NCBI RefSeq assembly: GCF_000499845.2
Contig: NC_023750.2
Coordinates: 9,693,845 to 9,757,844, forward strand
Origin: Phaseolus vulgaris
Taxonomy: Eukaryota; Streptophyta; Magnoliopsida; Fabales; Fabaceae
Direction of reading: 5' to 3'
DNA length: 64,000 bases
Shown here: positions 1-64,000 of the stretch, piece after piece
Layout: every line of letters starts with the position of its first letter
How positions within the stretch are numbered: position 1 is the first letter of the stretch
Program-made: the position numbers and the translations under genes
Notes under the pieces: model-generated
The model's database searches: none
What the model was told of the DNA's origin: nothing
The model's input: the letters and a program-made list of their open reading frames with translations, nothing else

Positions 1-32
1 ACGCCACGCACCTCAAGTTATATTACAGTTAA
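1..32 (+). CDS. 3' end of T1 gag-pol (integrase C-terminus), partial
   Basis: The first two bases complete a codon. The following frame reads ATHLKLYYS and then TAA at 30-32. This is the same C-terminal tail as in T2 and T3 (T4 and T5 carry close variants). It is the extreme end of the integrase C-terminal region; the rest of the gene is upstream of the window, so its integrity cannot be judged. Confidence 0.85.
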   Translation, partial: ATHLKLYYS

Positions 33-95
33 GAACTTTGTAAGTAAAAACAAACACGAAGAGTTTTACAATGTTTCTGTTAAAACAGTTTGGAG

Positions 96-146
96 GGGGC
101 ACTCTTTTTTCCCTAAGGAGGGTTTTTAATGAGGCCGCCCAATAAA
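96..146 (+). promoter_or_regulatory. Conserved post-pol hairpin block (T1)
   Basis: Directly after pol, a run of G is followed by CACTC, a T-run, CCCTAAGGAGGG, a second T-run, AATGAGGCC and CCCAATAAAG. CCCT/AGGG can pair around an AAGG loop. A second small palindrome (CTGTT-AA-AACAG) lies just upstream. The block recurs in all five Tat copies, including diverged T5. It contains AATAAA, so it could help RNA 3'-end formation, but its role is unknown. Confidence 0.6.
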
Positions 147-289
147 GAAGAGTTTTCGAAGTTTAAAGTGTTTTAGATTGCATGCTTGTTGTTTTCTGAA
201 AGTTTTGAAGAAAGACCTTGTCACTTATATGTGATTTAAGGCAAGTTAAAGATATATTGCATGCTTTCTAAAAAGTTTCTAAGTCCCCA

Positions 290-750
290 TCGTCTTTCGG
301 CGATTGGCGGCATCAGTTAAAGTTAAAGTCCTCATCGTCTTTCGGCGATCGGAGGCACCAGTTAAAAGACCTCAACGCCCTCGCGTGTCCTGAGGCGAGA
401 TAACGACCTCCTCGCCATCGAGCGAGTGCAGGCGAGAAAGAGTAAAAAGTCCTCAGTGCTTCCAGAGGAGAGAAGATGTAGCCTCTGGGGCAATGTAGAG
501 GCACCAGTAAAAAAGTCCTCAGTGTTTCTGGGGGGGAGAAGATGTAACCCCTGGGGCAATGTAGAGGCACGAGTTAAAGACCTTCTCGCCGATGAACGAG
601 TTCAGGCGAGTTAAAGGCCTTCTCGCCGATGAGCGAGTTCAGGCGAGTTAAAGACCTTCTCGCCGATGAGCGACTTCAGGCGAGTTAAAGACCTGCTCGC
701 CGATGAGCGAGTTCAGGTAAGATAAAATCCTTCTCGTCTCGAACGAGTTC
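290..750 (+). repeat. T1 3'-region minisatellites
   Basis: Imperfect tandem units follow one another. First come two units containing CATCGTCTTTCGGCGAT with their GGAGGCACCAG tails. Two units with GGGGCAATGTAGAGGCAC follow (about 460-570). Then come about five units of roughly 38 bp, each containing CTCGCCGATGAGCGAG (about 574-745). The last motif is itself a short inverted repeat. Copy number and unit type differ in each Tat copy, so this is a fast-changing tract rather than coding sequence. Confidence 0.75.
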
Positions 751-1358
751 AGGTATGGTGTAAAGGGTGGAAGAAGTTTGGAGGGTGGCTAAGGTAGGTT
801 TGAAGAGAACGCCTAGCCACCCGGTCTTTTGTTCTGAAGCTCAGGGAGGTAGAGAAGGATCCGAAAGGCGCCTCTGCCCCCAGATAAAGGAACAAATGCC
901 AAGTTGTGAAGGCAAGAGGAAGCTGATAATCGCCAAGAATCTTTGGCGACCAGCAGAAATTCAAGCAATGGCGAGAAAGTCAAGACCCGTTTTGATAAGG
1001 CAGATCAGATGAGCTGTGTTTTAAGCCATTAGTTGGATTGAAGTTCGTTATTTGAAGAGCGATTTCACGCTAAGGTTCATTACCTTGAGGTAACAAGTTG
1101 TTAGAGTGTTATTGTTCGAAGACTGATGGTTCGAGGCGGATAGTATACAATTGCGATTACGAAGTTACTAAGTTAATTTGTCTAAAGAGGTTTGTGCAAG
1201 GAGGATAAAGTGAACAAGAAGAGAGCATAAAAAGAAATGGAAAATGTCATAGCATAAGTAACACCAGTTCAGAATACATGTACAAGAAAAGAAAGAGCTT
1301 ATTACAAGTAGGTATATCTAAAGGAGAAAGCATAGGAATCGTGGATGGAGGGAAGCAA
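751..1358. other. T1 spacer between minisatellites and opposite-strand gene
   Basis: I see no coding potential or recognised motif. Parts align by eye with 13310-13977 in T2 and 43680-44402 in T4, for example CAGGGAGGTAGAGAAGGATC. It is therefore a shared part of the element and would carry the 3' UTR of the opposite-strand gene. Confidence 0.5.
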
Positions 1359-2821
1359 TCAGTCTTCAGAAGGAACAACCTTCCCGTCCACCACCTCGTT
1401 GTTCAGCGACACCATGGAAAGATCCAAGTCGGGGTACAGGCAGGCGAATTGTTCCCGGGCAACATCGAATCCAGCAGCGAGAATCTGGGCGGAGCTCAGC
1501 TCAAGTTCTTCAATCTGTTTCTTTAGCCCCTCGTTCTGCTGCTTCAGTTCTTCAGCCCCCTCCCGAGCTTGAAGAAGGTCTTCAATAACCTTCTTGGATT
1601 CCGCCTGCGCCTGGGCCAGCTCTGCGGCGACCTTCCCATTTTCCTCTTTGGCCTCGGCGAGTTTGGCCATGGTGTCATCTCTCTCCTTCTCGACTTTCCC
1701 CAAGAAGACCTCCCGATCAGCTGACCTTTTCTCGAGGTTTTTTACCTTGGCGGCGTCTGCTTTGATCAACGCCTCCAGGTCAGCCACTTTGACGCGATAA
1801 GGGACCAGCTTGCTCTCCAGCTCGATCTTCTCTTGAGCTAAGAGCTGCACCTTATGGCGTAGATCGGTGGCCTCCATGCGTGCCTCCCGAAGCTCAATGC
1901 TCATGGCATCCTCCACTCGGGAGTGATCGATCTCCGCGAGCATGAGATTGCAGGATAACTTCTCCGCCTCGATCCTGATTGTGCGATTTTCCTCTTGGAG
2001 CACGAAGATGTCATCCTGGAGCTTCTTGCAGGAACTCTCCACAGCTTTTGAGATGATGGAGGGGAAATCCTCTGCCATCATCTTGAGTTTCGCTGAGAAG
2101 GGTTCCCACACCCTTTTGACCTCAAGGGAGAGGTTTGTCTTTGGAAGCACCGGGGGAGCTTGCTGCTGGTTTTCGCCACCACCTTCTTGAGCTGGCTGTT
2201 GAGTGGGAGCTTCTTGGCGTGGTGGCGACGACGGGGATTCGGTGATGATGATAGGCGAGTTGCAGGCACCTTCACCCCCGCCTGGTGCAGCATCTGCAGT
2301 TGAGGCGTTTGAAGGAGGACCCCCTCCAGCTGATACATAGGGCGTGGAGGCGCTTGGGGGGTTCTCCATAAAGTTGGGCTCGGCAGCCTCAACCACAGGG
2401 AATGCAGCTGCCAAAGGAACTGCTTGGACTGGTGATGCAGGAGCTGGAGGAGGGAGCAGTGTTGGAGGCGGAGCTGGTGTGGAAAGTGGTGTTGATGTTG
2501 GAGGAGGAGGTGGAGCAGGTGGTGAAGAAGGCGCCACCCTTTTCCTCTTGGTGATAAGGCCATCTTCAGTCGCCTCATCGTCTTCTTCGTCATCCTCTTG
2601 GATCACCTGAGGAGTCTTCCTCTTTGGCTTCCTGAGGATGAGCTTCTTGCGCTGTTGGGCGGGCTGGGCCTCTGAAGGAGTTGGGCCTTTAGGGGGCGAT
2701 CTGCCCTGTGCAGCGGCGATCTCCACCACTGAATTTGGCACGGTCTGGGAACCCGACGCCAACCCATGGGCTCGGGCGAGCGCCCTCAGTTCAGCTAGTT
2801 TTCCCTTGCCCAATATACGAT
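1359..2821 (-). CDS. T1 opposite-strand gene, coding exon 2 (coiled-coil protein)
   Basis: This is the second coding exon of a predicted spliced gene running against the retrotransposon. The exon begins at 2821, after a TATGCAG acceptor, and is open to TGA at 1359-1361. It encodes, in order, a KGKLAELRALARAHG helix, a basic patch (RKPKRK), an acidic run (EDDEEDDEATED), KRKR, a long Pro/Ala/Ser-rich stretch and about 200 residues of charged heptad-like coiled coil. A tail with DLDLSMVS and EVVDGK is shared by the other copies and, in diverged form, by T5. Spliced to 3011-3953 the reading frame is 802 codons without a stop, so the T1 copy looks intact. The basic patches could be nuclear localisation signals. 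Function is unknown. Confidence 0.75.
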
Positions 2822-3010
2822 CTGCATAATGCAAAGGTACATGGGTTAGCTCAGAGAGAAAGATAAACACATAAGTCAGTATGCAACAAAAGCAGATAAG
2901 TGGTGCAGAAAATAAAACCAAAGTCTTGTGCACAACAGACAAGACGCCCAGAAACAGTTAGCAGAAGTAACGTCAAGTGTAATGACTTAGACACTGAGGT
3001 GAGCTCTAAC

Positions 3011-3953
3011 CTATGCGAACTTCGAGTTGATCTTCGAAGAACTCGAAGGAGATGAGCGCAGTGGTGAGGAAGGTGATATTGGCGTCCGCCACGCTCTTCC
3101 AGAAGAGGCACAAATCCTTGTCCAAAGCACCCATGCTGTCAGGACTTCTTGGCCTCCTGAAGCTTCCCTTGGCGTCTTTGTTTCCCTTGTTTACCCAGTA
3201 CAAGGGAAACCCGTCGAGCATCGAGGCGTCCTGGTCGTTTGGGCGCACTTGGACAAATTTGCCCTTCCAATCCTTGTAGGATTGCTGGAAGATAAAGAGG
3301 ATCGACCTCCCAGCAATCCCGTTCAGACTCACCCACAGGCGATCTCCCGGGTGTTTGGCTTCAAAAAGGAAAAGAAAAACGTCCACTGACGCTGGTAGCC
3401 CCAGATGCGCGCACATGATTTGGAACGCCCTTACGAACGCCCAGCTGTTGGGGTGAAGCTGGGCGGGGGCAATATCGAGCTCGGTTAGCAGCTCTCGCTC
3501 GAAACGAGTGAAGGGAAGTCGGAGCTTCACCTTCTTGAAAAACGTGGTGTAGAGGAAGCAGAACGACCCGCCACCGCTTGCTTTGTCGTCAGCACAGATC
3601 GGCTCCTCAGGGTGGCAAGGCAGCACGGTCACCTTGCTATCGTGCTCCTTGTGAAAGGAAAGATCCGACTGGTCCCCTTTCCTTAGTCGGAGTACCGCCG
3701 GTTCAGAGTTTATCGAAGACGTTTCTTTCAGCAGTGCCGAGCTGGCCCAAGGGTAAAGTTTTTTATAATCTGGAGTGGGGGCGGAGGCTCCTCCGGCGAC
3801 AGGTGGAGTAGCCTGAGCCAGGTTAGGGCGGGAGGTTGCAGGCCTCTCCGCCTGGGAAGAAGAAGCACCAGGTGCTCGCGGTGGGTTGTGAGCTTGAGAT
3901 GAAGGGTTTCGTGACGAGGGAGGAGGATTTGGGGTGATCTTTGAGCGAGCCAT
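3011..3953 (-). CDS. T1 opposite-strand gene, coding exon 1 (Transposase_28-like domain)
   Basis: The ATG at 3953 lies 8 bp after a TTTGCAG acceptor. The exon ends at 3011 in an ATA-G / GTTAG donor, and the 189-nt phase-1 intron (3010-2822) leads to the coiled-coil exon. The first 80 or so residues are basic and rich in Pro, Ser and Ala. They are followed by a compact domain with FERELLTEL, APAQLHPNSWAFVRAF and DVFLFLFEAKHPGDRLW. This resembles, from memory, the family named 'putative gypsy type transposon' (PF04195). That name reflects where it is found and does not show transposase activity. I recognise no catalytic residues. If the intron is retained, translation stops almost at once after the donor. 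Confidence 0.75.
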
Positions 3954-3961
3954 CGCGGAAA

Positions 3962-4395
3962 CTGCAAAGGAAAAAGAAAAGGAAAGGTGAGCAGGGTTCG
4001 CAGAGGCTGACTCGATCGTGAAAGAAGGGTGAAAAACGAACGAACGAAAGTTCGTTGTAATGGAGACAAAGCCCTAAGTTACGAGAAGGGAGAAACAGAA
4101 GAAACAGCCCACAACGTATGCACCAGACAGTTAATGGATGATGCGAATCGGTTAAAATGCAGGAAAAATCAGCAGAAGAAGTAAAGGGGGTACCTTTTTA
4201 TGATCAGAAGAACAATGAAGGAAGTTGAGGATTCAGGAGGTTGAAGAGCGTCGAGAGTTTTGCAGAAGAAGCTTGAAGTGTTTGAAAAAGCAAAGAAGTG
4301 ATGGAACGGTAGAAGTGAAATGGGTTTAAGGGTTTTTCGAATGGGTTTTGGAAGTGCAAACGACAGTTAAAGGTAACCGTTGATGAAGCCACGTG
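3962..4395 (-). promoter_or_regulatory. T1 opposite-strand promoter, 5' UTR and intron 1
   Basis: Reading on the minus strand: a CACGTG box at 4395-4390, then an AACCCTTAAACCC motif (about 4337-4323) resembling the plant telo-box, then a donor AAAAAG/GTACC at 4194/4193 and an acceptor TTTGCAG at 3962. This predicts a 232-nt intron in the 5' UTR. T2 and T4 have introns of the same length at the same place. Transcription start and splicing are inferred, not observed. Confidence 0.55.
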
Positions 4396-4545
4396 TCGAG
4401 TGATTGGAAGGGTGTTTGGTGGAGCGTAAGGAAAGCAGAAAGTACAACCGCTTGGAATTCTGCGCCAGCGCCACGTAGATCGGTATTGACGTGACTCCTT
4501 TAGTCTTTTTGCTGGACAAGTCTTCGCTTCAGACTGGGGGGCTTG

Positions 4546-5435
4546 TGTACCGCCCTGGTAGTCGGAAGTGATGACGTGGCATCAAGCTATTGTATAGGCG
4601 TGTTGATGGGACGCCTGGCTGGCAGAAGGGAAGGAAGTCGGGGGGCTCGTGTAGTTGCCAGTTATTAAGTTGGCGTGCTCCGATCTCCGACACACCAGAA
4701 TCGGCGGTCACTGGGTTGAAGATGAAGTCGCCAGATGCGAACCCAGGCGACCTCGTGGTTAGAGATCGCCGAAAGTGAGGACATCGCCGAAGATGAAGGC
4801 AGATGGTCATTTCCCAGCTGGCCAGAGGATGAGGTCGGGGGATAGCTTACTTGAGCATATACGGTGAAACAGGTGGTGCAGATCATGAAGGCGGCCGGCG
4901 AGACCACAGGGAAGGTGTGAACGAAGGCACCCGAACTCGCCATCCAGAAGAGATCACGCTCCAAGGCAACTATGCACTGAGTAGTATCATGCATAAGTAA
5001 CTTAGCCAAAGAAGAGTCAGAAGTAGCGCCCAAGTCAAGGATGCTCCAGATGAAGGCACGTGTACAGCTGGATGCGAGCCACGTGTCCAGATGTGTAACT
5101 GCCAGGAGAGAGAAAGTATCCAGGTATATAAGAGTTTCCAACGAACTTTTGAGGTACGCATGCGTTTAGAATTACTTCTTTACAACTGCGAGAACGAGAG
5201 TACACTGAGAGAGAACTGGTTACGGTTCCTTAGAGTTCTTGAGTTTTACTCTTGAGTAATTGGTGGTTCAGTCGCTGCTTTGGGCGTCGGAGCGCGATCG
5301 GCCGCAGCGGCGCCGTTTCGTCTTTTGCAGGTTCTTGAGGTGGATCGTGGTGAAGGACGAAGGCTAACACGACGCATACGTCGATCCAAGTTTGACGAGG
5401 CAAAGCTCCAGCGTTTTGGTCAACAGGCAGGATCA
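4546..5435 (+). repeat. T1 3' LTR
   Basis: This LTR is 890 bp, starting TGTACCG and ending GGCAGGATCA. It is preceded by a G-tract PPT (ACTGGGGGGCTTG). It shares promoter layout with the T2, T3 and T4 LTRs: two CACGTG boxes 23 bp apart (5057-5062, 5080-5085), then TATATAA at 5125-5131. The GATCGGCCGCAGCGGCGCC segment in the downstream R/U5 part is shared by all four copies. Confidence 0.9.
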
Positions 5436-5440
5436 CAAAG

Positions 5441-5618
5441 TTTGGTAAGATTGCCTAAAGGTTGTGCATTGGTTCAAAAACTGATTTTAGGAGCTCTGTG
5501 ATTTCCTGAATACTAGGTGTAATCTGTTCCTTTTAATTCTTGTAGTTGTTTTCTTTCTTTATACTTGAAAGTCTGTAAAACAGTGAAGTCAGAGGATTGT
5601 TTTGATAGTGGTTGTGTG
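5441..5618 (+). repeat. C1: copia-type LTR fragment, left piece
   Basis: This 178-bp sequence lies between the right end of T1 and the left end of T2. Removing T2 with one AAAGG copy joins it smoothly to 18061, giving text typical of the 3' part of legume copia LTRs. The part of C1 before T1 is outside the window. Assignment is from general resemblance only. Confidence 0.5.
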
Positions 5619-5623
5619 AAAGG

Positions 5624-6563
5624 TGTACCGATCAGGTAACCGGAAGTGATGACGTGGCGGCCAGCGATAATGTAGGCGTGTTGAACGGGACACCTGGCTG
5701 ACAGAAGGGAAGTACATCGGGAAGTCTGTGTAGTCGCCAATTGTTGGCTTGGCGTTCTCCGATCTCTAGTATGTATAACCGGCGGTCACCAGGCTTGCGT
5801 CATAGTCGCCGTATGTGAGCTCTAGGAGATCAGGTGGTTAGAGACCGCCGAAAGGGCCACATCGCCGAAAGATCAGGAAGGCTTGCCTAAGGCTTTCAAG
5901 AGGTACAAGTACGGAGGACGAGGTTATCATATGATCACTCCCTAGCCAAAGGTCGGGGCAAGGGAACAGTTTCCCAGAACATGCATGATGTACGAGTGAA
6001 GTAGATCATGATAGCGGCAGGCAAGACCACAGAGAAAGTGTGCATGGTGACACCCCGTACTCGCCACTCAAGGGGTCGCGCTCCAAGGAAGCTGTGCACC
6101 AAGTTACTCCTTGCATGAGTAACTTAGTCAAATAGCTTGAAGAGTAGAAGTGACGCTCAAGTGGAGAGGGATCCAGATGGTGACACGTGTACAGTTAGAT
6201 GTGAGCCACGTGTCCAGAGGTGTAACCGTCAGGAGAGAGAAACGCTCAGGTATATAAGGAACTCTTAACAGACTTTTGAGGTACACTTTCCAGAACACTT
6301 TAGTATGCTTCTTAGTACACTGAGATTCACGGCGCACGGTTCCTTGAGTTTAGATATTCTCTCTGAGTTTTTGGTGATTCCGTCACTGACTTGAGCGTCG
6401 GAGCGCGATCGGCCGCAGCGGCGCCACTCTGTTTCTTTGTTTTCTTCAGGTTCTTGCGAGGAATTGAGACGTGAAGATCGAAGGTTAACGTGGTGCAAAG
6501 CTGATCAAGAGAAGCATCCTTGACGTGGCAAGACTCTTGCACTCAGGTCAACCGGCAGGATCA
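5624..6563 (+). repeat. T2 5' LTR
   Basis: This 940-bp LTR starts TGTACCGATCAGG and ends CCGGCAGGATCA. Promoter features are CACGTG at 6184-6189 and 6207-6212 and TATATAA at 6251-6257. The start site should lie some 25-35 bp after the TATA box. Confidence 0.93.
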
Positions 6564-6565
6564 TC

Positions 6566-6584
6566 AGGCGCCCACCGTGGGGCC
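6566..6584 (+). other. T2 primer binding site
   Basis: Two bases after the LTR lies AGGCGCCCACCGTGGGGCC. T5 has the same site with a canonical first base (TGGCGCC...), so T2 carries a mismatch at the base pairing with the tRNA terminal A. I could not match the full 18 bases to a plant tRNA from memory. Confidence 0.7.
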
Positions 6585-7001
6585 GTGTAAAACGTGTCTC
6601 CCATCCACAACGTGAGTTCTTGAAGTTTCTGCGGTGCTTGTGTGGTTGTGTGCTGGTGCAACCATTCTCGAAGTCTTTCACCGTTTGTTTGAGTTTTTGA
6701 TCGGTAGTTCGAAGTTTTTCACCGTTTGTTTGGGTTTTCGTTCGGTGAATTGAAGTTTCTCACTGTTTGCGCGAGTTTCAATCGGTAAATCGAGGTTTTT
6801 ACCGTTTGTTCGGCGTTTTTTACCGTTCGTGTTGAGTTTGCGAGTTTCTGTGGAGGTTTTTGCATCCGAATCAATCCCGTGCTGTTGTGATTGCGTTCTT
6901 GGAAGTTCTTTGGTGGAAAGAGGTTTTAACCGATTGATTGCTGGATCGATCGTTCTGCTGGTGGAGATTCTGGTCGCTGAAGTTTGATTTGTTGAGCTTT
7001 C
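6585..7001 (+). other. T2 5' untranslated leader
   Basis: This is a G/T-rich leader without an open frame. It contains several imperfect repeats of the form GAAGTTTTTCACCGTTTGTTTG between about 6670 and 6840. Those may belong to packaging or dimerisation signals, which I cannot test. Confidence 0.5.
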
Positions 7002-10000
7002 ATGAGAAAGATGAGAAGTACGCGTTCAAGTCCCGTTGTGCCAACTGCTGAAGAAGGCGCCATGACCATGGCGCAAATGATGGAGATCATGCACGCATTG
7101 CAAGCAAATGTGGAGGCATCGCGCGTAGAGCAGGCAAAGATGCACGAAGATCTGGTCGCCTCCCAGGCCAGAAATGAGGAGCTCAGCAAGGTCACTGAGG
7201 AGTTGCGTCAAGCTCTTCACGAGCAGAGGGGACGCACGACCGTTGAAGAAGTTGCACCATCGTCGCCACCGCGCGTCTTTCCGATGCCGTTTGCTCAGTC
7301 GATCACGGACACGCCGATCCCTGCGAGCGTGGTACCTGTGAAAGCTTCTTTCACCGGCGTGGAGGATCCTGAAGCGCATCTCATTGCGTTCCACACGCAG
7401 ATGATTCTGTCGGGAGGCTCAGATGCAGTTTACTGCAAGATGTTTATGAGCACACTCCAGGGAACAGCTCTGGAATGGTTCATTAGCCTGCCCACGGGTC
7501 ACGTAACCAACTTCCAGCAGTTCTCAAAGCTTTTCGTCGACCAGTATATCGTAAACAAGGCGCCCCCTAGGGTGTCTTACGACTTGTTCGACGTAAGGCA
7601 GTATCAGGGAGAGTCCCTCAGGGACTATCTGAATCGTTTTGGAGCACAGATGGTCCGCTCGCCTGCCAAAGACGAGGAGATGTTGGTATATGCCTTCAAA
7701 AGGGGCGTACAGCCTGGGCCTTTCTGCGAGGCGCTAATTAGGAGCCACCCCGCCACGTTTGCTGAAGTTCTGCGACTTGCTGTGGCCCACATCGCCGACG
7801 AGAGTGAGGTCGCAGAAAAGAGAGGGAGCGTGGCTCCTGCTAGGCCACGGGCCCAGACTAGAATTCAGTCGCAAAGGGTGCTGGAGACGGCGGCGGCTAA
7901 AAAGGATCAAAGGACTCGCCATCCTTACGATCCAAAGAAAAACAAGGGAAGGGGCCCAGGGCGCCCCAGGGAGTTCAATCGCCCGCCAAGGTACAGGTTT
8001 GTCATGGGGTTGGCGGACCTGATCGCCATTCCCAACATAGCTGCCAGGCTTAAGCCGCCTGAGAAGGTCTCGGACAAGGTGTTAGGGCCAAAAGCAAACG
8101 CATGGTGCGAATTTCACCAGAGCTTTGGTCACACCCTTGATTCGTGTTTGGCCCTGGGTTACCAGCTCAACGACTTGGTTAAGAGTGGTTTCTTGAATGA
8201 TTACCTGCTGGACAAGAGAACGGGGCAAGCGTCGAGCTCCCAGCCGGCGAGCGGTGAGGGCCAGCAGCATGAAGTGTCCACGCACGGCGAGATCCACACC
8301 ATCGCTGGAGGTTTCTCGGGTGGTGGATGTACTGCATCACAGAGGAAGAAATATGCAAGGTCTGTGATGGCAGTGGATGTGTTCGAAGATCACTCGCCGG
8401 ATGTGGACATTACGTTCACAAAGGAGGATCTCAGGGACGTTGTGCCTCATGACAACGATCCCATTGTTATCTCGTTGGTCACGGCAGGAAGGAAGGTCCA
8501 CCGGGTACTGGTGGACCAAGGAAGCTCGGCAGATGTAATGTTCTGGCCGACTTTCACCAAGCTACAACTACCCCTTGACCAGTTAAGGCCCTATGGAGGA
8601 TGCTTATATGGGTTCGCTGGCGATCAGGTGGAGGTCAGGGGGTACATTGAGTTGAGAACTACGTTCACAGACGAGGCGGCCTCGAGGATGGAGAAGATCA
8701 AGTACCTCGTCGTGAATGCCCCCTCAGCGTATAACATTCTGTTGGGAAGGCCGACCCTCAACAGAATAGGAGCTGTGCCCTCAACCAGGCACATGAAGGT
8801 TAAGTTGCCATCAATGGAGGGGGTGGTGATCACCATAAGATCTGACCAAAAGGAGGCAAAGAAGTGCTACGAAAATAGCCTCAAGAATAAGAGGTCAGTG
8901 AGCTACATCACCACGACGCCGCCTCCCTGTGTGGAGCCCAGGCCAACAGAGGGGCGAGTTGTTGATGCGGCGATGGAAGTGACCGCCGGAGGCGATGTCG
9001 TCATGGTAGACGCTGAGGTTGAGGGGAAGAACGCCGGTCGGGAAGAAGAAGCGAGAAACCGCCCAGAGGAAGCTAGGGAATCGGGAATCGCCAGGGCGGT
9101 GATTGCCAGGGAAACCAGGTCCAAACCCGTCGAGGAGTGGCTTGAGAGGGAGATTGGGGGCAAGGTCTTCAAGTTGGGAAGATCTTTGGAAGGAGAGCTA
9201 CAAGACCAGATCGCCAAGGTGATAGAAAGGCATATGGATGCTTTTGCATGGTCTGCTTCAGACATGCCGGGAATCGACCCCGATTTCTTGTGTCACCACC
9301 TAGCAATGGACACACAGGTCAGACCAGTACGACAGAGGAGAAGAAAGTTCAATGAGGAAAGGAGACAGGCGATTAGGGATGAAACGCAAAAGCTCCTCGC
9401 CGCAGGCCATATCAGGGAGGTCCAGTACCCTGAGTGGTTAGCTAATGTCGTGCTGGTAAAGAAGAGCAACGGGAAGTGGCGCATGTGCGTCGACTTCATG
9501 GACCTAAACAAGTCTTGTCCAAAGGATTCATACCCTTTGCCAAGCATAGACGCCCTGGTCGACAGTGCAGCAGGGTGCAAGTTGTTGAGCTTTCTGGACG
9601 CCTTCTCAGGGTACAATCAGATAAAGATGCATCCTATGGATGAAGAGAAGACCGCCTTCATGACTGAGAGATCATGCTACTGCTACAAGGTGATACCCTT
9701 CGGGCTGAAGAATGCGAGGGCCACGTATCAAAGGTTGATGGATAAGGTACTTGCACCGATGCTGGGAAGGAATGTGCAAGCGTACGTAGATGATATGGTC
9801 GTGACTTCGCTAGAGAAAAGCAAGCACATCTCGGATCTGGAGGAGTTGTTCACCACAATCGCTAAGTACAAGTTGAAGCTGAATCCCGAGAAGTGCATTT
9901 TTGGCGTGGAGGCGGGAAAATTACTGGGTTTCCTCTTGACTGAGAGAGGGATCGAGGTGAATCCTGATAAGTGTGTCTGGACGAAGGAATGTGAAGAAGC

Positions 10001-12293
10001 TTTCTCAAAGCTTAAGGAGTACCTGGCGAGCCCGCCGGTTCTGTGCAAACCTTTGGTGGGAATGCCTCTCAAGTTGTATTTTGCTGTAACTGAGAGGGCG
10101 GTGAGTGCGGTGCTCGCCCAAGATCAAGATCACATCCAGAAGCCTATTTATTTCGTCAGCAAGGTGTTACAAGGCCCGGAGGTAAGGTATCAGGCCTTGG
10201 AAAGAGCTGCACTGGCAGTTGTATTCTCGGCGAGGAGGCTGCGCCACTATTTTCAAAGCTTTACGGTGCTAGTGATGACCGACTTGCCCATCCAGAAGGT
10301 CTTAAAGAAGCCTGATGTAGCTGGAAGAATGGTGAAATGGGCAGTGGAGCTGTCAGAGTTCGACATCAAATACGAACCCCGAGGACCGATAAAGGGGCAA
10401 ATTTTCGCGGATTTCGTGGTCGAGCTCTCATCAGAGGCAGTTCAGGTTGAGGGGGATGACTTTCGTTGGGTCCTTTCAGTAGATGGATCGTCCAACCAGT
10501 AGGGTAGCGGTGCTGGAGTCATTTTAGAAGGGCCCAACGGCGTGCTGATAGAACAGTCTCTAAGGTTTGCCTTCAAAGCCAGCAACAATCAAGCAGAATA
10601 TGAGGCGTGGATTGCAGGTATCTTGCTGGCCAAGGAGATGGGAGCTAAAGTGTTGATGGCCAAGAGTGACTCATTGTTGGTCACAGGGCAAGTAACAGGC
10701 GAGTTCCAGGCCAAGGACCTGCAAATGGCGGCTTACTTGGAGTATGTGCAGGAGTTGAAGGGTTCCTTTGCCTCGTTTGAGTTGGTGCATGTACCCAGAG
10801 AGCAAAATCCCCGAGCTGACTTGCTAGCCAAGCTCGCCAGTTCGGGCAAGGGGGGTAGGCAGAGGACAGTTATCCAAGAAACTCTAAAGACGCCTAGGGC
10901 GTTTGTGGCAGACCACCAGGTTCTTCAGATAAGTAAGTCGACGGAGAAAGCGGCGAGGAGTCACAGATCCTTGACCCAGGAGACCTTGAGATCGCCGAGG
11001 ATAAGAGCATGTCAAGGGGAAAGGGTGAACGTAGCACAGGTCTGCGCTACGCATAAGCCAGACACATGGATAACGCAATACCAGCGCTGCCTGGCAGATG
11101 GCGTTCTCCCGCTGGATCCGACGGAGGCTAGGAAGATAAAGAAGAACTCTAGCAAATTCACCTTGATCGACGGCGAGCTGTTCAGGTTTGGGTTTACACA
11201 CCCACTCCTAGATTGTGTGCACGGGGAAAAATGTAGAAGGATTATAGCCGAGCTCCATGAAGGCATATGCGGGAGTCACATTGGGGGTCGAGCTCTGGCT
11301 GCAAAAGCCCTCCGTGCAGGTTATTACTGGCCAACGATGAGGGAAGACTGCAAGAAGTATGCTCAATGTTGCAAGCAATGTCAGCAGCACGCCGACTGGC
11401 ACACGGCGCCTCCAGAAGAGCTGAAGTCAATTTACAGCCCTTGGCCGTTTCATACTTGGGGAATTGACATTCTGGGACCTTTCCCATTGGCGGTCAGGCA
11501 GATGAAATACTTGGTAGTGGCGATTGAATACTTCACCAAGTGGATCGAAGCGGAGCCAGTAGCCCAGATCACCGCGCATAAGATCGAAAGCTTTGTATGG
11601 AAGAACATCGTCTGCCGGTTTGGTGTGCCTAAACGCCTGGTGTCGGATAATGGAACTCAGTTTGCAAGTCACCTATTGAAGAAGCTGTGAGAAGAGGTGG
11701 GAATCCAACAGGTGTTTGCATCCGTCGAGCACCCGCAGACGAATGGCCAAGTGGAGTCTGCCAATCGGGTGTTCCTGAGAGGTTTAAAGAGAAGGTTAGA
11801 GAAAGCTAAGGGATTGTGGGCTGAAGAGGTACCCCGCATAGTTTGGGCGTACCATACTACTGAGCAGTCAGGAACCCACGAAACCCCGTTTAGCTTGGTT
11901 TATGGATGTGATGCGATGATTCCAGTTGAAATCCAGGAAAGCTCGCCGAGATTCCAGAACTTTGTGGCGGAAGACTCGAACGAAGAAAGAAGATTGAATC
12001 TGGATTTACTGGATGAGGTCAGGGAAGAGGCAAGAGTAAAGGCCGAGGCAGTGAAGAGGAGGATTGAGCGAAGGTATAACTCTAAGGTGATGCCAAGGCA
12101 GTTCAGAGGGGGCGACCTGGTGATGAGGAAGGCCCATCAATACGAGATGGAGAACAAGTTATCGCCTAAGTGGACGGGACCGTTCAGAGTAACCGAGGTG
12201 CTCGGGAACGGCGCCTACCGCTTAGAGACGCTAGAAGAAGGGGCGATTCCTCGCACTTGGAACGCCACACATCTCAAATTGTATTACAGTTAA
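7002..12293 (+). pseudogene. gag-pol: T2 gag-pol polyprotein, interrupted
   Basis: One frame from ATG 7002 (MRKMRSTRSS) to TAA 12291-12293. Domains in order: N-terminal coiled coil; gag core (GVEDPEAHLIAFHTQM); CHHC zinc knuckle near 8107; protease with VDQGSSADV near 8512; RT with AYVDDMV near 9780; degenerate RNase H; archaeal-type RNase H (VDGSS); integrase with HHCC finger, DDE core and a C-terminal GPF motif. Lesions: TAG at 10500-10502 inside the second RNase H, TGA at 11688-11690 in the integrase core, and an in-frame loss of 49 codons near 9974 that removes the segment linking RT to RNase H. A Gly-to-Arg change also hits the RT motif KNAGATYQ. The frame is otherwise open, so decay is recent. 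Confidence 0.93.
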
Positions 12294-12353
12294 AGCTTTG
12301 TAAGTAAAAACGAACATGAAGAGATTTACATGCTTTCTGTTAAAACAGTTTGA

Positions 12354-12406
12354 AGGGGGCACTCTTTTTTCCCTAAGGAGGGTTTTTAATGAGGCCACCC
12401 AATAAA
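12354..12406 (+). promoter_or_regulatory. Conserved post-pol hairpin block (T2)
   Basis: Same layout as in T1: G-run, CACTC, T-run, CCCTAAGGAGGG, T-run, AATGAGGCC, CCCAATAAAG, preceded by the CTGTTAAAACAG palindrome. It begins about 60 bp after the pol stop. Confidence 0.6.
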
Positions 12407-12523
12407 GAAGAGTTTTCAAAGTTTAAAGTTTCTAAGATTGCATGCTTGTGGTTTTGAAAGTTTTCAGAAGAAAGACCTTATCACTCGAACGTGATCTAAG
12501 GCAACGATATGCTGCATGCTTTC

Positions 12524-12770
12524 TAGTTAAAAGTTTTAAAGTCCCCATCATTTTTCGGCGATCGGTGGCATCAGTTAAAAGTTTTAAAGTCCCCATCGTT
12601 TTCCGACGATCGGTGGCGTCAGTTAAAAGTTTTAAAGTCCCCATCGTTTTTCAGCGATCGGTGGCTTCAGTTAAAAGTTTTAAAGTCTCCATCGTTTTTC
12701 GGCGATCGGTGGCATCAGTTAAAAGTTTTAAAGTCCCCATCGCTTTTCGGCGATCGGCGACAGTAGTTAA
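12524..12770 (+). repeat. T2 48-bp minisatellite, five copies
   Basis: GTCCCC or GTCTCC recurs at 12541, 12589, 12637, 12685 and 12733, a period of exactly 48 bp. Each unit contains CGGCGATCGGTGGC or a close variant. The period is a multiple of three, which keeps spurious frames open. Confidence 0.9.
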
Positions 12771-12853
12771 AGTTTGAAAGTCCTCGTCGTCTTTCGACGA
12801 TCGGAGGCACCAGAGATGACTAAAGACCTCAACGCTCTCGTGCGTCTTGAGGC

Positions 12854-13150
12854 AAGAAGAAGTCCTCCTTGCCTTTGAGCAAGTGCAGGCAAGAAGAAGT
12901 CCTCCTTGCCTTCGAGTAAGTGCAGGCAAGAAGAAGTCCTCCTTGCCTTTGAGCAAGTGCAGGCAAGAAGAAGTCCTCCTTACCTTCGAGTAAGTGCAGG
13001 CAAGAAGAAGTCCTCCTTGCCTTTGAGCAAGTGCAGGCAAGAAGAAGTCCTCCTTGCCTTTGAGCAAGTGCAGGCAAGAAGAAGTCCTCCTTGCCTGTGA
13101 GCAAGTGCAGGCAAGAAGAAGTCCTCCTCGCCTCTGAGCGAGTGTAGGCA
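12854..13150 (+). repeat. T2 37-bp minisatellite, about eight copies
   Basis: Unit AAGAAGAAGTCCTCCTTGCC followed by TTTGAGCAAGTGCAGGC repeats with a 37-bp period and few substitutions. CTTGC...GCAAG in each unit can form a small hairpin. A 180-codon minus-strand frame across it is an artefact of repetition. Confidence 0.9.
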
Positions 13151-13977
13151 AGAACAGATTGAAAGACCTCTCTGCGCAAGCAGATAGAGGCAAGATTGAA
13201 AGTCCTCAGCGTGTCCAGGAAGGACGAGATGTACACCACGGGCAAGCTGAGGCACCATAAAAAGTCCTTCTCACCTCAGAGTGAGTTCAGGCAAGATGAA
13301 CTGAAAAGTCAGGGGTGTTCGTGACCTTAAACGGTGGGAAGGGAAGGAAAACGCCTTTTCCCCTTTAAGTGAAACATCAATATTGACCCAGTGAGACCAG
13401 ATCATTGTTCTGAAACTCAGGGAGGTAGAGAAGGATCCGAAAGGCGCCTCTACCCCCAGATGAGGGAACAATGGTCAAGTTATGAAGGTAAGAAAGGTCA
13501 CATCGCCAGAACCCTACGACGATCAGAAGAATCCCAGGCGATGACAGGAGTAAGGGCTCACTTTGCTGGGCAGATCCGGTAAACTGTATTTTAATACCAG
13601 TTTCGAGTTAAAACCTGCTGCCTAGTAAGTAATTTTATGCTAAGGTTTGTTGCATTAAGTTCACAAGTTATATTAAGTGTCATCGCTTGAAAGTTAATGG
13701 TTGCTCAAGTTTACTTTGAGTTAACAGTTTGATAAGTTGTTATGAGATTAACAGTTTATCCAAGTTCGAAGCATTGTGAGTAAGGTAAGGCTCGAATATT
13801 GCCGAGTTAATTCGTTTGAGTAAAGGTAAAGGCATGCAAAGCAAGTAGAAAGACGATATATGGGAAGTGAAAATGATAGAAGTGGCAATTCAAGTTCACA
13901 TGCATACATAAACAATTACATAAGCAGTATAACTGCAGATAAAGTGTTTAGAAAGAAAAGGTGATAGGGGAAGGCAG
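13151..13977. other. T2 spacer before opposite-strand gene
   Basis: Non-coding. It shares blocks with 43600-44402 in T4, for example AGTCAGGGGTGTTCGTGACC and the CCTTTTCCCCTTTAAGTG segment. It would contain the 3' end of the opposite-strand transcript. Confidence 0.5.
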
Positions 13978-15382
13978 CTAATCTTCAGAGGGTACAATCT
14001 TCCTGTCCACCACCTCGTTGCAGATCGACACCATGGAAAGATCGAGCTCGGGATATTGACATGCTACTTGCTCCAGAGCGGCGTCAAACCCGGCGGTGAG
14101 GACATGGGCAGTGCTCTGCTCGAGCTCTTGTGCTTGCTTCTTCAGTTCTTCCATTTCCTCACAAGCTCGAGCAAGCTCTTCAACAGCTTTTTTGCCTTCG
14201 TCTCGGGCATGGGCCAGCTCTGCGGCAGTCTTTTTGGCCTCCTCGCGAGCTTCGGTGAGCTCAGCGAGAGCGTCATCCCTTTCCTTCTCGACCTTTCCAA
14301 GAAGAATCTCCCGATCAGCCGATCTCTTCTCGAGGTTTTCCACTTTGGTCGCATCCGCCTTTTTTGCAGCCTCCAAGTCTGCCACCTTGAGCCTATATGG
14401 GACCAGCTTGCTCTCCAAGTCGATCTTCTCTTGGAGTTGGAGGTGCAGTTTCTGGCGCAGATCGGAGGCTTCCTTGCACATGCTTCTTAACTCAGCATCC
14501 ATGGCGTCCTCCAGCCTTGAGTGCTCAATCTCCGCCATCATTAGGTTGCAAGAGAGCTTTTCCGCCTCAACCCTTATCATGCGGTTTGACTCCTTCAGCG
14601 CAGAGTTCTCATCTTGGAGCTTCTTGAGTGAGTCCTTCACAGCCCTTGATACAATCGAGGGAAGATCCTCCGCCATCATCTTCAGTCGGGCTGTGAAGGG
14701 TCCCAAGATCTCTTCGAAGGAGGTTGGGAGGCTTGAGGTTGTTGCTGGAGGTGATGGGGGGGTTTGGTGCTGACTTTCACCACCACCCTCTTCAGTTTGT
14801 AGGGCAAGTGGGGCTTCTTGGCGTGGTGGTGAGGTCGGAGATTCTATTATGAGTATCGGCGAGATTTGAGCGCCCTCATCTCCTCCTAGTGCGGCCCCAG
14901 CAATAGAAGTGGTGGAAGGAGGACCCTCTCCAACAGACACGAACGGTGTGGAGGCGCTTGGAGGGTTCTCTATGAAGTTTGTGTCGCTGCTTTCGACCAC
15001 TGGGGGCGCGGCGGCCAAGGGTGTTGCTTGGACTGTTGCTAGAAGAGCTGGAGGAGAGGGCGGTTTGGTGTTGGAAGCGCAGGTGGTGTAGAGGTGGCCA
15101 CCCTCTTCCTCTTAGTGATGAGGCCATCCTCAGTTTCTTCATCGTCCTCTTCTTCCTCTTGGACCACTTGAGGAGTCTTCCTCTTGGGTTTCCTCAGAAC
15201 TAGTTTCTTCCTTTGTGGGGCGGGTGGTGCCACCGAAGGAGTTGGACCTCGGGGAGGAGTCTTGCCTTGGGCAGTGGCGATCGCCACCACCGGGTTGGGC
15301 ACAGCTTGGGAGCCCGCCGCGAGCTTGTGGGATCGGGAGATCGCCCTCAATTCCGCTAGTTTCCCTTTGCCCATCATGTTAT
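13978..15382 (-). pseudogene. T2 opposite-strand gene, coding exon 2, frameshifted
   Basis: The exon starts at 15382 after a TGTGCAG acceptor and stops at 13978. It encodes the KGKLAELRAISRSHK helix, basic and acidic patches, the Pro-rich linker, the coiled coil and the conserved tail. Against T4, one base is missing near 15065 in the Pro-rich part, splitting the frame into 15382-15039 and 15018-13978. Together with the second 1-nt loss in the preceding exon this explains why the spliced length is 2383 rather than 2385 nt. Confidence 0.75.
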
Positions 15383-15547
15383 CTGCACAAGGTAAGGGAT
15401 AGGTAAGCAACCAAAACAGAAGCAAAAGATACAAGTATATTCATGCAGAGGTAACACAAGCAGCACATAGATAAATGATGGAATGCCAAAATAGAATGGT
15501 AAAAATACTAAGTTAGTGTTAAACTTGGTGTGGAGGTGGGGGCTAAC

Positions 15548-16525
15548 CTATGTGTATTTCGAGTTGGCTCTCGAAGAACTCGTAGGGAATGATTGAGGCA
15601 GTGGGGAAGGTGATGTTGGCAGCAGCCACGCTCTTCCAAAAGAGACAAAGATCTTTGTCTAACGCCCCCATGTTGTCAGGACTTCTTGGTCTCCTAAAGC
15701 TGTCCTTGGAGTCCTTGCTCCCCTTGTTTACCCAATTCAAGGGGAAGCCGTCAAGCAGTGAGGGGTCTTGATCATTCTGGCACACCTTCACGAACTTCCC
15801 TTTCCAGTCTTTGTAAGATTGCTGGAAGATTGAGAAGATTGATCTCCCAGCGATCCCATTCAAGCTGACCCAGAGGCGATCTCCGGGATTCTTTACCTCA
15901 AACAAAAAGAGGAAGACGTCGACTGAAGCTGGCAGCAACAAGTGCGCGCAGAGAATTTGGAACGCCCTGACGAACGCCCAGCTGTTGGGGTGAAGCTGGG
16001 CGGGGGCGATGTTGAGCTCGGTTAGTAGCTCTCTCTCGAAACGGGTAAAAGGAAGCCTAAGCTTCACTTTCTTGAAGAATGTAGCGTAGATGAAGCAGAA
16101 CAACTCGCCGTTGTTCCCTTTATCATCCGCGCAGATCGGTTCTCCCGGGAGGCAGGGCAGCCGGTCATTTTGCTATCATGCTCCTTATGGAAGGAAAGGT
16201 CAGGTTGATCTCCTCTCCTCAATCGGTGAACGCCCAACTCAGTGTTTATCGAGGAGGTCTCTTTTAGCAGAGTTGGGGTGGCCCAAGGATAGAGCTCCTT
16301 ATAGTCTTGCGGAGGAAGAGGGGCTCCTCCGGCGAATGGTGGAGTTGCCTGGCTAGGGTTGGCGTGAGAAGAGGTAGGCCTCTCAGCCTGGGCAGAGGGA
16401 GCACCAGAGGCTCGTGATGGGTCACGTGTCGATGGAGGATTTGCCCCAGGGGCAACCCTACGAGTTTTGGGTGGAGGGTTTCGTGATGAAGAAGCAGGAT
16501 TAGCGGTGGACTTTGTGTGAGCCAT
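15548..16525 (-). pseudogene. T2 opposite-strand gene, coding exon 1, frameshifted
   Basis: ATG at 16525 (MAHTKSTANP), donor ATA-G/GTTAG at 15548/15547, intron 165 nt. A single base is missing near 16160 relative to T4. This separates the Pro-rich N-terminal part from the Transposase_28-like domain (FERELLTELNIAPAQLHPN). Exon limits and intron phase match the other copies exactly. Confidence 0.75.
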
Positions 16526-16533
16526 CGCAGGAA

Positions 16534-16966
16534 CTGCAAAGGAAAGAGAAAGGGATGAAATGAAGATAGCAGAGAATGACTCGTTTGGGGACGAAGAAGA
16601 TAGAACGAATGACTAAGGGTTCGTTGGGACAGACGTTATTATGGAACGAAACCTTAGGTTACGAGAAAAAGAAAAACAGCCCACAACGTATGCTTCAGAT
16701 AGATAATGGATGATGCAAACCGATTAAAATGCAACAAATACCAATAGGAGGAGTAAAAGGGGTACCTTTTTGTGATCGGAGAAGCGATGAAGAAAGTTGA
16801 AGATTGAGAGGGACGAGAAGCTTCATGGTTCGCAGAGAAAACGTTCTGAATGTTTGAGAATGAAGAAAGATGATGGAACAGTGAAAAGCGCGAAGGGTTT
16901 AAGGGTTTTCGAACGTTTTAGGAAGCGCAAACGGCAATTAAAAACGACCGTTGATGAAGCCACGTG
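16534..16966 (-). promoter_or_regulatory. T2 opposite-strand promoter, 5' UTR and intron 1
   Basis: CACGTG at 16966-16961, AACCCTTAAACCC near 16900, donor AAAAAG/GTACC at 16766/16765, acceptor TTTGCAG at 16534. The predicted intron is 232 nt, as in T1 and T4. Confidence 0.55.
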
Positions 16967-17115
16967 TCGTATGATTGAAAAAGGGGTTGGTGGAGCGTCA
17001 GAAAGGCAGAGGGTACGAACGTACGGAAATCCGTACCAGCGCCACGTAGATCGACGATGACGTGACCTCCTACTCTTTTCGCTAGACAAGTCTCAGCTTA
17101 AGACTGGGGGGCTTG

Positions 17116-18055
17116 TGTACCGATCAGGTAACCGGAAGTGATGACGTGGCGGCCAGCGATAATGTAGGCGTGTTGAACGGGACACCTGGCTGACAGAAGG
17201 GAAGTACATCGGGAAGTCTGTGTAGTCCCCAATTGTTGGCTTGGCGTTCTCCGATCTCTAGTATGTATAACCGGCGGTCACCAGGCTTGCGTCATAGTCG
17301 CCGTATGTGAGCTCTAGGAGATCAGGTGGTTAGAGACCGCCGAAAGGGCCACATCGCCGAAAGATCAGGAAGGCTTGCCTAAGGCTTTCAAGAGGTACAA
17401 GTACGGAGGACGAGGTTATCAGATGATCACTCCCTAGACAGAGGTCGGGGCAAGGGAACAGTTTCCCAGAACATGCATGATGTACGAGTGAAGTAGATCA
17501 TGATAGCGGCAGGCGAGACCACAGAGAAGGTGTGCATGGTGACACCCCGTACTCGCCACTCAAGGGGTCGCGCTCTAAGGAAGCTGTGCACCAAGTTACT
17601 CCTTGCATGAGTAACTTAGTCAAATAGCTTGAAGAGTAGAAGTGACGCTTAAGTGGAGAGGGATCCAGATGGTGACACGTGTACAGTTAGATGTGAGCCA
17701 CGTGTCCAGAGGTGTAACCGTCAGGAGAGAGAAACGCTCAGGTATATAAGGAACTCTTAACAGACTTTTGAGGTACGCTTTCCAGAACACTTCAGTACGC
17801 TTCTTAGTACACTGAGATTCACGGCGCACGGTTCCTTGAGTTTAGATATTCTCTCTGAGTTTTTGGTGATTCCGTCACTGACTTGAGCGTCGGAGCGCGA
17901 TCGGCCGCAGCGGCGCCACTCTGTTTCTTTGTTTTCTTCAGGTTCTTGCGAGGAATCGAGACGTGAAGATCGAAGGTTAACGTGGTGCGAAGCTGATCAA
18001 GAGAAGCATCCTTGACGTGGCAAGACTCTTGCACTCAGGTCAACCGGCAGGATCA
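17116..18055 (+). repeat. T2 3' LTR
   Basis: 940 bp, same length as the 5' LTR, preceded by ACTGGGGGGCTTG. It carries CACGTG at 17676-17681 and 17699-17704 and TATATAA at 17743-17749. It is followed directly by the AAAGG duplication. Confidence 0.93.
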
Positions 18056-18060
18056 AAAGG

Positions 18061-18467
18061 CAAAGAGGGTGAGTGTTCTTGTGTGGTCAAGATCACCTCT
18101 TTGTTGTGTTGAGTGTTTGTAATCTATTGATTGATTGATAGTGGAATACTTAGTGGTTTTCTGGGAACTGGATGTAGTCCTGGTAAGGAGTGAACCAGTA
18201 TAAATTGATTGTGTAATCTCTCTCTCTCTCTCATACACTCATTACAAACTATTTGATGTGGTTTTTGTCTTTGCTGCTATAAACAACCGGTTAAAACAAA
18301 ATTTCAACTGATTGTTTTTCTGCAAACAGTTTTAACAACTTTGATTTTTTGGCTTCCCTGATTGTTGTTTCTATGATTGTTGATAAATCTTCATTCTTAG
18401 CCAATCTTTGCGAAAATCTTTTGTCAAACAATTCACCCCCTTCTTGTTTAGGCCATTATTTCTAACA
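18061..18467 (+). repeat. C1: copia-type LTR fragment, right piece
   Basis: This continues 5441-5618 once T2 is removed. Features seen in copia LTRs of this type are a CT-microsatellite after GTGTAATC, an end with ACAATTCACCCCC, and a terminal CTAACA at 18467. No Met-initiator primer site follows, so it is more likely a 3' or solo LTR than a 5' LTR. Confidence 0.5.
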
Positions 18468-19213
18468 GATTGATGCCCATTGCAAAAGTAACAAGTCACT
18501 TGCTTTTACACATATGGAACTTATTTATAAAATCTCTAATCACAATCAGAAAGGTTGGTTTACCATTACTTGTTTGTTTTTAAATGACTTACGTCTCATT
18601 TCCCTCGTTGTTTAAAAGAATAATCTCTTCCCTAGATGCTTAAGATAAAGGATCAATTCAATTAATAATTGGCCTTACACACAAATATCTTTGTCTTAAA
18701 AAAATATTTTATTCCATATCTCGCAAAGGAATACTTACAAAGAGATTTTCAACCACATAATTGTATAATTGGTCATCTCAATAATAATAAATCCTAACTC
18801 CATAATTTTGTTTGATTGATCTCAAAGTAATACACTATAAATTAGTAGTGAATTTTGTCTCACTTGAACCAAAGTTCCGATTAACATTATTGTATTTTTA
18901 AATACAATTTAGATATTTTTCAAGCTATGAAGTTTTATACCATATGGATGACATCATATTGACATCATAGCCTAGAAAGTCACTCTATCTTTGATATATG
19001 CCAATAATAATTGCTTTCAAAGCCATGTTAAGAAAAATTATATCTCAAATAGTCCATATAGATTTTTATTTATAATAAAAACAAATACAAATTGTTTTAT
19101 AACAAAGAAATATCATTTTCAAATTTTTCGTGGAAGGCCAAAGTGATTGTTAGTATATCCATAATAAAAATTGGAGTGATTTAACTAAAACAACAAAAAT
19201 GAAAATGTATTAT
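18468..19213. other. AT-rich stretch, nothing recognised
   Basis: Strongly AT-rich, no open frame of note, no repeat structure and no terminal motifs that I can assign. It could be old element sequence or true intergenic DNA. Confidence 0.5.
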
Positions 19214-20396
19214 TGATAAGTGTCAAATTTCAGTAATATTTCATATTAAAATGCAGACACTTATGAATATTAATTGATAAAATAACCCCTAATTTATGAA
19301 TTTATACATTTTTCCCAAATTTGTGTTAATTTCAGGATTCTAAAGAATAATGGAGATGGAAGGGCAAAAGGAGAATTTACAAAGCCAAAAAGGGAAAGCT
19401 GGAATGCAACAAAGCTCGCCCAAGCCAGATGCCCTAGAGGATCTCGCCTAATTGAGCCCTATCTCCTGTAGGCGAGATCACTCCAATGACATTGGACCTT
19501 TTTTTTCGTGCACTTGCCTACGCCTAAGACAGAAGTTACTTAGCCCAAGCCCAACTAGGTTAAATGTGAGGCTTGAGCCACAACCTTATGAAATAACCAT
19601 TGAGAGGAAAATAATCATTGAGTGGATTGCAAGCTAGTTGTTTAATAAAAGGTGTTAGAAACCCTCGAGGAGGCAATCGTCAAGGAGAAACATTTTGAAT
19701 CTTTTTTACTTGCTCTCCATGCTTGTAACAACTAACATGTGTGGCTAATTCTACCCTTTGGGATTGAGAGTAATATGTTCAAACTCTTATGTATTGAGGT
19801 GATATTTAAATATAATATTATGTTCTTAATTGATGATTGGTATTATCATTTTGTTTGTAATGCTTGTTTACCATGATCAAGATCCTTAGATTTGACTGGA
19901 AAGCACTTTTAAGTTTCTGACTGAAATGATAATGATTAACATATTTGAATGCTAGGAATAAATTTGAAATATTAATTACTATCAAGGTCTATTCGTAATG
20001 ATAAGATGTTTTTATAAATATGTGAGGAATCGATATTTAGAAGACTCCTTAATAAATTTATATGCGAGAAATCAATATAAATGATTTTTATACAGACATC
20101 AATATCAATCTAAGGATAAAATATTATCATGCTCATCAAAATACAAAAGAGTAAGAAGGGTGAACCACAATCCCAATTTTCTCAATTGAATCAACTAACT
20201 CTTTACTTTGTTTTTAGTTAAATTTCATGCAAACTATTGTCAATATCAAATCAAATCAAATTATTATACATATTCTTATTCTTAGTGAATGTTACTATTA
20301 GGATTTTAAACAATTATTCCTTGTGGTTTCGATATCCGTCCTTAGGGACAAAGTATTACTTCTGACTCTGCACACTTGCTCTGAAAAGAGTCATCA
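19214..20396 (+). repeat. A1 5' LTR
   Basis: 1183 bp, AT-rich, TG...CA. The part from about 19605 onward realigns with 21822-22600, including CTTGCTCTCCATGCTTGTAA and the CACTTGCT segment near the end. The first roughly 390 bp have no second copy in the window. Confidence 0.75.
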
Positions 20397-20402
20397 ATTT
20401 TT

Positions 20403-20420
20403 TGGCGCCGTTGCCGGGGA
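20403..20420 (+). other. A1 primer binding site, tRNA-Asp type
   Basis: TGGCGCCGTTGCCGGGGA is complementary to the 3' end of plant tRNA-Asp as I remember it (ending CAACGGCGCCA). This is the usual primer of Athila-type elements. Confidence 0.85.
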
Positions 20421-20638
20421 ACAATTGAATTTTTTAGTACAAATTTGTAAATATTGTAAATATTCTAACTATTTTTATTTGTTGTTTATTTTTTTTTTTG
20501 CATATTTGTTTTTATTTTATTTTCATATTTAATTTAAATTTATTTTATTATATTTATTTTAATTTTTAAATCTTAAAAAAATATTATTCAGTTATTGCTA
20601 GTGAATCCCTGTGCTAACCCTTGAATTAGCTGTCTTAT

Positions 20639-21660
20639 ATGATATTGAGAGGTCAAATTCCCAAAGACCAATTATTATTTGAAGTAGAGATTGAAAGGGT
20701 AGCTAGAAGAAATAGAAAGACAAAGACAAAAGAGAGACAAGAAGATACTAGGGAGGAATCCTCAACCACTTCTTCTTTTGCCACAAATATTTTTCAAGAG
20801 GATAGCAACATGGCAAAAGGGCAAGCACCACACCCTAGGAGAACTCTTGAAGATTATGCAGTGTAGCAAAGGCCAAGACATTTTTCTAGTATTTCAATAC
20901 CTGTTATCACCAGGGCCTTGGAGATTAAACTCGCTTTCCTTACTCTCATCAGTACCCATCAATTTATAACAATGGATCATGAAGATATATTCACATTTGT
21001 CTACATTTTATGAATTGGTGGTAACAATGAGCTTCCATTTAGATGATGTTAAAAATGTCTATATGCATTTATTTTCTTTTTCGTTGGCAAGAAAGGGAAA
21101 AGAATGGCTCACATCACAGCCAAATCAGAACCTCTCTAGCTGGAGGGATGTAGAGGAAAAGTTTCTGCACAAATTTTTTCCATTATCTCACTACATCAAA
21201 GCAAAGTCTGAAACCTTTATGTTCAGACATGACAGAGATTTAAAATGATACTGAGAAAATGCCCAAATCATGGGTTTGAAGGCATTGCTGAAATGAGCAT
21301 TTTTCATAATGGTCTCAGATCTGATACTAAGATGCATCTAGATGCTGCAGTTGGTGGTACAATGATGGCAATGGATGCAGGAAAAGCAGAAAAGATTATT
21401 GAGGCAATGACATCCACATATTATCAATCACAAAATGATAGTAAAAATGATCCAAAGAAGGGCATAATGGATCATAATATTTCAAAAAAACATTTGGCCC
21501 AAATTAAAATTCTAACACAACCGTTGGAAGCATTAACTACACAAATGGCTAAATTGCCACAACAATTACAAGTTGTGCAAGCTTCTTAGAGTCAGATTCA
21601 ACCAATAAGGTGTGATTTGTGTGGAGCTTATCATTCCAATGGGCATTGTGTGTATTAGAA
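20639..21660 (+). pseudogene. gag: A1 gag remnant
   Basis: Frames shift several times. Recognisable pieces are QRPRHFSSIS after a stop near 20865, a capsid-like LFSFSLARKGKEWLTSQP segment (about 21070-21120), KFLHKFFPLS (near 21170), and a zinc knuckle C-DLC-GAYH-SNGHC near 21610-21650, with a CX2CX3HX4C spacing. Stops at 20865, 21247 and 21589 and at least two frameshifts make it non-functional. Confidence 0.7.
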
Positions 21661-21734
21661 TAATTCATCTGAAGAAGAAGCTCATTATATGGGAAATCAA
21701 GGAAGGCAAGGTGGGTTCTCCAAAAAAAATTCTC

Positions 21735-21828
21735 AAGGTTGAAAAAAAGAAGAGGAAGAGAAAAAAATTTAGGAAAGAAAAATTGAGAGTGAAAAGGAAA
21801 AAGAAGAGGAAAAATAAAAAAAAATAAT
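21735..21828 (+). repeat. Purine-rich tract before A1 3' LTR remnant
   Basis: Almost pure A/G (AAGAAGAGGAAGAGAAAAAA and similar). It may be an expanded polypurine tract, or low-complexity sequence at the deletion junction that removed pol and the first third of the 3' LTR. Confidence 0.5.
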
Positions 21829-22600
21829 CATTGAATGGATTGGAATCCAATTGGGAGAATAAAAGGTGTTAGAAAACTCTAGAGGAGACAACCATAAAGG
21901 AGAAACTTCCTGGATCTTCCTTTCTTGCTCTCCATGCTTGTAACAACCAACATGTGTGGCTAATTCTACCATTTGAGATTGGGAGTAATATATTCAAAAT
22001 CTTATGTATTGAGGTGATATTTAAATATAATATTTTGTTCTTTATTGATGATTGGTATTATTGTTTTGTTTGTAATGCTTGTTTACCATGATCAAGATCA
22101 TTAGATTTGATTGGAAGGTACTTATAAGTTTCTAACCCAAAAGATAATGCTTAACATATTTGAATGCTAGGAATAAATCTGAAATGTTAATTTCTATCAA
22201 TGTCTGTGCTTAATGATAAAATGTTTTTACAAATATGCGAGGAATCGATATTTACAAGAATCTTTAATAATTTTATATGCAAGGAATCGAAATGAATGAT
22301 TTTTATATGAGCATCAATATCAATCAAATGATAGAATACTATCATGCTAATCAAAATACAAAAGAGTAAGAAGGATGAACCCCAATTCTTATTTTCCCAG
22401 TTGAACCAACAAACTCTGTGATTTGTTTTCTTATCAATCATTGCAATCATAACAAACTCGAACAAAATTTATTATTTTATTTTCTATTTAGTGAATCTTT
22501 TACTTGATTATTCAACTGTTCATCGTGGGTTCGATATTCGTCCTTAGACACAAATTATTACTTCTGACAACACAGCGCACTTGCTGTAGAAAATGCATCA
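21822..22600 (+). repeat. A1 3' LTR, 5'-truncated
   Basis: About 779 bp align with 19605-20396 of the 5' LTR with many substitutions and small gaps, showing considerable age. The LTR start is missing. Confidence 0.75.
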
Positions 22601-23235
22601 CTTATCCAAGCCAATAATGTATAATAATATGGGACTTAGGACTTTTGTAATACTCAAATACAACATTATCAGAACAAAAAAAAAAAAATTCTAGATGTGT
22701 AATTATGTATACACAAAGAAACTATCATGTTTTACAAGAAAAAAATGAGATATATATATATATATATATAGTTTCCTTCATATAGGGATATATATTGTTG
22801 TGCACAACATGTCAAAATGAGCCTAGGGATAGTGAAGGAATGAGTGCAACATTGGGTACAAAAACACACCTTTTGGAGACGAACAAACAAAGAACACACA
22901 AAGAAATGTCACAAGAATGAATTTTATTGTTTATTACATTGGGTGAATGTACATCATCTTCTACTAGGTAGGTATGAGACAATTATATACATACATACAA
23001 CTATATACACCAACTAATAATCATAAACATCACTAAACTTTCTAATGTAATAGACACTGCTGATAAGTAACATGCTTGTTTAGATAATCTATGCAATTAG
23101 ACTCTAGATGCTCTCATCCTAACAAGAAATTCAATACACAAGATCTTACAAACTAAACATTGGAGTGCATCTGCTTTCTACTTGCATTATAACAAACAAA
23201 ACTTATTAAGTGGTCATTTTTATACTAGTTTTGGT
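22601..23235. other. AT-rich spacer with (TA)10 microsatellite
   Basis: Contains (TA)10 at 22751-22770 and an A-run near 22677. The rest has no open frame and no element ends that I can place. Confidence 0.55.
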
Positions 23236-23645
23236 AAATAATATTTGGGATGTTGGTTTGCAATTGTTTTAAACTATTTTTTTGTAAATTCTGCATCATT
23301 TTGTTGTGTATGGTTTAATGTTTGCAGAAACTATAGTTCTACTTAATCTGTGTTTGGATATCCTACTATGCTTGTATATTGTGGATTGCTTGGTCTATCC
23401 TTCTATTTTGAACAAGGAAGCTTTGATGATGTCTAAATTTGTCTTGAAGATCTAGTGTTGTTGTGCATGTGTTCCTAGTTAGGTAGATTGTCTTGTAAAT
23501 TCTCATCTCATTATGATCCAAGTAAACCTGATTTGAAATCTCTTTTAAATGTTTTTTTCCAAATATGTGTTTAATTTAATAAGTTGATTCTTATATTAAT
23601 CAGTTGAAATTACTTTTATGCAGTCTCTTCAAAATTTAATAATTT
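23236..23645 (+). repeat. C2 left LTR-related fragment (SIRE-like copia)
   Basis: This realigns with 38068-38465: GGGATGTTGG, CTTGGTCT..CCCTTCTATTTTG, AGGAAGCTTTGATGAT, AGTTAGGTAGATT and ATTAATCAGTTGA occur in the same order. Relative to 38190-38260 about 70 bp including the PPT and LTR start are missing. It is therefore a rearranged junction of 3' UTR and LTR rather than a clean 5' LTR. Confidence 0.6.
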
Positions 23646-23655
23646 AATATGTGCT

Positions 23656-24110
23656 GACTTAAAAGATTGTGAAAACTGTGACTCCCTCCAAAAGAATGTT
23701 CATTATCTTTTGAAAACCTTGAACAAATTCTGAAGAGGGCAGTCAAATTTTGAAACTGTTCTTGCCTATCAAAATTGTGTTTTTGGCAAAGCTGGTCTAG
23801 GTTACAACCCAAGCACTAAGAATAAAATATTTTACAAGTTTTTTTTGAAAACAAGAAATCAGTGTATAAACCTATCATAGCCTACTCTTTTTTCTTTGAA
23901 CAAGGTTACACTACTAGATTCTGTAGGGTTAGAAAATTTGATATGCTTGAGGGTCTTGTTAAGTTGGTGCCTAAGAGTTCAATTAATATCATTGGGCCCA
24001 AATTTATAAGGGACCAAATCTTGATCCATGATTGTTTTGGCATGAATCATTCACAATAAAACAACACCTACGGTACTTGGACAATGACTCTTCAAAGGAT
24101 ATTGTTTAGA
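23656..24110 (+). pseudogene. gag: C2 gag remnant, SIRE-type copia
   Basis: Conceptual reading with stops gives LLKTLNKF, AYQNCVFGKAGLGYNP and a knuckle remnant TTRFCRVRKFDMLEGLVKLVPK (open 23862-24059). It ends near a decayed YLDNDSSK that resembles the WYLDSGCSKHMTG of the copia protease region. The order is that of SIRE gag into protease. Pol is otherwise absent. Confidence 0.65.
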
Positions 24111-24795
24111 GAGAAGAAGACGCTTGTGAATCTACACCTTAAATGTGATGATGTTTTTACAAATGGTTAACAATAATCAAAGAAGGATCCTTGGAAGAAG
24201 TAGTAGAAATGAACAATATTAATGTCTCATTTAAAAGATTACTGTATGAGTGAGAAACAATCACATATTGTTTTCTACATATCAAGAGGTGAAGTTTAAT
24301 GTTGTTCAAAAAAATAACTGGATAAATTTTTGGATCAACTAATTTAAATCAAAGCATTTTGTGCAATATTTTTTAATCTTTTAAAAATTCATTTCAATAG
24401 GTTGTTTGCATCTCTGATACTTATTGTATATCTTCAATAAATAGCTTACGTGTACTTTGTGCCAATTCCTCTTTTGAATTTAAATCAATCAGCGAATCAT
24501 GTATTTGTAGTGTGCATCAGAATCTGAATTTTTGTAATATGTAGCTATTTTTCACAAAATTGTGACTAATTTCCTTAAATCACACTAAAGGTGAGTGAAA
24601 TCAATTTTATTTTGAAACTGACAAATGCAATTTCCAAAACTGTGTCAGTTGCTTTTTTTGAAAAATAACTCACCTAACCATCTTTATTGTATCTATCTTC
24701 TGTGCATATATTGCTTGTGAAAATTCTCAATACGCATCACTTATCACGAAACACAATTTCATTCTATTATCTGCATTTTCAAAATATTTGTATCA
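24111..24795. other. C2 decayed AT-rich internal sequence
   Basis: No continuous frame and no recognised motif. By position it should be what remains between the protease region and the env-like ORF, implying a large loss of pol. Confidence 0.4.
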
Positions 24796-25850
24796 TGGCC
24801 TTTTCATGTTGTTCACCTTAGAGGAAGAAATCTCGCATTGCAAAGGGCTCAACCAAGGTTGGACACTTAGAAACGTGGTTCTCTGGAGATAATGAGAAAA
24901 TCAAATTGTTTTTGTAGAAGATGATTAGAAAGTTCATCAATACTCTAAAACATCTAGTATCAATTGGTTTAAAGAATAAATTCTCAAAGATGTGAGAAAA
25001 GCACTGAAACACCAAAAAACTGCAAATATTTTTGGATATGAATGGAAACATCTTTCCTAACTTGGTGAAGGTTTTCTACACAAATATAACCTTTGAAGGA
25101 AGGAAAATGTCTTCTCATGTTAAAGGAGTAGACATGGAAATCACTCTGACGGGTCTGAAGTACTCAAGAGAAAAAGTGGACAAAGGAAACACCAATGCCT
25201 TGGAGGACTTCAACAAAATGCAATACTACATTGCTTCATGGATGCTGAGACCAAGGGGCGTCAACCATGTTGTATTAACTGAGCAATATTTGGTACTTTT
25301 GTACTGGATAATGAAGAAGATTAAAGTGAACGGGATATATGTCTTTAAGGAACATATGCTAAAATCTATAAGGTTATGTGATTATCATTTTCCTTATGTC
25401 ATACTTCTTTAAAAAAATTTGCAATATTTTGAGGATAACCTTGATGAAGAACTATATGAGGTGCTAAAATCGTCTCATGAGGTTAATAATGGTTCTTTGA
25501 TCAAAATGAGGTTTCTAAAGGTAAATGATTATTGGGTCAACAAAGAGGATGATTCTGATGGTGCCTCTGCTCGATCAAGTGCAACTGCAGGTCCTAGTGT
25601 TAGTGTTGGACCTAGTACCCGTATTGATGAGTTCTATAACATGCAAGCATTAGTTGCTTATGAATCTCTGGTTGACCATGGAATTCCAATGTCACGATTC
25701 GAAAGGCTGATGATAAACCGCATGGATACAATGGCAAATGACCAAAAAGAACATTATGAATTTTGTGCAGCAAGGTTCCAACATTTGGACAAACAAATTG
25801 AGGCTGTTCAAACTCAACTTGGAGAATTTCAGTATGGAAGGAAGATATAA
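24796..25850 (+). pseudogene. C2 env-like / Transposase_32-like ORF
   Basis: The best open part is 25032-25412 and, in the same frame after TAA at 25410-25412, 25419-25850. Motifs include FPNLVKVFYTNITFEG, SSHVKGVDMEITL, VVLTEQYLVLLYWIMKKIKVNG and FKEHMLKSIRLCDYHFPY. This is the downstream ORF called envelope-like in SIRE elements and also annotated as a plant transposon protein domain (PF20167, from memory). The C-terminal half is Ser/Gly-rich, then helical. No signal peptide or membrane segment is evident. Upstream 24796-25031 reads in the same family but holds several stops. Confidence 0.65.
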
Positions 25851-25859
25851 AAATGTATC

Positions 25860-26616
25860 TGATCCTGCCTGTTGACCGGAGCGCTGGAGAATGCCTCGTC
25901 AAAGGATCGACGTGCGCGCCGCTTCTCACTTCCGTTCCTCCTCTGGATCTATCTCAAGAACCTGCAAAGAAACGATACGGCGCCGCTGCGGCCGATCGCA
26001 CTCCGACGCTCAAGTCAGTGACGGTATCACCAAATACTAAGAACTGGAACCGTGCAAACTCTCTCTCTCACAAACAGCTCTGTCACTCGCAAGCGTAAAG
26101 TGTATGAACTGAACGTGTGTACCTCAGAAAGTTCGTTAAGAGCTCTTATATACCTGGTGATTTTCTCTCTCCTGGCAGTTACAGACTTGGACACGTGGCT
26201 CGTATCCAACTGTACACGTGCCATCATCTGGAGGCTCCCTGACTTGGCGCTGCTTCTACTCTCATTTTGGCTAAGTTACCTATGCATGGTACTGCCCAGT
26301 GCATAGCTAACTTAGGAGTGCGATCCCTACTGAAACTGGCGAGTTAGGGTCTTCATACACCTTCCCTGTGGTCTCGCCGGCCGCCTTCATAATCTGCTTC
26401 TCCTTCATCTTCGGCGATGTGCTTGTTCTGGCGACTTCATCCTCAACCTGGCGATCACCTATTCTGGTAAGCTGGAGATCGGAACACGCCAACTTAACAA
26501 TCGGCGACTACACGTGCCTCCCGACTTCCTTCCTAACTGCCAACCTGGCGCCTTGTCAACACGCCTACACTGTAGCAGGGTGCCACGTCATCGCACCCGA
26601 CCACCAGGGCGGTACA
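25860..26616 (-). repeat. T3 3' LTR
   Basis: 757 bp, shorter than in T1, T2 and T4. On the minus strand it has CACGTG at 26220-26215 and 26197-26192 (again 23 bp apart) and TATATAA at 26152-26146. The PPT lies at about 26617-26632. Confidence 0.93.
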
Positions 26617-26767
26617 CAAGCCCTCCAGTCTTAAGCGAAGACTTGTCTAGCGAAAAGACTGAAAAAGCCTTCGTTAACACCGGTCTACGTGGCATGGACG
26701 CAGAATTCCAAGCGATAGTACTTTCTGCTGCTCTGACGCTCCACCAAACCCTTCGCGCATCGTTCGA

Positions 26768-27207
26768 CACGTGGCTCTCATCAACGGCTATCTTCATCTG
26801 CCGTTAGCGCTTCCCAAAACCATTTCGAAAACCCTTAAACCCCTTACGCTCCTACTGTTCCATCACTTTCTTCACACTTGCATACACTCTCATTTCCTTC
26901 TGCGAAAGCTCTCGACGTTCCTCGACGCTCTAGATCACCACCTCCCTTCAACATTCTCCTGATCATCGAAAGGTAACTACTTTCCTTCATCTGCTGGGTT
27001 CCCTTGCATTTTCACCGATTTGCATCATCCTGTAACTGTCTGGTGCATACGCTGTGGGCTGTTTTTCCATTTCTCCTTCTGCGTAACTTAGGGCTTTGTC
27101 GATCGTCGCAACGAACTCACATTCGTTCGTCTTTCACCTTCCTTCTATGATCGAGTCAGCCTTTGTAACCCTCCTGATTATTTTTTTTCTTTCTTCTTCG
27201 TTTGCAG
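26768..27207 (+). promoter_or_regulatory. T3 opposite-strand promoter, 5' UTR and intron 1
   Basis: CACGTG at 26768-26773, AACCCTTAAACCCC at about 26830-26843, donor CGAAAG/GTAAC at 26972/26973, acceptor TTTGCAG at 27207. The predicted intron is 235 nt and ends 8 bp before the ATG. Confidence 0.55.
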
Positions 27208-27215
27208 TTGCTATC

Positions 27216-28158
27216 ATGACTCGCACGAAGATCACCCCGAACCCCCCTCCATCAGCGCGAAACCCTCCTCCACAAGCACACGACTCAACGCAAGTTCGTG
27301 GTGCTCCCTCTTCGCAGGCTGTGAGGCCTGCGTCTTCCCAAACCGCTCTGGCCCAGGCGACTCCACCAAACGCTGGAGGAGCCCCCATCCCTCTGCCAGA
27401 CTTCAAGACTTTATACCCATGGGCTAACCCAACCCTCTTAAAGGAAACCTCGTCGGTGAACACTGCGGGAGCGGTTCTGCGATTGACCAATGGGGACGAG
27501 GCCCACCAATCGTTTCACAAGGAGCACGATGAGAGAATGATGGTGCTGCCTTGCCCCGCCGCTCTGCCAGTGTGCGCCGATGACAAAGTGAGCGCCGACG
27601 GGCCCTTCTGCTTCGTCTACACCACTTTCTTCAAGAAGGTCAAACTCAGGTTCCCTCTTACTCGATTTGAGAGGGAACTCTTAACCGAGCTCAACATCGC
27701 TGCCGCCCAGCTTCACCCCAACAGCTGGGCGTTTGTCCGAGCTTTCGAGATAACGTGCGCCCACCTGGGGTTGCCCGCGTCAGTGGACGTGTTTTTATTC
27801 CTGTTTGAGGCCAAGCACCCAGGAGATCGCCTGTGGGTCAGCCTGAATGCCATTGCTGGGAGATCCATTTTCACCATCTTCCAGTAGTCGTACAAGGATT
27901 GGAAGGGGAAGTTCATCCAGGTTCGCGCAAATGACAAAGACCCTTCCCTTCTCGACGGTTTCCCCTTGTATTGGGTGGACAAGGGGAAAAAGGAGTCCAA
28001 GAGCTGCTTCAGGAGGCCCAGAAGTCCTGATAGCATGGGAGCTTTGGACCGAGACCTTTGCCTATTCTGGAAGAGGGTGGCAGATGCCCACATAACATTC
28101 TTGACCCCCACCCTGATTTCCTTCGAGTTCTTTGAGGACCAGTTGGAATTCCAAATAG
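27216..28158 (+). pseudogene. T3 opposite-strand gene, coding exon 1, one nonsense codon
   Basis: ATG at 27216 (MTRTKITPNP). Basic Pro-rich N-terminus, then the Transposase_28-like domain with FERELLTELNIAAAQLHPN and ASVDVFLFLFEAKHPG. TAG at 27885-27887 replaces a CAG seen in T4. The frame is open again through YKDWKGKF to the donor ATA-G/GTCAAG at 28158/28159. The 943-nt exon is the same length as in T1. Intron 2 is 179 nt. Confidence 0.75.
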
Positions 28159-28337
28159 GTCAAGACGCTACACTCTTGTCTTGACATTGCTTCTGATATT
28201 GTTTCTGGGCGTCTTGTGCGACACACACAAGACTTTGGTTTTATCTTTTCTGCATATGCCTGTTTTTGCTGTCTCATTGCCTTGTACAATAATCTTTTTC
28301 CCCTTTGAGCTAACTCATGCACTTTCGTTTCATGCAG

Positions 28338-29851
28338 ATACCATGTTGGGTAAGAACATGCTCGCCGACTTGAAGGCGCTCGCCCGCAACCACGGGTTGG
28401 CGACCGGTTCCCAGACGGTGCCCAACTCGGCGGTCGAGAAGGCCATCATTCATGGGCGATCACCGCCTAAGGAGCCCACTCAACGAAAGAAACTGGTCCT
28501 TAAAAGGCCAAAGCGAAAAGCCCCCCAAGTCGTCCAAGAGGAGGAGGAAGAGGACGACGAGGTCACTGAGGATGGCCTCGTTACAAAGAGGAAAAGGGTG
28601 GCACCACCTTCTCCACCTGCCCCACCCCCTCTTCCAGCTTCAACACCACCATCAACACCTGCTCCTCCTCCCTCATCGCCAACACCACGAGCCCCTTCAC
28701 CACCAGTCCAAGCAACTCCACTGGCCACTGCGCCACCAGCAGTCGAGGCTCAAGAGCCAAACTTTCTGGAGGACCCCCCAAGCGCCTCTACGCCCCATAT
28801 CTCAGCTGGAGGGGGCCCTCCTTCAAATGCTTCAGCTGCAGAGAATGTTCCGACCGGGAATGAGGTTGCTCACACCTCCCCAATTCTAATTACCGAGTCC
28901 CCGGTCGCGTCGCCACGCCAGGAAGCAAACATTGAAAACCCTGCTAAGGAAGGTGGCGGCGAGAACCCTCCACAAGCCCCCCTGGCGCCTCTCCAGGCAT
29001 CCAACCTTTCCCTTGAAGTCACAAGGATGTGGGAACCTCTGACTGCCAAACTCAAAAACATAGCAGAGGATATCCCATCAATCATAACGAGGGCTGTGGA
29101 GAGCTCCACCAGGAGGCTTCAAGAAGATCTCTACCACCTCAAGACTGAAAACAGCACAATGAAGGTTGAGGTGGAGAAGGTGGCCTTCAGCCTAACGCTT
29201 GCGGAATTGGAACACTCCCGAGTAGAGGATGCCCTGAGTACCGAGCTTAGGCTTGCGCGCAAGGAAGCTGCTGACCTTCGCCGCAAAGTCCATGAACTTG
29301 CCCAAGAAAAAGTTGAACTTGAAAGCAAAATCGTGCCTCTGCGCACCAAGGCGAGCGACCTGGAGGCTCACATTCAAGCTAATGCCGATAAGGTACAAAA
29401 ACTGGAGCAAAGGTCAATCGACCGCGAGAAGCTACTTGGGCAAGTTGAAAAAGCGAGGGACGACGCCATGGCTGATCTCGCAGAGGCAAACAAGGAAAAA
29501 GGGAAGATGGCTGCCGAGTTGGCCCAAGCTCAAACAGAATCCAAGAAGGTTACTGACGACCTTCTTCATGCTCAAGAGACCAACAAACAACTCCAAAAAC
29601 AGGTTGAAGAGCAGGGGCAGCAGAACAAGGAGCTCAAGGAACAGGTTGAAGGACTTCAAGGGCAGTTTGAAGAACTTAAGCTAAACTCTGCTCAGATTCT
29701 GACTGCTGGATTCGAAGCCGCTCGGGAGCAATTCGCATGCCTATTCCCTGATCTCGACCTCAGCATGGTGTCGTTAAACAACGAAGTAGTAGATGGAAAG
29801 GTCATTCCCGCCGAAGGCTCAACCAATTCCACCCCATCTGCTTCTTTATAA
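28338..29851 (+). CDS. T3 opposite-strand gene, coding exon 2 (coiled-coil protein)
   Basis: The exon starts after CATGCAG at 28337 and is open to TAA at 29849-29851. It has the LADLKALARNHG helix, basic KRPKRK, acidic EEEEEDDEVTED, KRKR, a Pro-rich linker and a coiled coil longer than in the other copies (extra EEQGQQNKELKEQVEGLQGQ). The DLDLSMVSL tail is followed by about 11 added residues. Spliced total is 819 codons including the stop, with the single TAG in the first exon. Confidence 0.75.
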
Positions 29852-30420
29852 ATTCACTTGTATTTACCTTGTAAAAACTCTTGCATATGTGTTTTGAACA
29901 GTTACTTATTTCAATAGCGAAACTTGGATATTCTTTCTTCTGACTTCTTTTGAGCGCTTTCACCTTCTTTGTATGTTTAACTTTGCCGAGTTTAAATTAG
30001 CGATTTTGCAAACACGACCTTTGGCGTAACTGCTTCGAGCCGATTCAAACTTTAAGCAACGATCGCTTTAAACAACTTGTACCCTTGAGGCACTAACCTG
30101 ATCATAAGAAAAGTTTCCAAGCAACGAACTGTAACTCAATCATCGGTTCAAACAACGTCCCACTCGACCTGCTTTATCAAACAAGTCTTTCAACATTCTC
30201 GCCGTCGTTTGAACTTTTCCCGATCGCCAAAACCTCTTGGTAACACCAGCTTTTCCCAGCCTCATGCTTTGGAAGTCATTTCTTTATCTGGGGCAGAAAT
30301 GCCCTTTGGGATCTTCCTTTACCCCCCTGAACTTCAGAGCTGAAGACCGGCTGGCTAGGCGTTCTCTTCGAACCTACCTTAGCCACCTTTCAAGCTTCTT
30401 CCGCCCTCTTCGCCATACCT
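29852..30420. other. T3 spacer after opposite-strand gene
   Basis: Non-coding; presumed 3' UTR of the opposite-strand transcript and flanking element sequence. It aligns in part (reverse orientation) with T1 770-1340, for example CCGGCTGGCTAGGCGTTCTC. Confidence 0.5.
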
Positions 30421-31110
30421 GAACTCGTTCAAGACGAGAAGGATTTTATCTTGCCTATACCCGCATGTAAGCGAGAAGGTCTTTAACTCGCCTGAGCTCG
30501 CACAACGGCGAGAAGGACTTTATTTGATGCCTCAACTTGCCCAGGGTGTACATCTCCTCCCCCTGGATGCACTGAGGATCTTTTCTTTCTCTCGCCTGCG
30601 CTCGCTCAACGGCGAGGAGGTCTTTAATTGGCCTTGGCTTGCACAACGGCGATAAGGACTTTATCCGGTGCCTCAACTTGCCCAGGGTGTACATCTCCTC
30701 CCCCTTGGATGCACTGAGGACCTTTCTCGCCTGCACCCGCTCAACGGCGAGGAGGTCTTTAACTTGCCTCTACGTTGCCCCGGGAGTTACATCTTCTCGC
30801 TCCCAGAAGCACGGAGGACTTTTCCTCTTTCTCGCCTGCACTCGCTCAACGGCGAGGAGGTCTTTAACTTGCCTCTACGTTGCCCCGGGAGTTACATCTT
30901 CTCGCTCCCAGAAACACGGAGGACTTTTCCTCTTTCTCGCCTGCACTCGCTCGACGGCGAGGAGGTCTTTCGTCTGGTGCCTCCGATCGCCAAATAAACG
31001 ATGAGGACTTAAAACTTAACTGGTGCCTCTAATCGCCGAAAAACGATGAGGACTTTAAAAACTTAACTGGTGCCTCTAATCGCCGAAAAACGATGAGGAC
31101 TTTAAAACTT
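30420..31110 (-). repeat. T3 3'-region minisatellites
   Basis: Several unit types occur. A 105-bp unit starts at GGCGAGGAGG (30746, 30851, partial at 30956). Units carry TGCCCAGGGTGTACATCTCC twice (30540, 30674). Two shorter units with AATCGCCGAAAAACGATGAG follow near 31030 and 31080. Unit composition differs from T1, T2 and T4. Confidence 0.8.
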
Positions 31111-31237
31111 TTTTAGAAAGCACGCGATATATATATTTTCTTGCCTCAAATCATGTACAAATGACAAGGTCTTTCTTCAAACTTTCGAAAATAGCACACA
31201 TGCAATCTGGAAACACCTTATACTTCGAAAACTCTTC

Positions 31238-31290
31238 TTTTATTGGGTGGCCTCATTAAAAACCCTCCTTAGGGAAAAAAGAGTGCCCCC
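31238..31290 (-). promoter_or_regulatory. Conserved post-pol hairpin block (T3)
   Basis: Reverse complement of the block seen in T1 and T2: GCCCCC, TTTTTTCCCTAAGGAGGG, TTTTTAATGAGGCC, AATAAA. The CTGTTTTAACAG palindrome follows on the plus strand. Confidence 0.6.
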
Positions 31291-31354
31291 TTGAAACTGT
31301 TTTAACAGAGACATTGTAATATAACATTTGTGTTTGTCTTTACTTACAAAGCTC

Positions 31355-34300
31355 TTAACTATAGTACAACTTCAGGTGTGTGGCGTTCCAGGTACGAGGG
31401 ATCGCCCCTCCTTCCAGCGTCTCTAAGCGGTAGGCTCCGTTCCCGAGTGCCTCGGTTATCCTGAACGGTCCAGTCCACTTGGGTGATAGTTTATTCTCCA
31501 TCTCGTACTGGTGGGCCTTCCTCATCACCAGATCGCCTTCTCTAAACTGCCTTGGCATCACCTTAGAATTGTACCTTCGCTCGACCCTTCTTTTCACCGC
31601 CTCAGCCTTCAGCCTTGCCTCCTCCCTGACTTCATCCAGCAGATCCAGGTTCAGCCTTCTCTCTTCATTCGAGTCTTCCTCTACGAAGTTCTGGAATCTC
31701 GGCGAGCTTTCCTGGATCTCCACCGGAATCATGGCGTCACACCCATAGACCAAGCTAAACGGGGTCTCATGGGTTCCGGATTGCTCGGTGGTGTGGTACG
31801 CCCAGACTATACGGGGCACCTCCTCAGCCCAACTTCCCTTGGCTTTCTCAAGCCTTCTCTTCAAACCTCTCAACAACACCCGATTAGCTGATTCCACCTG
31901 GCCATTCGTCTGAGGGTGCTCGACGGATGCAAACACTTGCTGAATTCCAACCCCTTCACAAAGCTTCTTCAACAGGTGGCTTGCAAACTGAGTCCCATTA
32001 TCTGACACCAGGCGCTTAGGCACCCCAAACCGGTACACGATGTTCTTCCATACAAAGCCTTCGATCTTGTGTGCGGTGATCTGGGCCACTGGTTCTGCTT
32101 CAATCCACTTGGTGAAGTACTCAATCGCCACTACCAAGTACTTCATCTGCCTGATCGCCAGTGGAAAAGGTCCCAGGATGTCGATTCCCCAAGTATGAAA
32201 CGGCCAAGGGCTATAGATCGACTTCAACTCCTCGGGAGGTGCCTTATGCCAATCGGCGTGCTGCTGGCACTGTTTACAGCATTGGGCATACTTCTTGCAA
32301 TCTTCTCTCATGGATGGCCAATAGTAGCCTGCACGGAGAGTCCTCGCGGCCAGAGCTCGACCCCCGACGTGACTTCCACATATTCCTTCGTGGAGCTCTG
32401 CCATAATTCTCGTGCACTTCTCGCCGTGTATACATTCCAGGAGTGGGTGAGTGAACCCAAACCTGTACAGATCGCCATCAATCAATGTATACTTGCTGGA
32501 ATTTTTCTTTACCTTCCTAGCTTCTGTTGGATCTAGCGGGAGGAGGCCATCTGCCAGGCACCGCTTGTACTGTGTTATCCAAGTGTCTGGCTCATGGGTG
32601 GCGCAGACCTGCATCACGTCCACCTTCTCTCCTCGACAAGCTCTAACTCTCGGCGATCTCAGAGTTTCTTGCGTCAAAGACTTGTGGCTTCTCGCTGCTC
32701 TCTCCGTCGACCTACTTATCTGAAGGACCAGGTGATCTGCTACAAATGCCCTCAGCGTCTTCAGAGTTTCTTGAATCACTGTCCTCTGCCTACCCCCCTT
32801 GCCTGAACTGGCGAGCTTAGCAAGCAAGTCAGCTCGGGCATTCTGTTCTCGGGGCACATGTACCACTTCAAAAGAGGCAAAGGAACTCTTCAATTCCTGC
32901 ACATACGCCAAGTAAGCCGCCATTTGTGGATCTTTAGCCTGGAACTCGCCTGTTACTTGCCCTGTGACTAGCAGCGAGTCACTCTTAGCCATCAGCACTC
33001 TGGCTCCCATCTCCTTGGCCAGCAGAATCCCGGCGATCAGCGCCTCACACTCTGCTTGATTGTTGCTGGCTTTGAAGGCGAATCTCAACGTTTGTTCGAT
33101 CAGCACGCCGTTGGGTCCTTCCAATATGACTCCAGCACCGCTACCCTGCTGGTTCGACGATCCATCCACCGAGAGTACCCAACGGAAGTCATCTCCTTCA
33201 ACCCGCGTCGCCTCTGATGAGAGCTCGACTACAAAATCTGCAAAGATTTGCCCCTTGATCGGGCCTCGGGGCTCATATTTGATGTCAAATTCTGACAACT
33301 CCACTGCCCACTTCACCATTCTCCCCGCAACGTCAGGTTTCTTCAAGACCTTCTGGATGGGCAGGTCAGTCATCACCAGTATTGTGAAGCTGCGGAAGTA
33401 GTGGCGCAACCTCCTCGCCGAAAACACCACAGCCAGCGCAGCCTTCTCAAGGGCCTGATATCTCGTTTCTGGGCCCTGCAACACCTTGCTCACAAAATAA
33501 ATAGGCTTCTGAGCCTGATCCTGGTCCTGGGCGAGCACCGCACTCACCGCCCTCTCAGTCACAGCGAAATACAACCTGAGAGGGATTCCCGCCAGTGGTT
33601 TGCACAGAACCGGCGGGCTCGCCAGATATTCCTTCAGCTTGACGAAAGCTTCCTCGCATTCTTTCGTCCAAGCGAACTTGTTATTGCGCCGCAGACATTG
33701 AAAATAGGGATGCCCCTTTTCTGCGCTAGCTGACACGAAGCGAGATAGGGCTGCCATCCGACCTGTTAGCTGTTGGACCTCTTTCACCGTAGCCGGGCTT
33801 CTCATCGCCAAGATGGCGGCACACTTGTCTGGGTTGGCTTCTATTCCTCTTTCAGTCAAGAGAAAACCCAAAAATTTTCCAGCCTCCACGCCGAAAATGC
33901 ATTTCTCCGGGTTGAGCTTCAACTTGAACTTGGCGATCGTCGTGAACAATTCTTCCAAGTCTGCAACGTGCTTGCTTTTCTCCTGCGAGGTCACGACCAT
34001 GTCATCGACGTAAGCTTGCACGTTCCTTCCCAGCATTGGTGCAAGTACTCGATCCATCAGCCTCTGGTACGTGGCCCCCGCGTTCTTCAGCCCAAACGGC
34101 ATCACCTTATAGCAGTAGCACGACCTCTCCGTCATGAAGGCTGTTTTCTCTTCATCCATGGGATGCATCTTGATCTGATTATAGCCCGAGAAGGCATCCA
34201 GGAAACTCAGCAGCTTGCACCCTGCAGCACTATCAACCAGGGCATCAATGCTTGGTAAAGGATACGAATCCTTTGGGCAAGCCTTATTCAGATCGGTGAA

Positions 34301-36808
34301 ATCGACGCACATGCGCCATTTCCCGTTGCTCTTCTTCACCAGTACGACGTTCGCCAACCATTCAGGGTACTGGACTTCCCTGATGTGGCCTGCAGCGAGG
34401 AGTTTCTAGGTCTCATCCTTGATCGCCTGCCTCCTCTCTTCATTAAATTTCCTTCTCCTTTGTCGCACCGGTCTCACCATGTTGTCCATCGCCAGATGAT
34501 GGCACAAGAAGTTGGGATCGATCCCGGGCATGTCCGAAGCGGACCAAGCAAACGCGTCCAGATGCCGCTCAATCACCTTGGCGATCTGGTCCTGGAGATC
34601 GACCTCCAGAGATCTTCCGAGCTTGAAAACTTTCCCCCCGATCTCCTTCTCGAGCCACTGCTCGACGGGTTTGGGCCTGGATTCTCTGGCGATCACCGCC
34701 TTGGCGATTCCCAGTTCCCTCACTTCCTCGGGGCGATTCTGCGCCTCTTCCTCCTCCAGGCCAGCCTCTCTCTCCCCCAGCTCAGCGTCTACCATCTCTA
34801 CATCCCTTCCAGCGATATCCTCTGCTGCCGGCGGTCTGGGCTTCACACCGGGAGGTGGGGTGGTTGTTACATAGCTCACGGACCTTTTGTTTTTCAGGCT
34901 ATTCTCATAGCACCTTTTCGCTTCTTTCTGGTCCGACTTGATCGTGATCACCACCCCTTCCATGGACGGCAGCTTCACCTTCATGTGCCGAGTCGATGGA
35001 ATTGCGCCTATCCTGTTAAGGGTGGGCCTTCCCAACAGGATGTTATATGCCGAAGGGGCGTTTACGATGAGGTACTTGATTTTCTCCGTCCTCGACCCAG
35101 CCTCATCTGTAAACGTGGTTCTCAGCTCAATGTACCCCCTGACCTCCACCTGGTCACCAGCGAATCCATATAAGCACCCTCCATAGGGCCTCAGCTGGTC
35201 AAGGGGCAGTTCCAGCTGCGTGAACGTCGGCCAGAACATCACGTCTGCCGAGCTTCCTTGGTCCACCAGAACTCGGTGGACCTTCCTCCCTGCTGTTATC
35301 AACGAAATAACTATGGGATCGTTGTCATGAGGCACAACGTCCCGAAGATCCTGCTTTGTGAACGTAATGTCCACCTCCGGTGAGTGATCTTCAAACATGT
35401 CCACTGCCATCACCGATCGCGCATACTTTTTCCTCTGCGATGCGGTGCATCCACCACCTGAGAAACCCCCTGCAATGGTGTGGATTTCCCCGTGGATTGG
35501 CATTTCGTGTTGTTGGGCTTCTCCACCTGCCGGCTGGGAACTCGACGCTCCCCCCGTCCTCCTATCCAGCAGATAGTCGTTCAGGAACCCGCTCTTAACC
35601 AGGTTGTCGAGCTGGTATCCTAAAGATAAACACGAGTCCAGGTTGTGGCCAAAGCACTGGTGGAACTCGCACCAGGCGTCCGGTTTTGACCCCAACATCT
35701 TGTCGCCCACCTTCTCGGGCGCCTTCAACCTAGCAGATATGTTAGGGATAGCGATCAGGTCCGCTAGTCCCATGACGAATTTGTGCTTAGGCGGGCGATT
35801 GTACTCTCGGTGTGCTGGTTGTTGGCGTGCTGGCGGTTGGCGCGCTTGGCTTCTTCCCTTATTTCTCCTATCGTAAGGATAGCGAGTCCTTTGGTCTTTT
35901 CTGGCCGCCGCTGCCGTTTCCAGCACCCTCTGTGGCTGGATCCTGGTCTGGGCGCGTGGCCTGGCGGGAGCCACGCTGCCTCTCTTCTCGGCGACTTCAC
36001 TCTCATCGGCGATGTGGGCCACCGCAAGTCGCCTGACTTCAGCAAACGTCGCTGGATGAGCCCTGATCAAGGCCTCGCAGAATGGCCCTGGCTGCACGCC
36101 CTTCTTGAAGGCATAGACCAGCATTTCTTCATCCTTGGCCGGCGATCTGACCATCTGCGCTCCGAAGCGATTGAGGTAGTCTCTGAGGGACTCCCCATGG
36201 TACTGCCTTATATCAAACAGATCATAGGACACCCTGGGCGGTGCCTTGTTCACAATATACTGCTCGACAAAGATTTTCGAGAATTGTTGAAAATTGGTTA
36301 TGTGGCCATTAGGCAGGCTCACAAACCACTCCATCGCCGTTCCCTGGAGCGTGCTCACGAACATCTTACAGTAGACGGCGTCCGACCCTCCCGACAGCAT
36401 CATCTGTGTGTGGAACGTGGTCAGATGAGCCTCTGGATCCTCCACGCCGGTAAAAACAGCTTTAACCGGAACCACGCTCGTGGGAATTGGCGTGTCGGTA
36501 ATCGCCTGAATGAAAGGCATTGGGAAAACACGAGGCGGCGTCGACGGTGCCACCTCTTCAGCAGAAGAACGAACCTGCTGCTCCTGAAGAGCTCGACGCA
36601 GCTCCTCAGCTACCTTGCTGAGCTCCTCGTTCCTGGCGCGAGAGGCGACCAGGTCTTCATGTATCCTTGCCTGCTCGACGCGCGAGGCTTCTACAGTGGC
36701 CTGCAACGAGCGCATCATTTCTGCCATCTGCGCCATGGTCATGGCGGCGTCGCCTTCAGCAGCGACGGGAGCCACGGGACTGGAACAATTGCTTCTCATC
36801 TTTCTCAT
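31355..36808 (-). pseudogene. gag-pol: T3 gag-pol polyprotein, one nonsense codon
   Basis: ATG at 36808 (MRKMRSNCSS); an in-frame ATG at 36838 is also possible. The frame runs to TAA at 31355-31357 with a single TAG at 34406-34408, just before the RT, where T5 has CAG. All domains are present: gag core, CHHC knuckle, protease DQGSS, RT YVDD, the full RT-RNase H linker that T2 lacks, degenerate first RNase H, archaeal-type RNase H, and integrase with HHCC finger, DDE core and GPF motif. Reversal of one base would give about 1817 codons; the copy may still act in trans through products of either half. Confidence 0.93.
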
Positions 36809-37167
36809 TAACTTCAGCGAACCACAGAAATACAGCAAATAACACTTCCACCACGATCGAATCAGCGATCAACCGGAGAAAACTCAAGAAACTGCGCAAG
36901 AACCCAAGAACACCGCAAACCTTCGCAGAAAACCACCAAAGAACTCGAACTTCCACCAGACAGATTGCGCACAAGCAACAAAAGACCTCACTCCACCGAT
37001 TGAAAGCCAAACAAACGGTACAAAACACAAACTCACCGAACGAAACTCAAAGAAACTGCAAACGACGGTTGCACCAGCACACAACCGCGCAGAAAACCTC
37101 GAAAACTTCCACGAACTCACGCTGTGGATGGGAGCACGTTTTACACGGTCCCACGGTGGGCGCCTGA
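36809..37167 (-). other. T3 leader and primer binding site
   Basis: The primer site, on the minus strand, lies at about 37165-37148 (AGGCGCCCACCGTGGGACC), two bases after the LTR. As in T2 the first base is A, and there is an extra G-to-A change near its end. The leader has no open frame of note. Confidence 0.65.
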
Positions 37168-37924
37168 TGATCCTGCCTGTTGACCGGAGCGCTGGAGAAT
37201 GCCTCGTCAAAGGATCGACGTGCGCGCCGCTTCTCACTTCCGTTCCTCCTCTGGATCTATCTCAAGAACCTGCAAAGAAACGATACGGCGCCGCTGCGGC
37301 CGATCGCACTCCGACGCTCAAGTCAGTGACGGTATCACCAAATACTAAGAACTGGAACCGTGCAAACTCTCTCTCTCACAAACAGCTCTGTCACTCGCAA
37401 GCGTAAAGTGTATGAACTGAACGTGCGTACCTCAGAAAGTTCGTTAAGAGCTCTTATATACCTGGTGATTTTCTCTCTCCTGGCAGTTACAGACTTGGAC
37501 ACGTGGCTCGTATCCAACTGTACACGTGCCATCATCTGGAGGCTCCCTGACTTGGCGCTGCTTTTACTCTCATTTTGGCTAAGTTACCTATGCATGGTAC
37601 TGCCCAGTGCATAGCTAACTTAGGAGTGCGATCCCTAATGAAACTGGCGAGTTAGGGTCTTCATACACCTTCCCTGTGGTCTCGCCGGCCGCCTTCATAA
37701 TCTGCTTCTCCTTCATCTTCGGCGATGTGCTTGTTCTGGCGACTTCATCCTCAACCTGGCGATCGCCTATTCTGGTAAGCTGGAGATCGGAACACGCCAA
37801 CTTAACAATCGGCGACTACACGTGCCTCCCGACTTCCTTCCTAACTGCCAACCTGGCGCCTTGTCAACACGCCTACACTGTAGCAGGGTGCCACGTCATC
37901 GCACCCGACCACCAGGGCGGTACA
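37168..37924 (-). repeat. T3 5' LTR
   Basis: 757 bp, nearly identical to 25860-26616. It is flanked by GTATC at 37925-37929. Confidence 0.93.
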
Positions 37925-37929
37925 GTATC

Positions 37930-38256
37930 ATAATGTTTTTGTGGGTTAAATTTGGAAAATTTATATTTTGTGGTTTTATATGTGTTTTTCAGTTTTTATA
38001 TTAGGTTATATTTTGCATTCGACACCTTCCTTTGTCTATTTGTTAAACACAAAAAGGGGAGAATGTTTGGGATGTTGGCTTGTATTTGTTGTGCATGGTT
38101 TGCAAAAAATGTGGTTATGCTTAATCTATGTTTAAATATCTTGTTATGATTGTATATTCTGGTTTGCTTGGTCTTCCCTTCTATTTTGCATGATCTCCTT
38201 GTGTCAAAATCTATAACACAACATCAGGGATTTGTCTTCATTAAATAAGGGGAGAT
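37930..38256 (+). other. C2 3' untranslated region and PPT
   Basis: Continues C2 after T3. It ends in AAATAAGGGGAGAT (38244-38256 region), the typical polypurine tract of SIRE-type elements directly before the LTR start TGTTG. No frame. Confidence 0.6.
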
Positions 38257-38470
38257 TGTTGAATAAGGAAGCTTTGATGATATTCAAATTTGTCTTGAAG
38301 ATCTGATGTTGTTTTGTGTGTGTGTCTAGTTAGGTAGATTTTGTCTTGTAAATTCACATCTCATTATGATCAAAGTAAACCTGATTTGAAATCTCTTTTA
38401 AATGTTTTGTTTCCAAATTTGTATTTATTTTAATTAGTTAATTCGTATATTAATCAGTTGATATTTGACA
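38257..38470 (+). repeat. C2 3' LTR, 5' portion
   Basis: Starts TGTTGAATAAGGAAGC and matches 23405-23640. Similarity ends at ATTAATCAGTTGA, the same point as in the left fragment, so the rest of the LTR is lost or diverged. Confidence 0.6.
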
Positions 38471-38919
38471 GTTGTCGTTTAGCAGTCAAATTGAATACGA
38501 TTCCAGCATAGACCTGTCTAACGCTATATAGATGATAGTATAGAAATGGTCAAATCACCCCAAGTCGTCTCCCAACGAATCCAATAGTGAGTCCAGTGAA
38601 CAAAATTCAAAACTTATCTACAAGCAATGAGGATTAACAATAACAATAAAGCATAAGGGGTTGTGATTGTTAAGCAAGAAAATATATATGATGATTTAAA
38701 AAAGTAAAGAACGCAAGTTGACTCCCAAGATATCTCACCATTGAATTCCTCACAGGTTCTCTAAAGATTATTCCTTTCTCAATCCTCAAACAGAGCTAAA
38801 CCAGATTGAACATGCGTCAATCTTATTCAACTTGAAACTCACTAGTAAAGAATGCGTCTACTAGTTTAATCAATACCCACTTTGTTCCATGCGTATAATC
38901 CATGGGAATGCTTATCTCC
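38471..38919. other. Unassigned sequence left of G1
   Basis: No frame. The CACCCCAAGTCGTCTCCCAA text resembles LTR sequence seen in plant gypsy elements, in reverse orientation, but I cannot name a family or place its ends. Confidence 0.35.
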
Positions 38920-39901
38920 TGATGTGAGTTGATTTTATGATTGTTCATTTAGGTGACACTTTAGATTTAGATTGAGATTTGTAGGCAATTAAGAGTGAAA
39001 ACCTAAGGAAAATCCCCACTAGACATTAACTTAACCAAGTGGTTAAGTAGATGTGAAAGTTCATTTAACAAAAGCAAAGGAAAAAGATAATGATAAGATA
39101 AACATGATGCCAAGATAAGGTGCGAAATTAAACAAGGAAAGCAAGAACAAAAGGTACTAACCGAATAGACATAATGAAATCACAACAAGAACATATTTAT
39201 GAATAGAATGGATGACAATGGAAGGAAAAGATGAAGGAATAAGGAAGCTTAAGAGAGTGGAGTTTGAGATAGGGAGCACACCACTTGAAGGATGAATTTA
39301 CTCCAAGATAAGTGTTGGAAGCCACCACTTGAGATCTCTCAAATTCTCACAAGATAAGACTAAAGGCTAAGAGGAACAAGCCTCACTAGCACCTCACACA
39401 AATTGTGCAGAGTAACTTTTATTCTATTCAATTCAACTTGTAAAATACACCAAGTAGGCCTCTTATTTACAGGTGTAGGAGCCTTGGAGAACAAGCTAAA
39501 GGGGTAGGATGGGAAAAGGGAAAAAATGGGCAGCCTTAAGGTTTGACTAAGTCAATCCCGCATCCTAGGCTTGTTCTTCTAGAAACTAGGTCAAAATGCC
39601 TTCCGAAAGGGCTAGGAACAAGCTAAAATGACCCACACCCGCTATTATGCTAAAAGTACCTTATTCTAGCCTATATTTGCTATTTGGACCCCTAAAGTGA
39701 GCCAAATTATTTACAACATATTTTTATCTTATAAGAAGACCAAAGGGAAGAATAGTTGGTGTGATAGTTTATGCTCAGGTTCTCTGGTGAGGTCCATGTG
39801 ATCCTTGGTGGGTTTATGAATTGGTCGTTGAGATGACAGTTCACCATGTGCTTTGTCTTTTGTTTCCTTGGTCATCTTCGTAGCTACTTGGGTTGTATCA
39901 T
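38920..39901 (-). repeat. G1 3' LTR
   Basis: 982 bp. On the plus strand it starts TGATGTGAGTTGATT and ends GGGTTGTATCA. On the minus strand it is preceded by GAACTTGGGGGGCA, a good PPT. A minus-strand frame at 39729-40169 is mostly LTR and not a gene. Left flank is TCTCC; the right target copy is lost. Confidence 0.8.
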
Positions 39902-40169
39902 GCCCCCCAAGTTCAAGAGAACTCGACCTTGAATTCAGAACTTCTGCAGATAGCATAGTTAGTTTGTTCACATAAAAGATAGTGCAATGATAGGGATATG
40001 AACTCAACTTATGTTTTTTAACTGTTGGGAGTGCAAAAGACGGGGTTCTATTTACAGACCAAGTTTTAAAATAATGTTTGGGAATGACAAATCTTTGTGA
40101 TGAAAATCCTCTTAAAAGGTGGAAATGTTCAAATCTTTCAAGATTTTCAAGGATGTGTTTGAAAATCAT

Positions 40170-40900
40170 CCCTAAAATTCTTTAAGAAAGATGGTAAGTA
40201 AGTAGAAACCTTTGGGAATGAAAAAGAAAAGGAAGAAGTATACCGTGAAGGCGCAATTATTTTTGGGAGGTCTAACAAGATGAAACCCTTTTTACTTTGC
40301 TCGGATTTCTCATTTTCTCTTTTTGTTTTTATTTGTATTTGTTCTGTAGTTGCCAACTTGGTGCTTCTAGTTGGACAGTTGGTAGCGATGTGCCTAAAAC
40401 CTAAACATTTAAAATATTTCATATTGGAAGTTTTGGTTGGTGACTTAGTGGTAGAGGTGAAAAGGTGGTCTTTAGAAACTTTTTGGTGTGTAGTGATTTC
40501 TTTTGAAGAATGGGAAGGAGAAGTTTTTGTATAAATGTTGTTTGAATCCTTCCTTGAAGTTTTGTAGAAGCCATCACTATTAGTATTTTTGAAAGTTGTT
40601 TTCTTCGAAATTTGTGATTCCACCTTGATGGCTAGGTGAACCAACTTCTTTAAATAAGAGTACTCATATACTTCTAACACATCTCAAATTTCTCGCCTCA
40701 AACCACTCACAAACATAGTTATCTTTGACTCATCACTATTATGCATATTAATTTTAGTCAAAGTTTTTTCTAAATTCTTAAAATATTACTTTACCGTCCT
40801 AGGTCCTTGATGAAGTCGTTGGAGCTTCAACAAGTGTTCCTTCCTATAAGAAGGAACAAACTGCGCGCGCATACATGCTTTCAAATCATACCAAGAGACC
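40170..40900 (-). pseudogene. gag: G1 gag, C-terminal part
   Basis: Minus-strand reading from the G2 insertion site gives VVSWYDLKACMRAQFVPSYR, LLKLQRLHQGPRTVK, a stop, DESKITMFVSGLRREI, a stop, then an open frame 40680-40147 with KLVHLAIKVESQISKK. A zinc knuckle near 40400 reads YFKCLGFRHIATNC, so its first Cys is replaced by Tyr. It ends near the PPT without any protease or RT. Confidence 0.75.
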
Positions 40901-40905
40901 ACGGT

Positions 40906-42544
40906 TGATGTGAGTTGATTAGGAGATGATTTATTATGTGACACTTTTAAGAATTAGAATCAAGATTCTCAAGCAATTCAAGAACACAAATCAAGAACAA
41001 ATAACCGAATTGAATCTAAGATATAAACACACTAAACCGAATGAAAACCCATGATAAGGAAAATGAACCGATTGAAACTCCATTAAGGACACATGAATCG
41101 GTTAGAAATATCAAACAAGCAAATCTACCGATTGAAATGAAGAACAACACAACACAAACCAATTAGAATCAAGAATTTACAACTGTACCGACCAGTCCTC
41201 GGAAGTCGTTGACTGCTAGTAATGGTGGTCCACGTAAGTTGGGTCCCACAAGCGGCATGGGCCAGTGTCTCGCAAGCGACGCAAGCCAAGGTGCCGAAGA
41301 GGGGTCAGACGTCGATCACCAGGATGTGCTGATGTGTCCTCGACAACAGAGTGAGGGCGATGTGACATCGGGCATTGGTGAGTCAAACAGCAGAGCTGAG
41401 CCACGAGAGGTGGATCCCAAACAACACACCAGTTATCTGTAGGGAGAAGCCTACATCACGAGGGGTCCATGCGTGTGGTGTGAGTAGCGCACTCAGGCAT
41501 AGAAAAAGTAAAGAACCACTGGATGCGTTTAGGCCCATGAGTGAAAACAGCAGAAACCTTAGACTATAAAAAGGGTAGTAAGAAACCTAACAAGGTACGC
41601 AATATTTATGCGATACACACACAGTTTACACAGAGCTTTTACAGCTAAGAGTTTTGGTGTTTCCTAGCCCAAATATTGACTTGAGTGTCAGAGTGCAAAC
41701 GGTCTCTAGGGCGCCCCTTTGTCTTTGCAGGTACAGGGTGTTTGATCGAAGGAAAGCACGAACCTAGACAGAGAGAATTGGGCGTGTGATCGTTGTTGGA
41801 ATACGAAGGCAATCGAGTCAACCGGCAGGAACAACAACATTTAACCGTTTAAAGATGAAGAACAATGAACAAGACATGTTTTAGAGTTTGATATGGATTG
41901 GACATGGAAGAAGAAGATGAAAAGGTTGGAAAAACTTATGTGGTTGATGCAAGGGAAGATGAACATGCCACTTGGAAGGTGAATAGGCTCCAAGATGAGT
42001 GAAGGTTGCCGCCACTTAAGAGCTCCCAAAGACTCACAAGATAAGACTAGGAGAAGGAGAACAAGTCTCACAAAATCTCTCTCAATTTGAGAAGAGTAAC
42101 TTTACTTTCAAAATTCAATATCAATCTATCTTTTACAAGAGCCAAGCACCTCTATATATAGTGTAGAGGGCAGTCATTCAAGGAAAAAGTGGGAAGAAGG
42201 CAAATGAAAAGGCATTTGAGAATGCCACCCAAACAAGACACATGCTCCATGGAAAAGTGTGACTTTTCTACTACTTCATAAGTCCTATACTCTTATTCAT
42301 ACTTTCCCTTTTATGTTCTATTTTAAATTCACTCTAAAAGAATTTACAAAGAGACATTAATTGAAGCTCATGGGCTTATGCTTTTGTTGGATTTGGCCTC
42401 AATGTTAAGAGCACTAATACGAAGAACTTCAAATGTTTTGCTCCTTGACTATTTCTCCTATTGATGACATCTTTATTTGCTTGTTGAGATGACCCTTCAA
42501 GTTTAACATCCTTGGTCATCTTCATGTATTTTTGGGTCACATCA
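40906..42544 (-). repeat. G2: solo LTR of the G1 family, inserted in G1 gag
   Basis: Ends are the inverted repeats TGATGTGA and TCACATCA, with a perfect ACGGT duplication at 40901-40905 and 42545-42549. Removing it restores G1 gag in frame (KRPTV-VSWYD). Without S1 its length is about 984 bp, matching the 982-bp G1 LTR. It is more diverged from the G1 LTRs than these are from each other. Minus-strand frames here (42376-42576) are LTR read-through. Confidence 0.88.
41184..41833 (+). repeat. S1: Tat-like solo LTR inside G2
   Basis: 650 bp, TGTACCGACC...CCGGCAGGAACA, perfect target duplication ACAAC at 41179-41183 and 41834-41838. Both ends resemble the Tat LTRs of this window but the body differs, so it marks another subfamily. 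CTATAAAAAGG near 41564 is a likely TATA box. Confidence 0.88.
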
Positions 42545-42549
42545 ACGGT

Positions 42550-42649
42550 TGGCCTTTTGTTTAGCCCAATGTCCATTACAGTTTGTTGCCACCATTGGTT
42601 GGCATAGTCTAAAAAAACCAGGGAAGCTAACCTAACCTTTTGGTCCTCG
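42550..42649 (-). pseudogene. gag: G1 gag, middle part
   Basis: About 100 bp between the G2 and T4 insertions. Minus strand reads TEDQKVRLASLVFLDYANQW and MDIGLNKRP. It joins 48515-48931 on one side and 40900 on the other with no lost bases. Confidence 0.75.
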
Positions 42650-42654
42650 GTGAC

Positions 42655-42985
42655 TGTCGCGGAAGACTCGAACGAAGAAAGAAGATTGAATCTAGATTTA
42701 CTGGATGAGGTCAGGGAGGAGGCAAGAGTAAAGGCCGAGGCAGTAAAAAGGAGGATTGAGCGAAGGTATAACTCTAAGGTAATGCCAAGGCAGTTTAAAG
42801 AGGGCGACCTGGTGATGAGGAAGGCCCATCAGTACGAGATGGAGAACAAGTTATCGCCAAAGTGGACGGGACCGTTCAGAATAACCGAGGTGCTCGGGAA
42901 CGGCGCCTACCGCTTAGAGACGTTAGAAGGAGGGGCGATTCCTCGCACCTGGAACGCCACACACCTCAACTTATGTTACAGTTAA
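42655..42985 (+). pseudogene. gag-pol: T4 integrase C-terminal fragment
   Basis: Open from the truncation point to TAA at 42983-42985. It reads VAEDSNEERRLNLDLL through KWTGPFRITE and ends TWNATHLNLCYS. The catalytic core is missing, so no enzyme could be made. It matches T2 11969-12293 nearly base for base. Confidence 0.9.
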
Positions 42986-43047
42986 AGCTTTGTAAGTAAA
43001 GACGAACATGAAGAGATTTACATGCTTTCTGTTAAAACAGTTTGAAA

Positions 43048-43099
43048 GGGGGTGCTCTTTTTTCCCTAAGGAGGGTTTTTAATGAGGCCACCCAATAAA
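43048..43099 (+). promoter_or_regulatory. Conserved post-pol hairpin block (T4)
   Basis: Same G-run, CCCTAAGGAGGG, T-run, AATGAGGCC and AATAAAG order as in T1-T3, with GTGCTC in place of CACTC. Confidence 0.6.
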
Positions 43100-43224
43100 G
43101 CAGAGTTTTCAAGCTTAAGTTTTCTGAGATTGCATGCCTTTTGTTTTGAAAGTTTTTAGAAAAAAGACCTTATCACTCGTACGTGATTTAAGGAAAGATC
43201 GAAGTTATGCTGCATGCTTTCTAG

Positions 43225-43680
43225 TAAAAGTTTTAAAGTCCCCATCATCTTTCGGCGATCGGTGGCATCAGTAAAAGTTTTAAAGTCCTCATCGTCTTTC
43301 GGCGATCGGAGGCTCCAGTGATGATTAAAGACCTCGACGCTCTCGTGCGTCTTGAGGCAAGAAGAGAAAAAGTCCTCCTTGCCTTTGAGCAAGTGCAGGC
43401 AAGAAGAAGTCCTCCTTGCCTTTGAGCAAGTGCAGGCAAGAAGAAGTCCTCCTTGCCTTTGAGCAAGTGCAGGCAAGAAGAAGTCCTCCTTGCCTTTGAG
43501 CAAGTGCAGGCAAGAAGAAGTCCTCCTTGCCTTTGAGCAAGTGCAGGCAAGAAGAAGTCCTCTTCGCCTTTGAGCGAGTGCAGGCGAGAAAGAGAAAAAG
43601 TCCTTCTCACCTTAGAGTGAGTTCAGGCAAGAAAAAGTCTTTCTCACCTTAGACTGAGTTCAGGCAAGATGAACTGAAAA
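43225..43680 (+). repeat. T4 3'-region minisatellites
   Basis: Two 48-bp-type units (43225-43320), then about six 37-bp units of the T2 type (starts at 43401, 43438, 43475, 43512, 43549), then two CTTCTCACCTTAGA units. T2 has five and eight copies of the first two types, so arrays expand and contract between close relatives. Confidence 0.88.
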
Positions 43681-44402
43681 GTCAGGGGTGTTCGTGACCT
43701 TAAACGGTGGGAAGGGAAGGAAAACGCCTTTTCCCCTTTAAGTGAAACATCAATATTGACCCAGTAAAACCAGATCATTGTTTTGTGACTCAGGGAGGTA
43801 GAGGAGGATCCGATAGGTGCCTCTACCCCCAGATGAGGGAACAATGGTCAAGGTTATGAAGGTAAGAAAGGTCACATCGCCAGAACCTTACGGCGATGAG
43901 AAGAATTCCAGGCGATGACAGGAGTAAGGACTCACGTTGCTGGGCAGATCAGGTAAACTGTGTTTTAGTGCTAGTTTGAGTTGGAACCTGCTGCCTAGTA
44001 AGTAACTATTATGTTAAGGTTTGTTGCCTTGAGTTCGCAAGTTATATTACATGTCGTCGCATGTCGTCGCTTGAAAGTTAATAGTTGCTCAAGTTTACTT
44101 TGAGTTAATAGTTTGATAAATTGTTATGAGATTAACAGTTTAATCAAGTTCAAAGCAGTGTGTGAATAGTTAAGCCTGAAGCATCGTTGAGTGAAGTCGT
44201 TTGAGTAAGTTTCACCAGTTATGTTGATTAACCACACAACGGGTAAGAGGCATTTAAAGCGAAGTATCAGAAAACAACTGTTCAACAATGAAAGTTATAC
44301 AAGAAGTGGCTGTTCGAGTTTGTATACAAATGTAAATAGTTACATAAGCAGTAAAATTACAGACGAAGTTTTTAACAAAAACAAGGTGATGGAGGGCGGC
44401 AG
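43681..44402. other. T4 spacer before opposite-strand gene
   Basis: Non-coding and collinear with 13313-13977 in T2, with small gaps. ATGTCGTCGC is duplicated in tandem near 44053. Confidence 0.5.
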
Positions 44403-45808
44403 CTAGTCTTCAGAAGGCACGATCTTCCCATCCACCACCTCGTTGCAGATTGACACCATGGAGAGGTCGAGCTCGGGGTATTGGCATGCTACTTGCTCCA
44501 GGGCGGCGTCAAACCCGGCGGTGAGGACTTGGGCAGTGCTCTGCTCGAGCTCTTGTGTTTGTTTCTTCAGCTTTTCGGTTTCCTCGCGAGCTCGAGCAAG
44601 GTCTTCAGCAACCTTTTTGCCTTCGTCCCGAGCCTGGGCCAACTCTGCAGCAATCTTTGAGGCCTCCTCTCGAGATTTGGCGAGCTCAGCAATGGCATCG
44701 TCCCTTTCCTTTTCAACCTTCCCAAGGAGCACCTCCCGATCTGCTGACCTTTTCTCAAGGTTTTCCACCTTGGTCCCATCCGCCTTCTGTGCAGCCTCCA
44801 AGTCCGCCACCTTGAGCCTGTAAGGGACAAGCTTGCTTTCCAAGTCGATCTTCTCTTGGACTTGAAGATGCAGTTTCTGGCACAGGTCGGAAGCCTCTTT
44901 GTGCGTGCTTCTTAGCTCGGCGTCCATGGCGTCCTCCAGCCTTGAATGGTCGATCTCCGCCATCATCAGGTTGCAAGAAAGCTTTTCTGCCTCGATCCTT
45001 ATCAGGCGGTTTGACTCCTTCAGCGCAGAGTTTTCCTCTTGAAGCTTCTTGAGTGAGTCCTTCACAGCTCTTGATACAATCGAAGGAAGATCCTCCGCCA
45101 TCATCTTCAGTCGGGCTGTGAAGGGTCCCAAGATCTCTTCGAAGGAGGTTGGGAGGTTTGAAGTTGTTGCTGGAGGTGTTGTGGGGGTTTGGTGCTGACT
45201 TTCACCACCACCCTCTTGAGTTGGTAGGGCAAGCGGGGCTTCTTGCCGTGGTGGTGAGGTCAGAGATTCTGTTATCAAAATTGGCGAGATCTGAGCACCC
45301 TCATCTCCTCCTGGTGCGGCCCCAGCAATAGAAGTGGTGGAAGGAGGACCCTCTCCAACAGATACGAATGGTGTGGAGGCGCTTGGAGGGTTCTCTATGA
45401 AGTTTGGGTCGCTGCTTTCGACCACTGGGGGTGCGGCGGCCAAGGGCGTCGCTTGGACTGGTGGTAGTGGAGCTGGAGGTGAGGGCGGTGTTGGTGTTGG
45501 AAGCGCAGGCGGTGTAGAGGTGGCCACCCTTTTCCTTTTGGTAACAAGGCCATCCTCAGTTTCTTCATCATCCTCTTCGTCCTCCTGTACCACCTGAGGA
45601 GTCTTCCTCTTGGGTTTCCTCAGAACCAGCTTCTTCCTTTGGGGGGCGGGTAGAGCCCCCGAAGGAGTTGGACCTTGGGGAGGAGTCTTGCCTTGAGCAG
45701 CCGCGATCTCCACCACCAAGTTGGGCACGGTTTGGGAGCCCGCCGCAAGCTTGTGAGATCGGGCGATCGCCCTCAGTTCCGCTAGCTTTCCTTTTCCCAG
45801 CATGTTAT
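44403..45808 (-). CDS. T4 opposite-strand gene, coding exon 2 (coiled-coil protein)
   Basis: Exon start 45808 after TGTGCAG, open to the stop at 44403. It has KGKLAELRAIARSHK, RKPKRK, an acidic run, KRKR, a Pro/Thr-rich linker, about 200 residues of coiled coil and LDLSMVS with EVVDGK. This exon is intact and is the reference against which the T2 frameshift can be placed. Confidence 0.75.
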
Positions 45809-46006
45809 CTGCACAAGGTAAAGAACAGATGAGCAACCAAAACAGAAGCAAAGGACACAGGTATATTCATGCAGAGGTAACACAAGCAATACATGGATAA
45901 AAGATCAGAGTCAACACAGAATAATAGAATGACAAAGTAGAGTGGTGAAGACGCTAAGTTAGTATTAACTCGAAGTGAAGGACTTGGTGTGGAGGTAGGA
46001 GCTAAC

Positions 46007-46984
46007 CTATGTGTATTTCGAGTTGGCTCTCGAAGAACTCGTAGGGAATGATTGAGGCGGTAGGGAAGGTGATGTTGGCGGCAGCTACACTCTTCCAAAA
46101 GAGGCTAAGGTCCTTGTCCAACTCCCCCATGTTGTCAGGGCTCCTTGGTCTTCTGAAGCTGTCCTTAGAGTCCTTGTCCCCCTTGTGTACCCAATACAAG
46201 GGGAAGCCGTCGAGCAGTGAGGGGTCTTGGTCATTTTGGCACACCCTCACGAACTTCCCCTTCCAGTCTTTGTAAGACTGCTGGAAGATTGAGAAGGTGG
46301 ATCTCCCAGCAATCCCGTTCAAGCTGACCCAGAGGCGATCTCCAGGATTCTTTGCCTCAAACAGGAAGAGGAAGACGTCGACTGAGGCCGGAAGCAGCAG
46401 GTGCGCACAAAGAATTTGGAACGCCCTTATAAACGCCCAGTTGTTGGGATGAAGCTGGGCGGGGGCGATATTGAGCTCGGTTAGCAGCTCTCTTTCGAAG
46501 CGGGTAAAAGGAAGCCTAAGCTTCACCTTCTTGAACAAAGTGGTGTAGATGAAGCAGAACAAACCGCCGTTGTTCCCCTTATCATCCGCGCAAACCGGTT
46601 CACCCGGGAAGCAGGGCAGCACGACCACTTTGCTATCATGCTCTTTATGGAAGGAAAGGTCGGGCTGGTCTCCTTTCCTCAGCCGGTGCACGCCCAACTC
46701 AGTGTTTATTGATGAGGTCTCTTTCAGCAGAGTTGGGGTGGCCCAAGGGTAGAGTTCTTTATAGTCTCGTGGAGGAAGGGAGGCTCCACCGGCGACTGGT
46801 GGGGTTGCCTGAGTAGGGGTGGCGTGAGAAGAGGTAGGCCTCTTAGCCTGATTAGAAGGAGCACCAGAGGCTCGTGGTGGGTTGCGCGTTGGTGGAGGAT
46901 TTGCCCAGGGGCAACCCTACGTGTTTTGGGTGGAGGGTTTCGCGGCGAAGGAGGGGGGTTAGCGGTGGACTTCGTGTGAGCCAT
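46007..46984 (-). pseudogene. T4 opposite-strand gene, coding exon 1, one frameshift
   Basis: ATG at 46984 (MAHTKSTANPPP), donor ATA-G/GTTAG at 46007/46006, intron 198 nt. One C is missing in GCCCAGG near 46904 compared with GCCCCAGG in T2, about 27 codons in. The rest of the domain is open. Spliced length 2384 nt plus the missing base equals 795 codons. Confidence 0.75.
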
Positions 46985-46992
46985 CGCAGGAA

Positions 46993-47426
46993 CTGCAAAG
47001 GAAAGAGAAAGGGATGAAATGAGGATAGCAGAGAATGACTCGATTGAGGACGAAGAAGACGGAACGAGCGAACAAGGGTTCGCTGGGATAAATGTTAGGG
47101 AAGACGAAGCCCTAGGTTACGAGAAAAAGAGAAAACAGCCCACAACGTATGCTTCAGACAGATAATGGATGATGCAAACCGATTAAAATGCAGCAAGTAT
47201 CCATGGAAGGAGTAAAAGGGTTACCTTTTTTTGATCGGATGAGCGTTGAAGAAAGTTGAAGATTGAGAGAGACGAGAATCTTCGTGGTTCGCAAAGAGAA
47301 TGTTTGGAGTGTTTGAGAATGAAGGAAGATGATGGAACAGTGAGAAGCGCGAAAGGGTTTAAGGGTTTTCGAATGTTTTCGGAAGCGCAAACGTCAATTG
47401 AAGACAACCGTTGATGAAGCCACGTG
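46993..47426 (-). promoter_or_regulatory. T4 opposite-strand promoter, 5' UTR and intron 1
   Basis: CACGTG at 47426-47421, AACCCTTAAACCC near 47360, donor AAAAAG/GTAAC at 47225/47224, acceptor TTTGCAG at 46993; intron 232 nt. Confidence 0.55.
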
Positions 47427-47576
47427 TCGTGTGATTGAAAAAGGGGTTTGGTGGAGCGTCAGAAAGGCAGAGAGTACGAACGTATGGAAATCCGTACCAG
47501 CGCCACGTAGATCGACGATGATGTGACTTCTTAGTCTTTTCGCTAGACAAGTCTCAGCTTAAGACTGGGGGGCTTG

Positions 47577-48509
47577 TGTACCGATCAGGTAATCGGAAGT
47601 GATGACGTGGCAGCAAGCGATAATATAGGCGTGTAGAACGGGACACCTGGCTGATAGAAGGGAAGCACATCGGGAAGTTTGTGTAGTCGCCAGTTGTCAG
47701 CTTGGCGTTCTCCGATCTCTAGTATGTATAACCGGCGGTCACCAGGCTCGCGTCATAGTCGCCGTATGTGAGTTTTAGGCGATCAAGTGGTTAGAGACCG
47801 CCGAAAGGGGCACATCGCCGAGAGATCAGCAAGGCTTGCTTAAGGCCTTTAAGGGGTACTAGTACGAAAGGCGAAGTTATCAGATGATCATTCCCTAGCC
47901 AGAGGTTGAGGCAAGGGAACAGTTTACCAGAACATTCATGATGTACAAGTGAAGCAGATCGTGATAGCGGCAGGCGAGACCATAGAGAAGGTGTGCATGG
48001 TGGCACCCTGTACTCGCCGCTTGAAGGGGTCGCGCTCCAAGGAAGCTATGCACCAAGTTGCCCCTTTGCATGGGTAACTTAGTCGAATAGCTGGAAGAGT
48101 AGAGGTGACGCTCAAGTAGAAGGGGGCTCCAGATGGTGACACGTGTACAGCTGGATGCGAGCCACGTGTCCAGAGGTGTAACCGTCAGGAGAGAGAAAAT
48201 GCTCAGGTATATAAGGAACTCTTAACAGATTTTGAGGTACGTTTTTCAGAACACTTGAGTACGTTGAGAGAATACTTGCACGGTTCCTTGAGTTCAGATT
48301 TTCTTCTCTTAGTATTTGGTGATTCTGTCACTGACTTAAGCGTCGGAGCGCGATCGGCCGCAGCAGCGCCATTCTGTGTCTTTGTTTTCTTCAGGTTCTT
48401 GCGAGGAGTTGAGACGTGAAGATCGAAGGCTAACGTGGTGCGAAGCTGATCGAGAGAAGATACCTTTGACGTGGCAAGACTCTTGCACTCGAGTCAACCG
48501 GCAGGATCA
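47577..48509 (+). repeat. T4 3' LTR
   Basis: 933 bp, TGTACCGATC...GGCAGGATCA, after a GGGGGGCTTG PPT. CACGTG at 48140-48145 and 48163-48168, TATATAA at 48208-48214. Confidence 0.92.
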
Positions 48510-48514
48510 GTGAC

Positions 48515-48931
48515 CTTTTACACATTAAAGAGATGTTCAACTTTAGCTTCCCATTCTACATACAAAGTAGGGTCATTGGACCAACTAAAACTAGGTAACT
48601 TCACAAAATCAAAAGAATGTTGTTGTTGGTGGTGGTGTTGATGGTGCCGTTTTGCAAAAGTGTCCACTCGCCAATCATGTTCTTGACTCCCATAGTGCAT
48701 GGATGGACTAGGTGTTCTTGAAGGCTCCAATCTCCTTTCTTGATTTTGCCTCGCTTGAGCTTTTTCTAGTCTTTGCAATATTTTTGCTAGTTGGCTTATT
48801 TTCTCGTCTTTGTGGACACGTCGCTTCTGGACCTCCTCATGTTCTCCCAAAAGGTGTGCATTGTGATATGATTGTGGTTTTGAAGATTGACCTAAAGAGA
48901 AATGACCCATAATTTTTGCACAAAGGAACAA
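48515..48931 (-). pseudogene. gag: G1 gag, N-terminal part
   Basis: Open from ATG 48931 to a TAA at 48518-48520 that lies 3 bp from the T4 target copy. Reads a Glu/Lys/Arg-rich helix (KISQLAKILQRLEKAQARQN), a His/Gln run, then FVKLPSFSWSNDPTLYVEW and KVEHLFNV, a usual start of chromovirus-type gag capsid regions. The TAA probably replaces a Tyr codon. Confidence 0.78.
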
Positions 48932-49981
48932 ACAATTAGTGAAAACAATTTAAACACTCCTCACGTTTGTGTCACTTTTGATGAAATTCAAGAAGAGAAC
49001 ACTCAAAGCACTTCCAAGAAATTCTTACACTTCACAAAAGTATTTCTTGAGGTTGAAAAACTCTCAAATGAAAAAGGTTAAAACCTTCAACACTTGATCT
49101 TAAAGGAAACCACCACAAAACTTAAGGAAAAGAAAAAAAAAAGACAAACAAGAAAAGCTTAAGCAAGAAAAACTAAACCAAATTTAAGAGATTATGACAA
49201 AACTATAAAAGGAAGATAATCAAGAAAAAGGCACACAAGAAGGACTCAAAGATACTTACTAAACTTTTAACAATGAAACTTTTTCTATTGAAATTGCTAA
49301 AGCAAAAGGATAAAAATTCCACAATGGTTGAAATCAATTTGCCAATCAAGTTGAATCCAAATTTGGAAAATGTTTTTCTTTGGTAATTGATACCATAAAA
49401 TTGCATTTTTACTTTTTTTTTTATATTAGTTTTTGAATTATGGACATGAAATTTCCATAGTTTTAATCATGCATAATTTCTAATAACTCCTATTTTCACA
49501 AAAATTTTGGAATTCAATATAATTGAACACTTGAAATCTTTTGTTTGGAACTTTAAATCTACTTCGACTAAAACAAGTTTCTAATTGCTTCTCAACTTTC
49601 AAAATTAAAAGCAAAGTAAATAGAATCAAAGTAAGGACTCCTAGAACACTAATGAACATATGACTCAAAGCAAAAAGGCAAGAACACAATAAGACACAAA
49701 AATTAATCCAAAAGCGAAACAAAACTATGGAAAAGAAAATGGCCGAATGAAATTGCAAGAAAATAAAGGGCTGAAAATTAAATTGCAAGAATGTAAAGAC
49801 AAAAATTTAAAGGTACTTGAATTTAAAGACAAGAAATTAAAGGTACTTGAATTTAAAGACAAGAAATTAAAGGTACTTGAATTTAAAGACAAGAAATTAA
49901 AGGTACTTGAATGTAAAGAATGTAAAGTGCCAAATCAACTCAAGCAAATTAAGCATAAGAACCTAAGCTCTGATAACCACA
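48932..49981 (-). other. G1 leader with primer binding site
   Basis: AT-rich, no gene. Next to the LTR the minus strand reads TGTGGTTATCAGAGC (about 49978-49964), a Met-initiator tRNA primer site (TGGTATCAGAGC) with one extra T. Confidence 0.65.
49795..49922 (-). repeat. 30-bp tandem repeat in G1 leader
   Basis: GGTACTTGA recurs at 49812, 49842, 49872 and 49902, a 30-bp period with almost identical units. The open plus-strand frame across it is a product of the repeat. Confidence 0.9.
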
Positions 49982-50287
49982 TGATGTGAGTTGATTTTAA
50001 GATTGTTCATTTAGGTGACACTTTAGATTTAGGATTGAGATTTTTAGGCAATTAAGAGTGAAAACCTAAAGAAAATTCGCAATGGACAATAACTTAACCA
50101 AGTGGTTAAGTAGATGTGAAGGTTCATTTCACAAAGGAAAAAGAAAAAGATAATGATAACAAGGAAAACAAGGAAAATAATGATGTGAAGGTGCAGAATT
50201 AAACAAGGAAAACAAGAACAAAAGGTACTTACCGAATAGACATAATGAAATCACAACAAGAACATATTTATGAAAAGAATGGAATGA
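49982..50287 (-). repeat. G1 5' LTR, truncated
   Basis: Matches 38920-39222 closely (TGATGTGAGTTGATTTTA...CATATTTATGAA.AGAATGGA) and then switches to Tat pol sequence (T6). The outer two thirds of the LTR are gone and no target duplication is seen. Confidence 0.75.
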
Positions 50288-50351
50288 CGGAGAAAGAAAT
50301 TGAAGGAAAGAAGTTCAAACTCGGCGGGTCACTAGGTTGAGAATTACAAGA
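50288..50351 (+). pseudogene. gag-pol: T6 pol fragment, left of T5
   Basis: Reads EKEIEGKKFKLGGSLG, a stop, then ELQD, matching LEREIGGKVFKLGRSLEGEL of T2 pol upstream of the RT. It continues at 62154 once T5 is removed. Confidence 0.75.
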
Positions 50352-51546
50352 TGATCCTGCCGGCAACTTGAACGTGGGTGAATCGCTTCGTAACACTTTC
50401 TGCCCTGTCTTCGCGACTGCGTCTCCTGAAGAATCACCTTCTGAACTCTCTCTCTCTCAGATGTCTTCAAAGTGTGACCTGCAAAATGCACAGACGGCGC
50501 CTCTAGCGACCGTTTGCACTCCGACGATCAAGTTAGTTCGACAGAACCACCAGAAACTGGAAACTTAGTAAAAATGTGTGTGTGTGTGAAAAAACTTGCA
50601 CTCTGTTTTTTCTATATCTTTTTTTCTTCCTCCCCTCTCACTCTGATTCTGCCTTTTATCTCTCTTTCCCTGCTTCTGGGCATAACAGAATTCTGTTATG
50701 CTTTTCTGGCATGTGTCAGAACCCTGTCGTGCTTTTCAGAGAAAGCGTACCTTCAGAATCAGCAATGGGGAGCGTGAGAGTCTGCGCATGTCTGTACCTT
50801 CAGCGGTACGGAGTGCTCTTTTGTCTGGACCGCACCCCTCTCAGATGGTGACACGTGGAGGCCTGCAACTCACATCTAACCACACACGTGTCACTTACTG
50901 GAAGGGCTCTAGCGCCTCTCTTTGTCTGCCTAAGCTACACCCTTGCGGAGTAACTCAGGATGCTTCTCTTATCCGGGCAAATTGCATACTCTTAGGAGAA
51001 CGTCGGGTGTGGCTGGTCTAGGCGCACTCTCCAAACGTTACTCTCTGTGTAGGCGACTTACCCTTCAGGATGACACGCACGTAATGGGTTGAGGGAATCA
51101 CCAATCACCAACTGGCTTACTAGTTCCCTCAGGCCACTCTCGTGCATGATTCCTTGAGGTGTGCCCATGCGAGGTCCATGCGTAACGCTCTCGCTGGGAA
51201 CCTTAGTCCCAGTCTAACTGCGTGTAACACGAGACCCCGATGACAATACACCCGATGACTGATCAGTGTTTATTCGCTACTCGCGCTCTGCCTCCAGGCG
51301 TGAGTCTGGGAACTGGTCTGCTGGTGGTCACTTGGCTACTGACCACCGATCACCATTCTGGGTGATCTGTCCCCCGACCTCTCTGTCGCCTGATCTGTCG
51401 GTGGTAACTTGGTTACTGACCACCGATCACCTCTCTTGGCGATCGTCCCCCTACCTCTCTGCCACCTGGTCCACGTGTCACCCTGCGAGTGGTCCACGTG
51501 GTTCTCTGATGCTGATGTCATCGACTACCGATGACCGATCGGATCA
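50352..51546 (-). repeat. T5 3' LTR
   Basis: 1195 bp. On the minus strand it is preceded by GACTAGGGGGCTTG. It has two ACACGTG sites near 50857 and 50884 and further CCACGTGG sites near 51470-51497. It retains the segment 50680-50835 that is lost in the other LTR. Confidence 0.93.
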
Positions 51547-51694
51547 CAAGCCCCCTAGTCTCGAGTCGAGAACTCGTTCTCAGCGAAGAGACTAAGTGGT
51601 CGTGCCCTCAGTCCACGTGGCAAGTGGGGCCGCCTCACGTGCCACCTCACGTGCTGCTTCTTTAACGTTTGGGCTTCCTTCCTTAATCTCGCGA

Positions 51695-52143
51695 CACGTG
51701 GCACCATCAACGGCCAGCGTTGTGCGTCGCTAGCGCTTCTCTTATTCAAAATGGCGCGCCCTTCCACTGTTCCTTCATCTTCTTCATTTGACTCCCAAAC
51801 TCTCTGCGAACCTTTCTTCTGCGCACCCATCTTTCTTCGAATTCTCTGTGATCCTATACTCCTACGATCATTCAAAGGTATGGTTTTTCTTTTCCCTGGC
51901 CCCCTTTTTGGTCATCTTTACCGATTGCATTTACCATTCTAGTTATCATGCATTCACCTTCCCCGTTTTTCTTCTTCTCAACCCGCGCTAGGGTTTTTCT
52001 CATGTTTCCGCTTTGGCTTCTGCCTTCCCTTCTTTCTCCTTTACCTGGGCATTTCTTCCTCATTCCCCCTCTCTGTTTTTCACCGATCCATCCATCACTC
52101 TCTCCCTTTCTATTTCTGACCCTTCGTTTTTCCTCCATTGCAG
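51695..52143 (+). promoter_or_regulatory. T5 opposite-strand promoter, 5' UTR and intron 1
   Basis: CACGTG at 51695-51700 followed by ATCAACGGC, as in T3. Donor TTCAAAG/GTATG at 51877/51878, acceptor CATTGCAG at 52143, intron 266 nt, ending 10 bp before the ATG. The AACCCTTAAACCC motif of T1-T4 is absent here. Confidence 0.55.
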
Positions 52144-52153
52144 CTATCTCTCG

Positions 52154-52991
52154 ATGGCTCGCTTGAAGCAGACCGCTCGCGTCCTTGCCTCTTCTTCTGG
52201 TGCACAGCCCTCCGCGAGTTCACCAGCTTCGCCACCGCCTGTTGTCACCTCATTCCATGACAACGCCAAAGTCTATGACTGGGCCCCTCTGGCGTTGCTA
52301 TCTGAAACGTCCATCTTGCTACCTGAGGACCATCTTAACTCGCTTCTGAGCCACGACCCGGATGAACCCTCGTGTTCCATAGACAGGGAAAACGACTTCC
52401 ACATCCGAGTCCGCATCCCTCCCCGAGGGATGCCCATTTGCGCTGACGACAGGGCCACCAATGGGGTGCCCTTCGTTTTTGTTTACTCCGCGATCTTCAA
52501 AAGGTTGAGGCTGCGACTCCCCTTCACCTTCTTCGAGAAAGAGCTGATGATGGAGTTGAACGTCGCGCCCTGCCAACTCCACCCCAATGCCTGGGCCTTC
52601 ATCCGGGCGTTTCAGATTCTGTGCAACTACTTTGGGCACAACGCCTCGGTGGAGGTGTTCCTCTACTTCTTTGAGGCGAAGAAACCAGGGGATAGGTTTT
52701 GGGTCAGCCTGAACGGGGTTGCTGGACGGGTGCTTCTGGGCCTGTACCAGCAGTCCTTCAAAGACTGGAAGGGCAGATTTTATATGATATCCGCCACCCC
52801 ACAAAGCCCTCATCTGCTCGAGGGGTACCCCCTCTACTGGGTTCCCCAGGTTCAATTTAAGAAACCCAAGGATCTCGAGACCATGGCCCCCTACGAGCGC
52901 GAGCTGTGTGGGCTGCTCCTGGGGGCTAAGTATGACTCCGCTCGCCTCATCAAGGATGAGTTTGATGTGGTTTCCCTGAAGAAATATATAG
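52154..52991 (+). CDS. T5 opposite-strand gene, coding exon 1 (Transposase_28-like domain)
   Basis: ATG at 52154 (MARLKQTARV). An upstream in-frame ATG at 52013 lies in the predicted intron. Short Ser/Ala/Pro-rich N-terminus, then VYDWAPLALLSE, PICADDRATNG and the domain core FEKELMMELNVAPCQLHPN, SVEVFLYFFEAKKPGDRFW and QQSFKDWKGRFY. Exon ends AAATATATAG/GTAGTT at 52991/52992. The 116-nt intron leads to the coiled-coil exon in frame, total 725 codons. Retained intron would add about eight residues before TAG. Conserved core despite a diverged N-terminus argues for selection on the protein. Confidence 0.75.
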
Positions 52992-53107
52992 GTAGTTCTT
53001 TCTCTGCCGCCCCTTAGGACACTTATACTTCCTCATGCATGCTCTTATACTTTTCACCTTGCTTGCGTCTCTTAGCTGTCTAATTTCCCTCTTTCTTGCC
53101 TATGCAG

Positions 53108-54444
53108 ATTCAATGTCAGGGAAAGATAGGAGGTTGGCGGTGTTGGAGCTCGCTAAACGCCGAGCGGCCAAAGGGACTGGCTCTTCCTCTTCCACCACTG
53201 AGCCAATCGAAGCCCCTCCGCTCTCGGTCGCGCCAGCCGAAGGCCCTGAGCAAGGGAAGAAAAGGAAGAGACTGGTGAAGGCTTCTTCGCTGGTACCTAC
53301 TGCTGCCGCTGCCTCAGTGGAAGAGGAAAGCTCAGGCTCCCCCCTCATTCACCGCCAGAGGAAGAAAGCAGTAGCCAAGGGGGTCTCGTCTCTCCAGCCT
53401 GGAGGGATAGAGGTGGTAGAGGTAGAGGAAGGTTCACCACCTCCCTCTCCCTCTACTCGACCGGCCCCAGAGCCCGCATGTCCTCCTTCTCCTGGCAAAA
53501 AATCGCCCCCAACCTCTCAACCACCAACTTCCCCCCCAGCAGGCCAATCACCTGGTCCATCCGCTCACCCTGCTGGGGGTGTTTCTGCTCAAAAAGAGTG
53601 TGCCCCGCCTCCAATGACAATCTCCACCGCCAATGCTGAACATGGTGGGTCTGGCTCGCGCCCAAGCAACACTGGAGCCAACCATGAGAACTTCAGCAGA
53701 GTTATCTCCATGGTGCGACAGCACATCAGCAATGGGGAGCTCGTCGACTGGAGCGGGGAGGAGATAGACGCACACCTTGCCAAGCAGGTGGTGCTCTCGC
53801 TGGAGTTCTCCAACCAGCATCGCAAGCAGAAAGCCCTGGAGAAAAGGGTGAAGGAACTTGAGCACGACAACGAGTCGCTGCACAGTGACCTTGAAGCCGC
53901 TCAGGGGTCTGTCGAGCTGATGCGAGGCATGGTGGAGAAGGCCAGGAGGGAGTACTTGCTGCAGGTCCAGGAGACCATCAAGATGGAGATCTTGATGGGG
54001 CAGACTGTTGGTCCCCTGGACTGGAAGGTGGCAGAGTTACAGGCTGAGAATTCCTCTTTGCTCGAACGGAGTCAGATGGTGGAGGAGTTAGAGGCTGAGA
54101 ACTCCTCCCTACGCCAACAGGATTCTCAGCGGGTAGAGATGCTCAAGGCCGCCAAGGAGGCAACTGCTGCCGCCGAAAAGAAGCTTGAGGAGGCAGTGGG
54201 CAAGCTGTCTGAGGCTGCCTCCTCCCTTGCTACCCTTACCACGCAGAGGGATGCTGCAGAGGCTTCGAGGCGAAGTCTGGAGGCGGAGAAAGAGGACTTG
54301 ATGAACGTGGGCGCCGATTCCCTCATTGATGGATTCGAGCTGGCGCTCGAGCAAGTCCGCTGCGTCCTTCCAGAACTGGACCTTGCGCAATTCAGCATTC
54401 ATCACTCGGTGGTAGATGGGAAACTTAAGCCTCCTACTCCCTGA
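53108..54444 (+). CDS. T5 opposite-strand gene, coding exon 2 (coiled-coil protein)
   Basis: Starts after CTATGCAG at 53107 and reads DSMSGKDRRLAVLELAKRR, basic KKRKR, a Ser/Pro-rich linker and a coiled coil from about 53800 (KQKALEKRVKELEHDNESL) to 54300. It ends at TGA 54442-54444 after ELDLAQFSIHHSVVDGK. That tail aligns with DLDLSMVSLNNEVVDGK in T1 and T3. No stop or frameshift is seen in the 724-residue product. Nothing identifies a biochemical activity. Confidence 0.75.
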
Positions 54445-55472
54445 ATCTCTTCCTTCTGTAATTTTGACTTCTTCTGTACAAAGTTTCATTTTGTAACCTT
54501 ATGTTTCTGCACCATTCAACTCTTTGTAACTGACAATTGTATGAACATCTCTGGTGATATACCTTGGTTTCAATTGTTCAATTTTTCTTTGTATTTTCTT
54601 CGGACTCCACTTACCTTTATGTGCGCGACTAACTGTTAGCTAGTTTAGGTTCAGCGCGATCTTGGGCTTTGCCTTTCCTTTCGCACACGACTAAGTGTTA
54701 ACCAGCTTAGGCTTAGCGCGATTTGCTTCTCTTACTCTTTGCGCGCGACTAAGTGTCAACCAACTCAGGCTTAGCGCGATCTGCTTATCTTACTCTTCGC
54801 GCGCGACTAAGTGTCAACCAACTCAGGCTTAGCGCGATCTGCTTCTCTTACTCTTTGCGCGCGACTAAGTGTCAACCAACTCAGGCTTAGCGCGATCGGC
54901 TTGATCTCGACTGGCTATTCCCTCAGCTTGGTGTTTAACAGTCCTCGCGCGCTGCTTTGCACTACTAGCCAATTACCGACAACTCATCGATGATCGCTCT
55001 TTAGTCCTTACTTAGCTTTCTCTGTCGCTCTAGCGCTAAGTGCATAAAGGACCTTGACATCGATCGCTCAAAGTGATGCCTCGTCTTGGGAAAAGAAATT
55101 GTTTCTTGCTAACCCCTTTCCCTTTCCCCAAGGTCATCACCCTTTGGCGAGTTGAGTCGCTCATTCCCTGTCTCACTCCTGGGGTGAGAAAGGTTTCTGA
55201 CTGAGAGTCTTACTGGGCCAATATTGGTGTATGCCAAGTGGGTAAGGACGTTTTGTCAAAACCTTTCCTTTCCCTCTCTTGGTCTTACTAGCACCCCTGG
55301 CTTTTCAAACCTTTCTGCTTGCGCTCACACCTGGGGTGAGGAAGACTTAGATCGGTGCCAGTACTTGCGCCTAGGGCAAGTAGGGCCTAACCAATCACCT
55401 GCACTTGCACCTGGGGCAAGGAGGATTTTAACTTTAATACCTGAGCACACTTGATATGCTGGAAATTTTTCT
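54445..55472. other. T5 3' region with 58-bp minisatellite
   Basis: Non-coding. It includes a separate tandem array (see 54623) and three short units with CACCTGGGG(T/C) or CGCCTAGGGCAAG near 55330-55425. TTGTAA and TTTGTA motifs just after the opposite-strand stop (54490-54545) could serve its polyadenylation. Confidence 0.5.
54623..54905 (-). repeat. T5 58-bp minisatellite, five copies
   Basis: GCG(C)GACTAA recurs about every 58 bp (54625, 54683, 54741, 54799, 54857). Each unit holds AGTGTCAACCAACTCAGGCT and GCGCGATC. Unrelated in sequence to the T1-T4 arrays though in the same place. Confidence 0.88.
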
Positions 55473-55523
55473 TTAATTGGGTGGCCTCGTTAAAAACCCT
55501 CTTTAGGGAAAAGAGTGCCCCCT
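55473..55523 (-). promoter_or_regulatory. Conserved post-pol hairpin block (T5)
   Basis: Minus strand: GGGGGCACTC, TTTTCCCTAAAGAGGG, TTTTTAACGAGGCCACCC, AATTAAAG. This is the diverged T5 version; the CCCT/AGGG arms are kept, while AATAAA has become AATTAA. Confidence 0.6.
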
Positions 55524-55595
55524 TGTCTGTTCGACTGTTTCCACCATATACAAAGCCTGTGTCTTTTAGCGCGAGAACGCCATTACAGTACAACT

Positions 55596-58500
55596 TTAAC
55601 TGAAATAAAATTTTAAATGGGTGGCGTTCCACGTTCTGGGGATTGCTCCTCCCTCCAAAGTCTCTAGGCGATAGGCTCCGTTCTCTAATGTCTCCACCAC
55701 TCTGTACGGGCCTGTCCACTTCGGGGATAACTTATTCGGCATGTCATTCTGATGCGCCTTTCTCATCACCAGATCACCTTCCTGGAAGCGCCTGGGCCTC
55801 ACTTTAGAGTTGTGCCTCCGCTCGACTCTTCTCTTTACGGCTTCAGCACTGACTCTGGCCTCCTCTCGCACTTCGTCTAGCAGATCTAGATTCACCTTAC
55901 GCTCTTCATTAGACTCTTCAGCAACGAAGTTCAAGAATCTGGGGGAGCTCTCCTGTATCTCTACAGGAATCATGGCGTCTGTCCCATAGACAAGGCTGAA
56001 GGGTGTCTCATGGGTGCTGGACTGTGGGGTGGTGTGGTAAGACCACACAATTCTGGGGACCTCCTCTGCCCAGCCTCCTTTGGCCTTGTCTAGCCTCCGC
56101 TTCAGCCCCCTGAGCAGCACTCGATTTGCTGACTCCACCTGCCCATTTGTTTGTGGGTGCTCCACTGACGCGAAAACCTGTTGTATCTTTAGCTCTTCAC
56201 ACATCTTCCTCAACTGATGACTGGTGAACTGGGTGCCATTGTCGGAAACCAGCCTCTTGGGTATTCCGAAGCGGCACACAATGTTCTTCCAGACGAAGTG
56301 TTCGACTTTCTGTGCGGTGATGTGTGCAACTGGCTCTGCCTCCACCCACTTAGTGAAATATTCGATGGCCACAATGAGGAACTTCATCTGCCTTGTCGCC
56401 AGGGGAAAAGGTCCTAGGATGTCAATCCCCCATGTATGGAATGGCCACGGGCTATGGATGGACCTCAACTCCTCAGGGGGTGCCTTGTGCCAATCTGCAT
56501 GCAGCTGACATTGTTTGCATCGCTGAGCAAACCTTATGCAATCTTCCTTCAGCTTCGGCCAGTAGTACCCCGCGCGGAGTACTCTACTTGCCAAAGCGCG
56601 ACCACCTACATGGCTTCCGCACACCCCCTCGTGCAGCTCAGACATGAGTCTGGTGCACTGCTCGCCGTGTACACAGATCTGCACAGGGTGAGAAAATCCA
56701 AATCTAAATAGGCTTCCATCTACGAGAGTAAACTTACTTGAACCCCTCTTTATTCTTTTGGCCTCTGCCAGATCGAGCGGGAGTACACCATCTTCTAAGT
56801 ATAGCCGGTATGGCGTCATCCAGGTGTGGGGTTCCTTCTCCGCGTGGACCTCCATCGACTCACCGATCTTTGAGGGTCGCGATCTCACCCTCGGCGCTCT
56901 CAGCGTCTCTTGAGTCAACGACCGATGACCGATCGTTAGACGCTCCATTGACTTGTATACATGAAGCACCTGGTTGTCTGATACAAACGCGCGCGGCACC
57001 TTCAGGGTCTCCTGAATGACAGTCCTCTGCTTTCCCCCTTTGCCTGAGCTGGCCAGCTTGGCAAGCAGGTCTGCTCGGGCATTCTGCTCTCTTGGTACAT
57101 GCACTAACTCAAACTCAGTGAAGGACGTCTTCAGGAGCTGCACATACTCCAGGTAGGCTGCCATCTGGGGATCCTTTGCTTGGAACTCCCCCGTAACCTG
57201 CCCAGTGACCAGTAACGAGTCGCTCTTGGCCAGCAGATTTTTTGCTCCCATTTCCCTTGCTAGCAACATTCCTGCGATCAGGGCTTCGTACTCCGCCTGA
57301 TTGTTGCTAGCTTTGAAGGCGAAACGGAGGGACTGCTCGATCAGTACTCCGTTTGGCCCTTCCAGGATGACCCCAGCGCCGCTTCCTTGCTGATTAGAGG
57401 AGCCATCCACCGATAACACCCATCGGAAATCTAGCCCTTCTGCAGGTGTCGCGATGGATGATAGCTCGACTACGAAGTCCGCGAACACCTGCCCCTTGAT
57501 CGGTCCTCGGGGCTCATACTGAATATCGAATTCCGACAATTCTACTGCCCACTTGACCATCCTTCCTGCCACATCAGGTTTCTTCAATACATTCTGAATA
57601 GGCAGATCAGTCATCACCACCACTGTGAAGCTGTGGAAATAGTGTCTGAGTCTTCTGGCTGAGAATACCACCGCCAGAGCAGCCTTCTCGAGGGCCTGGT
57701 ACCTGGTTTCAGGGCCTTGCAGCACCTTGCTGACGAAATAAACAGGCCTCTGGGCCTGGTCCTGCTCTTGCACCAGGACTGAACTGACTGCCCTCTCCGT
57801 AACAGCAAAGTATAGACGGAGAGGGATGCCTACCTGGGGCTTTCGCAAGACTGGTGGACTTGCCAGATATCCCTTCAACTTAATGAAGGCCTCCTCGCAC
57901 TCCTGCGTCCAGAGAAATCTGCTGTTGCGCTTGAGACACTGGAAGTTTGGGTGACCTTTCTCCCCACCAGCAGACATAAACCGGGACAGTGCTGCCAAGC
58001 GACCGGTGAGCTGCTGCACCTCCTTCACCGTCGTTGGGCTCCTCATCGCCACGATCGCCGCACACTTCTCCGGGTTAGCTTCGATTCCTCGCTCTGTCAA
58101 GAGGAAACCCAAGAACTTCCCAGCCTCTACACCGAATATGCATTTCTCAGGGTTGAGCTTCAGCCTATACTTGGCGATGGTGGCGAATAGCTCTTCCAGA
58201 TCAGCTGCATGATGCTTCTTCTCTTGGGACGTAACCACCATGTCATCTACATAGGCGTGTACGTTTCTCCCCAGCATGGGCGAGAGCACCCTATCCATGA
58301 GCCGCTGGTAGGTAGCCCCCGCATTCTTCAACCCAAATGGCATGACCTTGTAGCAATAGCAAGACCGTTCCGTCATAAACGCGGTCTTGCATTCGTCCAT
58401 TGGGTGCATCCTGATCTGGTTGTATCCCGAGAAAGCGTCCAAGAAGCTGAGCAACTTTCCCCCCGATGCGCTATCGACTAGGGCATCTATACTGGGTAAG

Positions 58501-60992
58501 GGGTAAGAATCCTTGGGGCACGCCTTGTTGAGGTCAGTGAAGTCCACGCACATTCTCCACTTGCCGCTTGCCTTCTGCACCAGTACCACATTCGCTAGCC
58601 ACTCGGGGTACTGGATTTCTCTGATATGCCCTGCGTCAAGGAGCTTCTGCGCTTCGTCGTGGATCACCTTCCTCTTCTCCTCGTTAAATTTCCTTCTTCT
58701 CTGCCGTACGGGTCGAACCATGGGGTCCATTGATAGACGATGGTAGAGGAAATCGGGGTCGATTCCTGGCATGTCGGATGATGACCATGCAAAGGCATTC
58801 ATGTGCTTCTCAATCACACGCATGATCAGCCTTCGTTCTTCTTCAATGAAGGATCCCCCCAACTTGAATTTTCTTCCCCCGATGTCCACCTCGACCCATC
58901 CTTCAGCTGGGTGGGGCCTCCTCTTACTGGCAATGATCGCTCTCGCGATCCCTGACTCGCGAGGAGTGATCGTGCCTTCCTCTTCTTCCTCGACTTGGGC
59001 CACCTGGGAGCCCCCCACCGCAGCTTTCTCCATCCTCTGAGCGCCTTGTGTCTCCCTGACCGCCAATCGCTCTTCATGCATGCCTGGTGGTGGTTTTGTG
59101 GTGACATGGCACACACTTCTTTTTTGCTTCAAGCTGTTCTCATAACAGCGTCTTGCCTCAGCCTGATCCGACTTGATGGTTATCACGGCCCCTTCCATCG
59201 ACGGTAGCTTCAACTTCATATGCCTTGTCGATGGTATTGCGCCCAGTCTATTGAGCGTTGGCCTCCCCAACAGGACATTGTACGCAGAAGGGGCGTTCAC
59301 CACCAGGTACTTTATCTTTTCCGTGCGGGCTGTCGTTCCGTCAGTGAACGTTGTCCTCAGCTCGATGTATCCTCGCACTTCTACCTGATCCCCTGCAAAA
59401 CCGTAGAGACAACCAGCATACGGTCTCAACTGATCAGGGGACAACTGTAGCTTGTTGAATGTTGGCCAGAACATGACATCCGCCGAGCTTCCTTGATCTA
59501 CGAGTACTCTATGCACTCGTCTTCCTGCTGTGACGAGAGAAATGACCACAGGGTCGTTGTCGTGTGGGACAACGTCTCGTAGGTCGGCCTTCCTGAAGAC
59601 AATGTCCACCTCAGGGTAATGACTCTCATTCACTGCATCTACCGCCATCACAGATCGAGTGTATCTCCTTCTTTGTGAAGCTGTGCATCCCCCACCAGAG
59701 AAGCCTCCAGCGATCGTCTGCACTTCCCCATGCACAGGGACTTCATGCTGTTGCTCTCCAGTTTGGGATCCTGACGCGCGATCACCCTGTGGCTCACGCA
59801 GGTAATCTGCTAGAAAACCAGACTTCACCAACTCTGCCAGTTGGTGTCCCAGCGCCAAACAGGAATGAAGTGTATGTCCAAAGGCCTGATGAAACTCACA
59901 CCATTCATTCTTCTTCCTTCCGAGTACCTTGTCTGTCTTCTCTGGTACTCGTAGTCTTGCTGCTACGGCAGGAAGGGCGATGAGATCCGCCAACCCCACC
60001 ATGAAGTTGTATCTTGGGGGCGCGTTATTCTCCCTTGCACGCCCCTTACTCTGGTCTTTGCCTGGTGCATAGGGACGAGGTTTTTCCCGCACCTTCTTCC
60101 CTTCTTTGGTCTCATGCACCCTCGCTTGCTGTGGTTTTCCTTGCCCTCCACGCGGTCTGGGTGGTGCAGCACTTCCCCTCTTCTCAGAAACTTCTGTTTC
60201 TGCCACTATGTGCGCCACCGCACGCCGTCGGATCTCTGCAAAAGTGCTGGGATGGCTCCTGATGAGAGACTCACTGAAAGGGCCAGGCAGCACTCCCTTC
60301 TTAAATGCGTGCACAAGCATATCTTCATCTTTGCTGGGTAGTCTAACCACTTGTGCTCCAAAACGGTTGAGGTAGTCTTTCAGCGACTCCCCCTGGTATT
60401 GGCGCACGTCGAACAGGTCGTAGGACACCACCGCAGGTGCCTTGTTGACGATGTATTGCTCGATGAAGAGCTTCGAGAACTGAGAGAACGACGTGATATG
60501 CCCTTCTGGTAAACTCACGAACCACTCCATGGCGATTCCGCTCAGGGTGCTCATGAACATCTTGCAGTATACAGCGTCTGAGCCCCCGGACAACATCATC
60601 TGGGTGTGGAATGCCGTCAGATGCGCCTCCGGGTCTTCTACCCCTTTGAACGACGCTTTTACCCCCACCAGGTTAGAAGGCACCATGGTTCCCATAATCT
60701 CGGGGCAGAATGGCATGGGAAATGCCCTTGGAGGTGAAGGCTGCCTGGACACCCTTTCGTCAACGACGTGCTCCCTCTGCGCCTGCAGCGTTCTTCTCAA
60801 CTCTTCGTTGACACGATTCAGTTCGTCGTTCCTGCTTTGCGACGCAGCCAACTCCATCTGCATCCTTTCTTGTTCGACTTTCGACGCTGCAGCGTTATCC
60901 TGCAGCGTGCACACCATTTCCAGGACCTGCGCCATTGTCACAGATCCTTCGTCAGCGGATGGCGCAGGTGATGGTTGTCTGTTTCTAGGCAT
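55596..60992 (-). CDS. gag-pol: T5 gag-pol polyprotein, intact
   Basis: ATG 60992 (MPRNRQPSPA) chosen because the T2 and T3 products start at the equivalent place; the frame is open further upstream into the LTR. 1798 residues. Approximate positions: coiled coil 20-75; gag core 110-250; zinc knuckle CEFHQAFGHTLHSC about 363-376 (CX2HX4HX4C); protease DQGSS about 499; RT with YVDD 914-917; first RNase H with the DASD motif replaced (LYFAVTERA), so probably inactive; archaeal-type RNase H with D about 1196 and the later E, D, D all present; integrase HHCC finger, then D 1524, D 1584, E 1620; GPY motif near the end. All needed activities appear present in one frame, with no frameshift between gag and pol. 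Confidence 0.95.
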   Translation of the reverse strand: MPRNRQPSPAPSADEGSVTMAQVLEMVCTLQDNAAASKVEQERMQMELAASQSRNDELNRVNEELRRTLQAQREHVVDERVSRQPSPPRAFPMPFCPEIMGTMVPSNLVGVKASFKGVEDPEAHLTAFHTQMMLSGGSDAVYCKMFMSTLSGIAMEWFVSLPEGHITSFSQFSKLFIEQYIVNKAPAVVSYDLFDVRQYQGESLKDYLNRFGAQVVRLPSKDEDMLVHAFKKGVLPGPFSESLIRSHPSTFAEIRRRAVAHIVAETEVSEKRGSAAPPRPRGGQGKPQQARVHETKEGKKVREKPRPYAPGKDQSKGRARENNAPPRYNFMVGLADLIALPAVAARLRVPEKTDKVLGRKKNEWCEFHQAFGHTLHSCLALGHQLAELVKSGFLADYLREPQGDRASGSQTGEQQHEVPVHGEVQTIAGGFSGGGCTASQRRRYTRSVMAVDAVNESHYPEVDIVFRKADLRDVVPHDNDPVVISLVTAGRRVHRVLVDQGSSADVMFWPTFNKLQLSPDQLRPYAGCLYGFAGDQVEVRGYIELRTTFTDGTTARTEKIKYLVVNAPSAYNVLLGRPTLNRLGAIPSTRHMKLKLPSMEGAVITIKSDQAEARRCYENSLKQKRSVCHVTTKPPPGMHEERLAVRETQGAQRMEKAAVGGSQVAQVEEEEEGTITPRESGIARAIIASKRRPHPAEGWVEVDIGGRKFKLGGSFIEEERRLIMRVIEKHMNAFAWSSSDMPGIDPDFLYHRLSMDPMVRPVRQRRRKFNEEKRKVIHDEAQKLLDAGHIREIQYPEWLANVVLVQKASGKWRMCVDFTDLNKACPKDSYPLPSIDALVDSASGGKLLSFLDAFSGYNQIRMHPMDECKTAFMTERSCYCYKVMPFGLKNAGATYQRLMDRVLSPMLGRNVHAYVDDMVVTSQEKKHHAADLEELFATIAKYRLKLNPEKCIFGVEAGKFLGFLLTERGIEANPEKCAAIVAMRSPTTVKEVQQLTGRLAALSRFMSAGGEKGHPNFQCLKRNSRFLWTQECEEAFIKLKGYLASPPVLRKPQVGIPLRLYFAVTERAVSSVLVQEQDQAQRPVYFVSKVLQGPETRYQALEKAALAVVFSARRLRHYFHSFTVVVMTDLPIQNVLKKPDVAGRMVKWAVELSEFDIQYEPRGPIKGQVFADFVVELSSIATPAEGLDFRWVLSVDGSSNQQGSGAGVILEGPNGVLIEQSLRFAFKASNNQAEYEALIAGMLLAREMGAKNLLAKSDSLLVTGQVTGEFQAKDPQMAAYLEYVQLLKTSFTEFELVHVPREQNARADLLAKLASSGKGGKQRTVIQETLKVPRAFVSDNQVLHVYKSMERLTIGHRSLTQETLRAPRVRSRPSKIGESMEVHAEKEPHTWMTPYRLYLEDGVLPLDLAEAKRIKRGSSKFTLVDGSLFRFGFSHPVQICVHGEQCTRLMSELHEGVCGSHVGGRALASRVLRAGYYWPKLKEDCIRFAQRCKQCQLHADWHKAPPEELRSIHSPWPFHTWGIDILGPFPLATRQMKFLIVAIEYFTKWVEAEPVAHITAQKVEHFVWKNIVCRFGIPKRLVSDNGTQFTSHQLRKMCEELKIQQVFASVEHPQTNGQVESANRVLLRGLKRRLDKAKGGWAEEVPRIVWSYHTTPQSSTHETPFSLVYGTDAMIPVEIQESSPRFLNFVAEESNEERKVNLDLLDEVREEARVSAEAVKRRVERRHNSKVRPRRFQEGDLVMRKAHQNDMPNKLSPKWTGPYRVVETLENGAYRLETLEGGAIPRTWNATHLKFYFS

Positions 60993-61067
60993 CTTCTCTA
61001 TCAGAGAAACTGATAAAACTCTGGTGAGCTTAAAAACTGTGGTATATGTGGGACAACGATTCACTCG

Positions 61068-61086
61068 GGCCCCACGGTGGGCGCCA
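61068..61086 (-). other. T5 primer binding site
   Basis: Minus strand TGGCGCCCACCGTGGGGCC, two bases from the LTR end. This is the canonical form of the Tat sites in T2 and T3. tRNA identity not established. Confidence 0.8.
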
Positions 61087-61088
61087 AA

Positions 61089-62153
61089 TGATCCTGCCGG
61101 CAACTTGAACGTGGGTGAATCGCTTCGTAACACTTTCTGCCCTGTCTTCGCGACTGCGTCTCCTGAAGAATCACCTTCTGAACTCTCTCTCTCTCAGATG
61201 TCTTCAAAGTGTGACCTGCAAAATGCACAGACGGCGCCTCTAGCGGCCGTTTGCACTCCGACGATCAAGTTAGTTCGACAGAACCACCAGAAACTGGAAA
61301 CTTAGTAAAAATGTGTGTGTGTGAAAAAACTTGCACTCTGTTTTTTCTATATCTTTTTTTCTTCCTCCCCTCTCACTCTGATTCTGCCTTTTATCTCTCT
61401 TTCCCTGCTTCTGGCCCTAAACCCTAAACCCTAAACCCTAAACCCTCTCAGATGCTGACACGTGGAGGCCTGCAACTCACATCTAACCACACACGTGTCA
61501 CTTACTGGAAGGGCTCTAGCGCCTCTCTTTGTCTGCCTAAGCTACACCCTTGCGGAGTAACTCAGGATGCTTCTCTTATCCGGGCAAATTGCATACTCTT
61601 AGGAGAACGTCGGGTGTGGCTGGTCTAGGCGCACTCTCCAAACGTTACTCTCTGTGTAGGCGACTTACCCTTCAGGATGACACGCACGTAATGGGTTGAG
61701 GGAATCACCAATCACCGACTGGCTTACTAGTTCCCTCAGGCCACTCTCGTGCATGATTCCTTGAGGTGTGCCCATGCGAGGTCCATGCGTAACGCTCTCG
61801 CTGGGAACCTTAGTCCCAGTCTAACTGCGTGTAACACGAGACCCCGATGACAATACACCCGATGACTGATCAGTGTTTATTCGCTACTCGCGCTCTGCCT
61901 CCAGGCGTGAGTCTGGGAACTGGTCTGCTGGTGGTCACTTGGCTACTGACCACCGATCACCATTCTGGGTGATCTGTCCCCCGACCTCTCTGTCGCCTGA
62001 TCTGTCGGTGGTAACTTGGTTACTGACCACCGATCACCTCTCTTGGCGATCGTCCCCCTACCTCTCTGCCACCTGGTCCACGTGTCACCCTGCGAGTGGT
62101 CCACGTGGTTCTCTGATGCTGATGTCATCGACTACCGATGACCGATCGGATCA
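61089..62153 (-). repeat. T5 5' LTR
   Basis: 1065 bp, 130 bp shorter than the 3' LTR. The difference is accounted for by loss of a 156-bp segment replaced by 28 bp of telomere-type repeat, plus one TG unit. Confidence 0.93.
61415..61446 (-). repeat. Interstitial telomere-type repeat (CCCTAAA)4 in T5 5' LTR
   Basis: Four perfect CCCTAAA units plus CCCT. They stand exactly where the 3' LTR has 50680-50835. The right edge shares CCCT with the 3' LTR (CCCCTCTCAG). Confidence 0.95.
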
Positions 62154-64000
62154 CAAGACAAGATAGTTGGAGTAATATCCGGGGATATGGATGTTTTTGC
62201 CTCGTCATCCTCGAACATGTCTGGATAAACCCAGACTTCTTGTACCATAGGCCTACTATGGATGAGAAGGTCATACCGGTAGTGTAGAAAAAGAAGGAAG
62301 TTTAATGAGGAGAGGCGTCAGATCATCAGGGGAGAGACGCAGAAGCTCTTCAAGACTGGCCACAAAAAGGGGATTCAATACCTTGAGTGGTTAGCAAACG
62401 TGGTATTGGTACGGAAGGCTAATGGGAAGTGGAGGATGTGCGTCGACTTTACAATCCTGACCCAAGGACTCTTATCCACTCCCCATCATAGACTCCTAGG
62501 TGAACAATGCCTCAGGTTTTCGTTTGCTGAGTTTCCTAGACACATTCTCGGGGTACAATCATATTCGCATGTACCCCTGACACGAAAGCAAGACCGCCTT
62601 CACAACCGAGCTCTCTAGCTACTGCTACAAGGTCACGCCTTTCAGTCTCAAGAATGTTGGTGCCACCTATCAGAGGTTGATGAATAGGATCCTCACCCCA
62701 ATGATTGGGCGAAATGTACAAGCGTATGTGGACGACATGGTCTTCACCTCAGAAGAAAAGGATTAGTACATTAATGATTTGGAAGAGTTGTTCAGTACGA
62801 TAGCCAAGTATAATTTAAAGTTGAACCCTAAGAAATGTGTGTTTGGGGTGGAAGCAGGGAAGTTCCTTGGCTTTCTGCTCACTGAAGGGGGTATAGAAGC
62901 GAACCCATACAAGTGTGCAACAATCATAGGGATGAGGAGCCCTGCCAGTGTGAAGGAAGTACAACAACTGATTGGGCGCATGGCCGCCTTGTCCAGTTTC
63001 TCATCAGTTGAAGGAGAGAAGGGATACCCTTATTTTCAATGCCTGAAGAAGAACAATTGTTTCATAGGGACTCACGAGTGTGAAGACGCATTCATTAGGT
63101 TGAAGGAGTACCTGGCCAGCCCGCCTGTTCTTTGTATGTCACTGCCAGGTACTCCCCTTCATCTTTATTTTGCAGTCACCGATCAAGCAATCAGTTCGGT
63201 CATTGTGCAAGAGCAAGACAAGGTTCAAAGGCCTATTTACTTCGTGAGCAAGGTGTTTCAGGGACCGGAGGTATGATATCAAGCTATTCAAAAGGCCGCC
63301 TTGGCAGTGGTATTTGCAGAACGACAACTCTGCTATTATTTCCAAAGTTTAATTGTAATAGTGATGACCGATCTTCCTATCCGCAAGGTCCTTCAGAAGC
63401 CTGACATGGCAGGTTCGTTGGGCAGTCGACCTGTTTGAGTTTGGCGTGCAGTACGAACCCAGAGGGCCTATTAAAGGCTAGGTATATACTGATTTCATGG
63501 TAGAACTATCGTCTAAGGCAGATGGTAAAGATGCAAGAAACTTTGAAGGTGCCTAGGATAAGCACCTACACCTTGTTGGGAGAGGAATCGTTGGAAATCT
63601 TGCAGGTCGACGTGATAGAGACCTGGATGACACCATATCAGCGCTACCTAATTGATGGTATACACCCACTAGAGCCTACAGAGGCGAAGGTGGTTAAGAG
63701 GAATGCGGGAAGGTATACCCTGGTGGATAGAAAGTTGTTTCGTCATGGTTACACTCATCCCATCCTCACTTGTGTGAGCAGGGATCAGTGTACCCGCATC
63801 ATGGCAGAGCTCCATGAAGGCATTTGTGGAAGCCATGTGGGAGGAAGAGCTCTCTCGCTGAAGGTCGTTCGAGTTGGGTATTATTCGCCAACTATGAAGG
63901 AGGATTGTATGATATACGCACAACGATGCGAACAATGTCAGAAGCATGCTGATTGGCACCATGCGCCCCCGAAGGAGTTGTTGTCAATACATAGCCCCTG
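62154..64000 (+). pseudogene. gag-pol: T6 decayed Tat pol, right of T5, continues beyond window
   Basis: Continues 50288-50351. RT pieces: VVLVRKANGKWRMCVDFT (62401), YVDDMV (62726), then open 62779-63276 through NPKKCVFGVEAGKFLGFLL and the RT-RNase H linker to YFVSKVFQGPEV. Decayed first RNase H 63280-63470. The archaeal-type RNase H is missing: VELSSKADG runs straight into MQETLKVPR near 63530. Integrase finger 63780-63960 (HEGICGSHVGG, CEQCQKHADWH). Many stops and frameshifts. Old copy, closer to T5 than to T2 in wording such as RKFNEER and SSSNMSG. Confidence 0.85.

What the first reader, a model, noticed from the sequence alone, without database searches (positions are those of the whole stretch)
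1359..4395. A spliced gene on the opposite strand of Tat elements, with the same exon structure in five copies
In T1 (1359-3953), T2 (13978-16525), T3 (27216-29851), T4 (44403-46984) and T5 (52154-54444) two antisense frames are separated by 116-198 nt with a donor at ATA-G/GT and an acceptor at GCAG/A. Joining them is phase 1 and in frame in all five. T1 gives 802, T3 819 and T5 725 codons; T2 and T4 give 795 after counting two and one missing bases. Protein cores and the C-terminal tail are kept between the T1-T4 and T5 subfamilies although their LTRs are not. Antisense ORFs are known in Tat elements; a single two-domain spliced product is my inference.
Basis: partly seen in the sequence, partly recalled or inferred. 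Interest (0 to 1): 0.9.

Follow-up and report, generated by a model that had tools for sequence, protein, structure and literature searches.

The report
Spliced antisense gene in bean retrotransposons
Jumping elements that are abundant in the common bean genome carry, on the strand opposite to their usual genes, what looks like a real split gene with two introns, coding for a conserved domain of unknown function joined to a long coiled coil; if confirmed in RNA, these elements make a spliced message that is read backwards from their far end.

Summary
Five Tat/Retand-like elements of Phaseolus vulgaris carry an antisense gene between pol and the 3' LTR. Two coding exons (a PF04195 'Transposase_28' domain; then a linker, a ~220-residue coiled coil and a C-terminal hairpin) flank a 116-198 nt GT-AG intron in phase 1. 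T1 (801 aa) and T5 (724 aa) are open. T2 and T4 have frame breaks. In 54 further T1-type copies, third codon positions differ from T1 about 3-4 times as often as first and second ones in both exons, with no such pattern in the intron. Donor GT is kept in 57 of 57 rows, acceptor AG in 55 of 57. dN/dS among T1-T4 is 0.10-0.21. Of 20 copies with both exons open, 19 have an intron length not divisible by 3, so plain read-through cannot join the frames. Addition: all five also have a 5'-leader intron (232-266 nt) ending 8-10 nt before the ATG. No RNA data were available, and no public bean model in my lists carries both full exons. Such antisense ORFs are known; the papers I could look into do not describe the two as exons of one spliced gene.

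The parts
3962..4193 (-). T1 leader intron (232 nt), donor AAAG|GTACC, acceptor CCTTTGCAG 8 nt before the ATG
   Evidence: acceptor AG kept in 47 of 51 T1-type copies, donor GT in the 4 copies that reach it
3011..3953 (-). T1 coding exon 1 (943 nt), PF04195 Transposase_28
   Evidence: 34.8 bits, cut-off 26.2
2822..3010 (-). T1 main intron (189 nt, GT-AG, T 0.41, CTAAC 25 nt from the acceptor)
1359..2821 (-). T1 coding exon 2 (linker with basic clusters, coiled coil, C-terminal hairpin)
16534..16765 (-). T2 leader intron (232 nt)
15548..16525 (-). T2 coding exon 1, frame broken once
15383..15547 (-). T2 main intron (165 nt)
13978..15382 (-). T2 coding exon 2, frame broken once
26973..27207 (+). 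T3 leader intron (235 nt)
27216..28158 (+). T3 coding exon 1, with an in-frame TAG (open frame ends at 27887)
28159..28337 (+). T3 main intron (179 nt)
28338..29851 (+). T3 coding exon 2, open
46993..47224 (-). T4 leader intron (232 nt)
46007..46984 (-). T4 coding exon 1, frame broken once
45809..46006 (-). T4 main intron (198 nt)
44403..45808 (-). T4 coding exon 2, open
51878..52143 (+). T5 leader intron (266 nt), donor AAAG|GTATG, acceptor CATTGCAG 10 nt before the ATG
   Evidence: donor and acceptor identical in 18 of 20 relatives, 2 not alignable there
52154..52991 (+). T5 coding exon 1, PF04195
   Evidence: 29.5 bits, cut-off 26.2
52992..53107 (+). T5 main intron (116 nt, CTAAT 25 nt from the acceptor)
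53108..54444 (+). T5 coding exon 2
5623..18055 (+). Host element of T2: LTRs 5623-6563 and 17115-18055 (98.6%), gag-pol frames 6996-12293
25860..37924 (-). Host element of T3: LTRs 25860-26616 and 37168-37924 (99.5%)
50836..62157 (-). Host element of T5: LTRs 50836-51550 and 61443-62157 (99.7%), gag-pol 55596-61193 open

Best explanation
The five regions are copies of one gene with a leader exon and two coding exons on the antisense strand of Tat/Retand-like LTR retrotransposons. Transcription starts near the 3' LTR and runs back towards pol (inferred). A leader intron is removed 8-10 nt upstream of the ATG, and the main intron is removed in phase 1 (both inferred from DNA). The product would be one protein of about 720-800 aa: an N-terminal globular PF04195 domain, a disordered linker with acidic and basic (nuclear-localisation-like) clusters, a ~220-residue coiled coil for self-association, and a conserved C-terminal hairpin. 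The element keeps the introns because it replicates through the sense RNA, in which the antisense splice signals are not read. Most likely job (inferred, weakest step): a nuclear accessory protein that acts on the element's own DNA, RNA or preintegration complex.
For: Mismatches to T1 per site at codon positions 1/2/3.075/.058/.215 (exon 1).046/.047/.164 (exon 2); intron phases .076/.100/.115 (54 of 60 fetched copies, 6 dropped for coverage). The pattern switches off and on at the boundaries and is stronger on internal branches. T5 type without L088: exon 1 .010/.004/.027, exon 2 .014/.011/.041, intron .036. dN/dS for the six pairs of T1-T4: 0.096-0.176 (exon 1), 0.164-0.207 (exon 2); +1-frame control on two pairs 1.2-1.5. 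Donor GT 57 of 57, acceptor AG 55 of 57 ungapped rows of 58; T5 type without L088, GT 20 of 20, AG 19 of 20. 19 of 20 copies with both exons open have an intron length not divisible by 3, and 19 of those 20 keep ATG, GT and AG. CTAAC/CTAAT exactly 25 nt from the acceptor in T1, T3 and T5. In 25 of 29 chosen TRP28 ORFs the exon-1 end could be placed; the next residue is G (19), S (5) or C (1), i.e. codons of the form N-GT. 12 bean gene models make this exact join. Leader intron in all five. Seven two-domain proteins share invariant residues in both halves. 0 intron-less T1-type junctions against 2,658 donor sites fits replication through the sense strand.
Against: No RNA evidence. None of the 45 bean models listed shows PF04195; by simple letter rules 12 start at MGxLDK late in exon 1, 11 at the exon-2 Met, 6 at the exon-1 Met, 16 otherwise. 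P0001, P0003, P0022, P0037, P0102 and P0110 keep the start of exon 1 but lack most or all of the TRP28 stretch. An ATG at the third codon of exon 2 is kept in 55 of 57 T1-type rows, although T1 itself has ATA. P0036, P0039 and P0042 are read as one frame straight through the intron. No TATA-like motif in the leaders of the five. The T1-type intron changes more slowly than third codon positions and other intron dinucleotides are as conserved as the splice sites. One of the 20 open copies, L081, has lost the acceptor AG. Sense-side open frames of up to 237 aa lie opposite T2 exon 2 and T5 exon 1.
Confidence: 0.85

Rival explanations
1. Two separate antisense genes: TRP28 and coiled coil are translated independently, each from its own ATG, and the gap is an ordinary spacer.
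For: Exon-2 ATG conserved; at least 11 of 45 bean models start at that Met; the passages read list antisense ORFs without joining them.
Against: Does not explain the conserved GT and AG, the kept joint phase across T1-T4 and T5 types, the end of constraint at GT, the branch-like motif at a fixed 25 nt, or T1's loss of the ATG.
Confidence: 0.08
2. One frame read through the gap (stop read-through, frameshift or an open intron), giving a protein with a hydrophobic linker.
For: P0036, P0039 and P0042 are open through the gap; T1's, T2's and T4's introns (189, 165, 198 nt) are multiples of 3.
Against: 19 of 20 copies with both exons open have a gap not divisible by 3; T1, T2 and T4 stop one codon after the donor; no coding periodicity in the gap. 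The length filter of the protein search favours open-through ORFs.
Confidence: 0.03
3. Regulated splicing: the same leader is joined either to the exon-1 acceptor (fusion protein) or directly to the exon-2 acceptor (coil-only protein), and intron retention gives a TRP28-only protein. This extends the main reading and its probability overlaps with it.
For: Both acceptors end in GCAG and lie 5-10 nt before an ATG (in T1 the second is ATA); only 17 of 1,885 ATGs in the window, these included, have a pyrimidine-rich GCAG within 12 nt; bean models exist that start at the exon-2 Met or join an earlier place in exon 1 to the exon-2 start.
Against: Gene models are predictions; no isoform was seen in RNA.
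Confidence: 0.3

Closest known systems
Antisense TRP28 (PF04195) ORFs of Retand elements (Vicient 2025, PMC11963269; abstract and found passages seen)
   Same: Place between pol and 3' LTR, antisense strand, PF04195; 11 Smc domains in antisense ORFs are also counted there
   Different: 'intron' does not occur in the main text; the passages seen do not join the ORFs
ORF2 of 15 common bean Ty3-gypsy families (Gao et al. 2014, PMC4093653; found passages seen)
   Same: [quoted passage not shown] probably the same gene family (my inference, not compared by sequence)
   Different: One ORF2 size per element is tabled; 'intron' does not occur
Grande gene23 of maize (Gomez-Orte 2013; paper not held, known here through passages of PMC7264820 and PMC11963269)
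   Same: Antisense accessory gene with its own promoter, nuclear protein
   Different: Intron structure not known to me; not compared by sequence here
[quoted passage not shown]
   Same: Intron inside a plant LTR retrotransposon that joins two ORFs when spliced
   Different: Sense strand, polyprotein
HBZ of HTLV-1 (search listing and starts of abstracts; nuclear location from a passage of PMC11963269)
   Same: Antisense gene of a retroelement expressed from the 3' end, nuclear; spliced (title in the listing)
   Different: No sequence relation tested; analogy of layout only

Membership tests
Tat/Retand Ty3-gypsy lineage | gag-pol in sense, long pol-3'LTR region with tandem repeats and antisense ORF | tested here: met
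   (LTR pairs, gag-pol frames, offset self-matches at 12525-13154)
Tat/Retand Ty3-gypsy lineage | Placement by RT phylogeny | not tested
   no RT tree built
TRP28 antisense ORF | PF04195 above the gathering score | tested here: met
   34.8 (T1) and 29.5 (T5) against 26.2; T2-T4 not scanned
Spliceosomal (GT-AG) intron | Conserved GT and AG, T-rich, no coding constraint inside | tested here: met
Spliceosomal (GT-AG) intron | Removed from RNA in vivo | not testable with these tools
   no reads held; 12 public gene models agree, their RNA support unknown
Protein-coding gene under selection | dN/dS well below 1 in both exons, in frame only | tested here: met
   T1-T5 exon 1 0.289; gag-RT 0.056 and RH-INT 0.045 for comparison
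SMC proteins | SMC family match above cut-off | tested here: not met
   exon 2 of T1 and T5 hit only models below their cut-offs, none of them named SMC; Pfam only
HBZ-like antisense regulator (works like) | Represses or regulates sense transcription | not testable with these tools
   layout analogy only

The most novel reading that the evidence does not exclude
A plant retrotransposon carries on its antisense strand an alternatively spliced regulatory gene: one leader with a 5' intron feeds two acceptors, each placed just before its own ATG, so that fusion, TRP28-only and coil-only proteins come from one class of message. That would be a retrovirus-style accessory gene read from the 3' end, with a domain whose predicted fold found no match in the structure searches run here.
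Probability: 0.3. Interest if true: 0.78.

Novelty: new variant of a known kind. Interest (0 to 1): 0.63.

Why it matters
The role of antisense ORFs in this plant retrotransposon lineage is open, and a 2020 review asks for a look at antisense and spliced transcripts (passage). If the two ORFs are exons of one spliced gene, ORF surveys have been reading half-proteins, the TRP28 and 'SMC' ORFs are one protein, and splice junctions give a strand-specific, read-level assay for antisense expression against thousands of copies. An antisense intron also implies that the antisense message is not the replication template.

Full report
What was checked. It holds five Tat/Retand-like elements or parts of them. 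T2, T3 and T5 lie in elements with both LTRs (98.6, 99.5 and 99.7% alike); T1's element runs off the window's start, and only the 3' part of T4's element was seen. In each, antisense frames lie between pol and the 3' LTR.

Gene model. T1: exon 1 3953-3011, intron 3010-2822, exon 2 2821-1359, 801 aa. T5: 52154-52991, 52992-53107, 53108-54444, 724 aa. T2 has a frame break in each exon and T4 one in exon 1. Exon 1 of T1 and T5 carries PF04195; exon 2 matches no Pfam family above cut-off.

Selection, T1 type. From 60 own-genome copies fetched by an exon-2 match that does not touch the junction, 54 cover at least 90% of T1; L031, L038, L040, L048, L059 and L066 were dropped. These copies come from the best-scoring of some 9,700 candidates, so they are not a random sample. 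Mismatches to T1 per codon position are .075/.058/.215 in exon 1 and .046/.047/.164 in exon 2, and .076/.100/.115 for the three phases of the intron. In blocks next to the boundaries the pattern stops at the donor and resumes at the acceptor. On a tree of 58 rows (the 54 plus T1-T4), changes per site at positions 1/2/3 on internal branches are .50/.33/1.68 (exon 1) and .44/.35/1.65 (exon 2), with 1.09 for the intron; on tips 1.20/1.01/2.39.94/.81/2.36 and 1.70. The weaker bias on tips is expected if copies decay after insertion. dN/dS for all six pairs of T1-T4 is 0.096-0.176 (exon 1) and 0.164-0.207 (exon 2); five of the six have dS of 0.9 or more and are near saturation, while T2-T4 (dS 0.44 and 0.35) gives 0.116 and 0.164. 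A +1-frame control on two pairs gives 1.2-1.5. T1 against T5, exon 1, gives 0.289. For comparison gag-RT gives 0.056 and RH-INT 0.045 between the T2 and T3 elements; against the T5 element synonymous sites were saturated and no ratio came out. Indels of up to 60 nt in T1-type exons are mostly not multiples of 3 (175 of 232), so most old copies are dead: 4 of 58 have no frameshift or in-frame stop in either exon.

Selection, T5 type. 16 of 21 rows (T5 and 20 copies) have both exons open. Leaving out L088, whose exon 1 is unrelated, mismatches to T5 are .010/.004/.027 (exon 1).014/.011/.041 (exon 2) and .036 (intron). With L088 the exon-1 bias looked weaker (.023/.016/.038).

Main intron. The donor GT is kept in 57 of 57 ungapped T1-type rows and the acceptor AG in 55 of 57. 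In T5 type, leaving out L088, GT is kept in 20 of 20 and AG in 19 of 20. In the T1-type intron the GT ranks seventh and the AG twenty-third of 188 dinucleotides by conservation, so the splice sites are among the most conserved, but others are equally so. T content is .41 in the three main introns measured and .41-.44 in the leader introns, against .18-.24 in the exons of T1 and T5. CTAAC (T1, T3) or CTAAT (T5) lies 25 nt from the acceptor, which fits the plant branch-site consensus as I recall it. Of 20 copies with both exons open, 19 have intron lengths that are not multiples of 3, T1 being the exception; 19 of the 20 keep ATG, GT and AG, L081 having lost the AG.

Deep comparison. I chose 29 TRP28 ORFs (4 from the window, 25 from the protein searches); in 25 the exon-1 end could be placed, and P0054, P0062, P0067 and P0069 were set aside. 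The next residue is G in 19, S in 5 and C in 1, which are codons of the form N-GT; beyond it only close relatives still look alike, judged by eye. Only protein letters were at hand for the database ORFs, so the GT itself is inferred there. Seven two-domain proteins (T1, T5, one each from Phaseolus coccineus, Arachis and Mucuna, two from unnamed contigs) share invariant residues in both halves. Bean gene models: 12 make the exact predicted join (P0002, P0004, P0008, P0014, P0020, P0031, P0073, P0075, P0087, P0089, P0096, P0103), P0018 lacks 6 residues there, and P0001, P0022, P0037, P0102 and P0110 join an earlier place in exon 1 to the exon-2 start. None of the 45 bean models shows PF04195, so none carries both full exons; both lists come from capped candidate sets. 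Whether these models rest on RNA is unknown to me.

Leader intron. All five copies have AAAG|GTA and, 232-266 nt later, a T-rich tract ending in GCAG 8-10 nt before the ATG. In T5 type both sites are identical in 18 of 20 relatives, 2 not alignable there; in T1 type the acceptor AG is kept in 47 of 51, and the donor GT in the 4 copies that reach it. 17 of 1,885 ATGs in the window, the genes' own included, have a pyrimidine-rich GCAG within 12 nt upstream. No TATA-like motif was found in the leaders.

Mechanism. Shown from DNA: a conserved coding gene with two conserved introns on the antisense strand, in at least two subfamilies whose LTRs do not align. Inferred: transcription from near the 3' LTR, splicing, nuclear action. 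The absence of intron-less junctions of T1 type (0 matches at up to 2 mismatches; donor-side count 2,658 with a shorter pattern) fits a message that is not itself copied back into the genome. The exon-2 ATG just behind an acceptor, kept in 55 of 57 T1-type rows, suggests that alternative joins may give a coil-only product; T1 has lost that ATG.

Relation to what is known. Antisense TRP28 ORFs, and SMC-like antisense ORFs in bean, are published (abstracts and passages seen). 'intron' does not occur in the main text of PMC11963269 or PMC4093653, and PMC7264820 asks for a look at antisense and spliced transcripts. My literature searches were made, in open-licence papers only; the original Grande, RIRE2, Retand and Steinbauerova papers were not read, so priority cannot be settled here.

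Noticed in passing
G000:C4:31120142-31144621: Ten exon-2 matches, nearly all spaced 2122 bp: a satellite-like tandem array that seems to have grown from the antisense gene.
   Followed up: no
exon-2 starts near 2821, 15382, 28338, 45808 and 53108: Exon 2 begins with an ATG a few bases behind the acceptor in T2-T5 and in most relatives; T1 itself has ATA.
   Followed up: partly
4878-5623: LTR-like sequence of T1's element (4878-5435 matches T3's LTR) is followed almost directly by the 5' LTR (5623) of T2's element.
   Followed up: no
50347-50679: Copy (98.8%) of 61085-61414, the stretch just inside the 5' LTR of T5's element, lies just outside its 3' LTR: perhaps a second internal region sharing that LTR.
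   Followed up: no
12525-13154: Tandem repeats between pol and the antisense gene, as described for Retand elements.
   Followed up: no
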